NCBI GenBank assembly: GCA_947172415.1
Contig: OX359191.1
Coordinates: forward strand, 4,650,001-4,714,000
Direction: 5' to 3'
From: Chondrosia reniformis
Taxonomy: Eukaryota; Porifera; Demospongiae; Chondrillida; Chondrillidae
DNA length: 64,000 nt
Shown here: piece after piece, positions 1-64,000 of the stretch
Layout of the letters: each line of letters opens with the position of its first letter
How positions within the stretch are numbered: the first letter of the stretch is position 1
Notes under the pieces: model-generated
Database searches by the model: none
What the model was told of the DNA's origin: nothing
The model's input: only the letters and a program-made list of their open reading frames with translations
Made by a program: the position numbers and the translations under genes

Positions 1-3000
1 TACTAGTTTCTAGTTGCATGTACTATACTATATGGATGCACTAATCATATGTACTAGTTATATATTTATGTACTAATTATATGTAGTAGGTGTGTATTAG
101 TTATAGGTCCTAGTTTTATGTACTCGTTCTATGTACTAGTAGTTGTATGAACTACTTGTATGTACTATCTTTATGTACTATTTATATGTACAAGTTATAT
201 TTATATGTATTAGTTATATGTGGTAGATGTGTGTACTAGTTATATGTGCTAGTTACAAGTACTAGTTGTATGGACTAGCTATGTATTAGTTGCAAGGACT
301 AGTTGTATGTACTAGTTTTATGGACTAGTACTAGTTATATTTACTTGTTGTAGATACTAGTTTTATGTACTAGTTGTATGTATATACTAGTTGTATGAAC
401 TAGCTATGTACTGGTTGTATATTCTAGTTGTATGTACTAGTTGTATATACAAGTGGTAGGTTCTTGTACTTGTTATACTAGGTGCTAGGAAGGTACTAGT
501 TGTATGTTGTAAATACTAGTTGTATGTACTAGTTGTAAGTACTAGTTTTATGTCCTATTTATTATGATTAGGTAAAAGTGAATGTTCTAGTTATATGTGG
601 TAGGTGTGTGTACTATTTGTATGTCCTAGTTGTTTTTCCTTGTTGTGTGTAGTAGTTATTTACTAGTTGAATATTCAAGTTGGATGTTCTAGTATTATGT
701 ACTCATTCTGTGAGCTAGTTATATATACTACTTTCTAGTTGTATGTACTAGTTGTATGTACTATTTATAATTTAAGGTATGTGTATTTACTAGTTATATG
801 TAGTAGGTGTATGTGCAAGTTATATGTCCTAGCTGTTTATCGCAGTTGTATGGACTGGTTGAATGTACTAATTGTATTTACTAGTTGTGGGTACTATTTG
901 GTATGTACTAGTTATATGTACTAGTTGCATGTACTAGTTGTATGTACTATTTGTATGTACTAGTTATGTACCAGTTGTACTTAATAGTTGTATGTATATG
1001 CTAGTTGTTAATATTAGCTATATACTAGATGTATATTCAAGTTGTATTCTCTATATTGTATTATATACTCGTTCTATGAACTAGTAGTATTTACTAGTTT
1101 CTAGTTGTATGTCCTATTTGTAAGTACTTGTTGTATGTACTATGTGTATTTACCAGTTGTTGATTCTTGTACTAGTTATACCATGTACTAGGTACTATTT
1201 TTATGTACTAGATACTTGTTGCATGTACTAGTTGTATGAACTAGTTTTATGAACTAGTTGTATGTACTGTTTATATGTACTAGTTATATGTACCAGTTAT
1301 ATGTACTAGTTTTATGTCCTAGTAGTATGTACTAGTTATATTTACTAGCTTTATTTACTATTTGTGCGTACTAATTGTATGCACTAGTTGCCTTAATTGT
1401 ATGTACTAGTTTTATGTACTAGATGTTTGAACTAGTTTTAGGTTCCAGTACAAGTTATACTAGGTACTGGGAATGAACTAGTTCTATGAACTACTTGTTT
1501 GTTTGTGTGAACTAGTTTTCTGTACTAGTTGCATGTACCATATTTATGTACTAGTTACATGTACTAGTTGCATGTACTAGTTGTAGGTACTAGTAGTATA
1601 TACTAGTTGTAGGTTCTAGTCCTAATTATACTAGGTACTAGGGAGGTGCTAGTTGTATATACTGGACACTAGTTGTACGTACTATTTATATGTACTACAT
1701 ATATGTGTAGGTATATGTACTACTTGTATATGCTAGCTTTATTAGCTGGTTGTATGTATTAGTTGAATGTACTAGATATGAACCCGTTGTATGTACAAGA
1801 TGTATGCAATAGTTGTGTGTACTAGCTATTTACTAGTTTTATGAAGTAGTTGTATGTACTAGTTGTATGTACTAGTTGTATGTCCTAGTCGCATGTACTA
1901 GTTTTATGTACTATTCACTAGTTTTGTTAACTAATTGTACCTCCCAATTTTATGTACTAGTTGCATGTACTCTTTGTATGTATATACTAGTTTAATGTAC
2001 TAGTTAAATGTACTCTTTGTATGTATATACTAGTTTAATGTACTAGTTAAATGTACTAGTGTTATATATATACTAGTTGTATGGACTAGTTTCTAGTTGT
2101 ATGTAGTAGTTTTATGTACTAGTAGTATGTACTCAATACTATTTGTATGTACTAGTCAAATGTAGTAGTTATTTGGACTAGTTGAATGTATAAGTAGTGT
2201 GTAATTGTTGTATGTACTAGATATATGTACTAGTTGTATGTACTAGTTGTATGTACTAGTTGTATGTACTAGATGTTTGAACTAGTTTTACGTTCTAGTA
2301 CAAGTTATACTAGGTTCTAGGAATGAACTAGTTTTATGAACTACTTGTTTGTTTGTGTGAACTAGTTTTCGGTACTAGTTGTATGTACTACATTTATGTA
2401 TTAGTTATATGTGTATTTACAAGTCATATGTAATAGTTATATGTACTAGTTATATGTACTAGTTGCATGTACTAGTTGTATGTACTAGTAGTATATACTA
2501 GTTGTAGGTTCTAGTCCTAATTATATTAGGTACTAGGGAGGTATTAGTTGTATATACTAGACACTAGTTGCATGTACTAGTTATATGTACTAGTTGTATA
2601 TACTACTTATATGTACTACTTGTATGTACTAGCTGTATTAGCGGGTTGTATTTACTAATTCTATGTACTAGTTGTATATACTAGTTGTATGTACTAGAAT
2701 TAGCTATATTTACTAGTTTTAGGTACTAGTTTAATGTATTAGTTGTTTGTAGTAGTTGCATGTGCTAATTGTATGTACAAGTTCTGTTCTAGTTGTATGT
2801 ATATATTAATTGTATGTACTACCTTTGTACAAGTTGTATGTTCTAGTTGTATGTACTAGATACATGTTGTATGTACTAGTTGAATGTACTAGTTGTATTT
2901 ACTATTTGTATGTTCTATTTATATGTGTGTGTACTAGCTATATGTACTAGTTGTATGCGCTAGCTGTATGTACTAGTTGTATGTACTATTTACATTTACG

Positions 3001-6000
3001 AGGTATATCTGTGTGTACTAGTTATATGTAGTAGGTTTATGGACTAGTTATAAGTCCTAGTTGTATGTACTAGTTGAATGTCATAGTCGCATGTACTAGT
3101 TATATGTACTAGTAACTAGTTGTGTGAACTAGTTGTACCTACTAATTTTATGTACTAGTTCTATGTACTCTTTGTATGAATATACTAGTTTTATGTACTA
3201 GTCAAATGTACTAGTGGTATATATATACTAGTTCTATGTACTAGTTTTATGTACCCGTTCTATGAACTAGTTGTGTGTACTATTTATAATAACTAGGTAT
3301 ATGTGTAAGTCCTAGTTGTATGTAGTAGGTGTTTGTACCAGTTATATGTCCTAGTTGTTTGTACTACTTGTATATTCTAGTTGAATGTACTAGTTGTATG
3401 TAGTAGTTGTATGTACTATTTGTGTGTACTGTTAGGGTGTACTAGTTGTATGTACTAATTGCATATACTGGTTGTATGCACTATTTTTATGAACTAGTTA
3501 TATTTATATTTTCTACTTGTAGGTACTAGTTATATGTAGCAGATGTATTTACTATTTGTATCTATTATTTGTATGAACTATGCGTATGTACTATTTATAA
3601 GTACCACTTATATGTATAGAGTAGTTATATGTTAATGAACTAGTTATATATACTAGTTGAATGCACTATCTGTATGTACTGGTTGTATGTACTATTTATA
3701 ATTACAAGGTAAATGTGTATTTACTAGTTATAAGTAGTTGGTGTATGTACTAGTTATAAATCCTAGTTGGTTGTCCTAGTTGTATGTACTAGTTGAATGT
3801 ACTAGTTGTATGTACTAGTTGTACGACCTAATTGTAAATACTAGTTTTATGAACTAGTTGTTTGTATATAATAGTTGTATGAACTAGTTTCTAGTTGAAT
3901 ATACTAGTTTTATGTACTACTTATATATACTATATGGATTCACTATTCATATGTACTAGTTATATATTTATGTACTAATTATATGTAGTAGGTGTGTACT
4001 AGTTATAGGTCCTAGTTTTATGTACTCGTTCTATGTACTGGTAGTTGTATGAACTACTTGTATGTACTATGTTTATGTACTCTTTATATGTACAATTACA
4101 TTTTTATGTGTTAGTTTTATGTACTAGTTGCAAGTACTAGTTGTATGTACTAGTTGCATGTCCCATTTATAATTATTAGGTAAAAGTGTATGTACTAGTT
4201 ATATGTAGTAAGTGAATGTACTATTTATGTGTCCTAGTTGTTTTTCCTATTTGTGTCTAGTAGTTATGTACTAGTTGAATAATATTCTAGTATTATGTAC
4301 TCATTTTGTGAGCTAGTTGTATATATCAGTTTCTAGTTGTATGTACTAGTTGTATGTACTAGTTTTATGTACTAGTTGTATGTTCTAGTTGTATGACTAT
4401 TTTTAATTACAAGGCATGTGTATTTACTAGTTATATGTAGTAGGTGTATGTACTGGTTATATGTCCTAGCTGTTTGTCGTAGTTGTATGGACTAGTTGAA
4501 TGTACTAGTTGTATATAATAATTGTATGTTCTAGTTGTGAGTTTTATTTGGTATGTACTAGTTGCATGTACCAGTTGTATGTACTAATTGTATGTACTAG
4601 CTGTATTCACTAGTTTTATACTAGTCCTAGTTATATTTAGTAGTTGTAGGTACTAGCTGTATGTAAAAGCTGTATGTAATAGTTTTGTGTACTAATTGTT
4701 TGTTCCATTTGTATGTACTAGATATGTACCAGTTGTACGTAATAATTATACGTATATACTAGTTGTTGATATTAGCTATGTACTAGATGTATAGTCAAAT
4801 TGTATGCTCTATATAGTATTTTGTACTCGTTCTGTGAACTAGTAGTATTTACTAGTTTCAAGTTGTATGTACTAGTTGTAAGTACTAGTTGTATGTACTA
4901 TGTGTATGTACCAGTTGTTGATTCTTGTACTACTTATACTATGTATTAGGTAGGTTCTAGTTGCATGTACTAGTTGGATGAATTAGTTTTATGAACTAGT
5001 TGTGTGTACTTTTTATATGTACTAGTTGTATGTACCATTTATATGTACTAGTTTTATGTACTAGAAGTATGTACTAGTTATATTTACTAGCTGTATGTAC
5101 TATTTGTGTGTACTAATTGTATGCACTAGTTGTATGTACTAGTTGTGTGTATTCAATACTATTTGTATGTAGTAGTCGAATGTAGTAGTTATTTGTACTA
5201 GTTGAAGGTATAAGTAGTGTGTAAATGTTGTATGTACTAGTTATATGTACTGCTTGTATGTACTATTTGTATGTATTAGTTATATGTACTAGTTACTAGT
5301 TGTATGAACTAGTTGTACCTATTAATTCTATGTACTAGTTGTATGTATATACCAGTTGTATGTACTAGTTAAATGTACTAATTTTATATATATACCAGAT
5401 GTAGGTACTAGTTTCTAGTTGTATTTACTAGTTTTATGTACTAGGTGTATGGACTATGTGGATGCACTATTTATTTGAAAGAGTTATATTTTTATGTATT
5501 AGTTTTATGTAGTAGGTGTGTGTACTGGTTATATGTACTAGCGGTATGTACTATTTGTGTGTACTAATTGTATGCTCTAGCTGGATGTACTGGTTGTATG
5601 GACTGGTTGTATGTACTAGATATGAACCAGTTGTATTTACAAAATGTATGTACTAGTTGTTTGTATTAGCTATATACTAGTTTTATGAAGTAGTTGTATG
5701 TACTAGTTGTATGAACTAGTTGTATGTCATAGTCACATTTACTAGTTATATGTACTAGTTACTAGTTGTGTGAACTAGTTGTACCTACTAAATTTATATA
5801 CTAGTTGTATGTTCTCTTTGAAGGTATATACTAGTTTTATGTACTAGTTAATTGTACTAGTGTTATATATATACTAGTTGTATGGACTAGTTTCTAGTTT
5901 AATGTACTAGTTTTATGTACCCGTTCTATGTATTAGTTGTATGTACTATTCATAATAACTAGGTATATGTGTATGTAGTAGTTATATGTAGTAGGTGTAT

Positions 6001-8345
6001 GTACTAGGTGTGTGTACTATTTGGTATGTACTAGTTGTATGTACTATTTGTATGTACTAGTTATGTACCAGTTGTACGTAATAGTTGTATGTATATACTA
6101 TTTGTTAATATTAGCTATGCACTAGATGTATATTCAAGTTGTATGTTCTATCTAGTATTATGTACACGTTCTACGAACAAGTAGTATTTACTAGTTTCTA
6201 GTTGTATGTACTAGTTGTAAGTACTAGTTGTATGTACCAGGTGTATATCCTAGCTGATTTTACTATTTACTAGTTTTATGTACAAGTTGGGTGTATGTAG
6301 TTCAATGTACTAGTTGTAAGTTTTCGTTACTATTTGTATATACTAGTTATATGTACTAATTTTTTCTACTAATTGTATGTACAAGTTGCATGTACTAGTT
6401 GCATGTACATATTGTGCATACTAGTTCAATGTACTAGTTGTATGTACGCGTTACTAGTTTTTAGTAGTAGTTGTATGTACTAGTTTTACGTACTAGTTCC
6501 AGTTTTATGTACTTGTTGTAGGTACTAGTTGTATTTATTAGTTGCAAGTACGATTCTTATGTCCCATTTGAATGTTCTAGTTGTATGTACTAGTTAATAG
6601 TTGTATAGTCTAGTTGTATGTACTAGTTGTTTGTACTATTTGTATGGACCAGTTGTTGATTCTTGTACTACTTATACTATGTAATAGGTTGGTTCTAGTT
6701 GTATGTACTAGATACTTGTTGCATGTACTAGTTGGATGAACTAGTTGTATGTACTGTTTATATGTACTAGTTATATGAACTAGCTGTATGTACTATTTGT
6801 GTGTACTAATTGTATGCACTAGTTGTATATACTAGTTGTATGTACTCAATACTTTTTGTATGTACTAGTCGAATGTAGTAGTTATTTGTACTAGTTGAAG
6901 GTATAAGTAGTGTGTAACTGTTGTATGTACTATTTATATGTACTAGTTGTATGTACTAGTCGCATGTACTAGTTTTATGTACTAGTTACTAGTTGTATGA
7001 ACTAGTTCGACCTAATAATTTTATTTACTACTTGTACTAGCTGTATTAGTTGGTTGTGTGTACTAATTCTATGTACTAGTTCTATGTACTAGTTGTATAT
7101 ACTAGATATGAACCTGTTTTATGTACAAGATGAATGCACTAGTTCCTTCTACTAGCTATATACTAGTTTTATGAATTTGTTGTATATACTAGTTGTGTGT
7201 ACTAGTTGTATGAACTAGTCACATGTACTAGTTAGATGTACTAGTTACTAGTTGTATGAACTAGTTGTATGAACTAGTTGTATCTATTAATTTTATGAAC
7301 TAGTTGCATGTACTAGTTTTATGTATATCCATTTGTATGTACTAGTTAAATGTACTAATTATATATATATATTAGTTGTATGTGCTAGTTTCCAGTTGTA
7401 ATCACTAGTTTTATGTACTAGTCCAGGTTATATTTAGTAGTTGTGGGTATTATCTGTATCTAAAAGTTGTATGGAATAGTGGTATGTACTAATTGTTTGT
7501 TCTATTTGTATATACTAGTTGTATGTACTAATTATGTTCCAGTTGTATGTACTAGTTGTATGTATATACTAGTTATAAATAATAGCTATGCACTAGTTGT
7601 ATATACATCTTGTACGTTCTAGTATTATTTACTCGTTCTATGAACTAGTTGTATGTACTAGTTTATAGTTGAATGTACTAGTTGTATGTACTGATTGTAT
7701 GTACTATGTGTATGTACTATTTATAAGTGCCAGTTATATGTGTATTAACTGGTTATATGTTTGTGTACTAGTTATATATACTAGTAGCATGCACTAGCTG
7801 TATGTACTAGTTGTATGTACTATTCATAATAACCAGGTATATGTGTATTTACTAGCTATATGTTATAGATGTATGTACTAATGTTATGTCCTAGTTGTTT
7901 GTCCTAGTTGTATGTACTAGTTGAATGTACTAGTTCTATGAACTAGTTGTATGTACTAGTTGTATGTACTATGTTTATGTACTATTTATATGTACCAGTT
8001 ATATTTTTATATATTAGTTATATATATGTGGTAGATGTGTGTCCTAGTTATATGTACTAGTTGCCGGTACTAGTTGTATGTACTAGTTGTATGGACTAGT
8101 ACTAGTTATATTTTACTAGTTGTAGGTACTAGTTGTGTGTACTAGTTGTATGTATATACTAGTTGTATGTACTAGCTATGTACTGATTGTATGTTCTAGT
8201 TGTATGTACTAGTTGTATGTACAAGTGGTAGGTTCTTGTACTAGTTATACTAGGTGCTAGGAAGGTACTAGTTGTATATAGTAGATACTAGTTGTCCGTA
8301 CTAGTTGTGTGTACTAGTTGTAGGTACTATTTATAATTATTAGGT
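1..8345 (+). repeat. 13-bp TACTAGTTGTATG satellite, block 1
   Basis: The block is almost wholly built of diverged copies of a 13-bp unit, TACTAGTTGTATG, with frequent variants such as TATATG, ATTTATATG, TACCAG and TTGCATG. Longer motifs recur in the same order (for example TTGTTGATTCTTGTAC followed by TACTATGTACTAGGTAGG near 1.15, 4.9 and 6.65 kb), so the array evolved by amplifying units of hundreds of bases. No gene, RNA or transposon insertion is visible here. The short open frame at 739-924 encodes only the repeat. Confidence 0.95.
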
Positions 8346-8390
8346 AAAAGTGTATGTGCCAAAAGTGTATGTGCCAAAAGTGTATGTGCC
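8346..8390 (+). repeat. 15-bp exact triplication at an insertion edge
   Basis: Three identical 15-bp units, AAAAGTGTATGTGCC, lie head to tail at the left edge of the hammerhead-like insertion. The first 12 bases belong to the normal satellite context (AGGTAAAAGTGTATGTACTAG is seen intact near 4.18 kb), so the triplication probably arose during or after insertion. Confidence 0.85.
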
Positions 8391-8630
8391 AAGGATTCAC
8401 AGAAGATCAAGAAAAAGAAAAAGACAAAGACTCCCAGGATCACTGATGAAGGGTGGAATTCCCAGAAACAGCTGATCCAGTGGAGAAGGAGATGAAAGAA
8501 GGGAAAAGAAGGAAGAAAAGACTACTGTTTCTTCATCTAAAGCTCTCTTTAGGTTTAGTTCCCCTATAGGCTCTTTTTACAGAATAGGCCTATAGCATGT
8601 AGGAAAATGGTATCTTAGATTTTTCATGTA
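8391..8630 (+). mobile_element. Short hammerhead-like element, copy A (longest copy)
   Basis: About 240 bp of non-satellite DNA interrupts the array. Purine-rich stretches (GAAAAAGAAAAAGAC, GAAGGGAAAAGAAGG) surround a hammerhead-like core, and the element ends ATCTTAGATTTTTC where the satellite resumes. Parts of it recur at 25,467-25,585 (same strand) and 30,880-31,042 (opposite strand), so it is a dispersed mobile family. It has no open reading frame and no inverted termini, and so must move with borrowed machinery. It could be a retrozyme-like element or a relic of a Penelope-type terminal repeat; both are known hosts of small hammerheads in animals. Confidence 0.75.
8431..8486 (+). ncRNA. 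Degenerate hammerhead-like ribozyme motif
   Basis: CTGATGA (8443-8449) is followed by a GGG...CCC hairpin and then GAAACAGCTG. Flanking bases CTCC-CA-GG-A-TCA can pair with bases downstream of the expected cleavage site, giving an interrupted stem I. Two defects show. The bases closing stem II are A and A instead of the usual G-C. About four bases at the expected cleavage site, present as CTGTCTGACCC in the copy at 31.0 kb, are missing, so this copy should not self-cleave. Confidence 0.5.
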
Positions 8631-11179
8631 CTAGTTATATGTAGTAGGTGTATGTACTCTTTATAATTACAAATATTTGTATTTACTAGTTATATGTAGT
8701 AGGTGTATGTACTAGTTATATGTCCTAGCTGTTTGTTTTAGTGACTAGTTGAATGTACTAGTTGAATGTACTAATTGTATGTACTAGTTTCATGTACTAG
8801 TTGTATGTACTAATTATATGTACTAGTTCTATTCACTAGTTTTGTGTACTAGTCCTTTTCACAAGTTTTATGTACTAGTCCTAGTTATATTTAGTAGTTG
8901 TAGGTATTAGCTGTAGGTATATACTAGTTATAAATAATAGCTATACACTAGTTGTATATATACGTTCTAGTATTATGTAATCGTTATATGAACTAGTTGT
9001 ATGTACTAATTGTATGTGCTAGGTGTGTGTACTATTTGGTATGTACTAGTTGTATATACTAGTTGTACGTACTATTGCCTAATTGTATATATTAGTTGTA
9101 TGTACTAGATGTTTGGACTAGTTTTAAGTTCTAGTACAAGGTATACTAGGGACTAGGAATGAACTAGCTCTATGAACTAATTGTTGTTCGTGTGAACTAG
9201 TCTTCTGTACTAGTTGTATGTACCATATTTATGGACTAATTATATGTGTATGTCCTAGTCATATGTAATAGTTATATGTACTAGTTATATTTACTAGTTG
9301 CACGTACTAGTTGCATGTACTAGTAGTATATACTAGTTGTAGGTTCTAGTCCTAATTATACCAGGTACTAAGGAGGTTCTAGTTGTATATACTAGACACT
9401 AGTTGCATGTACTAGTAGTATATACTAGTTGTAGGTTCTAGTCCTAATTATACCAGGTACTAAGGAGGTTCTAGTTGTATATACTAGACACTAGTTGTAT
9501 GTACTATTTATATGTACTAGTTGTATGTACTAGTTGTATGTACTACTTATATGTACTCGTTACATTTGTATGTACTGGGTGAATGTACTAGCTGTTTGTA
9601 CTAGTTATATATACTAGTTGTAAGTACTATTCATATGTACTATATATGTTTGTATGTACTAAGTATATGTACTACTTGTATGTACTAGCTTTATTAGCTG
9701 GTTGTATTTACTAATTCTTTGTACTAGTTGTATATACTAGTTGTATGTACAAGATATGAACCAGTTGTATGTACAAGATGTATGCACTAGTTCTTTGTAC
9801 TAGCTATATACTAGTTTTAAGAACTAGTTGTATTTTCTAGTTGTATGTACTAGTCGCATGTAGTAGTCATATGTACTAGTTACTAGTTGTATGAACTAGT
9901 TGTACCTATTAATTTTATGTACTAGTTGTATGTACTAGTTGTATGTATATACCAGTTGTATGTACTAGTTAAATATACTAGTGTTATATATATACTAGTT
10001 GTATGTACTAGTTTCTAGTTTTATTTACTAGTTTTATGTACTAGTTGTATGTACTATGTGGATTCACCATTTATTTGAACTAGTTATATTTTTATGCATT
10101 AATTATATGTAGTAGGTGTGTTTTCTAGTTATATGTACTAGTTGAAATACTAGTTGTATGTACTAGTTGTATGTACTAGAACTAGCTATATTTACTAGGT
10201 TTAAGTGCTAGTTGTATGTATGAGTTGTATGTAGTAATTGTATGTACAAGTTCTGTGTACTAGTTGTATGCATATACTAGTTGTATGTACTAGCTATGTA
10301 CTAGTTGTATGTTCTAGTTGTATGTATTCGATACTAGTTGTATGTATTAGTTGAACGTACTAGTTGTATGTACTAGTTGTATTTATTTTTCGTATCTACT
10401 ATTTCTATGTGTGTGTACTAGTTATATGTACTAGTTGTATGCGCTAGCTGTATGTACTAGTTGTATGTACTATTTACATTTACTAGGTATATGTGTATGT
10501 ACTAGTTATATGTGGTAGGTGTATGTACTGGTAATATGTCCTAGTTGTATGTAGTAGTCGCATGTACTAATTATATTTACTAGTTACTAATTTTATGAAC
10601 TAGTTGTACCTACGAATTTTATGAATTACTTGTATGTACTAGTTGTATGTATATACCAATTGTATGTACTAGTTAAATGCACTAGTTTTATATATATACT
10701 AGTCGCATTTACTAGTTTCTAGTTCTATGTACTATGTGTATGTACTATTCAAATTTACTAGTTATATGTTTATGTATTAGTTATATGTAGTAGGTGTGTG
10801 TACTTGTTATATGTACTAGTTGAAAGTACTAGTTGTATGTGCTAATTGTATGTACACGTTCTGTGTATTAGTCATATGTTTACACTAGTTGTATGTACTA
10901 GTTGTAGTTTCAAGTCCTAGTTATATTAGGGACTATAGAGGTGCTAGTTGTATATACTAGATACTAATTGTATGTACTAGTTGTATGTACAGGTTGTGTG
11001 TAATTGTACTAGTTGTATGTTCTATTTATATGTTTATGTAATAGGTATATGTACCACTTGTATGTACTAACTGTAGGCGCTGGTTTTATGTACTAATTGT
11101 ATGTACCTGTTGTATGTACTAAAACTAGTTATATTTACTAGTTGTAGGTGCTAGTTGTATGTACAAGTTGTATGTGGTA
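8631..11179 (+). repeat. 13-bp satellite, block 2
   Basis: This is a continuation of the TACTAGTTGTATG array in the same orientation. At the insertion point the flanking satellite reads on normally (ATGTACTAGTTATATGTAGTAGG). No gene is seen. Confidence 0.93.
9313..9496 (+). repeat. About 92-bp local tandem duplication inside the satellite
   Basis: The block running from TGCATGTACTAGTAG through TAGACACTAGT occurs twice almost identically about 92 bp apart (close to 7 x 13). The rare variant AGGTACTAAGGAGG is shared by both halves, which marks this as a recent local duplication. Confidence 0.75.
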
Positions 11180-12583
11180 TAGTTCATTTCACCATAAAGT
11201 TACCAAATGCAGATATTACACCAATAAGTGATGACAGGCTAAAAAAGTGACCAAAACACTGTTAATGAAGCACTTTTAAATCATAAAATTGTCGAAAAGG
11301 TGTTTAGGCTAATATTTTTTATGCTAGTTGTGTTTCTATAGCGATGCATTGATTTCGCAATCACATTTAGTAGAGGAAGAAGAAAATGTCTTTTCTTTCG
11401 ATTTGTAGAAATTTAAAGCTTTTGGGACACATTTGTAAGTTATTTAGTATTTATAGATTAGGCAGTCCTTTATAATCGCAAGTATGCTTAAGCGATTGAA
11501 AGGAAGGAAAGAGAAGTTATTGACCTACATGCGCTAAGCGGCGATTTTTTTAGTGAGAAATTTCTTTAGTAAGAAGTTATATTATTGCCCATTTAGTGCT
11601 TTATTCTTTAGATAATGATATTTAACAGATTCTGGAGTAGGTTTAAGTCCGTTTGTCCCTTTTTGATGGAGATATGAGCCGCAATACATTCATAAACATT
11701 TTCGGGTTAGTTGTTGAAGTAACAAACTCTCTTCTGCCTCCCCACTTAAGCTGCTAGGTAAGTCATCTGGAGTGTTTTGCTATATGGGATGCTGGTTTGC
11801 AATGGGACTAGTACTAGCATGGAATAGGACTGTTGGTTGTGGATTCCAGCGTTTATTTATGGCTTGATATCCTCTCGCAGAACGCTTTCTTCTGCCTTTC
11901 CATGGTGAACTCAATTTTAAATTAATTGAATGACAACTGCTAGGTCCTGGAGTCGATTACAGATTGCTTCGCAAAACGAATTATCATGATGGCTGTCAGT
12001 ATTGTTTCTTTCTTCTGTATTATCAGACATGTTGAGCTTTTAAACCCCTTAAGGATCCTTATTAGAGTTGTTACGCCATTGTGATAGTCAATATTTGCTT
12101 CGCAAGCTTTTCAAAGATGAAAAAGCTTACGTATTTAAAGATCGTAAAGCGCTATAGTACAAAAAGCTTCATAGCGCCTCCCGCAATCACAGGCCGCTTT
12201 TATCTGAATGTTTACATCTTCTTTCGGAGGGTAACTAAAAGAAAACACTGAATTTAAGGCTCCTTCTTAGGATTTAAAGCCGTACATAATACTCAAGTAT
12301 TATCCTGCTTAACGCTGTGTGCGTTATCGATGCATTATCACTAGTGTTATGCCTCATTATATATGCAAACGTGACCAGCTTCTCAAATCTGATTTGCCGA
12401 TATAGTTACACCTACATTTTGATTCCTTTCTCCCGAATGGAATGAGATACTTCAAGTCCGAAAATATCATCTGAAAGCTGAATACATTCTCTATCAAATG
12501 GTATATTATATGGTACCTACTATGGCCAATGTTACCTAGATTAGCTTTAAAGAGATTTGGTAACTTTATGATGAAATGAACTA
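11180..12583. mobile_element. 1.4-kb non-autonomous TIR DNA transposon, TA target duplication
   Basis: The terminal inverted repeats start TAGTTCATTTCA (11,180 onward) and end TGAAATGAACTA (to 12,583). They extend about 29 bp with one mismatch and continue to ACCAAAT. The interrupted satellite would read GTGGTAGTTGTATG, and TA is present on both sides, so the duplication is TA. The interior is AT-rich unique DNA with no long open frame on either strand, so the copy is non-autonomous. TA duplication fits Tc1/mariner-type or other TA-targeting elements, but with no transposase the superfamily is not settled. Confidence 0.88.
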
Positions 12584-15500
12584 TAGTTGTATAAAATAAT
12601 TGTATGTACTAGTAGGATGTACTAGTTGTATGTACCAGTTGTGTGTACTGGATATGAACCGTTTATAAGTACAAGATGTGAGCACTAGTTGATTGTACTA
12701 ACTATATACTAGTTTTATAAAGTAGATGTATGTCCTAGTTGTATATACTAGTTGAATGTCATAGTCGCATGTACTAGTTAGTTACTAGTTGTGTGAACTT
12801 GTTGTACCTACTAATTTTATATACTGGTTGTATGTACTCTTTGTATGTATATGCTAGTTTTATGTACTAGTTAAATGTACTAGTGTTATATATATACTAG
12901 TTGTATGGTCTAGTTTTTTAGTTGTATGTACTAGTTTTATGTACTATTTGTGTGTACTGTAAGGATGTACTAGTTGTATGTACTAATTGCATGTACTAGT
13001 TGTATGCACTAGTTTTATGAAGTAGTTCTATTTATAATTACTAGTTTTAGGTACTAGTTATATGTAGCAGATATATGTACTATTTGTATCTACTATTTGT
13101 ATGTACTATGTGTAAGAACAATTTATAAGTACCACTTATATGTATATAGTCGTTATATGTTTGTGAACTAGTTATATATACTAGTTGTATGCACTAGTTG
13201 TATGCACCAGTTGTATGAACTAGTTGTACGTACTAATTGTAAATACTAGTTGTATGAACTAGTTGTATGTACTAGTTTTATGAACTAGTTGTATGTACTA
13301 GTTGTATGTACTAGTTGCATGTACTGGTAATATGTACTAGTTAATAGTTGTGGGAACTAGTTGTACGACCTAATTGTATACTAGTTGTATGAACTAGTTG
13401 TTTGTATATAATAGTTGTATGAACTAGTTAAATGTGCTAGTTTTATGTATATATTAGTTGTATGTACTAGTTTCTAGTTTCATATACTAGTTTTATGTAC
13501 TAGTTATATATACTATATGGATGCACTATTCATATGTCCTAGTTATATATTTATGTACTAATTATATGTAGTAGGTGTGTACTAGTTATAGGTCCTAGTT
13601 TCATGTACTCATAGTTGTATGAACTACTTGTATGTACTATATTTATGTACTATTTATATGTACTAGTTATATTTTTAATTATTAGTTATATGTGGTAGAT
13701 GTGTGCACTAGTTATATGTACTAACTGCAAGTACTAGTTGTATGTACTAGTTGTATGGACTAGTACTAGTTATATTTTACTAGTTGTAGGTACTAGTTGT
13801 ATGTACTAGTTGTATGTATATACTAGTTGTATGTACTAGCTATGTACTGGTTGTATGTTCTAGTTGTATGTACTTGTTGTATGTACAAGTGGTAGGTTCT
13901 TGTACTAGTTAAACTAGGTGCTAGGAAGATACTAGTTTTATGTAGTAGATACTAGTTTTATGTACTAGTTGTATGTACTATTTATAATTATTAGGTAAAA
14001 GTGAATGTACTAGTTATATGTATTAGGTGTATGTATTATTTATATGCCCTACTACTTGCATGCACTAGTTGTATGCACTAGTTGTATGTACTAGTCGCAT
14101 TTACTAATTATATTTACTAGTTACTAATTTTATGAATTAGTTGTACCTACTAATTTTATGTACTACTTGTATGTACTAGTATTATGTACCAGTTGTAAGT
14201 ATGCACCGGTTGTATGTACTAGTTAAATGTACTAGTTTTATATATATACTAGTTGTATGTACTAGTTTCTAGTTGTATGTACTATGTGTATGTACTATTC
14301 ATATATACTAGTTATATTTATATGTATTAGTTATATGTAGTAGGTTTGTGTACTTGTTAGATGTACTAGTTGAAAGTAGTAGTTGTAGGTGCTGTTTGAA
14401 TGAACTATTTGTAGGTTATAGTACTAGTTATAATAGGTACTAAGTAGGAATTAGTTGTATGTACTAGTTGTTAGTACTATTTTAACGTACTAGTTGTATG
14501 TGCTAGTTCTATGTACTAGTCCTAGCTATATTTACTAGATGTAAGTACTGGTTGTATGTAGTAGTTGGATGTAGTAGTTGTATGTACTAATTGTTTGTAC
14601 TAATTGTATATACTAGTTGTATGTATATACTAATTGTAAGTACTAGCTATGTCCTAGTTGTATTTATATACTAGTTTGTTGTTTATATAGTAGTTGTATA
14701 TGCTAGTTTTATGTACTCGTTCTATGTACAGGTTGTTTGTACTAGTTATGTACCAGTTGTACGTACTAGTTGTATGTATATACTAGTTGTATGAAGTTGC
14801 TATGTACTAGTTGTATATGCAAGTTGTATGTTCTAGTATTATGATCTAAGTGTATGTACTAGTTTCTAGTTGTGTGTACTAGTTGTATGTACTAGTTGTA
14901 TGTACGTTTTTTATATACTTGTTGTATGTACTAGGTGTATGTATTATTGTTATATTCTAGTTATATGTGTATGTTCTGGTTATATCTAGTAGTTGTATGT
15001 AACAGTTGTATGTACAAGTTGCCTGCACTACGTGTATGCGCTAGCTGTATGTACTAGTTATAGGTTCTAGTACTAGTTATATTAGGTACTAAGTAGGCAT
15101 TAGTTGTATATACTAGTTGTTAATACTACTGTAACGTATTAGTTGTATGTACCAGTTCTATGTCGTAGTACTGGTTATATTTACTAGTTGCAAATTCTGG
15201 TTGTATGTAGTAGTTGGAATAGTTGTATGTACTTATTTCCTGTTCATGTAGTGGTTGTATATACTAGTTATATGTACTAGCTGTATATCCTAGTTGTATG
15301 TACTCGATACTATTTGTATGTACCAATCAAATGTAGTAGTTATATGCACGAGTTGTATGTATTAGTTGTAGGTTCAAGTCCTAGTTATATTAGGTACTAG
15401 GGAGGTGCTAGTTGTATATACTAGATACTAATTGTATGTACTAGTTGCATGAACCAGTTGTGTGTAATTGTACTAGTTGTATGTAATATTTATATGTACT

Positions 15501-18500
15501 ATTTATATGTTTATGTACTAGGTATATGTTCTACTTCTACGTACTAGTTGTATGTGGTAGTTGTTTGTACTAATTGTATGTACTAGTTGTATATACTAGT
15601 TGTATACTGGATATGAACCAGTGGTATGTACAAGATGTATGCCCTAGTTGTTTTAACTAGCTATATACTAGTTTTATGAAGTAGTTTTATGTACTAATTG
15701 TATGTACTAGTTGTATGTCATAGTCGCATGTTCTAGTTATATGTACTAGTTACTGGTTGTGTGAACTAGTTGTACCTACTAATTTTTTGTACTAGTTGTA
15801 TGTACTCTTTGTATATATATACTAGTTTTATGTACTAGTTAAATGTACTAGTGTTATATATATACTAGTTGTATGGACTAGTTTCTAGTTGTATGTACTA
15901 GTTTTATGTACCCGTTCTATGTACTAATTGTATGTACTATTTATAATTACTAGGTATATGTGTATGTACTAGTTGTATGTAGCAGGTGTATGTACTAGTT
16001 ATATGTCCTAGTTGTTTGTACTATATAGTTGTATTTTCTAGTTGAATGTGCTAGTTGAATGTACTAGTGCTATGTACTATTTGTGTGTACTGTTAGGATG
16101 TACCAGTTGAATGTACTAAATGGATGTACTAGTTGTATGCACTAGTTTTATGAAAGAGTTCTATTTATATTTACTAGTTGTAGGTACTACATATATGTAG
16201 CAGATGTATGTACTGTTTGTATCTACTATTTGTATGTACTATGTGTATGAACTATTTATAAGTACCACTTATATGTATGTATTCGTTATATGTTTGTGAA
16301 CTAGTTATATATACTAGTTCTATGCACTAGTTGTATGCACCAGTTGTATGAACTAGTTGTACGTACTAATTGTAAATACTAGTTGTATAAACTAGTTGTA
16401 TGTACTAGTTGCATGTACCTAATTGTAAATACTAGTTGTATGAACTATTTGTTTGTATATAATAGTTGTATGACCTAGTTAAATGTGCTGGTTTTATGTA
16501 TATATTAGTTTTATGTACTAGTTTCCAGTTGCATGTACTAGTTTTATGTACTAGTTATATATACTATATCAATGCACTATTCATATGTACTAGTTATATA
16601 TTTATGTACCAATCATATGTAGTAGGTGTGTACTAGTTATAGGTCCTAGTTTCATATACTCATAGTTATATGAACTACTTGTATGTACTATGTTTATGTA
16701 CTATTTATATGTACTAGTTATATTTTTAATTATTAGTTATATGTGGTAGATGTGTGCACTAGTTATATGTACTAACTGCAAGTACTAGTTGTATGTACTA
16801 GTTGTATGGACTAGTACTAGTTATATTTACTAGTTGTAGGTACTAGTTGTATGTACTAGTTGTATGTATATACTAGTTGTATGTACTAGCTATGTACTGG
16901 TTGTATGTTCTAGTTGTATGTACTTGTTGTATGTACTAGTTTTATGTATATACTAGTTATAAATATAAGCTATGCACTATTTGTATATACAAGTTGTACG
17001 TTCTAGTATTATGTACTCGTTCTATGAACTAGTTGTGTGTACTAGTTTATAGTTGTATGTACTAGTTGCATGTACTAATTGTATGTACTATGTGTATGTA
17101 CTATTTATTAGTGCCAGTTATATGTTTATTTACTGGTTATATGTTTGTGTACTAGTTATATGTACTAGTTGTATGTACTAGCTGTTTGAACTAGTTGTAT
17201 ATACTATTCATAATTACTCGGTATATGTGTATTTATCAGTTATATGTAGTAGATGTATGTACTAGTTTTATGTCCTAGTTATTTGTCCTAGTTGTATGTA
17301 CTACTTCAATGTACTAGTTGTATGTACTAATTGTATATGCCAGGTGTGTGTACTATTTGGTATGTACTAGTTGTATGTACTATTTGTATGTACTAGTTAT
17401 GTACCAGTTGTACGTAATAGTTGTATGTATATACTAGTTGTTAATATTAGCTATGTACTAGATGTATATTCAAGTTGTATGTTCTATATAGAACTATGTA
17501 CTCGTTCTTCGAACTAGTAGTATTTACTAGTTTCTATGTGTATGTACCAGTTGTTGATTCTTGTACTACTTATACTATGTACTAGGTAGGTTCTATTTGT
17601 ATGTACTAGATACTTGTTGCATGTACTAGTTGTATGAACTAGTTTTATGAACTAGTTGTATGTACTGTTTATATATACTATTTACGAGTTTTATGTACAA
17701 GTTGTGTGTAGTAGGTCAATGTACTAGTTGCATGTTTTCGTTACTATTTGTATGTACTAGTTATAAGTACTAACTTTATCTACTAATTGTATGTACAAGT
17801 GGCATGTACTAGTTGCATGTACATATTGTGTATACTAGTTCAATGTACTAGTTGTATGTACTCATTACTAGTTGTTAGTAGTAGTTGTACGTACTGGTTT
17901 TAGGTACTAGTTCCAGTAATATGTACTAGGTTTAGGTACTGATTGTATTTATTAGTTTCAAGTACGATTCGTATGTCCCATTTTCATGAACTAGTTGTAT
18001 GAACTAGTTACTAGTTGTATAATCTAGTTGTATGTACTAGCTGTAAATACTATTTGTATATACTTATTGTATGTACTATGTATGTACTAGTTACTAGTTT
18101 CTAGTTGTATATACTAGTTGTAGGTACTAGATGTATGTACTATGTGTATGTACCAGTTGTTGATTCTTGTACTACCTATACTATGTACTAGGTAGGTTCT
18201 AGTTGTATGTAGTAGATACTTGTTGTATGTACTGTTTATATGTACTAGTTATATGTACCAGTTATATGTACTAGTTATATTTACTAGCTGTCTGTACTAT
18301 TTGTGTGTACTAATTGCATGCACTAGTTGTATGTACTAGTTGTATGTACTTATTGTATGTACTAGGTATGTACTAGTTACTAGTTTCTAGTTGTATATAC
18401 TAGTTGTAGGTACTAGATGGATGTACTATGTGTATGTACCAGTTGTTGATTCTTGTACTACCTATACTATGTACTAGGTAGGTTCTAGTTGTATGTAGTA

Positions 18501-19335
18501 GATACTTGTTGTATGTACTGTTTATATGTACTAGTTATATGTACCAGTTATATGTACTAGTTATATGTACTAGCTGTCTGTACTATTTGTGTGTACTAAT
18601 TGCATGCACTAGTTGTATGTACTAGTTGTATGTACTTATTGTATGTACTAGGTATGTACTAGTTACTAGTTTCTAGTTGTATATACTAGTTGTAGGTACT
18701 AGATGGATGTACTATGTGTATGTACCAGTTGTTGATTCTTGTACTACCTATACTATGTACTAGGTAGGTTCTAGTTGTATGTAGTAGATACTTGTTGTAT
18801 GTACTGTTTATATGCACTAGTTATATGTACCAGTTATATGTACTAGTTATATGTACTAGCTGTCTGTACTATTTGTGTGTACTAATTGCATGCACTATTT
18901 GTATGTGCTAGTCGAATGTAGTAGTTATTTGTACTAGTTAAATGTATAAGAAGGTTGTTATTTTTGTATGTACAAGTTGAATGTATAAGCAGTGTGTTAT
19001 TGTTGTATGTACTAGTTATATGTACTATATAGTTGTATGTACTAATTGCATGTACTGGTTATATGTACTAGTTAATAGTTGTGTGAACTAGTTATACTAG
19101 GTACTAGGAATGAACTAGTTCTATGAACTATTTGTTGTTTTAGTGAACTAGTTTTCTGTACTAGTTGTATGTCATATATTGATGTACTAGTTAAATGTGT
19201 ATGTATTAGTCATATTTAATAGTTATATGTACTAGTAGTATATACTAGTTGTAGGTTCTAGTGCTAATTATACTAGGTACTAGGGAGGTACTAGTTGTAT
19301 ATACTACACAGTAGTTGTAAATACTAGTTATATGT
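12584..19335 (+). repeat. 13-bp satellite, block 3
   Basis: This is a long uninterrupted stretch of the 13-bp array. Segments near 13.2-14.0 kb and 16.3-16.9 kb repeat one another in long order (both contain AATGTGCT and GGTTTTATGTATATATTAG contexts), which is higher-order structure over kilobases. No gene is seen. Confidence 0.93.
18061..18905 (+). repeat. 286-bp higher-order repeat, nearly three copies
   Basis: A block beginning TACTTATTGTATGTACTA starts at 18,061, 18,347 and 18,633, giving a period of exactly 286 bp (22 x 13). The internal landmark TGATTCTTGTACTACC keeps the same spacing. Copies 2 and 3 share GATGGATG where copy 1 has GATGTATG, so the last pair is the youngest. The third copy breaks off near 18,905. 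Confidence 0.9.
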
Positions 19336-20070
19336 GTGGCAGTCGAGGTTAGAAACTCGACTTTATGTCAGGGTTTGGCATTTTAATTTTTTTGCATTTT
19401 TGCAAAAAGAACTATTGGACTATCTTCGCTGAAGGTTTCAAAGCAATACCTTCATTTACGGCAGAGCTAGAGCCTCAGAAGTACCCGCGATTGGACTCCA
19501 GCCATCTCCTTTCATATAATTTGCATAATATTAAGCTATAAAATAGCCGCCGCCACATTCACGGACTATCGGATTTCGTTCCAAAACAGCCCGATCCTGC
19601 ATCGTAATTGGTAAGTTCCTTAGCAATTTACACCACACCGTATTATAAGCAGCATTTTATTCTAAAGCAAAAGATTGACAAGTAGGTAGTTAGCTAGCTA
19701 GCTAGCATTCACTAGCTACGTTATCCTTAAATAGTCTTACTGATGAACGTAAAGCGACATGTACCAAAATGCATGCAGAAAATCATACTCCACCAAGTAG
19801 CTAATACAAGCAGCATAAACAACATGTAGCTACATCTGACAAACCATATAGCTAATGTCACATCTTTGAGCGAGCATATCGTGGTCCAGGAACGTAATAT
19901 TGTCGTCGGTCAAAGACCAAAAGACAGCCCTTTGACTGGACAACATGCTGCAAGTAGTCAAACACGACTTCTGAGAATGCAAACAGTCGAATACTAACGG
20001 ATACTTTGCACACGCCGTTCTCAAAACTAGTATTGCGACATAACGTCGAGTTTCTAACCTTGACTGCCAC
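19336..20070. mobile_element. 735-bp non-autonomous TIR element, ATGT target duplication
   Basis: The ends are near-perfect inverted repeats of about 35 bp: left GTGGCAGTCGAGGTTAGAAA, right TTTCTAACCTTGACTGCCAC. Satellite ATGT directly flanks both ends (19,332-19,335 and 20,071-20,074), and removing the element with one ATGT restores ordinary satellite, so the target duplication is 4 bp. The interior holds a (TAGC) run near 19,690 and no convincing coding frame; the 70-80 codon frames at 19,830-20,072 run into the TIR and resemble nothing known. A 4-bp duplication occurs in Sola, Ginger and Academ-like groups, but no assignment is possible. Confidence 0.88.
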
Positions 20071-21230
20071 ATGTACTATTTATATGTATCTGTTGTATGT
20101 ACTAGTTGTATGTACTACTTATATGTACTCGTTACATTTGTATGTACTGGGTGTATGTACTAGTGGTACATACTATTTATGTGTATTATATATATGTGTA
20201 TGTACTACCTGTATGTACTAGCTGTATTAGCAGGTTGTATCTTTTAATTCTATGTACTAGATATGAACCAGTTGTATGTACAAGATCTATGCAGTAGTTT
20301 TTGTACTAGCTATATACTCGTTTTATGAACTAGTTGTATGTACTATGTGGATGCACTATTTATTTGAACTAGTTACATTTTTATGTATTAGTTATATGTA
20401 GTAGGTGTGTGTACTAGTTATATATACTACTTTAAAGTACTAGTTGTATGTACTAGTTTTATGTACTAGAACTAGCTATATTTACTAGGTTTAGGTACTA
20501 GTTGTATGTACTAGAATTAGCTATATTTACTAGTTTTAGGTACTAGTTGTATGTATTAGTTGTATATAGTGGCTTGATGTTCTAATTGTATGTACAAGTT
20601 CTGTGTACTAGTTGTATGTATATACTAGTTGTATGTACTAGTTGTACGTACAAGTTGTATGTACTAGTTGTATTTACTATTTCTTTGTTCTATTTATATG
20701 TGTGTGAACTAGTTATATGTACTAGTTGTAGCGGTAGCTGTATATACTAGTTGTATTTACTATTTACATTTACTCAGTATACGTGTATGTACTAGTTATA
20801 TGTAGTAGGTTTATGTACTAGTTATATGTCTTGCTTGTATATACTAGTTGCATGCACTAGTTGTATGTATCAGTTGTATGTATCAGTCGCAGTACTAATT
20901 ATATTTATTGGTTACTAATTTTATGAACTAGTTGTGCCTACGAATTTTATGTACTACTTGGATGTACTAGTTGTATGTACTAGTTGTATATATATACCAG
21001 TTGTAGGTACTAGTTTCTAGTTGTATGTACTATGTGTATGTACGATTCATATATACTAATTATATGTTTATGTATTAGTTATATGTAGTAGGTGTGTGTA
21101 CTTGTTATATGTAGTAGGTGTGTGTACTTGTTTTATGTACTAGTTGAAAGTACTAGTTGTATGTGCTAATTGTATGTACACGTTCTGTGTACTAGTTGTA
21201 TGTTTATACTAGTTGTGTGTACTATTTGTA
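20071..21230 (+). repeat. 13-bp satellite, block 4
   Basis: This is ordinary degenerate satellite. Short open frames over 20,006-20,297 merely translate the repeat. Confidence 0.92.
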
Positions 21231-21839
21231 CGAGTGTTCAAGTATCTTGGTGTGCTTCTAAACGATACCCTAACTTGGAGTGATCATGTTGACATGATCT
21301 GTAGAAAAGTAAGCTGTCGTCTCAACCTTCTTCGTAGGCTCTCTTGGTTTCTTCCTCGCTCTCTCCTCCTCACTTATCTTAAATCATACATCCTTCCCCA
21401 CTTTGACTATTGTGATGTCGTCTGGTCTGGCTGTACTCAAGATGAATCTTGCCGCTTGGAATCGCTGCTGAACTTTGGTTGCAAGATTGTGCTTCATAGA
21501 CGTCGTGACTCTTCTTCCACTGCTGCTCTTCAAGAAATTGGATTAACGACCTTGAGAAGAAAACTTCATATGGCTCAGTGTATGTTTTGCAGCCTATCCT
21601 CTCAGGCTCCACCTTATCTGTCTCGGCTCTTCTCTTATGTTTCTTGCCACCATAACACTCGCTCCTCTTCCACTTCCCAACTTAATCTTCCCTTGGTCAG
21701 GTCTTCATTCGGACAGAGGGCATTCAGTTTTGCCGGTGCTTCCCTCTGGCGCAGCCTACCTACAGCCATTTGTGCAACACCTAACCTCAGTCTTAACAAT
21801 TTTACGGAACAATGGAAATGTTTTTATTCTAATGCATGA
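21231..21839 (+). pseudogene. Reverse transcriptase C-terminal fragment (CR1/L2-like LINE)
   Basis: About 202 codons stay open from the truncation point to a stop at 21,839; the ATG at 21,213 belongs to satellite and is not a real start. The protein opens with FKYLGVLLNDTLTWSDHV, the thumb-proximal region following the palm of CR1/L2-type reverse transcriptases. It continues with LPHFDYCDVVWSGC and LTTLRRKLHMAQCMF, which are usual in the C-terminal tail of these ORF2 proteins. The endonuclease domain and the catalytic palm with its YxDD motif are absent, so it cannot be active. The frame is undamaged over its remaining length, which suggests a fairly young insertion. Confidence 0.85.
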
Positions 21840-22023
21840 GCGACAATTTGTATTATGTAACAATATTCACACAAGCGAATTGACAATTCTATTTTATTAA
21901 TTTATTTATTTATTATTTATTTATTGTACATATTGTTGTTTTTGTAATGGGTGCCTTTGTAGTAGCCTAAGGCTATTGGCCCCCCCAATTTAAATAAGAT
22001 TTCCTGATATCCTGATATCCTGA
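21231..22023 (+). mobile_element. 5'-truncated CR1/L2-like LINE with octamer 3' tail
   Basis: Non-satellite DNA starts abruptly at CGAGTGTTCAAG, inside a reverse transcriptase reading frame, and ends in repeats of TCCTGATA (22,000-22,023). A short 3' untranslated region contains an AT-rich ATTTATTTATT stretch and a CCTAAGGCTATTGG motif. Severe 5' truncation with a short microsatellite tail in place of poly(A) is the usual state of CR1/L2-clade insertions. I cannot read a clean target duplication, so a deletion at the target or later rearrangement is likely. Confidence 0.85.
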
Positions 22024-25000
22024 AGTAAGAAGGAACTCGTTCTATATACTATTTGTGTTGTTTGTTTAAACTAATTTTAAGTACACATTGTATGTACTAG
22101 TTGAATGTACTAGTTGTAGGTTCAAGTCCTAGTTATATTAGGTACTAGGGAGGTGCTAGTTGTATGTACTAGATACTAATTGTATGTACTAGTTGTATGT
22201 ACCAGTTGTGTGTAATTGTACTAGTTGTATGTTCTATTTATATCTACTATTTATATGTTTATGTACTAGGTATATGTTCTACTTGTAAGAACTAGCTGTA
22301 TGTGGTAGTTGTATGTACTAATTGCATTTACTTGTTGTATGTACTACTTATATGTACTAGTCGTATGTACTAGTTGTATGTACTACTTATATGTACTAGT
22401 TGTATGTACTAGTTGTATGTATTACTTATATGTACTCGTTACATTTGTATGTACTGGGTGTATACTAGTTGTTTGTACTAGTTATATATACTAGTTGTAC
22501 GTACTATTTATATGTATTATACATATGTGTATGTACTAGGAATATGTACTACTTGTATGTACTAGCTGTATTAACTGGTTGCATGTACTAATTCTATGTA
22601 CTAGTTGTAGGTACTAGTTGTATGTACTAGATATGAACCAGTTGTATGTACAAGATGTATACACTAGTTCTTTGTAATAGTTATATACTTTTTTATGAAC
22701 TAGTTGTATGTCCTAGTTGTTTGCGCTAGTTGTACGTACGAGTTGAATGTACTAGTTGTATTTTCAAGTATTATGTACTCGTTCTATGAATTAGTTGTAT
22801 GTACATGTTTCTAGTTGTATATACTAGTTGTATGTACTATTTGTATGTACTAGTTTTATGTACTAGGTGTATGTACTATTTTTATGTACTAGTTATATCT
22901 GTATGTACTCGCTATATGTAGTAGTTGTATGTACCAGTTGTATGTACTAGTTTCCTGTACTTTTTGTATATGCTAGCCGTATGTACTAATTGTAGGTTAT
23001 AGTACTACTTATAGTTGTGTGTATATACTAGTTTGTTATTTATGTAGTAGTTGTATATGCTCGTTTTATGTACTCGTATTATGTACAAGTTGTATGTACT
23101 AGTTATGTACCAGTTGAACGTACTAGTTGAATGTATATACTAGTTGTGTGTAGTTGCTATGTACTAGTTGTGTATACAAGTTGTATGTTCTAGTATTATG
23201 CACCCATTTAATGAACTAGGTGTATGTACTAGTCTCTAGTTGTATGTATTAGTTGTATGTACTAGTTGTATGTACGTTTTGTATGTACTTGTTGTATGTA
23301 CTAGGTGTATGTACTATTTTTATATACTAGTTATATGTGTATGTACTGATTATATGTAGTAGTTGTATGTTACAGTTGTATGTACAAGTTGCCTGTACTA
23401 CGTGTATGCGCTAGCTGTTTGTACTAGTTGTAGGTTCTAGTACTAGTTATATTAGGCACTAAGTAGGCATTAGTTGTATGTACTAGTTGTTAGTACTACT
23501 TTAACGTATTAGTTGTATGTACTAATTATATGTATTAGTTGTATGCACTAGTTGTATGCATATACTAGTTGTTTGTAGTAGCTATGTACTAGTTGTATCT
23601 ACAAGTGTCCTGTTAATGTAGTAGTTGTATATACTAGTTGAATGTACTATCTGTATATACTAGTTGTATGTACTCAATACTATATGTGTGTACCAATCAA
23701 ATGTAGTATTTATATGTACTAGTTGTATGTGTTAGTTGTATGTACTAGTGACTAATTGTATGTACTAGTTGTATGTACTACTTTTTGAACTAGTTGTGGG
23801 TTCTAGTACAAGTTATACTAGGAAATAGGAAGAAACTCGTTCTATATACTACTTGTTTTCTTGTTTGAACTAGTATTATGTACTAATTGTATGAACTAGT
23901 TGTAGGTTCAAATCCTAGTTATATTAGGTACTAGGGAAGTGCTAGTTGTATGTACTAGATACTAATTGTGGGTACTAGTTGTGTGTACCAGTGGTGTGTA
24001 TTTGTACTAGTTGTATGTACTATTTATATGTTTATGTAATAGGAATATGTACTTCTTGCATATACAAACCACATGTGCTGGTTGTATGTACTAATTGTAT
24101 TTACTTGTTGTATGTACTAATACTAGTTATATTTACTAGTTGAAGGTGCTAGTTGTATGTACAGGTTGTATGTACTAGTTATAAATTCCTAGTTGTTTGT
24201 CCTAGTTGTATGTACTAGTTGAATCTACTAGTTGAATGCACTAGTTACTAGTTGTATGAACTAGTTGTACGTACTAATTGTAAATACTAGTTGTATGAAC
24301 TAGTTGTATGTACTAGTTTTATGAACTAGTTGTATGTACTAGTTGTATGTACTAGTTGTATGTACTGGTTTTATGTACTAGTTAATAGTTGTGTTAACTA
24401 GTTGTACGACCTAATTGTAAATACTAGTTGTATGAACTAGTTAAATGTACTAGTGTTATGTATTTATTATTTGTATGTACTAGTTTCTAATTGCATTTAC
24501 TAGTTTTATGTGCTAGTTATATATACTATATGGATGCAATATTCATATGTCTTAGTTATATATTTATGCACTAATTATATGTAGCAGGTGTGTACTAGTT
24601 GTAGGTCCTAGTTTTATGTACTCATTCTATGTACTAGTAGTTTTATGAACTACTTGTATGTACTATGTTTATGTACTATTTATATGTACTAGATTAGTTT
24701 TTATGTATTAGTTATATGTGGTAGATGTGTGTACTAGTTATATTTACTAGTTGTAGGTAGTAGTTGTATGCACTAGTTGTATGTATATACTAGTTGTATG
24801 TTCTAGCTATGTACTGGTTGTATGTTCTAGTTTTATGTACTAGTTGTATGTACAAGTGGTAGGTCCTTGTACTAGTTATACTAGGTGCTAGGAAGGTCCT
24901 AGTTGTATGTACTAGTTGTATATACTACTTGAATGTACATTTTATAATTATTAGGTAAAAGTGTATGTACTGGTTATATGTAGTAGGTGTATGTACTATT

Positions 25001-25466
25001 TATATGTATTATTTAAATATCCTAGTTGTTTTTCCAAAGTTGTGTGTAGTAGTTATGTACTAGCTTAATATACAAGTTGTACGTTCCAGTATTATGTACT
25101 CATTCTGTGAGGTAGTTGTATATACTAGTTTTATGTACTAGTTTTATGTACTAGTTTTATGCACTAGTTGTATGCACTAATTGTATGCACTAGTTGCGGG
25201 TACGATTTGGTATGTACTAGTTATATGTACTAATTGTATGTACTAATTGTTTTTACTAATTGTATGAACTAGTTGTATTCACTAGTTTTATGTACTAGTC
25301 CTAGTTATATTTAGTTGTTTTATGTACTAGCTGCATGTAAAAGTTGTATGTAATAGTTGTATGTACTAATTGTTTGTTCTATTTGTATTTACTAGTTGTA
25401 TGTACTAGTTATGTACCAGTTGTATGTACTAGTTGTATGTATATAGTAGGTATAAATAATAGTTAT
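22024..25466 (+). repeat. 13-bp satellite, block 5
   Basis: The array resumes after the LINE tail. The stretch 22.3-22.5 kb has unusually regular units alternating ACTAGTTGTATGT with ACTTATATGT. No gene is seen; the 61-codon frame at 22,309-22,494 is repeat translation (VLVVCTSCMYYLY). Confidence 0.92.
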
Positions 25467-25585
25467 GTGGAATTCCCAGAAACGGATGTCTGACCCAGTG
25501 GAGAAGAAGATGAAAGAAGGGAAAAGAAGGAAGAAAAGACTCCTGTATCTTCATCTAAAACTCTCTTTAGGTTTAGTTCCCTATA
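25467..25585 (+). mobile_element. Short hammerhead-like element, copy B (fragment)
   Basis: About 119 bp match copy A from its GTGGAATTCCCAGAAAC core to TTTAGTTCCCTATAG. The 5' boundary falls inside the hammerhead-like stem II, so CTGATGA is missing. The cleavage-site region is retained as ATGTCTGACCCAGTGG, which helps define the ancestral form. Satellite flanks both sides. Confidence 0.75.
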
Positions 25586-28500
25586 GTTGTATGAACTACT
25601 TTGTATGTACTAGTTATATTTTTATGTATTAGTTATATGTAGTAGATGTGTGTACTAGTTATATGTACTAGTTGCAAGTTCTAGTTGTATGTACTAGTTG
25701 TATGGACTAGTACTAAGTTATATTTACTAGTTGTAGGTACTAGTTGTATGTACTAGTTGTATGTACTATTTATATAATTATTAAGTTAAAGTGTATGTAC
25801 TAGTTATATGCAGTAGGTGTATTTACTATTTATATGTCCTAGTTGTTTTTCCTAGTTGTGTGTAGTAGTTCTGTACTAGTTTAATATACAAGTTGTACGT
25901 TCTAGTATTATGTATTCATTCTGGGAGCTAGTTGTATATACTAGTTTCTAGTTGTATGTACTAGTTGTATGTACTAGTTGTATGTACTAATTGTATTTAC
26001 TATTTATAATAACAAGGTATGTGTATTTACTAGTTATATGTCCTAGCTGTTTGTCGTAGTTGTATGGACTAGTTGAATGTACTAGTTGTATTTACTAGTC
26101 GCATGTACTAGTTGTATGTACTAATTGTATGTACTAGTTGTATTCACTAGTTTTATGTACTAGTCTCAGTTATATTTAGTAGTTGTAGGTACTAGCTGTA
26201 TGTATATACTAGTTATAAATAATAGCTATGCACTAGTTGTTTATACAAGTTGTACGTTCTAGTATTATGTACTCGTTCTATGAACTAGTTGTATGTACTA
26301 GTTTATAGTTGTATGTACTAGTAGTATGTACTAATTTTATGTACTATGTTTGTGGACTATTTATAAATGCCAGTTATATGTTTATTTACTGGTTATATGT
26401 TTGTGTAATAGTTATATGTACTAGTAGTATGCACTAGCTGTACGTACTAGTTGTGTGTACTATTCATAATTACTCGGTATATGTGTATTTACTAGTTATA
26501 TGTAGTAGATGTATGTACTAGTTATATGTTCTAGTTGTTTGTCCTAGTTGTATGTACAAATTGTATGTACTAGTTGTGGGTACTATTTTGTATGTATTAG
26601 TTGTATGTACTAGTCGCATGTACTAGTTGTATGTACTAATTGTATGTACTAGTTGAATTCACTAGTTTTATGTACTAGTCTTAGTTATATCTAGTAGTTG
26701 TAGTTACTAGCTGTATGTATATACTAGTTATAAATAATAGCTATGCACTAGTTGTATATACAAGTTGTACGTTCTAGTATTATGTACTCGTTCTATGAAC
26801 TAGTTGTATGTACTAGTTTATAGTTGTATATACTAGTAGTATGTATTAATTGTATGTACTATGTGTGTGGACTATTTATAAGTGCCAGTTTTATGTGTAT
26901 TTACTGGTTATATGTTTGTGTACTAGTTATATGTACTAGTAGTGTGCACTAGCTGTATGTACTAGTTGTTTGTACTGTTCATAACTACTCGGTATATGTG
27001 TATTTACTAGTTATATGTAGTAGATGTATATACTAGTTATATGTTCTAGTTGTTTGTCCTAGTTGTATGTACTAGTTGAATGTACTAGTTGTATATACTA
27101 GTTGTAGGTTCTAGTTCTAATTATATCAGGTACTAGGGAGGTACTAGTTGTGTGTACTAGACACTAGTTGTATGTACTAGTTATATGTTCTAGTTACATG
27201 TACTAGTTGTATGTACCAGTTTTGTGTAATTGTTGTATGTACTAGCTGTATTAACTGGTTGTATGTACTAATTCCATGTACTAGTTGTATGTACTAGTTC
27301 TATGTACCAGATATGAACCAGTTGTATGTACAAGATGTATGCACTAGTTGTTGTACTAGCTATATACTAGTTTTATGAACTAGTTGTATGTACTAGTTGT
27401 ATGTACTAGTTGTATGTACTAGTTACTAGTTGTATGAACTAGTTGTACCTATTAATTTTATGTACTAGTTGTTAATAGTAGTTTTATGTATATACCAGTT
27501 TTATGTGCTAGTTAAATGTACTAATTTTATAATTATACTAGTTGTCTGTACTTTGTGGATGCACAATTTATTTTCACCAGTTATATTTTTGGGTATTAGT
27601 TATATGTAGTAGGTGTGTGTACTAGTTATATGTACTAGTTGAAAGTACTAGTTGTATGTACTAGTTGTATGTACTAAAACCAGCTATATTTACTAGTTTT
27701 AGGTACTAGTTGTATGTATTAGTTGTATGTAGTAGATTCATTTGCTAATTGTTTGTACAAGTTCTCTGTACTAGTTGTACGTATATACTAGTTGTATGTA
27801 CTATTTATATGTGTGTGTGCACTAGTTATATGTACTAGTTGAATGCGCTAGCTGTATGTACTAGTTGTATGTACTATTTACATTTACTAGGTATACGATT
27901 ATGTACTAGTCATATGTAGTAGGTTTATGTTCTTGTTATATGTCCTAGTTGTATGTACTAGTTGCATGCACTATTTGTGTGTACTAGTTGTATGTACTAG
28001 TCGCATGTACTAATTATATTTACTAGTTACTAATTTTATGAACTAGTTGTATCTACTAATTTTCTTTACTAATTGTACGTACTAGTTTTATGTACAAGTT
28101 GTATGTATATACCAGTTGTATGTACTAGTTAAATGTACCAATTTTATATATATACTAGTTGTATGTACCAGTTTCTAGTTGTATTTACTAGTTTTATGTA
28201 CAAGTTGTCTGTACTATGTGGATGCACAATTTATTTTCAACAGTTATATTTTTATGTATTAGTTATATGTAGTAGGTGTGTGTACTAGTTATATGTACTA
28301 GTTGAAGGTACTAGTTGTATGTACTAGTTGTATGTACTAGTTGTAGCTTCACGTCCTAATTATATTAGGTACTAGGGAGGTGCTAGTTGAATGTACAAGA
28401 TACTAATTGTATGTACTAGTTGTATGTACCCGTTGTGTGTAATTGTACTAGTTGTATGTACTATTTATATGTTTATGTACTAGGTTTATGTACTACTTGT

Positions 28501-28594
28501 ATTTACTAGCTGTATGTGGTAGTTGTTGTGTACTAATTGAATGTACTTGTTGTATGTACTCATACTAGTTTTATTTACTAGTTGTAGGTGCTAG
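25586..28594 (+). repeat. 13-bp satellite, block 6
   Basis: This is the degenerate array. Two stretches near 26.1-26.5 and 26.6-27.0 kb repeat each other for several hundred bases (shared order: TTCACTAGTTTTATGTACTAG, then TATAAATAATAGC, then TATGTACTCG), which is a local higher-order duplication. No gene is seen. Confidence 0.92.
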
Positions 28595-30556
28595 TCTGGC
28601 CATAGCTCCCATATCCCAAGTTCTTAACAGAACCAAGGGATATACCCTCTGGCATAATGGGGAAAGGAACACCATGTCACACTTGCTGTACATGGATGAC
28701 CTTAAGATATATGCTGGAGGGCCTGATAAACTCAGGGAAGCCATGGAATGTGTGGAGAAAACCTCAAATGCCATTGGCATGAGGTTTGGAGTGAGAAAGT
28801 GTGGAACAGCTCACATGCAAAAGGGGAAAGTTCTGGCCGGCCCAGACAACCCTGAACGCAGTGAAGAATCCATAAGGAGCCTTGAAAAAGGTACTACTTA
28901 TAAGTACCTAGGGCTAGAACAACTGTTTGAGGTAGATGACAGCAAGGTCAAAGCTTGCTTGATCAATGAATTGAGGAGGAGACTCCACAAGGTGTGGGGC
29001 TCTCACCTCAATGGTAAGAATGCTGCAGAAGCCTCTAACATGTTGTGTGCCTCTCTATTGAGATACTCTTACCCAGTTTTGAAGTGGACTCAAAGTGAGC
29101 TTCCAAAACTGGACCGAATGGTGAGAAAGATCATGAGAAAGTACCAGTGTCATCACTATAACTCTGCCATTGAGAGAGTGAATTTGCCTCGCTCTCAAAG
29201 TGGTAGAGGGCTCTGTAGTTTTCCTTTGGATCACGACAGGGCTGTTGTGAATCTGGCAAGATACCTCCATACTGCCAATGATCCACTCATAGCTGTTGTG
29301 GTTAAACACCAGAAGTGGCTGGAGTGCTCAAAGCAGAGGAGGACTGTCTTGAAAGAAGCCAGATTGATACTGAGAAGCCACGGAATAGAACTAGAACCGG
29401 AAATGTGGCTGAAGACAGATCCCTCACAAAGTAGTGTAAGAGAGTGGAGGAGAGTGACACGTGAGCTCCGGGAGGCTCAGACTGAAAGGTTAAAAAGTAA
29501 CCTAGCCGAAAAGTCTCACCAGGGCTCATACCGCAGACAAGTCACAAATAGGGAGTCTTATGTGTGGCTTTCTGAGGGGAGACTCAGACCTCAAACTGAG
29601 GCTCTGATTCTCGCAGCCCAAGATGATGTGCTGCACACTAGGTGGTACCAAAATAGGATTCTGAAGAATTCTAGCCTCCTAATGTGCAGAGAATGTGGCA
29701 AGGCTATGGAAACGGTCAAACACACACTAAACATGTGTGAGCCCAAGGGATTTTCTCTCTACAAAGAGAGACATGACCGGGCAATACTGATAGTGTTGTG
29801 GAGACTGTTGAAAGAATAGGGATTCAAGCAGGAAGAGCCCTGGTACAAACTAGAAGCAAAACCAGTCTATGAGAATAGGGCTGTCAAAATCTTGTGGGAT
29901 CCTAGTATCCCTACAGATGATGAAATGACAGAAAGAAGGCCAGACTTAGTGGTTGAGGATCGGCTATGTAAGTCCATCTTCATTATTGAGATGTCAGTTC
30001 CTACTGACAGTAATATTAATGGAAGATGGCAAGAGAAGTTCCAAAAGTACCAGAAGCTGGCGGCTGATATGAGGAAACAATTTAGGGGCTACCGAATTAA
30101 GGTAGTCCCGATGATAATTGGTGCTTTGGGGACAGTGGACACGCTCCTGGAAGACCTTAGGGGAATTCCAAAGCTGTCAAAAAGTGCAGTAGAAGTGATG
30201 AGAGCCATGCAGAGAACTGTTCTCTGTTCGGCTGTGAGGATATTGAGGCGACATCTATCTGTTGAGGGATTGGGGCCTGGACGATAAGTAGTCCTGTCCC
30301 AGTCCTTGCCTGTCGACCTCTGGAAAGCAGTGGTGGATTGGTGTATGGAGGTACTCCCTCCTATTATGACGGTCAACTTTGGCCCGACGTGCACCCGTCT
30401 GCTGCTGTCGGAAGGAGGAAAAGCCGAGGCTTCTGGCTAAAAACCCAAAGAAAGGAAAACATAACTGACTGAGGGTTGTCCAAGCCAGATACTCCTTGCC
30501 TTAGTACACTAAGGCAAGAAGTAACAAGGTTCTCCGTTAAGGCTTTTGTTTTTCAA
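28595..30556 (+). mobile_element. 5'-truncated LINE of the restriction-like-endonuclease group (R2/NeSL/Dong type)
   Basis: An insertion of about 1.96 kb is flanked by the same 11 bp, GTAGGTGCTAG, at 28,584-28,594 and 30,557-30,567. Elsewhere in the window this satellite context is uninterrupted (near 33,450: GTAGGTGCTAGTTGTATG). The element begins within the reverse transcriptase and runs through zinc-finger and endonuclease regions into a 3' untranslated region of about 270 bp that ends TTTTTCAA without a long poly(A). 5' truncation plus target duplication indicates target-primed reverse transcription. Related R2 elements are rDNA-specific; this one is in satellite. Confidence 0.88.
28596..30287 (+). 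pseudogene. Reverse transcriptase / CCHC / restriction-like endonuclease fragment with one in-frame stop
   Basis: One frame is open from the truncation point (LAIAPISQVLN, the motif-B region) through the catalytic YMDD (28,689-28,700) to a TAG at 29,817-29,819. It then continues open in the same frame to 30,287, so the upstream ATG at 28,674 is not a true start. A C-x2-C-x8-H-x4-C finger lies at 29,685-29,738. After the stop, RPDLVV and IFIIEMSVP match the PD-(D/E)xK signature of the restriction-like endonuclease found C-terminal to the reverse transcriptase in R2, R4, NeSL and related LINEs. The N-terminal DNA-binding fingers and early palm are missing. One nonsense codon separates reverse transcriptase from endonuclease and there is no frameshift. 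Confidence 0.88.
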
Positions 30557-30879
30557 GTAGGTGCTAGTTGCATGTACAAGTTGTATTTGGTAGTTGTATG
30601 AGCTAATTGTATGTACTAGTTGGATGTACTAGTTGAATGTACTAGTTGTATGTACTATATATGAACCAGTTGTATGTACAAGATGTATGCACTAGTTGTT
30701 TGTGCTAGCTATATACTAGTCGTTTGAACTAGTTGTATGTACTAGTTGTATGTACTAGTTGCATGTACTGGTTATGTGTACTAGTTAATAGTTGTGTTAA
30801 CTAGTTCTACGACCTAATTGTAAATACTAGTTGTATGAACTAGTTGTTTGTGTATAATACTTGTATGAACTAGTTAAAT
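30557..30879 (+). repeat. 13-bp satellite, block 7
   Basis: Satellite resumes with the second copy of the 11-bp duplication. No gene is seen. Confidence 0.92.
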
Positions 30880-31042
30880 GAAAAATCTAAGATACCATTT
30901 TCCTACATGCTATATGCCTATTCTGTAAAAAGAGCCTATAGGGGAACTAAACCTAAAGAGAGCTTTAGATGAAGATACAGCAGTCTTTTCTTCCTTCTTT
31001 TCCCTTCTTTCATCTTCTTCTCCACTGGGTCAGACAGCCGAT
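30880..31042 (-). mobile_element. Short hammerhead-like element, copy C (opposite strand)
   Basis: About 163 bp are the reverse complement of copy A, from GATTTTTC at the left edge to the stem III/cleavage-site region at the right edge. On the minus strand it starts CGGCTGTCTGACCCAGTGG, so its 5' boundary lies within a few bases of where a hammerhead would cut. The cleavage-site bases missing from copy A are present here. Confidence 0.78.
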
Positions 31043-31737
31043 GTATGTATTTATTAATTGTATGTACTAGTTTCTAGTTGCATTTACTAGTTTTATGTAC
31101 TAATTATATATACTATATGGATGCACTGTTCATATGTACTAGTTATATATTTATGTACTAATTATATGTAGTAGGTGTGTACTAGTTATAGGTCCTAGTT
31201 TTATGTACTCGTTCTATGCACTGATAGTTGTATGAACTACTTGTATGTACTATGTTTATGTCCTATTTATATGTACTAGTTATATTTTTATGTATTAGTT
31301 ATATGTGGTAGATGTGTGGACTAGTTATATGTACTAGTTGCAAGTGCTAGTTGTATGTACTAGTTGTATGTAGTAGGTGTGTGTACTTGTTATATGTACT
31401 AGTTGAAAAGTACTAGTTGTATGTTCTAATTGTATGTACTATTTGTAGGTTCTACTACTAGTTATAGTAGGTACTAAGTAGGAATTAGTTGTATGTACTA
31501 GTTGTTAGTACTATTTTAACGTACTAGTTGTATGTACTAGTTCTATATACTAGTACTAGTTATATTTACTAGATGTAGGTACTGGTTGTGTGTAGTAGTT
31601 GGATGTAGTAGTTGTATGTTCTAATTGTTTGTACTAGTTGTATGTACTAGTTGTATGTATATATTAGTTTGTTGTTTATGTAGTAGTTGTATATGCTAGT
31701 GTTCTGTACTCGTATTATGTACAAGTTGTATGTACTA
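31043..31737 (+). repeat. 13-bp satellite, block 8
   Basis: This is ordinary array in the forward orientation, ending with TTGTATGTACTA, which is repeated after the next insertion. No gene is seen. Confidence 0.92.
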
Positions 31738-31923
31738 TGACAAAGGGAGTTAATTGCACTAAGCCTGAGCAAAGGCTTAAAATGATCAGAAATAATCACT
31801 GGAACGTATTACACCATACCAGCCAAGTGACCGAAGTCTGATCTTGGCTGGGGGACTAAAGTCCTATTAAGTTGGCAACCAGTGATCGCCTCCCAGTCAT
31901 CCAAATATGGAAAAAAATTCATC

Positions 31924-31979
31924 AAAGAACCACAGACAGCTGTTTCGCCCTCAATTGGGCTCATCAGTGTGGTACACTT
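31924..31979 (-). ncRNA. Type I hammerhead ribozyme with minimal stem III
   Basis: Read on the minus strand, all conserved parts are present. The core CTGATGA (31,967-31,961) is followed by stem II GCCC/GGGC with a six-base AATTGA loop and the correct G-C closing pair. GAAA follows (31,946-31,943), then stem III formed by ACAG/CTGT with no loop of its own, then the cleavage base C at 31,935. Stem I pairs ACCACA with TGTGGT and extends imperfectly, so the motif is open at stem I (type I). A palindromic, loopless stem III is known in small animal hammerheads of retrozymes and Penelope-like elements, which cut mainly as dimers. The expected activity is self-cleavage of the transcript after position 31,935. 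Confidence 0.82.
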
Positions 31980-32274
31980 CAATGATGGTAATTTGGATGA
32001 CTGCCCTCACTTATAAATCCACCACAAGTGAAACACTTGTGGTGGATTTATAAGTGAGGGCAGTCATTCAACGTACTGGAACATACGTTCCAGTGATTAT
32101 TTCTGATCATTTTAAACCTTTGCACAGGCTTAGTGCAATTAACTCCCTTTGTCATTGTGAGTGCTCAGTCTCACTTAGACTGTAGCCTCCATCCTCACTT
32201 AAAATGAAACCACAAGTGTTTCACTTGTGGTGGATTTATAAGTGAGGGCAGTCATCCAATTGACCATCATGGAA

Positions 32275-32325
32275 GTGTACCACACTGATGAGCCCAAATG
32301 AGGGCGAAAAGCTGTCTGTGGTTCT
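32275..32325 (+). ncRNA. Second, decayed hammerhead copy
   Basis: This is the inverted partner of the minus-strand ribozyme. CTGATGA (32,285-32,291), stem II GCCC/GGGC with AAATGA loop, GAAA (32,306-32,309), GCTGTC and stem I bases TGTGG are all recognisable. One base is missing after GAAA (AAGCTGT where the partner has ACAGCTGT), which breaks the symmetry of stem III. It is probably inactive or weak. Confidence 0.7.
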
Positions 32326-32469
32326 TTGATGAATTTTTTTTCCATCTTTGGATGACTGGGAGGCGATCACTGGTTGCCAACCTAATAGGACTTCGGTCCC
32401 CCAGCCAAGATCAGACTTCGGTCACTTGTCTGGTATGGCATAATACGTTCCAGTGATTATTTCTGATCA

Positions 32470-33492
32470 TTGTATGTACTAGTTATGTACAAGTTGTATG
32501 TACTAGTTATGTACCAGTTTTACGTACTAGTTTTATGTATATACTTTTTGTATGTAGTTGCTATGTACTAGTTGTGTATACAAGTTGTATGTTCTAGTAT
32601 TATGCACTCGTTCTATGAACTAGGTGTATGTACTAGTTTCTAGTTGTGTGTACTAGTTGTATGTACTAGTTGTATGTACGTTTTGTATGTACTTGTTGTA
32701 TGTACTAGGTGTATGTACTATTTTTATATACTAGTTATATGTGTATGTTCTGGTTATATTCAGTAGTTGTATGTAACAGTTATATGTAGAAGTAGCCTGT
32801 ACTACGTGTATGCGCTAGCTGTTTGTACTAGTTGTAGCTTCTAGTGCTAGTTATAATAGGTACTAAATAGGAGTTAGTTGTATGTACTAGTTGTTAGTAC
32901 TACTTTAACGTATTAGTTGTATGTACTAGTTCTATGTTCTAGTACTAATTATATTTACTTGTTGTAGGCACTGGTTGTATGTAGTAGTTGGATGTAGTAG
33001 TTGTATGTACTAATTGTATGTATTAGTTGTATACACTAGTTGTATGTATATAGTAGTTGCATGTAGTAGCTATGTACTAGTTGTATGTACTAGTTTCCTG
33101 TTTATGTAGTGGTTGTATATACTATTTGAATGTACTAGCTGTATATACTAGTTGTATGTACTCGATACTCTTTGTATATACCAATCTAAGGTAGTAGTTA
33201 TATGTACTAGTTGTATGTTTTAGTTGTAGGTTCAATTCTTAGTTATATTAGGTACTAGGGAGGTGCTAGTTGTATGAACTAGATACTAATTGTATGTACT
33301 AGTCATATGTACCAGTTGTGTGTAATTGTACTAGTTGTATGTACTAGGTATATGTACTACTTGTATTCACTAGCTGTATGTGCTGGTTGTATGTACTAAT
33401 TGTTTGTACTTGTTGTATGTACTAATACTAGTTATATTTACTAGTTGTAGGTGCTAGTTGTATGTACAAGTTGTGTGTGGTAGTTGTATGTA
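32470..33492 (+). repeat. 13-bp satellite, block 9
   Basis: Degenerate array, forward orientation, no gene. It includes the uninterrupted GTAGGTGCTAGTTGTATG context that helps to define the LINE target at 28.6 kb. Confidence 0.92.
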
Positions 33493-34731
33493 CGCATGTC
33501 CACGATTTTCCAATTTTTTAAAATCGACTTGTTTGCGCCTACAGAAGTGTCACATTCCAGGCGGAAGTGCCTTTAGCATGTGACCTGCGCGTGAAGTGGA
33601 GCACCCAACACGGAAACGTCACAATTCATCACTAGTCGTTATAGATGTTAAATTTTAGTATAGCGTAGGAAGGCCAACGACAGAATAAGGCCAATAAAGG
33701 CCTACGTGACGAAACGTTTTATTTTTCTTTTGATTATTCTATGTTAATATTAAAAAAGAAGAATAGAACATTTCGTCACGTAGGCCTTAATTCATCATTA
33801 TACTACATTAATATTCAAAAGAAGAATAGAACGTTTCGGTCATGTAGGCCTTAATTCCTCAGCAATTATTATTAGCTGAGGAATTAAGGCCCACGTGACC
33901 GAAACGTTCTATTCTTCTTTTGATTATGCTTCGTTAATTGCTCATACATTTTCGCCATTGATAATTACATAGATATTAGTAGACATGCAATATGCTTACT
34001 CTTTCCACTTACCTCCTACGACAACAAAAACTTGGATCAAGGAAACTGTACCGCTACCAAGAAGCCTTACTTGTAATGGTTGTATAACGCGTTACCAAAT
34101 ATTTGGGTGCATATGCAACGTCATAAAACATCATTGTATGATGGCTAAGCTTTACTACTAATTTTGTCTGATAATCACGTGACAATACCATTACTCGAAG
34201 GAGAAGAGACAAATGGAAAATAAACAGATTATTAGACAGTCGAGGATTGTATATCTAACCATTTTTTGACATCAATCTCTTCAGTAAGTAACAGCCTAAA
34301 AGTTGTATGTATACTCCTGGAATATTCCCTTGTATAACTGAGATATGAAGTACTAGAGGTACCCGAAAAAGCTACGAAAATACGTTTTCGATTATAATTC
34401 ATGAACTTAAGGGAATTTAAAAGGAGTATACATACAATCGTTAGATATCATTGTCCTTCATAGATTGGTGTCACCATTTATTCTATATTCGTATTTTCGT
34501 ATTTGTCTAATAAAACATTTTTGGCCATTTCGCACCTCTCACTTACGGCCGCTTACCTTCTCCTTTAAGCCTGTAATTGTGATGCTCTTATAGCCAAAAT
34601 ATTAAAAAAGAATAACGCTTTAATTCTATATAATTTGTTTAACGATACGATGTTTCTACCGTTAAATATAATAAACTAAAAAGAGTGTTAGTGACTTTTA
34701 TTGAAATACCTGGAAGTGTGGACATGTTCCA
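33493..34731. mobile_element. 1.24-kb non-autonomous relative of the 11.5-kb transposon
   Basis: The left end CGCATGTCCACGATTTTCCA and the right end TGGAAGTGTGGACATGTTCC are related inverted termini. Both match the termini of the large element at 41,704-53,230. Subterminal DNA also matches: left CATGTGACCTGCGCGTGAAG against CATGTGACTCGCACATGAAG near 41,800; right AATTTAAAAGGAGTATACATACAATCG at 34.4 kb against the same stretch at 52.9 kb. The coding middle is absent and is replaced by a foldback segment. It is therefore a diverged deletion derivative that would depend on the transposase of the large element's family. Confidence 0.82.
33697..33922. repeat. Two adjacent foldbacks sharing one arm sequence
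   Basis: The first palindrome (33,697-33,788) has arms AAGGCCTACGTGACGAAACG and its complement. The second (33,813-33,922) has about 50-bp arms meeting at GCTGAGGAATTAAGGCC around an 11-base AT loop. Both carry the same GAATAGAACGTTTCGTCACGTAGGCC-type arm, so one arm was copied four times in alternating orientation. No coding frame is present. Confidence 0.8.
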
Positions 34732-35432
34732 CTAGTGCAGTTATACTAGGTGCTAGGAAGGTACTAGTTGTATGTAGTAGATACTAGTTGTATGTACTAG
34801 TTGTAAAAACTAGTTGTATGTACTATGTGTATGTACCAGTTGTTGATTTTTGTACTACTTATACTATGTACTAGGTAGGTTCTAGTTGTATGTAGTAGAT
34901 ACCTTTTGTATGTACTAGTTGTATGAACTAGTTTTATGAACTAGTTGTATGTGCTATTTATATGTACTAGTTATATGTACCAGTTATATGTACTAGTTTT
35001 GTGTACTAGTAGTACGTACTTGTAATATTTACTAGCTGTATGTACTATTTGTGTGTACTAATTGTATGCACTAGTCGCATGTACTAGTTTTATGTACCAC
35101 TTACTAGCTGTTTGAACTAGATGTACCTATTAATTTTATGTACTAGTTGTATGTATATACCACCTGTATGTACTAGTCAAATGTACTAATTTTATATATA
35201 TATTAGTTGTATGTACTAGTTTCAAGTTGTATTTACTAGTTTTATGTGCTATTTTTTGTACTATGTGGATGCACTATATATTTAAACTAGTTATATTTTT
35301 ATGTATCAGCTATATGTAGTAGGTGTGTGTGCTAGGTATATGTACTAGTTGAAAGTACTAGTTGTATGTACTAGTTGTATGTACTAGAACTAGCTATATT
35401 TACTAGTTTTAGGTACTAGTTGTATGTATTAG
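34732..35432 (+). repeat. 13-bp satellite, block 10
   Basis: Forward-orientation array beginning with GTTATACTAGGTGCTAGG, a phrase also seen at 0.47, 8.25 and 24.9 kb. No gene is seen. Confidence 0.92.
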
Positions 35433-35640
35433 ATGTACACTGATTATTTGTTGTAGTTAGTTTAAGAGGGAGAACATGGGGGAGGCATTGCTGTGGCAGT
35501 TGTAGCTCAGTGGCAGAACAACTGGTGGTCATAACCAGCTGTCCTGGGTTCAATTCCCAGCAATTGCTTCTTTCGTGTTTTTCCCTCTTTATGATGTTTC
35601 ATTGATTATTACTTGTGGTTTGATTATCACATCGATTATT
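35433..35640 (+). mobile_element. tRNA-like SINE insertion
   Basis: About 208 bp of unique DNA interrupt the array. The intact target is visible at 36,566 (ATTAGATGTATGTAGCAG), and ATGTA appears on both sides, so a short target duplication is likely. A tRNA-like head lies inside and the 3' part carries repeated TGATTATT units, consistent with a small SINE. No second copy is present in the window to define its ends. Confidence 0.55.
35496..35567 (+). tRNA. tRNA-like gene or pseudogene, anticodon uncertain
   Basis: The 72-base segment folds as a cloverleaf. The acceptor stem GCAGTTG/CAATTGC is 7 bp with one G-U, the D stem GCTC/GAAC has one mismatch, the anticodon stem is CTGGT/ACCAG, and the T arm CTGGG-TTCAATT-CCCAG is perfect. 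Internal promoter boxes A (TAGCTCAGTGG) and B (GGTTCAATTCC) are good. The anticodon loop GGTCATA lacks the usual U33 and would put TCA in the anticodon. A nine-base loop would expose CAT (Met), so decoding is unclear. It may be a live RNA polymerase III promoter heading a SINE rather than a functional tRNA. Confidence 0.6.
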
Positions 35641-38600
35641 TATGTATGTAGCAGTTGCATGTGCTAATTGTTTGTACAAGTTCTGTGTACTAGTTGTATG
35701 TATACTAGTTGTAAGAACTAGCTATGTACTAGTTGCATGTTCTAGTTGTATGTACTAGATACTAGTTGTACGTACTAGTCGTACGTACTAGTTGTTTGTA
35801 CTAGTTGTATGTAGTAGGTTTATGTACTATTTATATGTGTGTGTACTAGTTATATGTACTAGTTGTATGTGCTAGCTGTATGTACTATATGTATGTACTA
35901 TGTGTATATACTATTCATATATACTAATTATATGTTTATGTATTAGCTATATGTAGTAGGTGTGTGTACTTGTTATATGTACTAGTTGAAAGTACTAGTT
36001 GTATGTTCAATTGTATATACGATTTGTAGGTTCTAGTGCTAGTTATAGTAGGTACTAAGTAGGAATTAGTTGTATGTACTAGTTGTATGTACTATTTACA
36101 TTTACTAGGTATCCGAGTATGTGTTAGTTATTTGTAGCAGGTTTATGTACTAGTTCTATGTCCTGGTTTTATGTACTAATTGCATGCACTAGTTGTATGT
36201 ACTAGTTGTATGAACTAGTCGCATGTACTAGTTTTATGTACCACTTACTAGTTGTTTAAACTAGTTGTAACTATTAATTTTATGTACTAGTTGTATGTAT
36301 ACACCAGCTGTATGTACTAGTTAAATGTACTAATTTTATATATATACTAGTTGTATGTACTAGTTTCAAGTTGTATTTACTAGTTTTATGTACAAGTTGT
36401 CTGTACTATGTGGATGCACAATTTATTTTCAACAGATATATTTTTATGTATCAGCTATATGTAGTAGGTGTGTGTGCTAGGTATATGTACTAGTTGAAAG
36501 TACTAGTTGTATGTACTAGTTGTATGTACAAAAACTAGCTATATTTACTAGTTTTAGGTACTAGTTGTATGTATTAGATGTATGTAGCAGTTGCATATGC
36601 TAATTGTTTGTACAAGTTCTGTGTACTAGTTGTATGTATATACTAGTTGTAAGAACTAGCTATGTACTAGTTGCATGTTCTAGTTGTATGTACTAGAAAC
36701 TAGTTGTATGTATTAGTTGTATGTACTAGTTGTTTTTACTTGTTGTACTTTCTATTTGTATGTACTATTTATATGTGTGTGTACCAGTTATATGTACTAG
36801 TTGTATGCGCTAGCTGTATGTACTATGTGTATGTACTATTCATATATACTAGTTATATGTTTATGTATTAGCTATATCTAGTAGGTGTGTGTACTTGTTA
36901 TATGTACTAGTTGAAAGTACTAGTTGTATGTTCTAATTGTATGTACGATTTGTAGGTTCTAGTGCTAGTTATAGTAGGTACTAAGTAGGAATTAGTTGTA
37001 TGTACTAGTTGTATGTAGTATTTATATTGTCTAGGTATATGTGTATGAACTCGTTATATGTAGTAGGTGTATGTAGTAGTTATATGTCCTAGTTGTTTGT
37101 ACTAGTTGTACGCACGAGTTGAATGTACTAGTTGTTTGTTCTAATTGTATGTACTATTTGTAGGTTCTAGTTCAAGTTATATTAGGTACTAATTAGGAAT
37201 TAGTTGTATGTACTAGTTGTATGTACTATTTACATTTACTAGGTATACGAGTATGTATTAGTTATATGTAGCAGGTTTATGAACTAGTTCTATGTCCTAG
37301 TTTTATGTACTAGTTGCATGCACTAGTTGTATTTACTAGTTGTATGAACTAGTTGCATGTACTAATTATATTTACTAGTTACTAATTTTATGAACTAATT
37401 GTGCCTATTAATTTTATGTACTAGTTGTATGTATATACTAGCTGTATGTACTAGTTAAATGTACTAATTTTATATAGATACTAGTTGTATGTAGTATTTA
37501 TATTTTCTAGGTATATGTGTATGAACTCGTTATATGTAGTGGGTGTATGTACTAGTTATATGTCCTAGTTGTTTGTACTAGTTGTACGCACGAGTTGAAT
37601 GTACTAGTTGTTTGTTCAAGTATTATGTACTTGTTATATGAATTAGCTGTATGTACTAGTTTCTAGTTTTATATACTAGTTGTATGTACTTTTTGTATGT
37701 ACTAGTTTAATGTACTAGGTGTATGTACTATTTTCATATACTAGTTATATGTGTATGTACTGTTTATATGTACTAGTTATATGTACCAGTTATATGTACT
37801 AGTTGTATGTAGTAGTTATATTTACTAGCTGTATGTACAATTTGTGTGTACTAATTGTATGCAATAGTTGTATGTACTAGTTGTAGGTTCTAGTACTAGT
37901 TAAACTATGAACTTGGTAGGTACTATATAGTTATATGTACTAGAAACTACTTGTATGTACTTGTTATATAAAGTAGTTATATGACCTAGTTGTATATACC
38001 AGTTCTATGTCCTAGTTGTATGTGCCAGTTGTCTGTCCTCGCTGATTGTTCTATTTACTAGTGTTATGTACAAGTTTTGTTTAGTAGTTCAATGTACTAG
38101 TTGTGTGTTTTCGGTACTATTTGTAAGTACTAGTTATATGTACTAATCTTATCTACTAATTGTATGTACAAGTTGCATGTACTAGTTGCATGTACAAGTG
38201 GTGCGTACTAGTTCAATGTACTAGTTGTATGTACTCGTTACTAGTTGTTATTAGTAGTTGTATGTACTAGTTTTATGTACTAGTTCCAGTTATGTGTACT
38301 AGTTGTAGGAACTAGTTGTATTTATTAGTTGCAAGTACGATTCGTATGTCCTATTTGCATGTACTCATCGTATGTCCTAGTTAATAGCTGTATGTACTAG
38401 TTGTATGTACTATTTGTATGTACTAATTGTATGTAGAAATTGTATATACTAGGTGTATGTTGTAGTTGTATGTTCTAATTGTTTGAACTAGTTCTATGTA
38501 CTAATTGTATGTACTAGGTATGTCCTCGGTACTAGTTTCTAGTTGTATGTACTAGTTGTAAGTACTAGTTGTATGTACTATGTGTATGTACCAGTTGTTG

Positions 38601-39325
38601 ATTCTTGTACTACTTATACTATGTACTAGGTAGGTTCTAGTTGTATGTACTAGATACTTGTTGCATGTACTTGTAGTATGTACTAGTTATATTTACTAGC
38701 TGTATGTACTATTTTTGTGTACTAATTGTGTGCACTAATTGTATGTACTAGTTGTATGTACTCAATACTATTTGTATGTACCAGTCTAATGTAGTAGTTA
38801 TTTGTAATAGTTAAATGTATAAGTAGTGTGTTATTGTTGTATGTACTAGTTATATATACTAGTTGTATGTACTATTTGAATGTACTAGTTGTATGTACTA
38901 GTTGTATGTCCTAGATGTTTGAACTTGTTTTAGGTTCTAATACAAGTTATACTAGGTACTAGGAATGAACTAGTTCTATGAACTACTTGTTTGTTTGTGT
39001 GAACTAGTTTTCTGTACTAGTTGAATGTACTATATTTATGTACTAGTTATATGTGTATGTACTAGTCATATGTACTAGTTATATGTACTAGTTATATGTA
39101 CTATTTGAATGTTCTAATTGTATGTACTAGTAGTATATACTAGCTGTAGTTTCTAGTCCTAATTATACTAGGTACTTGGGAGGTACTAGTTGTGTATACT
39201 AGACACCAGTTGTATGTACTTGTTATATGTACTAGTTGTATATACCAGTTTTGTGTAATTGTGGTATGTACTAGTTGTATGTACTAGTTATATGTACTAG
39301 TTGTATATACTAGTTTTATATACTA
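35641..39325 (+). repeat. 13-bp satellite, block 11
   Basis: The long array shows near-identical stretches at about 35.9, 36.3 and 36.9 kb (shared order: AATTTTATATATATACTAG, GATGCAC, TTGTTTGTACAAGTTCTG), which mark a higher-order unit approaching 1 kb. No gene is seen. Confidence 0.92.
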
Positions 39326-39492
39326 CTATTATACTCCTTTCAGACGGCAGCCTTAGAAGCGATTTCAAATCGGTTTCGATCCGGTTCGGGCGTTCACATG
39401 ATGTTTCGAAAGCGGGTTCGATTCGGTTATCAAAACCGTGTTCAACCCTGCATATAGAGCCGGGTTGGACACAGTTTCTCAGGCGAGTTAAA

Positions 39493-39810
39493 ATGGCAGA
39501 TCGAGGACGAGTTTGGACGGAAGAAGAAATAGAAGCTCTGCTTGCCTCATGGTCGGACGAAAACGTTCAACAACAACTGAACGGCATGGTAAGGAATGAA
39601 GTTCCTTACCGTAGAATCGCCGACGATCTCGCTCGCCAAGGTTTCAGCAGAAACGTTTAACAATGCAGAGACAAAATTAAGCAATTAAAACGCAAGTATA
39701 GGGAAAAGGTGGACGCTTTGCAAAGAAGTGGGGTAGGTCTTTCTTCTGATGAAGACAGCCAAGCTGAACCACCAGACATTTATGTCAATTTTCAGTGGTT
39801 TCAGTTCTAA
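39493..39810 (+). pseudogene. Myb/SANT-like DNA-binding protein fragment with in-frame stop
   Basis: An ATG in good context (AAAATGG) opens a frame reading RVWTEEEIEALLASWSD, the first helix of a Myb/SANT-like (trihelix, Myb_DNA-bind_4-type) domain. A TAA at 39,658-39,660 interrupts it, and the same frame continues QCRDKIKQLKRKYREKVDAL, the recognition-helix region, to a stop at 39,810. The stop falls where this family usually has a tryptophan-containing turn, so it looks like a point mutation. Such domains occur in host transcription factors and as the second protein of Harbinger-type transposons. No transposase lies nearby, so the origin is open. Confidence 0.75.
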
Positions 39811-39814
39811 GCGT

Positions 39815-39990
39815 GTCTAAAGTTGTACGATTGAGCTTAGCAGAGGGGTTCTACGTTATGAGTATAGCTATCTTTGCTGAGGAGTTTTAAGTCTATCTAA
39901 GTTGTATGAGTGTAGCTTGACAGAAGTGTTCTACGTGTGTCTAATGTTGTACAAGTGTAGCTTAGCAGAGGCGTTCTACCTGTGTCTGAT
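39815..39990 (-). repeat. 45-bp minisatellite, diverged reverse-oriented copies
   Basis: About four degenerate units resembling TAGCTTAGCAGAGGCGTTCTAC are reverse complements of the 45-bp repeat found at 41,576-41,703 and 53,231-53,520. The shared words are GTTGTAC, AGTGTAGCTT and GTTCTACG. Confidence 0.7.
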
Positions 39991-40481
39991 GTTGTCTGTA
40001 ATTATAGCACTACAACTGTAACTTATCTCATTGTACAAATTGTGTAGTCGATCATCGTCTTTACTCAACCCTTTTTTAATTGCATGTGATATAAAAAGTC
40101 CTGCAATGGATTGATCTCATTCTCGTGAAAGAGAGTTGATTAGACATTAAACAACCTTAAAATTAATATTGGTTAATCTTCTTAATTAATTAAATTAATT
40201 ATCATTTATTTTCCCGAATCAGGCTAATTAATGAATAATTAATTACATAAACAATGCATATATATGTTTATAGTTCTACTGAAAGAAAATATCCCCCCTC
40301 CAGAAACATTTATTGAATGGAAAGTCTAAAGGAAATAAAGAGAATTTTAATTTTTTTTATTTTACATATATTATACATTCAAGTGCATAATTGATAATTG
40401 TTCATAGAAGTGTTTAATAGAGTATACCAATAGGATGAACATGATAGGTAATAATAAGGCCACAGCGACCGAAGGGAGTCA

Positions 40482-40540
40482 AGTAGTTCGAGTTCATTCG
40501 GGTGGGCGGTAGCCCCACGAGTTTTTTAACTCGAACTACT
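40482..40540. repeat. Hairpin at the edge of the non-satellite island
   Basis: A perfect 13-bp inverted repeat, AGTAGTTCGAGTT (40,482-40,494) and AACTCGAACTACT (40,528-40,540), brackets a GC-rich loop containing GGGTGGGCGGTAGCCCCAC. Satellite starts immediately afterwards, so this could be a hairpin-terminated element end. Confidence 0.7.
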
Positions 40541-41575
40541 TGTTGTATTAGTTTTACTACGTACTAGGTAGGTATTAGGAACTAGATACTAGCTATATGT
40601 ACTAGTTGTTGGTACTAGTCTATGAACTAGTTGTATGTTCTAGTTATATGTAGAAGTTGTATGTAAAATTTGCATGGACTAGTTATATGTTCTAGTTATC
40701 AGTTGTATGAACTAGTTATAGCTACTACTTGTATGTACTAATTATATATATGTAATAGTTCTATGTACTAGTTGCATATATTAGTTTTATGTACTAATTA
40801 TATGTCCTAGTAATATGTACTAGTTTAATGTAGTAGTTGTGTGTATATACTAGTTGTATGTACTAGTTGTTTGTACTAGTTGTATGTATTATTTATATGT
40901 ACTAGATATAAATGTATGAACTAGTTATATGTAGTAGGTGTGCACTAGTTATATATCCTATTTGTTTGAACTACCTTTATGTACTAGTTGTATGTACTAG
41001 TTGAATGTACTAATTGTGTGTACTATATGCATGTATATATTAGTTGTATGTATTAGCTATGTACTAGTTGTATGTAGTAGTTTCTAGTTCTGTTGTATAT
41101 ACTTCTAGTTGTATATACTAGGTTTATGTACTCATTTTATGTACAAGTTGTTTGTACCAGTTTCTGGTTGTATGTACTAGTTTTATGTACTAGTTGTGGG
41201 TAGTAGTTGTATATACTACTTGTATGCACTAGTTTTTAGTACTAGTTGTATGTACTAGTTGTATGAACTAGTTGTAGGTTTTTGTACTAGTTATACTAAG
41301 TACTAGGTGTGTACTAGTTGTATGTACTAGATACTAGTTGTAGATATTAGTTGTGTGTACTGGTTGTATTTACTGGTTGCATTTACTAGTTATATGTACT
41401 TGTTACTAGTTATTTGAACTAGTTGTATGTACTTGTTGTAGTACTAGTTGTATGTACTAGTTATATGTACCAATTATATGTACTACTTACTAGTTGTATG
41501 AAGTAGTTATACGTACTAATTGTAAATACTAGTTATATGTACTAGTTGTATGTATAGACTGGTTATATGTACATG
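40541..41575 (+). repeat. 13-bp satellite, block 12
   Basis: Forward array, no gene, ending where the 45-bp minisatellite starts (GGCCTCTGTCAAG). Confidence 0.92.
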
Positions 41576-41703
41576 TAGGCCTCTGTCAAGTTACACTCTT
41601 ACAACTTCGGACACACGTAGAACCCCTCTGCTAAGCTACACTCGTACAACTTTAGAGATGCTTAGAATCCCTCTGCCAAGCTATACTCGAACAACTTTAG
41701 ACA
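41576..41703 (+). repeat. 45-bp minisatellite, left of the 11.5-kb transposon
   Basis: Nearly three units of the form CCTCTGCTAAGCTACACTCG ... ACAACTTTAGA are present. The last breaks off at TTTAGACA, exactly where the large transposon starts. The array continues on the far side of that transposon at 53,231. Confidence 0.85.
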
Positions 41704-41889
41704 CGCATGTGGAACATGTCCGTAATAGTTCCGATTTTTTGAAGCCCCTTTTAGGTGCGAAATATTCGAACATTTTACAGGAAGTAGCGTGAATGTCATG
41801 TGACTCGCACATGAAGTTAATAATATTATAATATTCTGTCATGATGACGCAGCAGAGTGGAAAACGTAATCGATTCATTAGTCCCCTGT

Positions 41890-42066
41890 ACGGCGAGGGT
41901 CGGCGAAGGACTAGAAATCGAAAATCCTCAGTGGAAGAACGAGAAGGTACGGCGAGGGTCGGCGAAGGACTAGAAATCGAAAATCTCCAGTGGAAGAACG
42001 AGAAGGTACGGCGAGGGTCGGCGAAGGACTAGAAATCAAAAATCCTCAGTAGAAGAACGAGAAGGT
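41890..42066 (+). repeat. 59-bp tandem repeat, three copies
   Basis: Units starting ACGGCGAGGGTCGGCGAAGG recur at 41,890, 41,949 and 42,008, nearly identical. The 63-codon open frame across them only reflects the repeat having no stop in one frame. They lie in the left subterminal part of the 11.5-kb element. Confidence 0.9.
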
Positions 42067-42079
42067 TAGATGTTTTATG

Positions 42080-42780
42080 TAACGTAACATTTCCTTTTAG
42101 ACTTTTTAAATGATTTGTGTAACGTATCATTTTAGACTTTCTAGTTGACGTTACACAAATCATCTAGAAAGTCTGAAATGCTACGTTGTAACGTAGCATT
42201 TCAGACTTGTGTAACGTATCATTTTTGACTTGTGTAACGTATCATTTTAGACTTTTGGATAATGTATCATTTTAGACTTTTGTGTAATGTATCATTTTAG
42301 ACTTTTGTGTAACGCATCATTTTAGACTTTCTAGTTGACGTTACACAAATCATCTAGAAAGTCTGAAATGCTACGTTGTAATGTAGCATTTCAGACCTTT
42401 GTGTAACGTATCATTTTTGACTTTTGTGTAATGTATCATTTTAGACTTTTGTGTAATGTATCATTATAGACTTTTGTGTAATGTATCATTTTAGACTTTT
42501 GTGTAATGTATCATTTTAGACTTTTGTGTAATGTATCATTTTAGACTTTTGTGTAATGTATCATTTTAGACTTTTGTGTAATGTATCATTATAGACTTTT
42601 GTGTAATGTATCATTTTAGACTTTTGTGTAATGTATCATTTTAGACTTTTGTGTAATGTATCATTTTAGACTTTTGTGTAATGTATCATTTTAGACTTTT
42701 GTGTAATGTATCATTTTAGACTTTTGTGTAATGTATCATTTTAGACTTTTGTGTAATGTATCATTTTAGACTTTCTAGTT
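42080..42780 (+). repeat. 25-bp minisatellite with two embedded perfect palindromes
   Basis: The unit TTTTGTGTAATGTATCATTTTAGAC repeats about 20 times and is most regular from 42,400 to 42,770. Two copies of a foldback, GTCTGAAATGCTACGTT with its complement GTAACGTAGCATTTCAGAC, occur about 190 bp apart (near 42,168 and 42,358). A second spread inverted pair is formed by CTAGAAAGTC and GACTTTCTAG. No gene is seen. Confidence 0.88.
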
Positions 42781-42884
42781 GATTTGTGTAACGTAGTGTT
42801 TTAATATAGACTCTTCAGATGATTTGTGTAATGTAGCGTTTCATTTTAGTTTGTTTAGATTGTTGAAATCTTTTGACATGTGGT

Positions 42885-42900
42885 GGCTTTGAAAAAAGCC
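42885..42900 (-). terminator. Histone-type 3'-end stem-loop of the CCCH gene
   Basis: On the minus strand, 20-odd bases after the stop codon, GGCTTT-TTTC-AAAGCC forms a six-base-pair stem with a four-base TTTC loop. It is preceded by AAAC and followed by ACCACA. This matches the metazoan replication-dependent histone stem-loop bound by SLBP (6-bp stem with GGC/GCC base, 4-base U-rich loop, A-rich 5' flank, ACCCA-like 3' flank). A purine-rich GTCAAAAGATTTC follows about 10 bases on, where the U7 snRNA-pairing element normally lies. No AATAAA is seen between stop and stem-loop. Confidence 0.8.
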
Positions 42901-42919
42901 GTTTGTTAGTTCTTTTTAT

Positions 42920-43246
42920 TTATTTTTCTTCTTTTCTCTTTTTTGCAGCTGGTTCCTTTTCCTCCTCCAGATGTACAAACCTGCACTTCGGGTTTGTACA
43001 GGGCCTCCCCCAACACAACATGAATGGCCTCTTGCAGCCCTCAAGCAGGTGAGGCTCCACATGCCTGTATTCACACTCTCCAGGACCTTTTTTACATTTT
43101 TCTTGGAACCTACACAGCATTGGTAGGTTCCCTGGCTTCTTGGTCTTGGCTCTCTTTTCTCCTTTTCCTCCTTTTCCTCCGTTTTCTTTAGGGTTTAATA
43201 TAGTTATCTGGCATTTGTCAAGATTTCTGAAGTTGAAGGTTGCCAT
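42920..43246 (-). CDS. 108-residue protein with two CCCH zinc fingers
   Basis: This small, lysine-rich, intronless gene encodes two CCCH-type fingers. Finger 1 uses C45, C51, C58 and H62 (C-x5-C-x6-C-x3-H); finger 2 uses C78, C83, C88 and H92 (C-x4-C-x4-C-x3-H). Both ends are basic (GGKGGKGEKRAKTKK and AAKKRKEEK), which suggests nuclear location and RNA or DNA binding. Spacings with short third intervals are more like Nab2/ZC3H14 or RNA-virus-restriction-type fingers than the C-x8-C-x5-C-x3-H type. The start ATG has good context (AAAAATGGC) and lies about 40 bp from a TATA box; the 3' end carries a histone-type stem-loop. It shares strand and transposon with the large transposase-like gene, so an accessory role (RNA binding, end recognition or regulation) is possible but unproven. 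Confidence 0.8.
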   Translation of the reverse strand: MATFNFRNLDKCQITILNPKENGGKGGKGEKRAKTKKPGNLPMLCRFQEKCKKGPGECEYRHVEPHLLEGCKRPFMLCWGRPCTNPKCRFVHLEEEKEPAAKKRKEEK

Positions 43247-43285
43247 TTTTGCTGTATCAGCTGTTGTAGCTATGCTGGGTAAAGT

Positions 43286-43294
43286 CTATTTATA
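43286..43294 (-). promoter_or_regulatory. TATA box of the CCCH gene
   Basis: TATAAATAG on the minus strand lies 40-48 bp upstream of the ATG. Initiation about 30 bp downstream would give a 5' untranslated region of only about 10-15 bases. This compact arrangement is also common in histone genes. Confidence 0.65.
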
Positions 43295-43459
43295 CTGTTA
43301 GTTGGAGGGTGTGTCATCACGCCCATTATAGGCTGCTTACTCACTTTCTCACCACCTTAACCTTGCACTCAAGGTGAAGATATGACCTTATTATCAATGT
43401 ATTGTTACCTTGTTTTCACTTTATTGTTATTGTCTTGCGTGTAAATTAATATCATTTAA

Positions 43460-45250
43460 TTGTATTTGTCTGTACATCTATGCTGTTCCATATGTGGTTC
43501 ACTATTGGGACCAGCACCAAAGAAATTGTCCATTCAAGGACATTTGGTGGTGTTCCTAGAAATGAAGCCATATGGACAAATCTTCAGCACTTTGGGAAGC
43601 CATACTTTTGAGGTAAGTCCTTTAATTGTATGCATTGTGTTGTGTCATCTAAACTTTTGCTAAAATGATTTTGCACATGTAAGGAACTTTAGCTGTATTT
43701 GTCTGTTCATCTATGCTGTTCCATATGTGGTTCACTATTGGGACCAGCACCAAAGAAATTGTCCATTCAATGACATTTGGTGGTGTTCCTAGAAATGAAG
43801 CCATATGGACAAATCTTCAGCACTTTGGGAAGCCATACTTTTGAGGTATAAGTCCTTTAATTGTATGCATTGTGTTGTGTCACCTAAACTTTTGCTAAAA
43901 TGATTTTGCACATGTAAGAAACTTTAGCTGTATTTGTCTGTTCATCTATGTTGTTCCATATGTGGTTCACTATTGGGACCAGCACCAAAGAAATTGTCCA
44001 TTCAAGGACACATTTGGTGGTGTTCCTAGAAATGAAGCCATATGGACAAATCTTCAGCACTTTGGGAAGCCATACTTTTGAGGTAAGTCCTTTAATTGTA
44101 TGCATTGTGTTGTGTCACCTAAACTTTTGCTAAAATGATTTTGCACATGTAAGGAACTTTAGCTGTATTTGTCTGTTCATCTATGCTGTTCCATATGTGG
44201 TTCACTATTGGGACCAGCACCAAAGAAATTGTCCATTCAAGGACATTTGGTGGTGTTCCTAGAAATGAAGCCATATGGACAAATCTTCAGCACTTTGGGA
44301 AGCCATACTTTTGAGGTATAAGTCCTTTAATTGTATGCATTGTGTTGTGTCACCTAAACTTTTGCTAAAATGATTTTGCGCATGTAAGAAACTTTAGCTG
44401 TATTTGTCTGTTCATCTATGCTGTTCCATATGTGGTTCACTATTGGGACCAGCACCAAAGAAATTGTCCATTCAAGGACACATTTGGTGGTGTTCCTAGA
44501 AATGAAGCCATATGGACAAATCTTCAGCACTTTGGGAAGCCATACTTTTGAGGTATAAGTCCTTTAATTGTATGCATTGTGTTGTGTCACCTAAACTTTT
44601 GCTAAAATGATTTTGCGCATGTAAGAAACTTTAGCTGTATTTGTCTGTTCATCTATGCTGTTCCATATGTGGTTCACTATTGGGACCAGCACCAAAGAAA
44701 TTGTCCATTCAAGGACACATTTGGTGGTGTTCCTAGAAATGAAGCCATATGGACAAATCTTCAGCACTTTGGGAAGCCATACTTTTGAGGTATAAGTCCT
44801 TTAATTGTATGCATTGTGTTGTGTCACCTAAACTTTTGCTAAAATGATTTTGCGCATGTAAGAAACTTTAGCTGTATTTGTCTGTTCATCTATGCTGTTC
44901 CATATGTGGTTCACTATTGGGACCAGCACCAAAGAAATTGTCCATTCAAGGACACATTTGGTGGTGTTCCTAGAAATGAAGCCATATGGACAAATCTTCA
45001 GCACTTTGGGAAGCCATACTTTTGAGGTATAAGTCCTTTAATTGTATGCATTGTGTTGTGTCACCTAAACTTTTGCTAAAATGATTTTGCACATGTAAGG
45101 AACTTTAGCTGTATTTGTCTGTTCATCCATGCTGTTCCATATGTGGTTCACTATTGGGACCAGCACCAAAGAAATTGTCCATTCAAGGACATTTGGTGGT
45201 GTTCCTAGAAATGAAGCCATATGGACAAATCCTTTAACTGTATGTATTGT
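43460..45250. repeat. 233-237-bp tandem repeat, eight copies
   Basis: The landmark TGCTGTTCCATATGTGG occurs at 43,481, 43,714, 43,949 (one variant base), 44,184, 44,419, 44,656, 44,893 and 45,130. Copies differ by small indels (AAGGACATTTGG or AAGGACACATTTGG; GAGGTAAGT or GAGGTATAAGT). The last copy is truncated. Each unit holds a 60-70 codon frame on one strand that is not conserved as protein across all copies. The array fills the space between the two genes of the 11.5-kb element and could act as transposase-binding subterminal repeats or as spacer. Confidence 0.93.
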
Positions 45251-45494
45251 GTTGGGAAATTTAAAATGACTTGATGTTATGTACATTGAACACTAACCAG
45301 CCAGCAAAGAGGGATACCTAGACTTTGTTAAGTCTTTCATGCATCCTCATTACCAGTAAATTAGTGAAGTATGTACTAATGACTGACATACATTTCAGCA
45401 TAACAATGAAGTGGAATATGCATGGCTGGGTAGAATGTTGATCTGAACAGATAGACTCATTAGCATATGCATGGCCAATCTTCTGAGAAGTGAT

Positions 45495-45510
45495 GGCTTT
45501 AAAAAAAGCC
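45495..45510 (-). terminator. Second histone-type stem-loop, 3' of the large gene
   Basis: On the minus strand about 100 bases after the stop of the 1183-residue gene, GGCTTT-TTTT-AAAGCC forms the same six-base-pair stem with a TTTT loop. It is preceded by ATAAAA and followed by ATCACTT, a weaker match to ACCCA, and then TCAGAAGATTGG, which could serve as the U7-pairing purine element. No AATAAA lies between stop codon and stem. Its likeness to the stem-loop of the neighbouring CCCH gene (same stem, same strand, same transposon) supports a shared 3'-end mechanism. Confidence 0.65.
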
Positions 45511-45512
45511 TT

Positions 45513-45613
45513 TTATAATAGAGCCACACAACGACTCTTATAATAGAGCCACACAACGACTCTTATAATAGAGCCACACAACGACTCTTATAATAGAGCC
45601 ACACAACGACTCT
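45513..45613 (-). repeat. 25-bp tandem repeat in the 3' untranslated region, four copies
   Basis: GAGCCACACAACGACTCTTATAATA recurs exactly with starts at 45,521, 45,546, 45,571 and 45,596. On the transcript strand each unit can itself fold as GGCTCT-ATTATA-AGAGTC, a stem with one mismatch and a six-base loop. The array sits between the stop codon of the large gene and its histone-type stem-loop. Confidence 0.9.
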
Positions 45614-48600
45614 CTAATGAAGATTACATACCAATTTCAAGCAAAGCTTTATGTCCTTAGCATACTTACTGTACATGGTATTATTGGGAGATACTTGGGC
45701 TATTTGGAGATCTAAACTACGTTTCTTAGCTGAGATCTTTTTCCTAAAGTAACGGGCTAGTGAATGATACCTTTCCTTCTGAGAAGGCAACATATGCCTA
45801 TCTCCTTGCTTATACATACACCGCAATTGATCAAATACATTCAAATCAGTGGAAGAGCCAAGCAATTTGGCAATAGCTTTACACACTGATGATTCAAGAG
45901 ATACTTCAGGACAACTATTCAGTACCTCATCTACTTGTACATCTACAGTACCTTCTGTGTTCAGGTTAGGATCTTGCTCATCATTTCCATTACTATTTTC
46001 CTTTTGGACAAAACCATCTTCACCATTTTCAGATGCTTCAGAACTTTCCTCACTCTGAATTGTTTTCCTACATGGAGTGGAAGACTTAGGAGAAGCCAAA
46101 GTAGGCTGGATAAATGTTGCTTCAAATGAAAACTCAGGTTCACTTGAAACATTCACACAGTTAGCAGAGGAAATATCAGATATGTTACCTTCCCTTTCAT
46201 TTTCTCTTTCCATGATAATAGGAAGTGTTATTTTCTTTTCAATAACCTCCTTCCAACAGGATTCGGACCTTTCAGCAACATCTTCCATTGTAGCATTACG
46301 GAAATGTAACAATTCAGGCCCTTTAGATGAGATTTCTTCACCATCCTGCGAGTCATGGAAACAAAAGCTGCCACATGAGTCTCTGTGCCACCAAACCCCT
46401 TCACCACACTTTAAATAAGGACTTATTCTTTTAAGGTGAGCCTTGTATGAATCTGTCCTTCTATTAATAAACTCTTCCTTGAAGATAGTGCCTGGGTAGG
46501 GAGGAAGTTTTGAAGCAGACTGACTAATTCTTGAGTTTTCCTTTCTCAATTTTAACAAAGGGTTGCTGGTTTTTTGATTCCTTTTGCATTGAAGTCTTTT
46601 CAGTATCCCTGGTAGCATGTTTTCTGGCTTGTGATCAGTACACTTTGCTGCTGATTCAGCACTCTTGAAGATTCTCTCCTCATTTTCAGTGTTGGTTGAC
46701 CTGCAGCTAACAACTTCATGTTGCATAGGACCATGCACAAGTAAAGCATGAAAATAATTTGAGATCATTGTGTCACCAAACAGCTCACAATGCAGCTCAT
46801 GAACAATATATGCACAATTATAAAACTGTAGGCATTGTTTGGGACTTCTGTTAGAATCTTTTGAATACAGAATATTGGACAGTTGAACAAGACAGCAAAT
46901 AAAAGTAGCCACAGTACTTGGAGTATCATATAAGTGGAATATGTGAGCTACATCTACTAGTGCTTTACGAAGGTCAGAACCATACAAATTTGCCTTCTTC
47001 CACAAGGTACTAAAATAATCACACAATGAAGTTTTTAGCCTTGAAGGCCCCAAAACCGAGGGCAATTGTCTAAAGACAGCACCTAGATAGCCCTTTAAAT
47101 CATGGAGAGGCTCACAAGGAAGGACACTGTAGCTATCTAGATGAAACTCATCTAATGAACTTTCAGGTGCCATCATCAGTAAAGAGGGAACTCTTTGCAC
47201 TCCCCGGAGCATTTCCTTTAGGACATTTAATCTACCCTTTTTATCAGACGGATAGTCCTTAACACCCCTTTTCTCGAACTCAATTCTTAACTGATTTGTG
47301 TTTAATTCTTCGTAGTACTTTATCTTACCAGGAACTTTACCAAAGTGTCCTCTTGTAGCCACTTTAAGATTTTTCTGCAGCGTCCTTTGTTCACACTTAA
47401 CTGCATGTGGAAAATCTGCAAAACTATTACGGTGACAAACACAAGCAACACAAGGATAATTTCCACCACATGTGATCCCAGCTTCAAATTGTGCTGCAGG
47501 TTTATCACCCTTGAAGAAACGCAGCCTATCAGTAATTCTGATTCCAGTTGAACTTAGAACCTCATCACTTAGACCATCCAATTCTGAGAGTCGCTCAGGA
47601 ATTAAAGTAGCCTGATCTTGTAATGATGAGGACCCATGAGCAACTACATGAATTTCTCCTTCTTGGAGAAACTCTTCTACATTTTTACCTATTTCATTTT
47701 CAGTCATGAACACAATAGGGTCATACATAACCCCAACCATTATGGCTAAAATACCATGTGATGCTAGACTTGAGTGGTCATGCCATATCCAGATAGTCCT
47801 TGTCCTCTCATATTTGGAAAGGAGGTGTTTCAATTCCTCCAAACTCAAATTTTCAAATTGATTCATAGAATATCCTGCCCCTTCCCTAAGTACACCTAGA
47901 ATATATTCCTTACTCATTGCTTCAATCTCAACATCAGTATGAAGCCTCATATATTTTTCATGGGCCTTCAGTAAACCATTTCGAATGTCAAACAAAGGAA
48001 ATTTACGACTTTGGGCAACAGTTTCAACCCTTTCTCCTTTGTGATATCGTACTAAAGTAATGGGAATACATGGTATGCCTTCATTTAATACACCATTTTG
48101 GACAAGGGAACGGTCAATGTCTACTAATCGCCTTTTGTTAGGAGGTACGGGTACTGCCATAGATGTGCTTTGGAATCTTTTTTTTGTAGACTTTGGCTTT
48201 GGAACTATTTCAAGCCCTGGAATTGAAGGATTAATTTCTTGAGCAAGTAACCTAATTTTATTACTGCCATCAGTAGCACTGACATCAAACAATTTAGCTA
48301 TATCACTAGCTATAAACTTTGTATTAGGGTCCCATGTTTTTAAGCATTCACAAAGTTCTGGAAATTTGCTGCATTCATGTGGTCTCAGTGGATACCGTTT
48401 CTTTTTCGGGGCTTTGTCATCACAGGGTGGCTCAAAGTATTGTTCTTTGCGAAAGCTATCAGCCTTGCTTAAACTAATATTATTTGAATAAATAGCTGGA
48501 AGGGTACTAGAATCAAGTATGTCCTTAAACTCTGAGATTAGCTTCTTTTGGGCTTCTGTAACTAATTTATTAACATCACCCTCACTATAACACTTATTTC

Positions 48601-49165
48601 TAGATTCATTCAGGGGTTTATTACAAGTCTGCTTCTTCCCATTAAATGTTTTCAATGTTGAACTTCTCTTTGAAGCATTTTCTTTCTCATATTCAGGCAC
48701 TGAGATATTAAAAAAAGGCTTCAGTGGGAAAGTTTTTTGAATTTCTGCAAACTGTGTAGCACAAGCTACACAGTTTGACAAAGAATGTTTTTCTTTTTCA
48801 GGTGAGGACAATGCAGCCCAATTTAAAGAAGAAAAGGCTTTTACATAGGCTACCTTTAAAGATGAAAAAGGAAAACCTTTGGCAAAAGCTTTTTCTATCA
48901 TTTTACAATGAGATTCAAATAAGCTAATGGATTTAAGACTTTTTTTCTCAAAATAATTAGGGCCAATCACAAATTGTGGTCCCACAAATAAGCTTTGGAA
49001 ACATTCTCTAGTGTTATACTCAACCTTCTTAGTCTTCTTTTTACTCTTCTCCTCAGAAATAGTTTCCTCGGATGTCTCGGCACGCCTTTTAGGCATACAT
49101 TCATACACCAAAGTGCGGCAAAAGCCACAGTTGAAAGATCTTCCCGAATTGTTGACAAATGGCAT
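45614..49165 (-). CDS. 1183-residue transposase-like protein of the 11.5-kb element
   Basis: A single 3.55-kb open frame. I do not recognise a named family; the general layout recalls RNase H-fold DDE transposases. Candidate acidic residues are D463 (IWHDHSS), D554 (FKGDKPA) or D689 (EPLHDLKG), and E827/E829 (NTENEER). A cysteine-histidine cluster C566, C572, C575, C577, H578 follows D554, as zinc-binding inserts do in CACTA/KDZ-type transposases. Residues 622-656 look like a SAP DNA-binding motif (LRIEFEKRG...GRLNVLKEML). A basic N-terminal region (25-47) may be a nuclear signal, and C13/C16 hint at an N-terminal finger. The start could instead be an internal exon, since TTTTTAG directly precedes the ATG like a splice acceptor. 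A four-unit repeat and a histone-type stem-loop follow the stop. Position between TIRs supports a transposition role, but the catalytic assignment is inference. Confidence 0.75.
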   Translation of the reverse strand: MPFVNNSGRSFNCGFCRTLVYECMPKRRAETSEETISEEKSKKKTKKVEYNTRECFQSLFVGPQFVIGPNYFEKKSLKSISLFESHCKMIEKAFAKGFPFSSLKVAYVKAFSSLNWAALSSPEKEKHSLSNCVACATQFAEIQKTFPLKPFFNISVPEYEKENASKRSSTLKTFNGKKQTCNKPLNESRNKCYSEGDVNKLVTEAQKKLISEFKDILDSSTLPAIYSNNISLSKADSFRKEQYFEPPCDDKAPKKKRYPLRPHECSKFPELCECLKTWDPNTKFIASDIAKLFDVSATDGSNKIRLLAQEINPSIPGLEIVPKPKSTKKRFQSTSMAVPVPPNKRRLVDIDRSLVQNGVLNEGIPCIPITLVRYHKGERVETVAQSRKFPLFDIRNGLLKAHEKYMRLHTDVEIEAMSKEYILGVLREGAGYSMNQFENLSLEELKHLLSKYERTRTIWIWHDHSSLASHGILAIMVGVMYDPIVFMTENEIGKNVEEFLQEGEIHVVAHGSSSLQDQATLIPERLSELDGLSDEVLSSTGIRITDRLRFFKGDKPAAQFEAGITCGGNYPCVACVCHRNSFADFPHAVKCEQRTLQKNLKVATRGHFGKVPGKIKYYEELNTNQLRIEFEKRGVKDYPSDKKGRLNVLKEMLRGVQRVPSLLMMAPESSLDEFHLDSYSVLPCEPLHDLKGYLGAVFRQLPSVLGPSRLKTSLCDYFSTLWKKANLYGSDLRKALVDVAHIFHLYDTPSTVATFICCLVQLSNILYSKDSNRSPKQCLQFYNCAYIVHELHCELFGDTMISNYFHALLVHGPMQHEVVSCRSTNTENEERIFKSAESAAKCTDHKPENMLPGILKRLQCKRNQKTSNPLLKLRKENSRISQSASKLPPYPGTIFKEEFINRRTDSYKAHLKRISPYLKCGEGVWWHRDSCGSFCFHDSQDGEEISSKGPELLHFRNATMEDVAERSESCWKEVIEKKITLPIIMERENEREGNISDISSANCVNVSSEPEFSFEATFIQPTLASPKSSTPCRKTIQSEESSEASENGEDGFVQKENSNGNDEQDPNLNTEGTVDVQVDEVLNSCPEVSLESSVCKAIAKLLGSSTDLNVFDQLRCMYKQGDRHMLPSQKERYHSLARYFRKKISAKKRSLDLQIAQVSPNNTMYSKYAKDIKLCLKLVCNLH

Positions 49166-49205
49166 CTAAAAACCCGGTGGATAAAAGGAAATATTAGCTA
49201 AAACG

Positions 49206-49481
49206 GATCTCCAATAATACACGGAAGAAGCATCCATTTGCAAAAATGACGTCACCAATCGATTCAGTTTCGCATGACGATTCCATTTCAAGTGTCGGCG
49301 GGCGCTTATCTCGATCTCTTTTACGGCTTATACGGGCGCTTATTAATGTTTGTTTTCATGGCGTTTGCGCTGAATTCTGTCAAGTGCTGAGTGTCTGTCA
49401 AGTCAAGTTTCTCTCGTAAGTTGTAGTCTGCATTCTTATAACGCCCTCTATCAACTCGCTCCCTCACTCTTCTTGGGCATA
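49206..49481 (+). repeat. Merlin left terminal inverted repeat (276 bp)
   Basis: The arm reads GGATCTCCAATAATACACGG at its tip and is the reverse complement of 52,024-52,299. It contains a TGACGTCA palindrome and a CCAAT box close to the tip, plus repeated GGGCGCTTAT words. This arm faces the start of the large gene. Confidence 0.93.
49248..49255. promoter_or_regulatory. TGACGTCA (CRE/ATF-type) site followed by CCAAT in the Merlin TIR
   Basis: TGACGTCACCAAT combines a full cAMP-response-type octamer with a CCAAT box. The mirror copy is at 52,250-52,257. The left copy lies 83-90 bp upstream of the ATG of the 1183-residue gene and the right copy faces outward, so the TIRs can plausibly act as promoters in both directions. 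Function is inferred from motif only. Confidence 0.5.
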
Positions 49482-49982
49482 GGGCTATGGTTATTGGTTG
49501 TCTCCATGAACAAGTGTAACCTCCCTCCCTTGATCACTCAATGAAGCCTACCGGATTCGCCTTTTGGACGAGCTCGAAACAAAATTTGACAAGTGTGAGT
49601 TACCATATTATCGTATCCGTTTTATTCGGTTTTTACCTATTATTACCTAATTTCATAAACTAGTCCCATATTCACATTTCTAAGCAATGATGTTTTCAGA
49701 AATGCGTACGTGTGGGCTATTTACAGTTTGTTTTTACACATGAGTGGTTAATTTAGTGTAAATGTGAAGCCATCATGACTGATGAGCAGTGGTGAAAGGC
49801 TGGGATCACCCGATTGCAGTCCTTCCGTATATTATTGGGATTATTGCAGATCTCATTCATCTTGGACTGCATCCACAAGCTTGCTGATCAGTGCAATGGG
49901 ATATACAAAGTTACATGGAAAGAAAAAAAACTAAATAAAAACGCATGCAAAAAAACTAAATAAAAACGCATGCAATAAAAAG
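49482..49982. other. Merlin interior between left TIR and transposase stop
   Basis: I see no gene. A short direct duplication, AAAAAAACTAAATAAAAACGCATGC, occurs twice near 49,920-49,978, just 3' of the transposase stop. It could be its polyadenylation area, but no AATAAA is seen on the minus strand. Confidence 0.6.
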
Positions 49983-51084
49983 TCAGGGTAGAGGGTACTG
50001 GTTGGCAATGTCTCTGATTATGTTGGTGAATGCCTCCCTTTTTGTATTCCCATGCCTTTCCCGCCACAAAAACTCATCTAAATAGGAGGGTAACTGCAAT
50101 TCAGAAACCCCCTTCATAGCTTTAAACTTTCTTTTGACCCTGTTCCAATATGACTCTATATTTTGAGTATGGACCCCTGTTGTAGGGTCAACAAAGTTTA
50201 AGCTGTGGTTGACTGTGCTATGACTAGCTACATTTGGCAGCTGAGCCACACTATTGTAAGCCCTCCATTGATCAGACTGGATATCTGTTCCTGGTCTGAC
50301 GTGGGCCTGTATAATTGGCAAGAGGGTTGATGCAGTCCTGTCAGGGACCAGCTCCATGTATCCAAGGGCTGGCTCCACTGAGGTGTCACACATTCCGAAC
50401 ACCCACCTCTCTTGCCTGGTTGCTCTTCCTCGATGATACTGTATATTAATTAATTTTTGCATTAATATGTGACTATTTTCCATTGAATGATGTACAACAT
50501 TCTCTTACTTTAGGCTTATGGTTAAAGAGACTTTCATCAATTTGTACCGTCTTCCCTGGTCCACCCAATAGGATGGATGTTGATAGTAGCTTGGTTGAGC
50601 ACACTTCACGCAGCCACTGGTAAACTGCACAAGCAGTGCTCTCCGTCACTTCAAGGGACTCCGCGGTTACAGTCACCATGTGCTCACATGACCAGTGGTG
50701 AATTAACAGCAACCATTTCTTGAGGGTCAACTTCGATTTCGAAAAGAAGCTCCCTTCCCTAATCGAACATCCTTTGTTGCACATGGGACACCTCCATCTA
50801 AGTTATATTATAATTAATTTGTTAATTATTTGTATTCTTTTTTGTTAATTATTTGTATTTTGAATAAAATATTACATTGTCTTGAAGAAAATATTTTTGT
50901 ACCTGTAACCATCTGAAACATCATTTCTGCTGCTGACTACCATAGCAGTATTGCAGCTGGAGCAGTCCCTACAACTTGCAAGCAAGTGCTTGGACTGCAT
51001 CCAGTGAATCAAATCATCTAGTGGGCCAAAAGCGACTTCTCCAACTTCCATTAAGGACATTTTTGCAATAAGTACCGCGCTCAA
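49983..51084 (-). CDS. Merlin (IS1016-like) transposase, three exons
   Basis: Join on the minus strand: 51,084-50,903, 50,797-50,509, 50,438-49,983; introns of 105 and 70 bp are both GT-AG. The spliced frame is 308 residues without a stop. The first junction makes DGYRWRCPMC and the second NHKPKYHRGR, both usual Merlin text, which supports the model. An N-terminal zinc ribbon uses C38, C41, C64 and C67. The DDE residues are D148 (VQIDES), D213 (QSDQWRAY) and E252 (QNIESYWNR), all present, so the enzyme could be active. It would bind the 276-bp TIRs and cut and paste the element with 8-9 bp target duplications. An alternative start is M9 (MSLMEVGEV). Upstream DNA to the right TIR holds a direct repeat but no other gene. 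Confidence 0.92.
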
Positions 51085-51434
51085 ATGAACCGCCTTAATT
51101 TTACGTATGAATTTTAATTAGCGATATGAATGGAATTAAAAATGCGAAAATCTTGGAAGTTCGATCGACTCAAAAGCTTATACATTCTTAAGCGTTTATT
51201 CACAATGCTACGATTATTGCGTAATATTTACATATACAAATATACAAGATTGCGCAAGAACGATTACGTCATAATCAAATATGTACTAAAATTAGTCACA
51301 ATTGCAAAATAAATAATTATTATATTTTTTACAAAAATAGACTAAAAAATGAGTTAAAGTCTCTTCTCTTTCATTTTCTCTTTCATTTTTAATCTGTATA
51401 GAAAGAAACAAAGGTAATACTCATCATTCCTAGG

Positions 51435-51880
51435 TGCACATCTGATCATTTGACAGAGTTGTTGCACTAAATGTACCTCACATTCTGGTATACTTAATGT
51501 ATGGTGAAAGATAGGGCAAATATTTTAAATCATCAAAATTTGCAAAACTCATAGGACATGTTTCATGGATGTCTGTGAATGCTGAGACTAAGTTTCAGCA
51601 TCACATCTGTCCATTTGACGGAGCTGTTGCACTAAATGTACCTCACATTCCGGTATACTTATGTATGGTGAAAGATAGGGCAAATATTTTAAATCATCAA
51701 AATTTGCAAAACTCATAGGATAAGTTTCATGGATGTCTGTGAATGCTGAGACTTAGTTTCAGCATCACATCTGTCCATTTGAGGGAGCTGTTGTACTAAA
51801 TGTACCTCACATTCCGGTATACTTATGTATGGTGAAAGATAGGGCAAATATTTTAAATCAAAGCACATATTTGGAGATAG
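51435..51880. repeat. 165-bp direct repeat inside Merlin, three copies
   Basis: Landmarks TTTGACAGAGTTGTTGCAC and GGTGAAAGATAGGGCAAAT recur with about 165-bp spacing (near 51,441, 51,606, 51,770). The third copy is cut short after AAATATTTTAAATCA. No conserved frame is present. It sits between the transposase start and the right TIR. Confidence 0.88.
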
Positions 51881-52023
51881 CGAACTGACAGGTATTATGC
51901 AAATCGCGGAATCCCAAATTACCCGTAATTCAAGCTTAACAGCTCACGGGATGGTAACAGTTATTATATAAAGTGAAAGAAATATATGAAACACTGAAAC
52001 AACACATTATTATTATATGACTT

Positions 52024-52299
52024 ATGCCCAAGAAGAGTGAGGGAGCGAGTTGATAGAGGGCGTTATAAGAATGCAGACTACAACTTACGAGAGAAACTTG
52101 ACTTGACAGACACTCAGCACTTGACAGAATTCAGCGCAAACGCCATGAAAACAAACATTAATAAGCGCCCGTATAAGCCGTAAAAGAGATCGAGATAAGC
52201 GCCCGCCGACACTTGAAATGGAATCGTCATGCGAAACTGAATCGATTGGTGACGTCATTTTTGCAAATGGATGCTTCTTCCGTGTATTATTGGAGATCC
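52024..52299 (-). repeat. Merlin right terminal inverted repeat (276 bp)
   Basis: This is the reverse complement of 49,206-49,481 over its full length, ending GGAGATCC at 52,299, followed by the target duplication GCTAAAAC. Confidence 0.93.
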
Positions 52300-52307
52300 G
52301 CTAAAAC

Positions 52308-53230
52308 TGTGAGCGTGATAGAGGGCTAACAATGTAAGCCTATATCAAAGCAAGGAAGAAATAAAAACCACGATGATTGCCATTGATTCTTCCCGTGAAT
52401 CACGTAGACTAGTACACGTAAAGGTTGCATACAGAAGTAGCATATTGATGATATTGTTACTCTAACTGATTCCACTTACCTCTTAAGACAAAAACGATCT
52501 GAAGAAAGAAGCCTTACGTGAAAAACACTTCGGAAAGAATGACACGTTTTGTTATGCAATAATATTTACGAATATTTTAGGTGCAAGTTAAGCATTAACG
52601 ATGCTACGTCATATATGACGATTGAATGACGTCAAAATTTTGTTTGCAATATTAGGCTGACTGTCACGTGATAATGTCTCGACTCGAACGAAAGAGACGA
52701 AATTTACAAGAAAATGACTATTAGACAATGGAGGATTCTTTATTAAAGGATTTTTTGATTTCATTCTCTTCAAAAGGTAACAGCCTAAGAGTTCCATGTG
52801 TACTCCTGCAATATTCTCTTGTTTCGCTGAGATCTGAAGTGTTGAAGACCTGAGAGAAAGGTAAGAAAATACATTTTCACTTATTACTCGAAAACTAAAA
52901 GGAATTTAAAAGGAGTATACACACAATCGTTTAATATTATTATTGCGCATTGAATGGTGTCACTATTTACTCTATTTTTGTAATTTCCAATGTCTAATAC
53001 GGCATTTTCGGTAATTAAGTAACTATCACTTACGGCCGATTATCTCAGCCGTTAAGCATGCAATCCAAGCGCTGATTTTACTAACGTATTAAGCGTGCAT
53101 AGCGCTTCAATTCTATACAATTCGTTTAAATATAAAATAATTCTACATTAAAATAAAAGACAATTAAAAAAGTGTTAGTTAAATATTCTTCTACTTGATT
53201 TTCCGGAAATGCGGACATGTCCCACATGCG
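52308..53230. other. Right subterminal region of the 11.5-kb element
   Basis: AT-rich DNA with no credible gene. It is collinear with 33,950-34,731 of the smaller relative: GGTAACAGCCTAAGAG, AATTTAAAAGGAGTATACA and GGTGTCACTATTTACTC all have counterparts there. Before the Merlin insertion it lay immediately upstream of the 1183-residue gene and so presumably contains that gene's original promoter. Confidence 0.75.
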
Positions 53231-53520
53231 CAGACTTAAAACGCCTCAGTCAAGTTACACTCAAACAACTTTAGACAGACTTAGAACGCCTCTGTCAAGC
53301 TACAATCGTACAACTTTAGACACACTTAGAACCCCTCTGCTAAGCTATACACTCGAACAACTTTAGACAGACTTAGAACCCCTCTGCTAAGCTACACTCG
53401 AAAAACTTTAGACCGACTTAGAACGCCTCTGTCAAGTTACACTCGAACAACTTTAGACAGACTTAGAAGGCCTATGTCAAGTTACACTCTAACAACTTTA
53501 GACAGATTTAGAACGTACAA
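53231..53520 (+). repeat. 45-bp minisatellite, right of the 11.5-kb transposon
   Basis: About six units of GACTTAGAACGCCTCTGTCAAG...ACTCGAACAACTTTAGACA have starts 45 bp apart (53,233, 53,278, 53,323). They continue in phase with the copy interrupted at 41,703, showing that the transposon landed inside the array. Confidence 0.9.
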
Positions 53521-53946
53521 ATTTGCAAACACATAGAACGTATCTGTTGAAAATTTGTACAAAATCAGACCTACGGGCTGCACAGGTAGAACTTCAATTA
53601 CAATAACAACTTAGTATTGACAGATGTTACACAGATCGTAGACATTAGAACGTCTTTCTAGACTGACATAGGCCTATACAGACGGAGTATTACAGTATTT
53701 ACTTCAATCAAACGAGGATTCATAGATATTGACCAAACTTACTTGCATTTTTCATTAGTCTTCTAATTGAAAGTACTTGGCGACTTCGTTGGGCTTCAAT
53801 ATGGCTATCTACTGGTATTCCAAATGATTTTGGAAGCTTAAGTGTCATGAACATGATAGAAAAGCTTCAGCTTCCTGACGGCCGCCATTTGCAAAAACCA
53901 TGTATTTGACCTATAAATTAAGTGTTACAATAGTTGCGTATGAACT
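53521..53946. other. Unique DNA between minisatellite and inverted satellite
   Basis: I see no established gene. A minus-strand ATG with strong context (GCAAATGGCGGCC at about 53,887-53,899) opens only about 16 codons, so it could at most be a first exon. Confidence 0.5.
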
Positions 53947-56227
53947 CGTATTATATCGACGTATATTAGTACATAAATATGTAACCAGTACATATGAATA
54001 GTGCATCCATATAGTATATATAACTAGAACATAAAACTAGTAAATGCAAATAGAAACTAGTACATACAACTAATATATATATAAAACTAGTACAATTAAC
54101 TAATTCATACAACTATTATATGCAAACAACTGGTTCATACAACTAGTATTTACAATAAGGTCGTACTACTAGTTCACACAACTATTAACTAGTACATATA
54201 ACCAGTACATACAACTAGTTCATAAAACTAGTACATACAAGTAGTTCATACAACTAGTATTTACAATTAGTATGTAAAACTAGTTCATACAACTAGTAAC
54301 TAGTACATAGAACTAGTATATTCAACTAGTACATACAACTAGGACCAACAACTAGGATATATAATTAGTAAATACACCAACAACATATAACTAGTAAATA
54401 CACATATACCTTGTAATTATAAATAGTACATACAACTAGTACTTACAGCTAGCGCATTCAACTAGTATATATAACTAGTTCACAAACATATAACTTCTAC
54501 ATACATATAACTGGTACTTATACTAGAAACAACTAGAAACTAGTCCATAGAACTAGTGTATCTATAACACTAGTACATTTAACTAGTACAAAACTAGTAT
54601 ATACATAAAAGGAGTACATACTACTAGTACATAAAATTAGTAGGTACAACTATTTCACACAACTAGTAATTAGTACATATATCTAGAACATGTGACTATG
54701 ACATACAACTAGTACATGCAACTAGTACATACAACTACTTCATAAAACTAGTATACAACTAATAAAAACAACTAGTGTACTCATCTTGTACATACAATTG
54801 GTTCATATCTAGTACATACAACTAGTACATACAACTAGTACATCCAACTAGTGCATACATTTAGTACATACAACTACCACCAACAACTTGTTCATAAAAC
54901 TAGCACCTACAACTAGTAAATATAACTAGTATTAGTAAATACAACTACATACAATTAGTACATACAACTACCACATACAGCTAGTTCATACAAGTAGAAC
55001 ATATACCTAGTACTTATAAAGAGAACTTACAACTAGTACAATTACACACAACTGGTACATACAACTAGTACATACAATTAGTATCTAGTACATACAAATA
55101 ACACCTCCCTAGTACCTAATATAACTAGGACTTGAACCTACAACTAGTTCAAAAAACTAGTACATACAACTGGTATATACAACTAGTATAAACATACAAC
55201 TAGTACACAGAATGTGGACATACAATTACCACATACAACTAGTACTTTCAACTAGTACATAAAACAAATACACACACCTACTACATATAACAAGTACACA
55301 CACCTACTACATATAACTAATACATAAACATATAATTAGTATATATGAATTGTACATACACATAGTACATACAACTAGAAACTAGTACATACAACTGGTA
55401 TATACCTACAACTAGTACATAAAACTAGTATATCCAGGTAGTACATAAAATTTGTAGGCACAGCTAGTTCATAAAATTAGTACCTACTAAATATAATTAG
55501 TACTGCGACTGATATATACAACTGATACATACAACTGATACATACAACTAGTGCATGCAACTAGTACATACAAGTAAGACATATAACTAGTACATAAACC
55601 TACTACATATAACAAGCACATACACGTATACTGAGTAAATGTAAATAGTAAATACAACTAGTATATACAGCTACCGCTACAACTAGTACATATAACTAGT
55701 ACACACGCATATAAATAGAACAAACAAATAGTAAATACAACTAGTACATACAACTTGTACGTACAACTAGTACATAAAACTAGTACACAGACGTGTACAT
55801 ACAATTAGAACATACAGCCACTATATACAACTAATACATACAACTAGTACCTAAAACTATTAAATATAGCTAGTTCTAGTACATTCAACTAGTACATAAA
55901 ACTAGTACTTTAAAATAGTATATATAACTAGTACACACACCTACCACATTTGACTAATACATAAATATATAACGAGTTCAAATAAATAGTGCATCCACAT
56001 AATACATACAACTAGTACATAAAACTAGTAAATACAACAAAAAACTAGTACATACAACTAGCATATATATAAAATTAGTACATTTAACTAGTACATACAA
56101 CTGGTATATACATAGAACTGGTACATACAACTAGTACGTACAACTTGTTCATAAAACTATATAGTACATATAACTAGTACATACAACAATAACACACTAC
56201 TTATACATTCAACTAGTACATACACTG
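53947..56227 (-). repeat. 13-bp satellite in inverted orientation
   Basis: Here the array reads CATACAACTAGTA, the reverse complement of all earlier blocks. Long phrases of the forward array (for example the GTGCATCCATATAGTATATA context) are present as complements. At 56,228 the orientation flips back within a few bases (AGTACATACACTGTATGTAAAAG). No gene is seen. Confidence 0.95.
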
Positions 56228-56743
56228 TATGTAAAAGCTGTATGTTAGAGTTCTGTGTACTAATTGTTTGTCCATTTGTATGTACTAGTTATGTACCAGT
56301 TGTACGTAATAGTTATATGTATATACTAGTTGTTAATATTAGCTATGTACTAGATGTATAGTCAAGTTGTGTGTTCTCTATAGTATTATGTACTCGTTCT
56401 ATGAACTAGTAGTATTAACTAGTTTCTAGTTGTATGTACTAGTTGTAAGTACTATGTGTATGTACCAGTTGTTGATTCTTGTACTACTTATACTATGTAC
56501 TAGGTAGGTTCTATGTACTAGATACTTGTTGCATGTACTAGTTGTATGAACTAGTATAATGAACTAGTTGTATGTACTGTTTATATGTACTTGTTATATA
56601 TACCAGTTATATGTACTAGTTTTATGTACTATTAGTATGTAATAGTTATATTTACTAGCTGTATGTACTATTTGTGAGTACAAATTGTATGCACTAGTTG
56701 AAGGTTCTAGTACTAGTTAAACTAGGTACTAGGTAGGTACTAT
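56228..56743 (+). repeat. 13-bp satellite, last forward block
   Basis: Forward orientation is restored. It carries the TTGTTGATTCTTGTAC ... CTAGGTAGG higher-order phrase known from 1.15, 17.5 and 38.6 kb, and ends at AGGTAGGTACTAT beside the CACTA-like element. Confidence 0.92.
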
Positions 56744-57021
56744 CACAAGAAATTACATAAGGAAAGACGGTAGACCACAGAATCCGTGTTATTGAAATTG
56801 GACGTGACGAAAACGGGAAAAGAAATATACGGGAGAATGACGGTGCCGTATTTAATCAAAAAGAGAACGGATACCGTATTTCGCCCGCCCCTTTACTGAA
56901 ATCATTAATATGCATGGGTTTATATAATTATTATATCACTTCATTGTGTAATAATGATATTATGATAGGATTTGAAGTCATTCACTCTAGCTGTCGATAC
57001 GGTTGCGCGTTTGTGAGAATC
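56744..57021 (+). promoter_or_regulatory. CACTA-like terminus and probable transposase promoter region
   Basis: Terminal and subterminal region without a convincing gene. In-frame ATGs at 56,914 and 56,962 precede the chosen start, but the codons between are AT-rich and unlike transposase N-termini. Confidence 0.45.
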
Positions 57022-60000
57022 ATGAGCGATCATCTAGCAGATACACTATTGTGTTCTTCATCTTCAAGCAGCGAAATGCACGAGTCACAAGTCAATGATA
57101 CCGTTTCAAGGCGAGGTAGTTCAAGCGAAGCTTTATCAGCTTGCCTTCACTATCAATTAATGGAGACTGGTGAGATAACCATACAGAATGACTTTGAAGA
57201 ATCAGAATTATTGAACAATTTTGAATATACTGAAGCTGATCATCCTGAAGAAATAAAAAAATTTTCAGACACATCCACAGAGGTATGTAACAAGGACCTG
57301 TGCAGGAGTGCTTATCATAATTATATAGTTCCCACTTTGCATGTGTTGTGGACTTTCTTTAGACATAATTTATATATGCATATTTTTTAGTGTTTTTACT
57401 ATTCAACCCACTTCACCTAAATGAATTTTATACTAGGTACCCATTGACTATCTCTATAATCCAATTCACTAAAACCTTAATTGCACTGCCATAATTCAGC
57501 CCTTAAACTACTTTCTGTATCAGCATGATCTTCCCACGGTATATGATTTATGCATTAATGAGTAGCCTTCCTGCAATGTTCACACCGCACCTTGTTTTTA
57601 CTAATATGAACATAATCATATGCACAATCACATATATATATAGTTAGATAGATAGATAGATAGATAATTATGTACTCATTTGTATTGTTGTAGAGTTCTC
57701 AATGTGATATCAATTTGGAAGACTTTGACTCTGATGAAGAAAGTGAAGAAATTGGTGACTTAAGGTCAGATGAGAGGATTCCACACTTGTCTGAATTCAT
57801 GCACATCCTGCTGCTCTGGTCTGTGCTGAATAATATTGGAGACAATGCAATGACATCCTTGTTAAAAAGTTTAAAGTCTTTGTTTGCCAAAATGGAAGCA
57901 GCTGTTTCTTCCGAAATATTTTCACAGTTTTCTGCTGCTTTTCCAACTTCTTTGGCAAATGGCTACAAATTTCTTAAGCAAAAAGAAGAATTGCAACCAA
58001 AATTATTTACTGTGTGTGACAAATGTTACTCTGTATATGACACTGATAGCCGTAACCCACAATTAAATCAGTGTATTCATCAGGAGGCTCCTGCACATTC
58101 ACAGGCTTCACGGAGAGGCATATGTGGTAATAGCCTATTCTTTGAAGGAAGCTTATCCTAAATTGACATTTCCATACATTTCACTATGTTCATCATTAGA
58201 GGCTATGCTTTCAAGGCCTTGTATGCTAGAATTATGCTTCTCTTGGAAGCAAAGGAAAAATGATGATGCCAATTTGTTATGTGATATACATGATGGACTG
58301 GTTTGGAAAGAATTTTCCAGTACTTTAGATGATGATGATGCCTTTTGGTTGTACTTAGCCTTAAATGTAGACTGGTTCCAACCATTTAAACACACACAGT
58401 ATTCTGTTGGTGCAATATACCTGTCGATTTTAAATCTACCCAGGGCCCTCAGATTTAAAGAGGAAAATGCTATACTTATAGGAATAATTCCAGGTCCCAA
58501 GGAGCCACCTTTAAATCTTAATTCCTTTTTACAACCATTGGCATCAGAACTAATAACATTATATGAAGGTTATGAAATTGAAGTTGGCAGTGTGTCCTTG
58601 AAGTTACATGCAGTAATAAATCTAATTGCTTGTGACATTCCCGCGACTCGGAAAGTTCTTGCTCTTCCAGGACATTCAGCTACTTTAGGATGTTCAAAAT
58701 GCCTAAAATCATTTAAGGTAAATCATTTTGGAGAAAAGCCAGATTTTTCAGGATTTGACATTAGCATTTGGCCTAAACGTGATTCTTCTCTTCATAGGGA
58801 ACTTGCTTATAAATACAAAGAGTTACCTAACAATTCTAGGCAGAGAGCCTTTGAAGTGGAACATGGCCTAAGGTTTTGTCAGCTGCTTGACCTACCATAT
58901 TTTGATATCATCCGATATCATGTTATTGATCCTATGCACAACCTATTTGAGGGTTCTGCCAAGTACTTCATGAAGCTACTCTTGGAAAACAACTTGATTA
59001 ATATGGGTATAGTAAAAAATGTTTCTAAAGCATTTGTTACTCCTGTGAAGATTGGCCGTTTACCAATGAAAATTGATTCCAATTACAGTGGTTTTACTGC
59101 TGATCAATGGAGGAACTGGACAATAATATACAGTCCAATAGTCCTGAAAGATGCTATTACACCAGAACTTTATGATATTTGGATGAACTTTGTTCATGCT
59201 TGTTGCTTGTTGTGCCGAAGAGCTATCAAGAAAGATATGAATGAAGAGGCAGGGTTGAGACTGCAAGCATTTTGTGAAGGCGTGCAAAATTATTTTGGAA
59301 AACAGTCATGCACAATGAACATGCATTTACATCTCCATCTAACATCATGTGTACTTGATTATGGCCCTCTCTATGGCTATTGGTGTTTTCCCTTTGAAAG
59401 GTATAATGGAACAATTGCTGCTTATTCGACAAATCGCAAAAGCTTTGAAAAACAACTAGCCAAAAAATTTTTGAAAGGACAATTTATTCGTACAATGTCT
59501 GTACCACCAGGTTATGACCATTTGAAGTCATATGTTAATGATGTCTTCATTGATGACTGTTCTACTGTGATCTCAGTAAGTCATTTACATAGAATTGAAA
59601 CTCTTCAAAATTATCTTTCACCCAGTCAACAATTAGAGTATGCCTTGCAAGAACATGAAATTTATTTGATGCAACTGAAACACAGTACCACATCAGTACT
59701 TAGGCTGGATGAGCAGACTGGGCTATCTACCATGTACAAATCTCTGTATGGCCAGACTGCCCTTATTAATACCTCAAGTGCATATGCAGAGACATCGAAG
59801 AATATGGTTTATGCAGGGGAGAAGATAAAGAAAGGACAGATAGTTACAGCAAAGTGGCCTCTTGGAGACAATTCTGAAAGGATAGGTGAGGTCAGGAACA
59901 TACTGAAACATAAGATACTCTTCACCAATGAATCTAGAGAAGAGCTAGCATTGGACCACATAGCTCTTGAAATTTGGTGGTATAAATTCTACCCTCAACC

Positions 60001-60193
60001 AAACTATTTTGGATCTCCATGCATAGTTGTAGAGAATGTGTATGACCCTGCTCTGTCTAACCACCAATACATTCCTCTACAAAGGATAATAGCAAGATGT
60101 GCATATGCAAAACTAACCATCACTATTCCACCTTATCCTGAAGATGAAGTTATTGTTGTGAATCCTATGCCATTTAACTTCTCAGTTTTATAA
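57022..60193 (+). CDS. TNP2-type (CACTA/EnSpm) transposase, one intron, one apparent frameshift
   Basis: Exon 1 runs 57,022-57,282 (MSDHLADTLL...). A 411-bp GT-AG intron (57,283-57,693, phase 0, with a GATA microsatellite) follows, and exon 2 starts at 57,694. Exon 2 encodes the acidic DSDEESEE stretch, the CDKCYSVYD zinc motif and SRRGICGNSLF. Between about 58,136 and 58,160 the reading frame shifts by one base and then stays open to 60,193. The second part has the family hallmarks: LNVDWFQPF, IIPGPKEPP, ACDIPATRK, a CSKC pair, VIDPMHNLFEG and PFERYNG. These hold the expected catalytic D, D and E (residues 83, 269 and 425 counted from 58,124). The frame break could be a mutation, an assembly error or recoding; if real, the copy is dead. 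The GTG-like start at 58,124 is not a true initiation codon. Confidence 0.85.
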
Positions 60194-60504
60194 ATAGTAT
60201 TGCATACAATGCATATATATATTATATAGAATAATATGGACAGTTTATTATAGTCCTTTTCTTTTTAATTTCATGTTTCCCCTCACATTCATCTTAATTA
60301 CCACCAGACCACAGCTGTTTTTTTCATAATTATAATAATTGTATTATATAACAAGACTTTTACTGATTATAATATCAATAAGATATTAATAGCTAATTGT
60401 CCTCCAAGTATGAGTCAAATTGGTGTATAGTCTTATGTAGAGAGTTCATTAGCATCATTCCGCCTCTGGTGTGTTTGGAATAAACTTTATCTCTCCAAAA
60501 TTGC
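60194..60504. other. Convergent intergenic region
   Basis: AT-rich spacer between the transposase stop and the stop of the minus-strand coiled-coil gene. AATAAA at about 60,479 on the plus strand could serve the transposase mRNA. Nothing else is seen. Confidence 0.5.
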
Positions 60505-61239
60505 CTAACTTCTGCAATTGTCTTTCTGCTTCTGACCTCTGACTTTTAACTCCATCTCCAATGTTTCAGCCTTCAATGAAATTGTTTTAGCAAATACCAG
60601 AGCCTCTCTTTCCCTTTGTTCTAGTTTCCTTACATGTTTTATAACATCATGCTTTTCCATGCCCCACATATTAGTCTCTAGAGACTCAGTGAATTTCAGA
60701 CTTTCTGTCGGTTGTGCAATGCTAAAATACTTGCAATTCCTTTGAGAAAATGCAGTCTGAGTGCCCAAATCCTCCTCAGTTGCAATAGCATCCTCTTGCA
60801 TGTCCTCAATCACTTTACAGTTCTTTCTGAGCTCCAGCATTTTTTCTTTTACTTCTTTAAGAGCTGACTCAGCCTGATTCTTAAGCCTGGTTAGGTCATT
60901 TTTCATCTTATCCCTAGCATTATCCAATTCATCACACCACTCTAAAGTCTTCTGCTGAACATAGGATTCATTCGCGGAAACTTCAGGAGAAACACTCCAT
61001 GGCCAGTTTGTAAAACTTACTGTATTTGATTTAGCAGCGTTGTCAAGTTCAGAAAGATTGACTACAATCGAATTCTCGGAAAGTGGGGTAGAGCAACGGG
61101 GGGGCGCTGGTTCTCGTTTTGGCGATTGATCGGTGACAAAAAGCTTACGACATGCTCTTTCCTTTTGACGATTTCTTTCACGCTGCTTCTTTCTTCTTTG
61201 CTTCTTCTCTTCTAATGTATTCTCGCGGGAAAACCTCAT
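60505..61239 (-). CDS. 244-residue basic/coiled-coil protein of unknown function
   Basis: An intronless frame on the opposite strand to its neighbours. The first 30 residues are strongly basic (EEKKQRRKKQRERNRQKERA), a likely nuclear signal or nucleic-acid-binding region. A proline/serine segment follows (about 38-55). Residues about 100-150 and 195-240 are rich in heptad-spaced leucines and charged residues (RLKNQAESALKEVKEKMLEL; KLEQREREALVFAKTISLKA), predicting coiled coils. The basic stretch is not spaced against the coils like a classical bZIP. I know of no family. The start shares a 179-bp divergent promoter region with the accessory gene on the plus strand, so the two are probably co-regulated parts of the CACTA-like element. 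A host gene captured by the element is the alternative. Confidence 0.7.
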   Translation of the reverse strand: MRFSRENTLEEKKQRRKKQRERNRQKERACRKLFVTDQSPKREPAPPRCSTPLSENSIVVNLSELDNAAKSNTVSFTNWPWSVSPEVSANESYVQQKTLEWCDELDNARDKMKNDLTRLKNQAESALKEVKEKMLELRKNCKVIEDMQEDAIATEEDLGTQTAFSQRNCKYFSIAQPTESLKFTESLETNMWGMEKHDVIKHVRKLEQREREALVFAKTISLKAETLEMELKVRGQKQKDNCRS

Positions 61240-61418
61240 CTTTTCGATAATCTTTTCAATTAAAGGAATCGTTCAGCTGTCGCCTTACATATAATGGCTT
61301 CTCGATGATATTATAATAAATTACGTCAAGATATTTGAGCATTATTTCACCACTACGACGTCATCAATCACGTCGCATTTGGGAGCAGCTGCCAAAGACA
61401 ACGACTTCATAGGCAAAC
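61240..61418. promoter_or_regulatory. Divergent promoter between the two accessory genes
   Basis: The 179 bp separate two ATGs pointing away from each other. Several ACGTCA-type words are present (TACGTCA near 61,322, GACGTCAT near 61,359, CACGTC near 61,370), resembling CRE half sites. No TATA box is evident for the plus-strand gene. Confidence 0.5.
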
Positions 61419-63983
61419 ATGACAAGTTCTGGTCGTCGCTTAAACGGATTTTATTCTTCTACTAGTACTCCTAGGTCAACTACGAGACCCACAATCGGTA
61501 GACAATCAGGGTTCAATCGCCCCACAACACCTCAAAATCAACATCATGAGCTGCAAAGTATTCAGGCAGGGAGCAGACAACCATTTCAACAACAGGTTTT
61601 AACTTCTTTAGAGAAGGTGGTTGAGCAGCAGAAGATGCTTTCAGAAAGGTTTCAAGCTCTGGAGGATAAGACCAATATTTTAACTGCTATGCAGGAAAAC
61701 CACAATAAAGGAAAAACACTTATTCCTAAGGAGCTCTCTGTAAGTAAATTTGTATATATATAACTACACTAATTGAAATAAAAATTATATTAAATCAACT
61801 GGTTTGATATATGTACAACAGTTTGATTTATTATACTTCCTCCTGCCTGTCATAAACAGGGTGAAATAAAGCACTTGCACTCAAATGCTCCAAACCTATT
61901 TAATGGAAAATTAGGGTTAGTGGCAGGCATTTAGAATTTATATATAGCAAAGTAATTACAATTAATTGTCAATGAATGTCTACTATGTAGATAATATTCT
62001 CCTCTGAGCTAGCTAAGTATGAGAACATGGCTCATGTTGTATGTACTGATGCTCGGCTAGCAGTTACACCAATTGTTTTAAAAGTTTTTAATTGAATGTC
62101 TACTAGATAGTACTCTCCTCCGAGCTAGCTCAGTATGAGAACATGGCTCATGTTGTATCTACTGATGCTCGGCTAGCAATTACACCAATTGTTTTAAAAG
62201 TTTTTAATTGAATGTCTACTAGATAGTACTCTCCTCCGAGCTAGCTCAGTATGAGAACATGGCTCATGTTGTGTCTACTGATGCTCGGCTAGCAATTACA
62301 CCAATTGTTTTAAAAGTTTTTAATTGAATGTCCACTAGATAGTACCCTCCTCCGAGCTAGCTCAGTATGAGAACATGGCTCATGTTGTGTCTATTGATGC
62401 TCGGCTAGCAGTTACACCAATTGTTTTAAAATTTTTAATTGAATGTCTACTAGATAGTACTCTCCTCCGAGCTAGCTCAGTATGAGAACATGGCTCATCT
62501 TGTGTCTACTGATGCTCGGCTAGCAGTTACACCAATTGTTTTAAAAGTTTTAATTGAATGTCTACTAGATAGTACTCTCCTCCGAGCTAGCTCAGTATGA
62601 GAACCCAATTGTTTTAAAAGTTTTTAATTAAATGTCTACTAGATAGTACTCTCCTCCGAGCTAGCTCAGTATGAGAACATGGCTCATGTTGTATCTACTG
62701 ATGCTCGGCTAGCAATGACACCAATTGTTTTAAAAGTTTTTAATTGAATGTCTACTAGATAGTACTCTCCTCTGAGCTAGCTCAGTATGAGAACATGGCT
62801 CATGTTGTATCTACTGATGCTCGGCTAGCAATTACACCAATTGTTTTAAAAGTTTTTAATTGAATGTCTACTAGATAGTACTCTCCTCCGAGCTAGCTAA
62901 GTATGAGAACATGGCTCAGGTTGTATCTACTGATGCTCGGCTAGCTGTTACACCAATTGTTTTAAAAGTATTTAATTGAATGTCTACTAGATAGTACTCT
63001 CCTCCGAGCTAGCTCAGTATGAGAACATGGCTCATGTTGTATCTACTGATGCAGTTAGTAGGTATATAGATTCATATAAATGCTTAAATAATTGATAGTA
63101 TAATATATACATGATTATTGAATGTGTACACATAATATATATATGGTATGTATTATGCTTCGGTACACTATGTACTATATACAGTAACACATAAGTTGGA
63201 CTTGAATTCAATCACAAAGTCATTAAATACTCTTTTCATAATTTCAATATAAAGGTGCTGTTTATAGGTATTACGAGTCTAGAAGGAGACTTGTACTAGA
63301 TGAAAGGGACAGCAGGAAAGATATTTCAGAAAAAACAAGGCAGTCACCAAAGTTTACAACAGGCAAAAAAGGGTATATATATATGTTACCAATTCATCAT
63401 CTAGTCTTGGATAAATTTATCCATATCTGTGATATATATCCATTCCTTAATAGTTGTTCCAGAGGAGGAGTACTGTATTAAAAGGAAGTGTTGAAAGTAA
63501 TGCTTGGAAAAAGCTACCTATAAAATGTATGTCTCAGGAAGAGTCGGACTATGATGACAGAAATGAAGTAACTTTTACAGTTTCCTCGCCTTGTTGGAGA
63601 TCAGAAGGTAGGTATCTAAATTAAACTGTATTTTTAAAGCAAAAGTGTAATTTCCATTTTCTATTATTATAGTCTTTCAAGCCTTTATCAAGAAGTTAGA
63701 TAGAAGGCTGGAAAAACTGCCCAAGAGCAGAGGAAATGGTCTGGTGAAACGTGTCCCAGGACCTACCAATCCTTCAGAGCCACCTAGGGGTACACCTGAT
63801 TGGGCTATTAGTAGGACTTGGCAAAATGGGGATGAAGAATTGGAAATTCAAAGAGAAAGTCTACCAGTTTCAGAAGTCGTGCCATCTCCTTCAGTAAACA
63901 TTACTGCTGTTACGGAGCAAGATGATGGCATTGAAGATAACAGTGATAGTTCTATGGACGAACTTCTTGGGGAGTGCTACTAA
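61419..63983 (+). CDS. Five-exon 311-residue accessory protein of the CACTA-like element
   Basis: Proposed exons are 61,419-61,739, 61,860-61,915, 63,268-63,372, 63,465-63,607 and 63,673-63,983. All introns are GT-AG, all phases agree, and the total is exactly 312 codons including the stop, which supports the model. The N-terminal third is Ser/Thr/Arg/Gln-rich, then a short coiled coil (LEKVVEQQKMLSERFQALED), then PKELS. The C-terminal part has SPCWRSE, LDRRLEKLPK and KRVPGPTNPSEPP, ending in an acidic tail (EQDDGIEDNSDSSMDELLGE). No catalytic motif is seen. By position it may play the part of the second, DNA-binding or regulatory protein known in plant CACTA elements; that is inference. Exon 4 relies on a CCAGAG acceptor, and an acceptor two bases upstream would break the frame. 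Confidence 0.68.
61970..63050 (+). repeat. 116-bp minisatellite within intron 2 of the accessory gene
   Basis: CGAGCTAGCTCAGTATGAGA landmarks lie at 62,005, 62,121, 62,237, 62,353, 62,468, 62,583, 62,657, 62,773, 62,889 and 63,005, so ten units of 115-116 bp. One is shortened to 74 bp by an internal deletion. Copies differ by few substitutions. Each contains the foldback GAGCTAGCTC. It accounts for most of the 1.35-kb intron. Confidence 0.93.
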
Positions 63984-64000
63984 TAGCATTAACAAAGGAC

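Follow-up and report, generated by a model that had tools for sequence, protein, structure and literature searches.

In metazoans, the mRNAs of replication-dependent histone genes are bound by SLBP and cleaved by CPSF73 under the guidance of U7; they lack a poly(A) tail and are limited to S phase. Their 3'-end signal comprises a stem-loop of 16 nt (a 6-bp stem and a 4-nt loop) between A-rich and ACCA-like flanks, followed at fixed spacing by a purine-rich downstream element, which these mRNAs need only for cleavage. To our knowledge a signal of this type is otherwise reserved in animals for histone messages, and a full-text literature search, the coverage of which left out most subscription journals, brought up no account of a histone stem-loop in a transposon. 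Among the known DNA transposons, a combination of short terminal inverted repeats (TIRs) and a 2-bp target duplication fits the CACTA elements.

Here we describe a two-gene DNA transposon of the kidney sponge Chondrosia reniformis (a demosponge), termed element A, in which both genes end in an SLBP/U7-type histone 3'-end signal. Judged from the DNA sequence, the element probably uses this signal for the 3' ends of its own mRNAs, a reading to which we assign a probability of roughly 0.77. What is new is the union of a transposon with this 3'-end signal, each of which belongs to a known kind. In the following, the window denotes the whole stretch of DNA that was analysed (64,000 nucleotides, C3:4650001-4714000); genome-wide searches covered the assembly of 117.38 Mb in 15 contigs. 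Both coding regions of element A are single open reading frames (ORFs). The features are compiled in Table 1.

Table 1. Features of element A in the window (positions in the window; minus, reverse strand)
Feature	Position	Strand	Basis or remark
Element A, two-gene DNA transposon, including the nested foreign element	41704..53230	minus	shared 3' end of copies; TIRs here and in copy L054
TIR CGCATGTGGAACATGTCCG, at the 3' end of the genes	41704..41722		comparison of ends
TIR CGCATGTGGGACATGTCCG (minus strand), 5' end	53212..53230		18 of 19 bases as in the other TIR
Target duplication CA, left	41702..41703		same dinucleotide at both ends of L054
Target duplication CA, right	53231..53232		reading of the flank
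CCCH gene, 108-aa ORF, two CCCH-like motifs	42920..43246	minus	ORF list, Pfam
TATA box TATAAATA of the CCCH gene	43287..43294	minus	48 bp before the ATG
Possible poly(A) signal AATAAA, overlapping with the stop codon of the CCCH gene	42919..42924	minus	counts against an exclusively histone-type end
CCCH stem-loop GGCTTT-TTTC-AAAGCC	42885..42900	minus	RF00032 32.1 bits; R1 match 42867-42912
CCCH downstream element AAAAGAT	42868..42874	minus	10 nt past the stem; R1, pattern search, spacing
Tandem repeats, unit of ~235 bp, between the two genes	43455..45234		repeated matches
Putative transposase, ORF of 1183 aa	45614..49165	minus	ORF list; without Pfam family
Short tandem repeats of ~25 bp from transposase stop to stem-loop, number varying among copies	45515..45613	minus	reading of the sequence; lengths compared among copies
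Transposase-gene stem-loop GGCTTT-TTTT-AAAGCC	45495..45510	minus	R1 match 45477-45522; 103 nt past the stop
Transposase downstream element AGAAGAT	45478..45484	minus	10 nt past the stem; R1, pattern search, spacing
Nested element with IS1595-like transposase, GCTAAAAC on both sides; not element A proper	49205..52299		PF12762; absent from L054 and L055

The sequence-only reading had described the smaller gene as a zinc-finger gene built like a histone gene, and every part that it named is present: the ORF, the TATA box, the stop codon, the stem-loop with its flanks (CAAAC before and ACCAC after the stem) and the AAAAGAT. The stem begins 19 nt past the stop. Its suggestion that the encoded protein is of the CCCH type stands as a Cys/His pattern, C-x5-C-x6-C-x3-H and C-x4-C-x4-C-x3-H by eye, and falls short in Pfam, where the best family, the Nab2-like zf-CCCH, scored 19.5 bits (E 8.9e-4) against a cut-off of 27. 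The label is based on the pattern read by eye and on sub-threshold Pfam matches. In its two CCCH-like motifs and its best Pfam family the protein resembles Nab2/CPSF30-type CCCH proteins, from which it differs in being small, basic and encoded by a transposon; in the PDB, CPSF30 and NAB2 were matched at E 0.18-0.47, below significance. Changes among copies of the ORF are few, too few for dN/dS. More distant CCCH ORFs, with 33-41% identity, form a second set at C3:4771585, C8:3258135, C11:3389415, C5:3438990, C2:4140503, C1:4144935 and C2:6151513. No canonical stem-loop was found after the two of these seven that were read (L096 and L097, ~350 nt each, partly coding); L096 gave one match of 17.9 bits, which we read as lying within the coding sequence.

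Scored with the Rfam model of the histone 3' stem-loop (RF00032), the CCCH stem-loop reached 32.1 bits (E 7.9e-8 in 201 bases) and the transposase stem-loop 26.8 bits, the cut-off being 34. The sequence-only reading had named a sub-threshold score as grounds for giving up its claim. Formally such a score was obtained, but as a refutation it says little, since only two of 15 host histone stem-loops reach 34 bits and the other 13 lie below it, such that the shortfall of the CCCH site does not discriminate here. Two copies of element A exceed the cut-off (L010 with 36.7 bits, L023 with 34.2 bits), and the top score among the matches listed, 38.3 bits, belongs to L009 of a second repeat family, B. 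Genome-wide there are at least 72 matches to RF00032 (75 of 23,939 candidates were scored). The 15 host stem-loops stand behind genes that, from their upstream ORFs, we take to be two H2A, four H2B, three H3, five H4 and one H1, the types being named from the sequences. A Pfam check of one gene per type (n = 5) returned histones for H2A, H2B, H3 and H1; for the H4 example only a related histone-fold family was matched at that threshold.

A more specific yardstick is provided by R1, a covariance model built solely from 14 distinct host histone 3' ends, the E-values of which are rough. With this model the host histone genes score 49.4-67.1 bits. Over the whole 64-kb window and up to E = 1, R1 found two sites only, both on the minus strand: the CCCH site with 56.0 bits (E 8.6e-11) and the transposase site with 50.7 bits (E 1.7e-9). 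The claim of a complete histone-type 3'-end signal on a transposon gene is strongly supported by the sequence, and it extends to both genes and to related families. Over 80 loci R1 gave 92 matches up to E = 5; of 92 loci, 12 were set aside, nine because they duplicate places covered elsewhere in the set or in the window and three because they are U7 candidates. Here the CCCH sites of element A scored 34.6-56.4 bits and its transposase sites 26.0-49.7 bits, compared with 31.8-49.5 bits for family B, 30.4-38.4 bits for family D, 35.2 and 23.2 bits for family E and 40.6 bits for the single locus F. The sole other match in the 80 loci (18.7 bits) lies antisense on a histone stem-loop; above this score a match always belonged to a histone gene or to a family that bears the stem-loop.

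The likeness of element A to the metazoan replication-dependent histone genes comprises the stem-loop, the CAAAC/ACCAC flanks, the spacing of the AAGAT and the TATA box. Each of the two signals follows its ORF in sense orientation. In both genes of element A the AAGA core lies 12 nt past the stem, as in 12 of the 14 histone genes; one further histone gene (H4, L041) has it at 13 nt, and another (H3, L043) carries the variant TTGAT at 12 nt. The histone 3' ends have on average 33.5 of 46 letters in common with each other, and each element A site has 37 of 46 in common with its closest histone 3' end (H3 L029 for the CCCH site, H4 L049 for the transposase site). The short 3' UTR before the CCCH stem is also histone-like, with 19 nt compared with 18-41 nt from stop to stem in the host genes, whereas the transposase stem-loop, at 103 nt past its stop, departs from them. 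Unlike histone genes, those of element A encode non-histone proteins and belong to a mobile element, and their 3' ends are predicted from sequence. The TATA box of the CCCH gene is also closer to the ATG (48 bp) than the TATA motif found in eight of the 14 histone genes (74-92 bp). A histone-like promoter for the CCCH gene was considered and set aside, the TATA box being by eye the sole common feature.

With regard to a DDE-type transposase, the 1183-aa ORF matched no Pfam family, Transposase_21 included, and a profile of its core matched no PDB chain; it is called a transposase by context. The ORF is intact in at least three places of the genome (the window, C3:8210397 and C7:2695299), and the element A family has thus probably been active recently. 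With its large single-ORF putative transposase, its short TIRs and its 2-bp target duplication, element A is like the CACTA-like DNA transposons; unlike these, it ends in CGCATGTGG rather than CACTA or CACTG and its ORF has no Transposase_21 match, and we do not place it in the CACTA superfamily. The same ORF also differs in this respect from a 689-aa ORF elsewhere in the window (58124-60193, plus strand), which has a Transposase_21 (CACTA-type) match; no R1 stem-loop occurs there. No relatives were confirmed in viral contigs.

The copies of element A have a sharp common end at ~41704. In both copies that were read at both ends, the window copy and L054, CA stands on either side, and the flanks in the window, when fused at CA, give one unit of the adjoining satellite. 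Ten more copies show the 3' terminus, which is altered in two of them. In its TIRs, its target site duplication and its copies at different sites, element A has features of a cut-and-paste transposon. The element ends at 41704 and 53230, together with the transposase stem-loop, the signals of other families and the AATAAA at the CCCH stop, go beyond the sequence-only reading. The nested element measures 3.1 kb and has a transposase of the IS1595/ISXO2-like type (PF12762). This IS1595/Merlin-like insertion separates the 5' part of the window copy from the transposase ORF and may affect the expression of that copy.

The earlier claim had been made dependent on the recurrence of the stem-loop in other copies of the element. 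It does recur in most, and a minority has it broken, deleted or missing. Among 19 aligned copies the CCCH stem is perfect in 14, contains a G-U pair in one, is broken in three and is deleted in one (L079); it is also lost by deletion in L074, a further copy beyond the 19. Degenerate CCCH relatives in L061 and L062 are without the stem-loop, and R1 has no match in either locus. The transposase stem-loop is intact in 18 of the 19 copies and deleted in L002, an otherwise near-identical full-length copy. Minority letters amount to 1.4% in the 46-nt CCCH region, compared with a median of 3.0%, and 37 of 645 windows are equally low or lower; for the 33-nt transposase region the value is 1.2%, compared with 1.3% downstream. 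Such conservation within the family says little, since the copies are young.

Genome-wide pattern searches were carried out together with a reversed control. The 33-base pattern GGCTTTTNTNAAAGCCAYHACNNNNNMRAAGAT, which spans the stem-loop and the AAGAT, gave 48 matches in the genome and none in the control; judged by position and sequence, histone genes account for nine of these, element A for 27 and family B for 12. The 24-base pattern AANGGCTTTTNTNAAAGCCAYNAM gave 72 matches, again with none in the control, which were assigned to histone genes (14), A (28), B (13), D (11), a further family G (5) and E (1), the assignment of C9:3389141 to D and of three places to G being based on the 24 letters alone. 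By assignment, transposon stem-loops thus outnumber those of histone genes 58 to 14, about four to one, and because of this excess they might compete for SLBP.

Ten of the compared copies of family B share their 5' end, and by eye the family is apparently spliced. The stem-loop and the AAGAT form an island of identity between the transposase gene of A and family B, while the adjacent flanks align poorly; identity resumes ~50 nt (A) and ~90 nt (B) past the stem, and the stretch after the transposase stem-loop is 78.7% identical over 183 bp. The AAGA core lies 12 nt past the stem in B, 13 nt in F and 11 nt in E, by eye. In family D, the copy L090 encodes, in two overlapping frames, a protein that is 29-31% identical to the 1183-aa ORF; its strand is opposite to that of the region ending in two tandem stem-loops. 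Family G has one stem-loop, which lies on the strand opposite to the transposase relatives of C8 and C10 and ~2 kb beyond them. In both D and G the AAAAGAT after the first stem-loop is replaced by AAAGGA, with AAGG at 10 nt, and no clear ORF precedes this stem-loop; for these two reasons a function of the stem-loop is less sure in D and G. Among more distant relatives of the transposase, with 31-38% identity, the 3' flanks of nine loci were read (two of the loci overlap), and no stem-loop was found in these stretches; at two of the places, C8 and C10, the signal lies just outside the flank read and on the opposite strand.

Some further observations concern these families. Family E consists of two copies (L048 1052-1096 and L087 372-415) that are 90% identical over 124 bp and carry a histone-like stem-loop; no gene was recognised upstream of it. 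In L045 (987-1033) there is a single histone-like stem-loop, and a sequence related to the 235-bp unit of element A lies ~400 bp away. The common segment of D and G begins with CACTGGTACC / CACTGGTACCTTATGGCTGTTCC (L057, L093, L094) and is perhaps a CACTG-type terminus.

That both genes of element A end in a histone-type signal suggests an expression timed to replication by means of the host histone machinery. Transcripts of the element would be bound by the host SLBP, cleaved by the U7 snRNP with CPSF73 a few bases past the stem, and would remain without a poly(A) tail. One step further, their accumulation and translation would, as for histone mRNAs, fall mainly into S phase, and the end of replication would bring their decay. 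If transcripts were limited to S phase in this way, the transposase would be made while the DNA replicates, and a cut-and-paste element can increase in number when it leaves replicated DNA for DNA that has yet to be replicated. As for the host factors, SLBP is present in the assembly, where two adjacent pieces match PF15247 with 60.1 and 41.8 bits. A convincing U7 snRNA was not found there: RF00066 gave two sub-threshold matches, and a U7 pattern search gave two matches compared with three in its control, neither of the two with a U7-like hairpin.

In the strongest alternative, the stem-loops derive from histone genes by capture and have either no role or a secondary one, the transcripts being polyadenylated in the ordinary way at AATAAA motifs near the stops or further downstream. 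Polyadenylation is a possible route given that an AATAAA overlaps the CCCH stop and that another stands directly before the transposase stem-loop in ten of the 18 copies that keep it. The near-identical L002, which lacks the transposase stem-loop, and the little extra conservation inside the family point in the same direction. However, the signal is found on two separate genes, in each of which the downstream element is spaced as in the host; it has been kept between A and B despite the diverged neighbouring sequence, and it occurs also in families with proteins at only 29-31% identity. Moreover, neither AATAAA nor ATTAAA occurs around the transposase stop of the window copy, in an interval that begins 150 bp upstream of this stop and reaches 570 bp downstream of it. 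On balance we consider a captured, inert stem-loop unlikely, though of the alternatives it deserves the most weight. Less probable by about half is that the stem-loop works within the RNA, for instance by binding SLBP for translation, by localisation or by titrating SLBP, while the 3' ends are made elsewhere. Such a role would agree with the first stem-loop of D and G, which has no proper AAAAGAT, and with the excess of transposon over histone stem-loops; against it, A and B do have the downstream element at the right spacing. A repeat-borne palindrome that resembles the histone signal by accident is highly improbable: the RF00032 scores below 34 bits and the common ancestor of all element A copies, which makes these copies non-independent, would allow for it, but R1, which never saw element A, finds both sites at the E-values given above, neither genome-wide pattern has a match in the control, and flanks and spacing are strand-specific.

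We therefore retain the use of the signal for the element's own mRNA 3' ends as the preferred reading. The wider proposal is that the histone 3'-end pathway has been taken over for their own genes by an entire group of sponge DNA transposons, namely A, B, D, G and perhaps two further families, with tailless, protein-coding non-histone mRNAs in step with S phase and a transposition tied to replication. As far as the sequences go, this proposal is evenly balanced. If the reading is right, mobile elements that place the signal on non-histone proteins break the histone-only rule and offer a natural test of the signal requirements in an early-branching animal. They would also show how a transposon can link its enzyme directly to DNA replication, and such transcripts would be under-represented in poly(A)-selected RNA libraries.

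The surroundings of element A in the window are rich in repeats. A 13-bp satellite-like unit, TATGTACTAGTTG, forms a 28-kb array (67-28560) and recurs at ~53980-55990; satellite-related sequence adjoins the right end of element A and also some other copies (L044, L057, L094). Two ORFs on the plus strand (28674-29819 and 21213-21839) resemble, by eye, reverse-transcriptase fragments. A tRNA-like gene at 35495-35570 (plus strand) scored 46.2 bits with the Rfam tRNA model and was called tRNA-SeC (tca) by ARAGORN.
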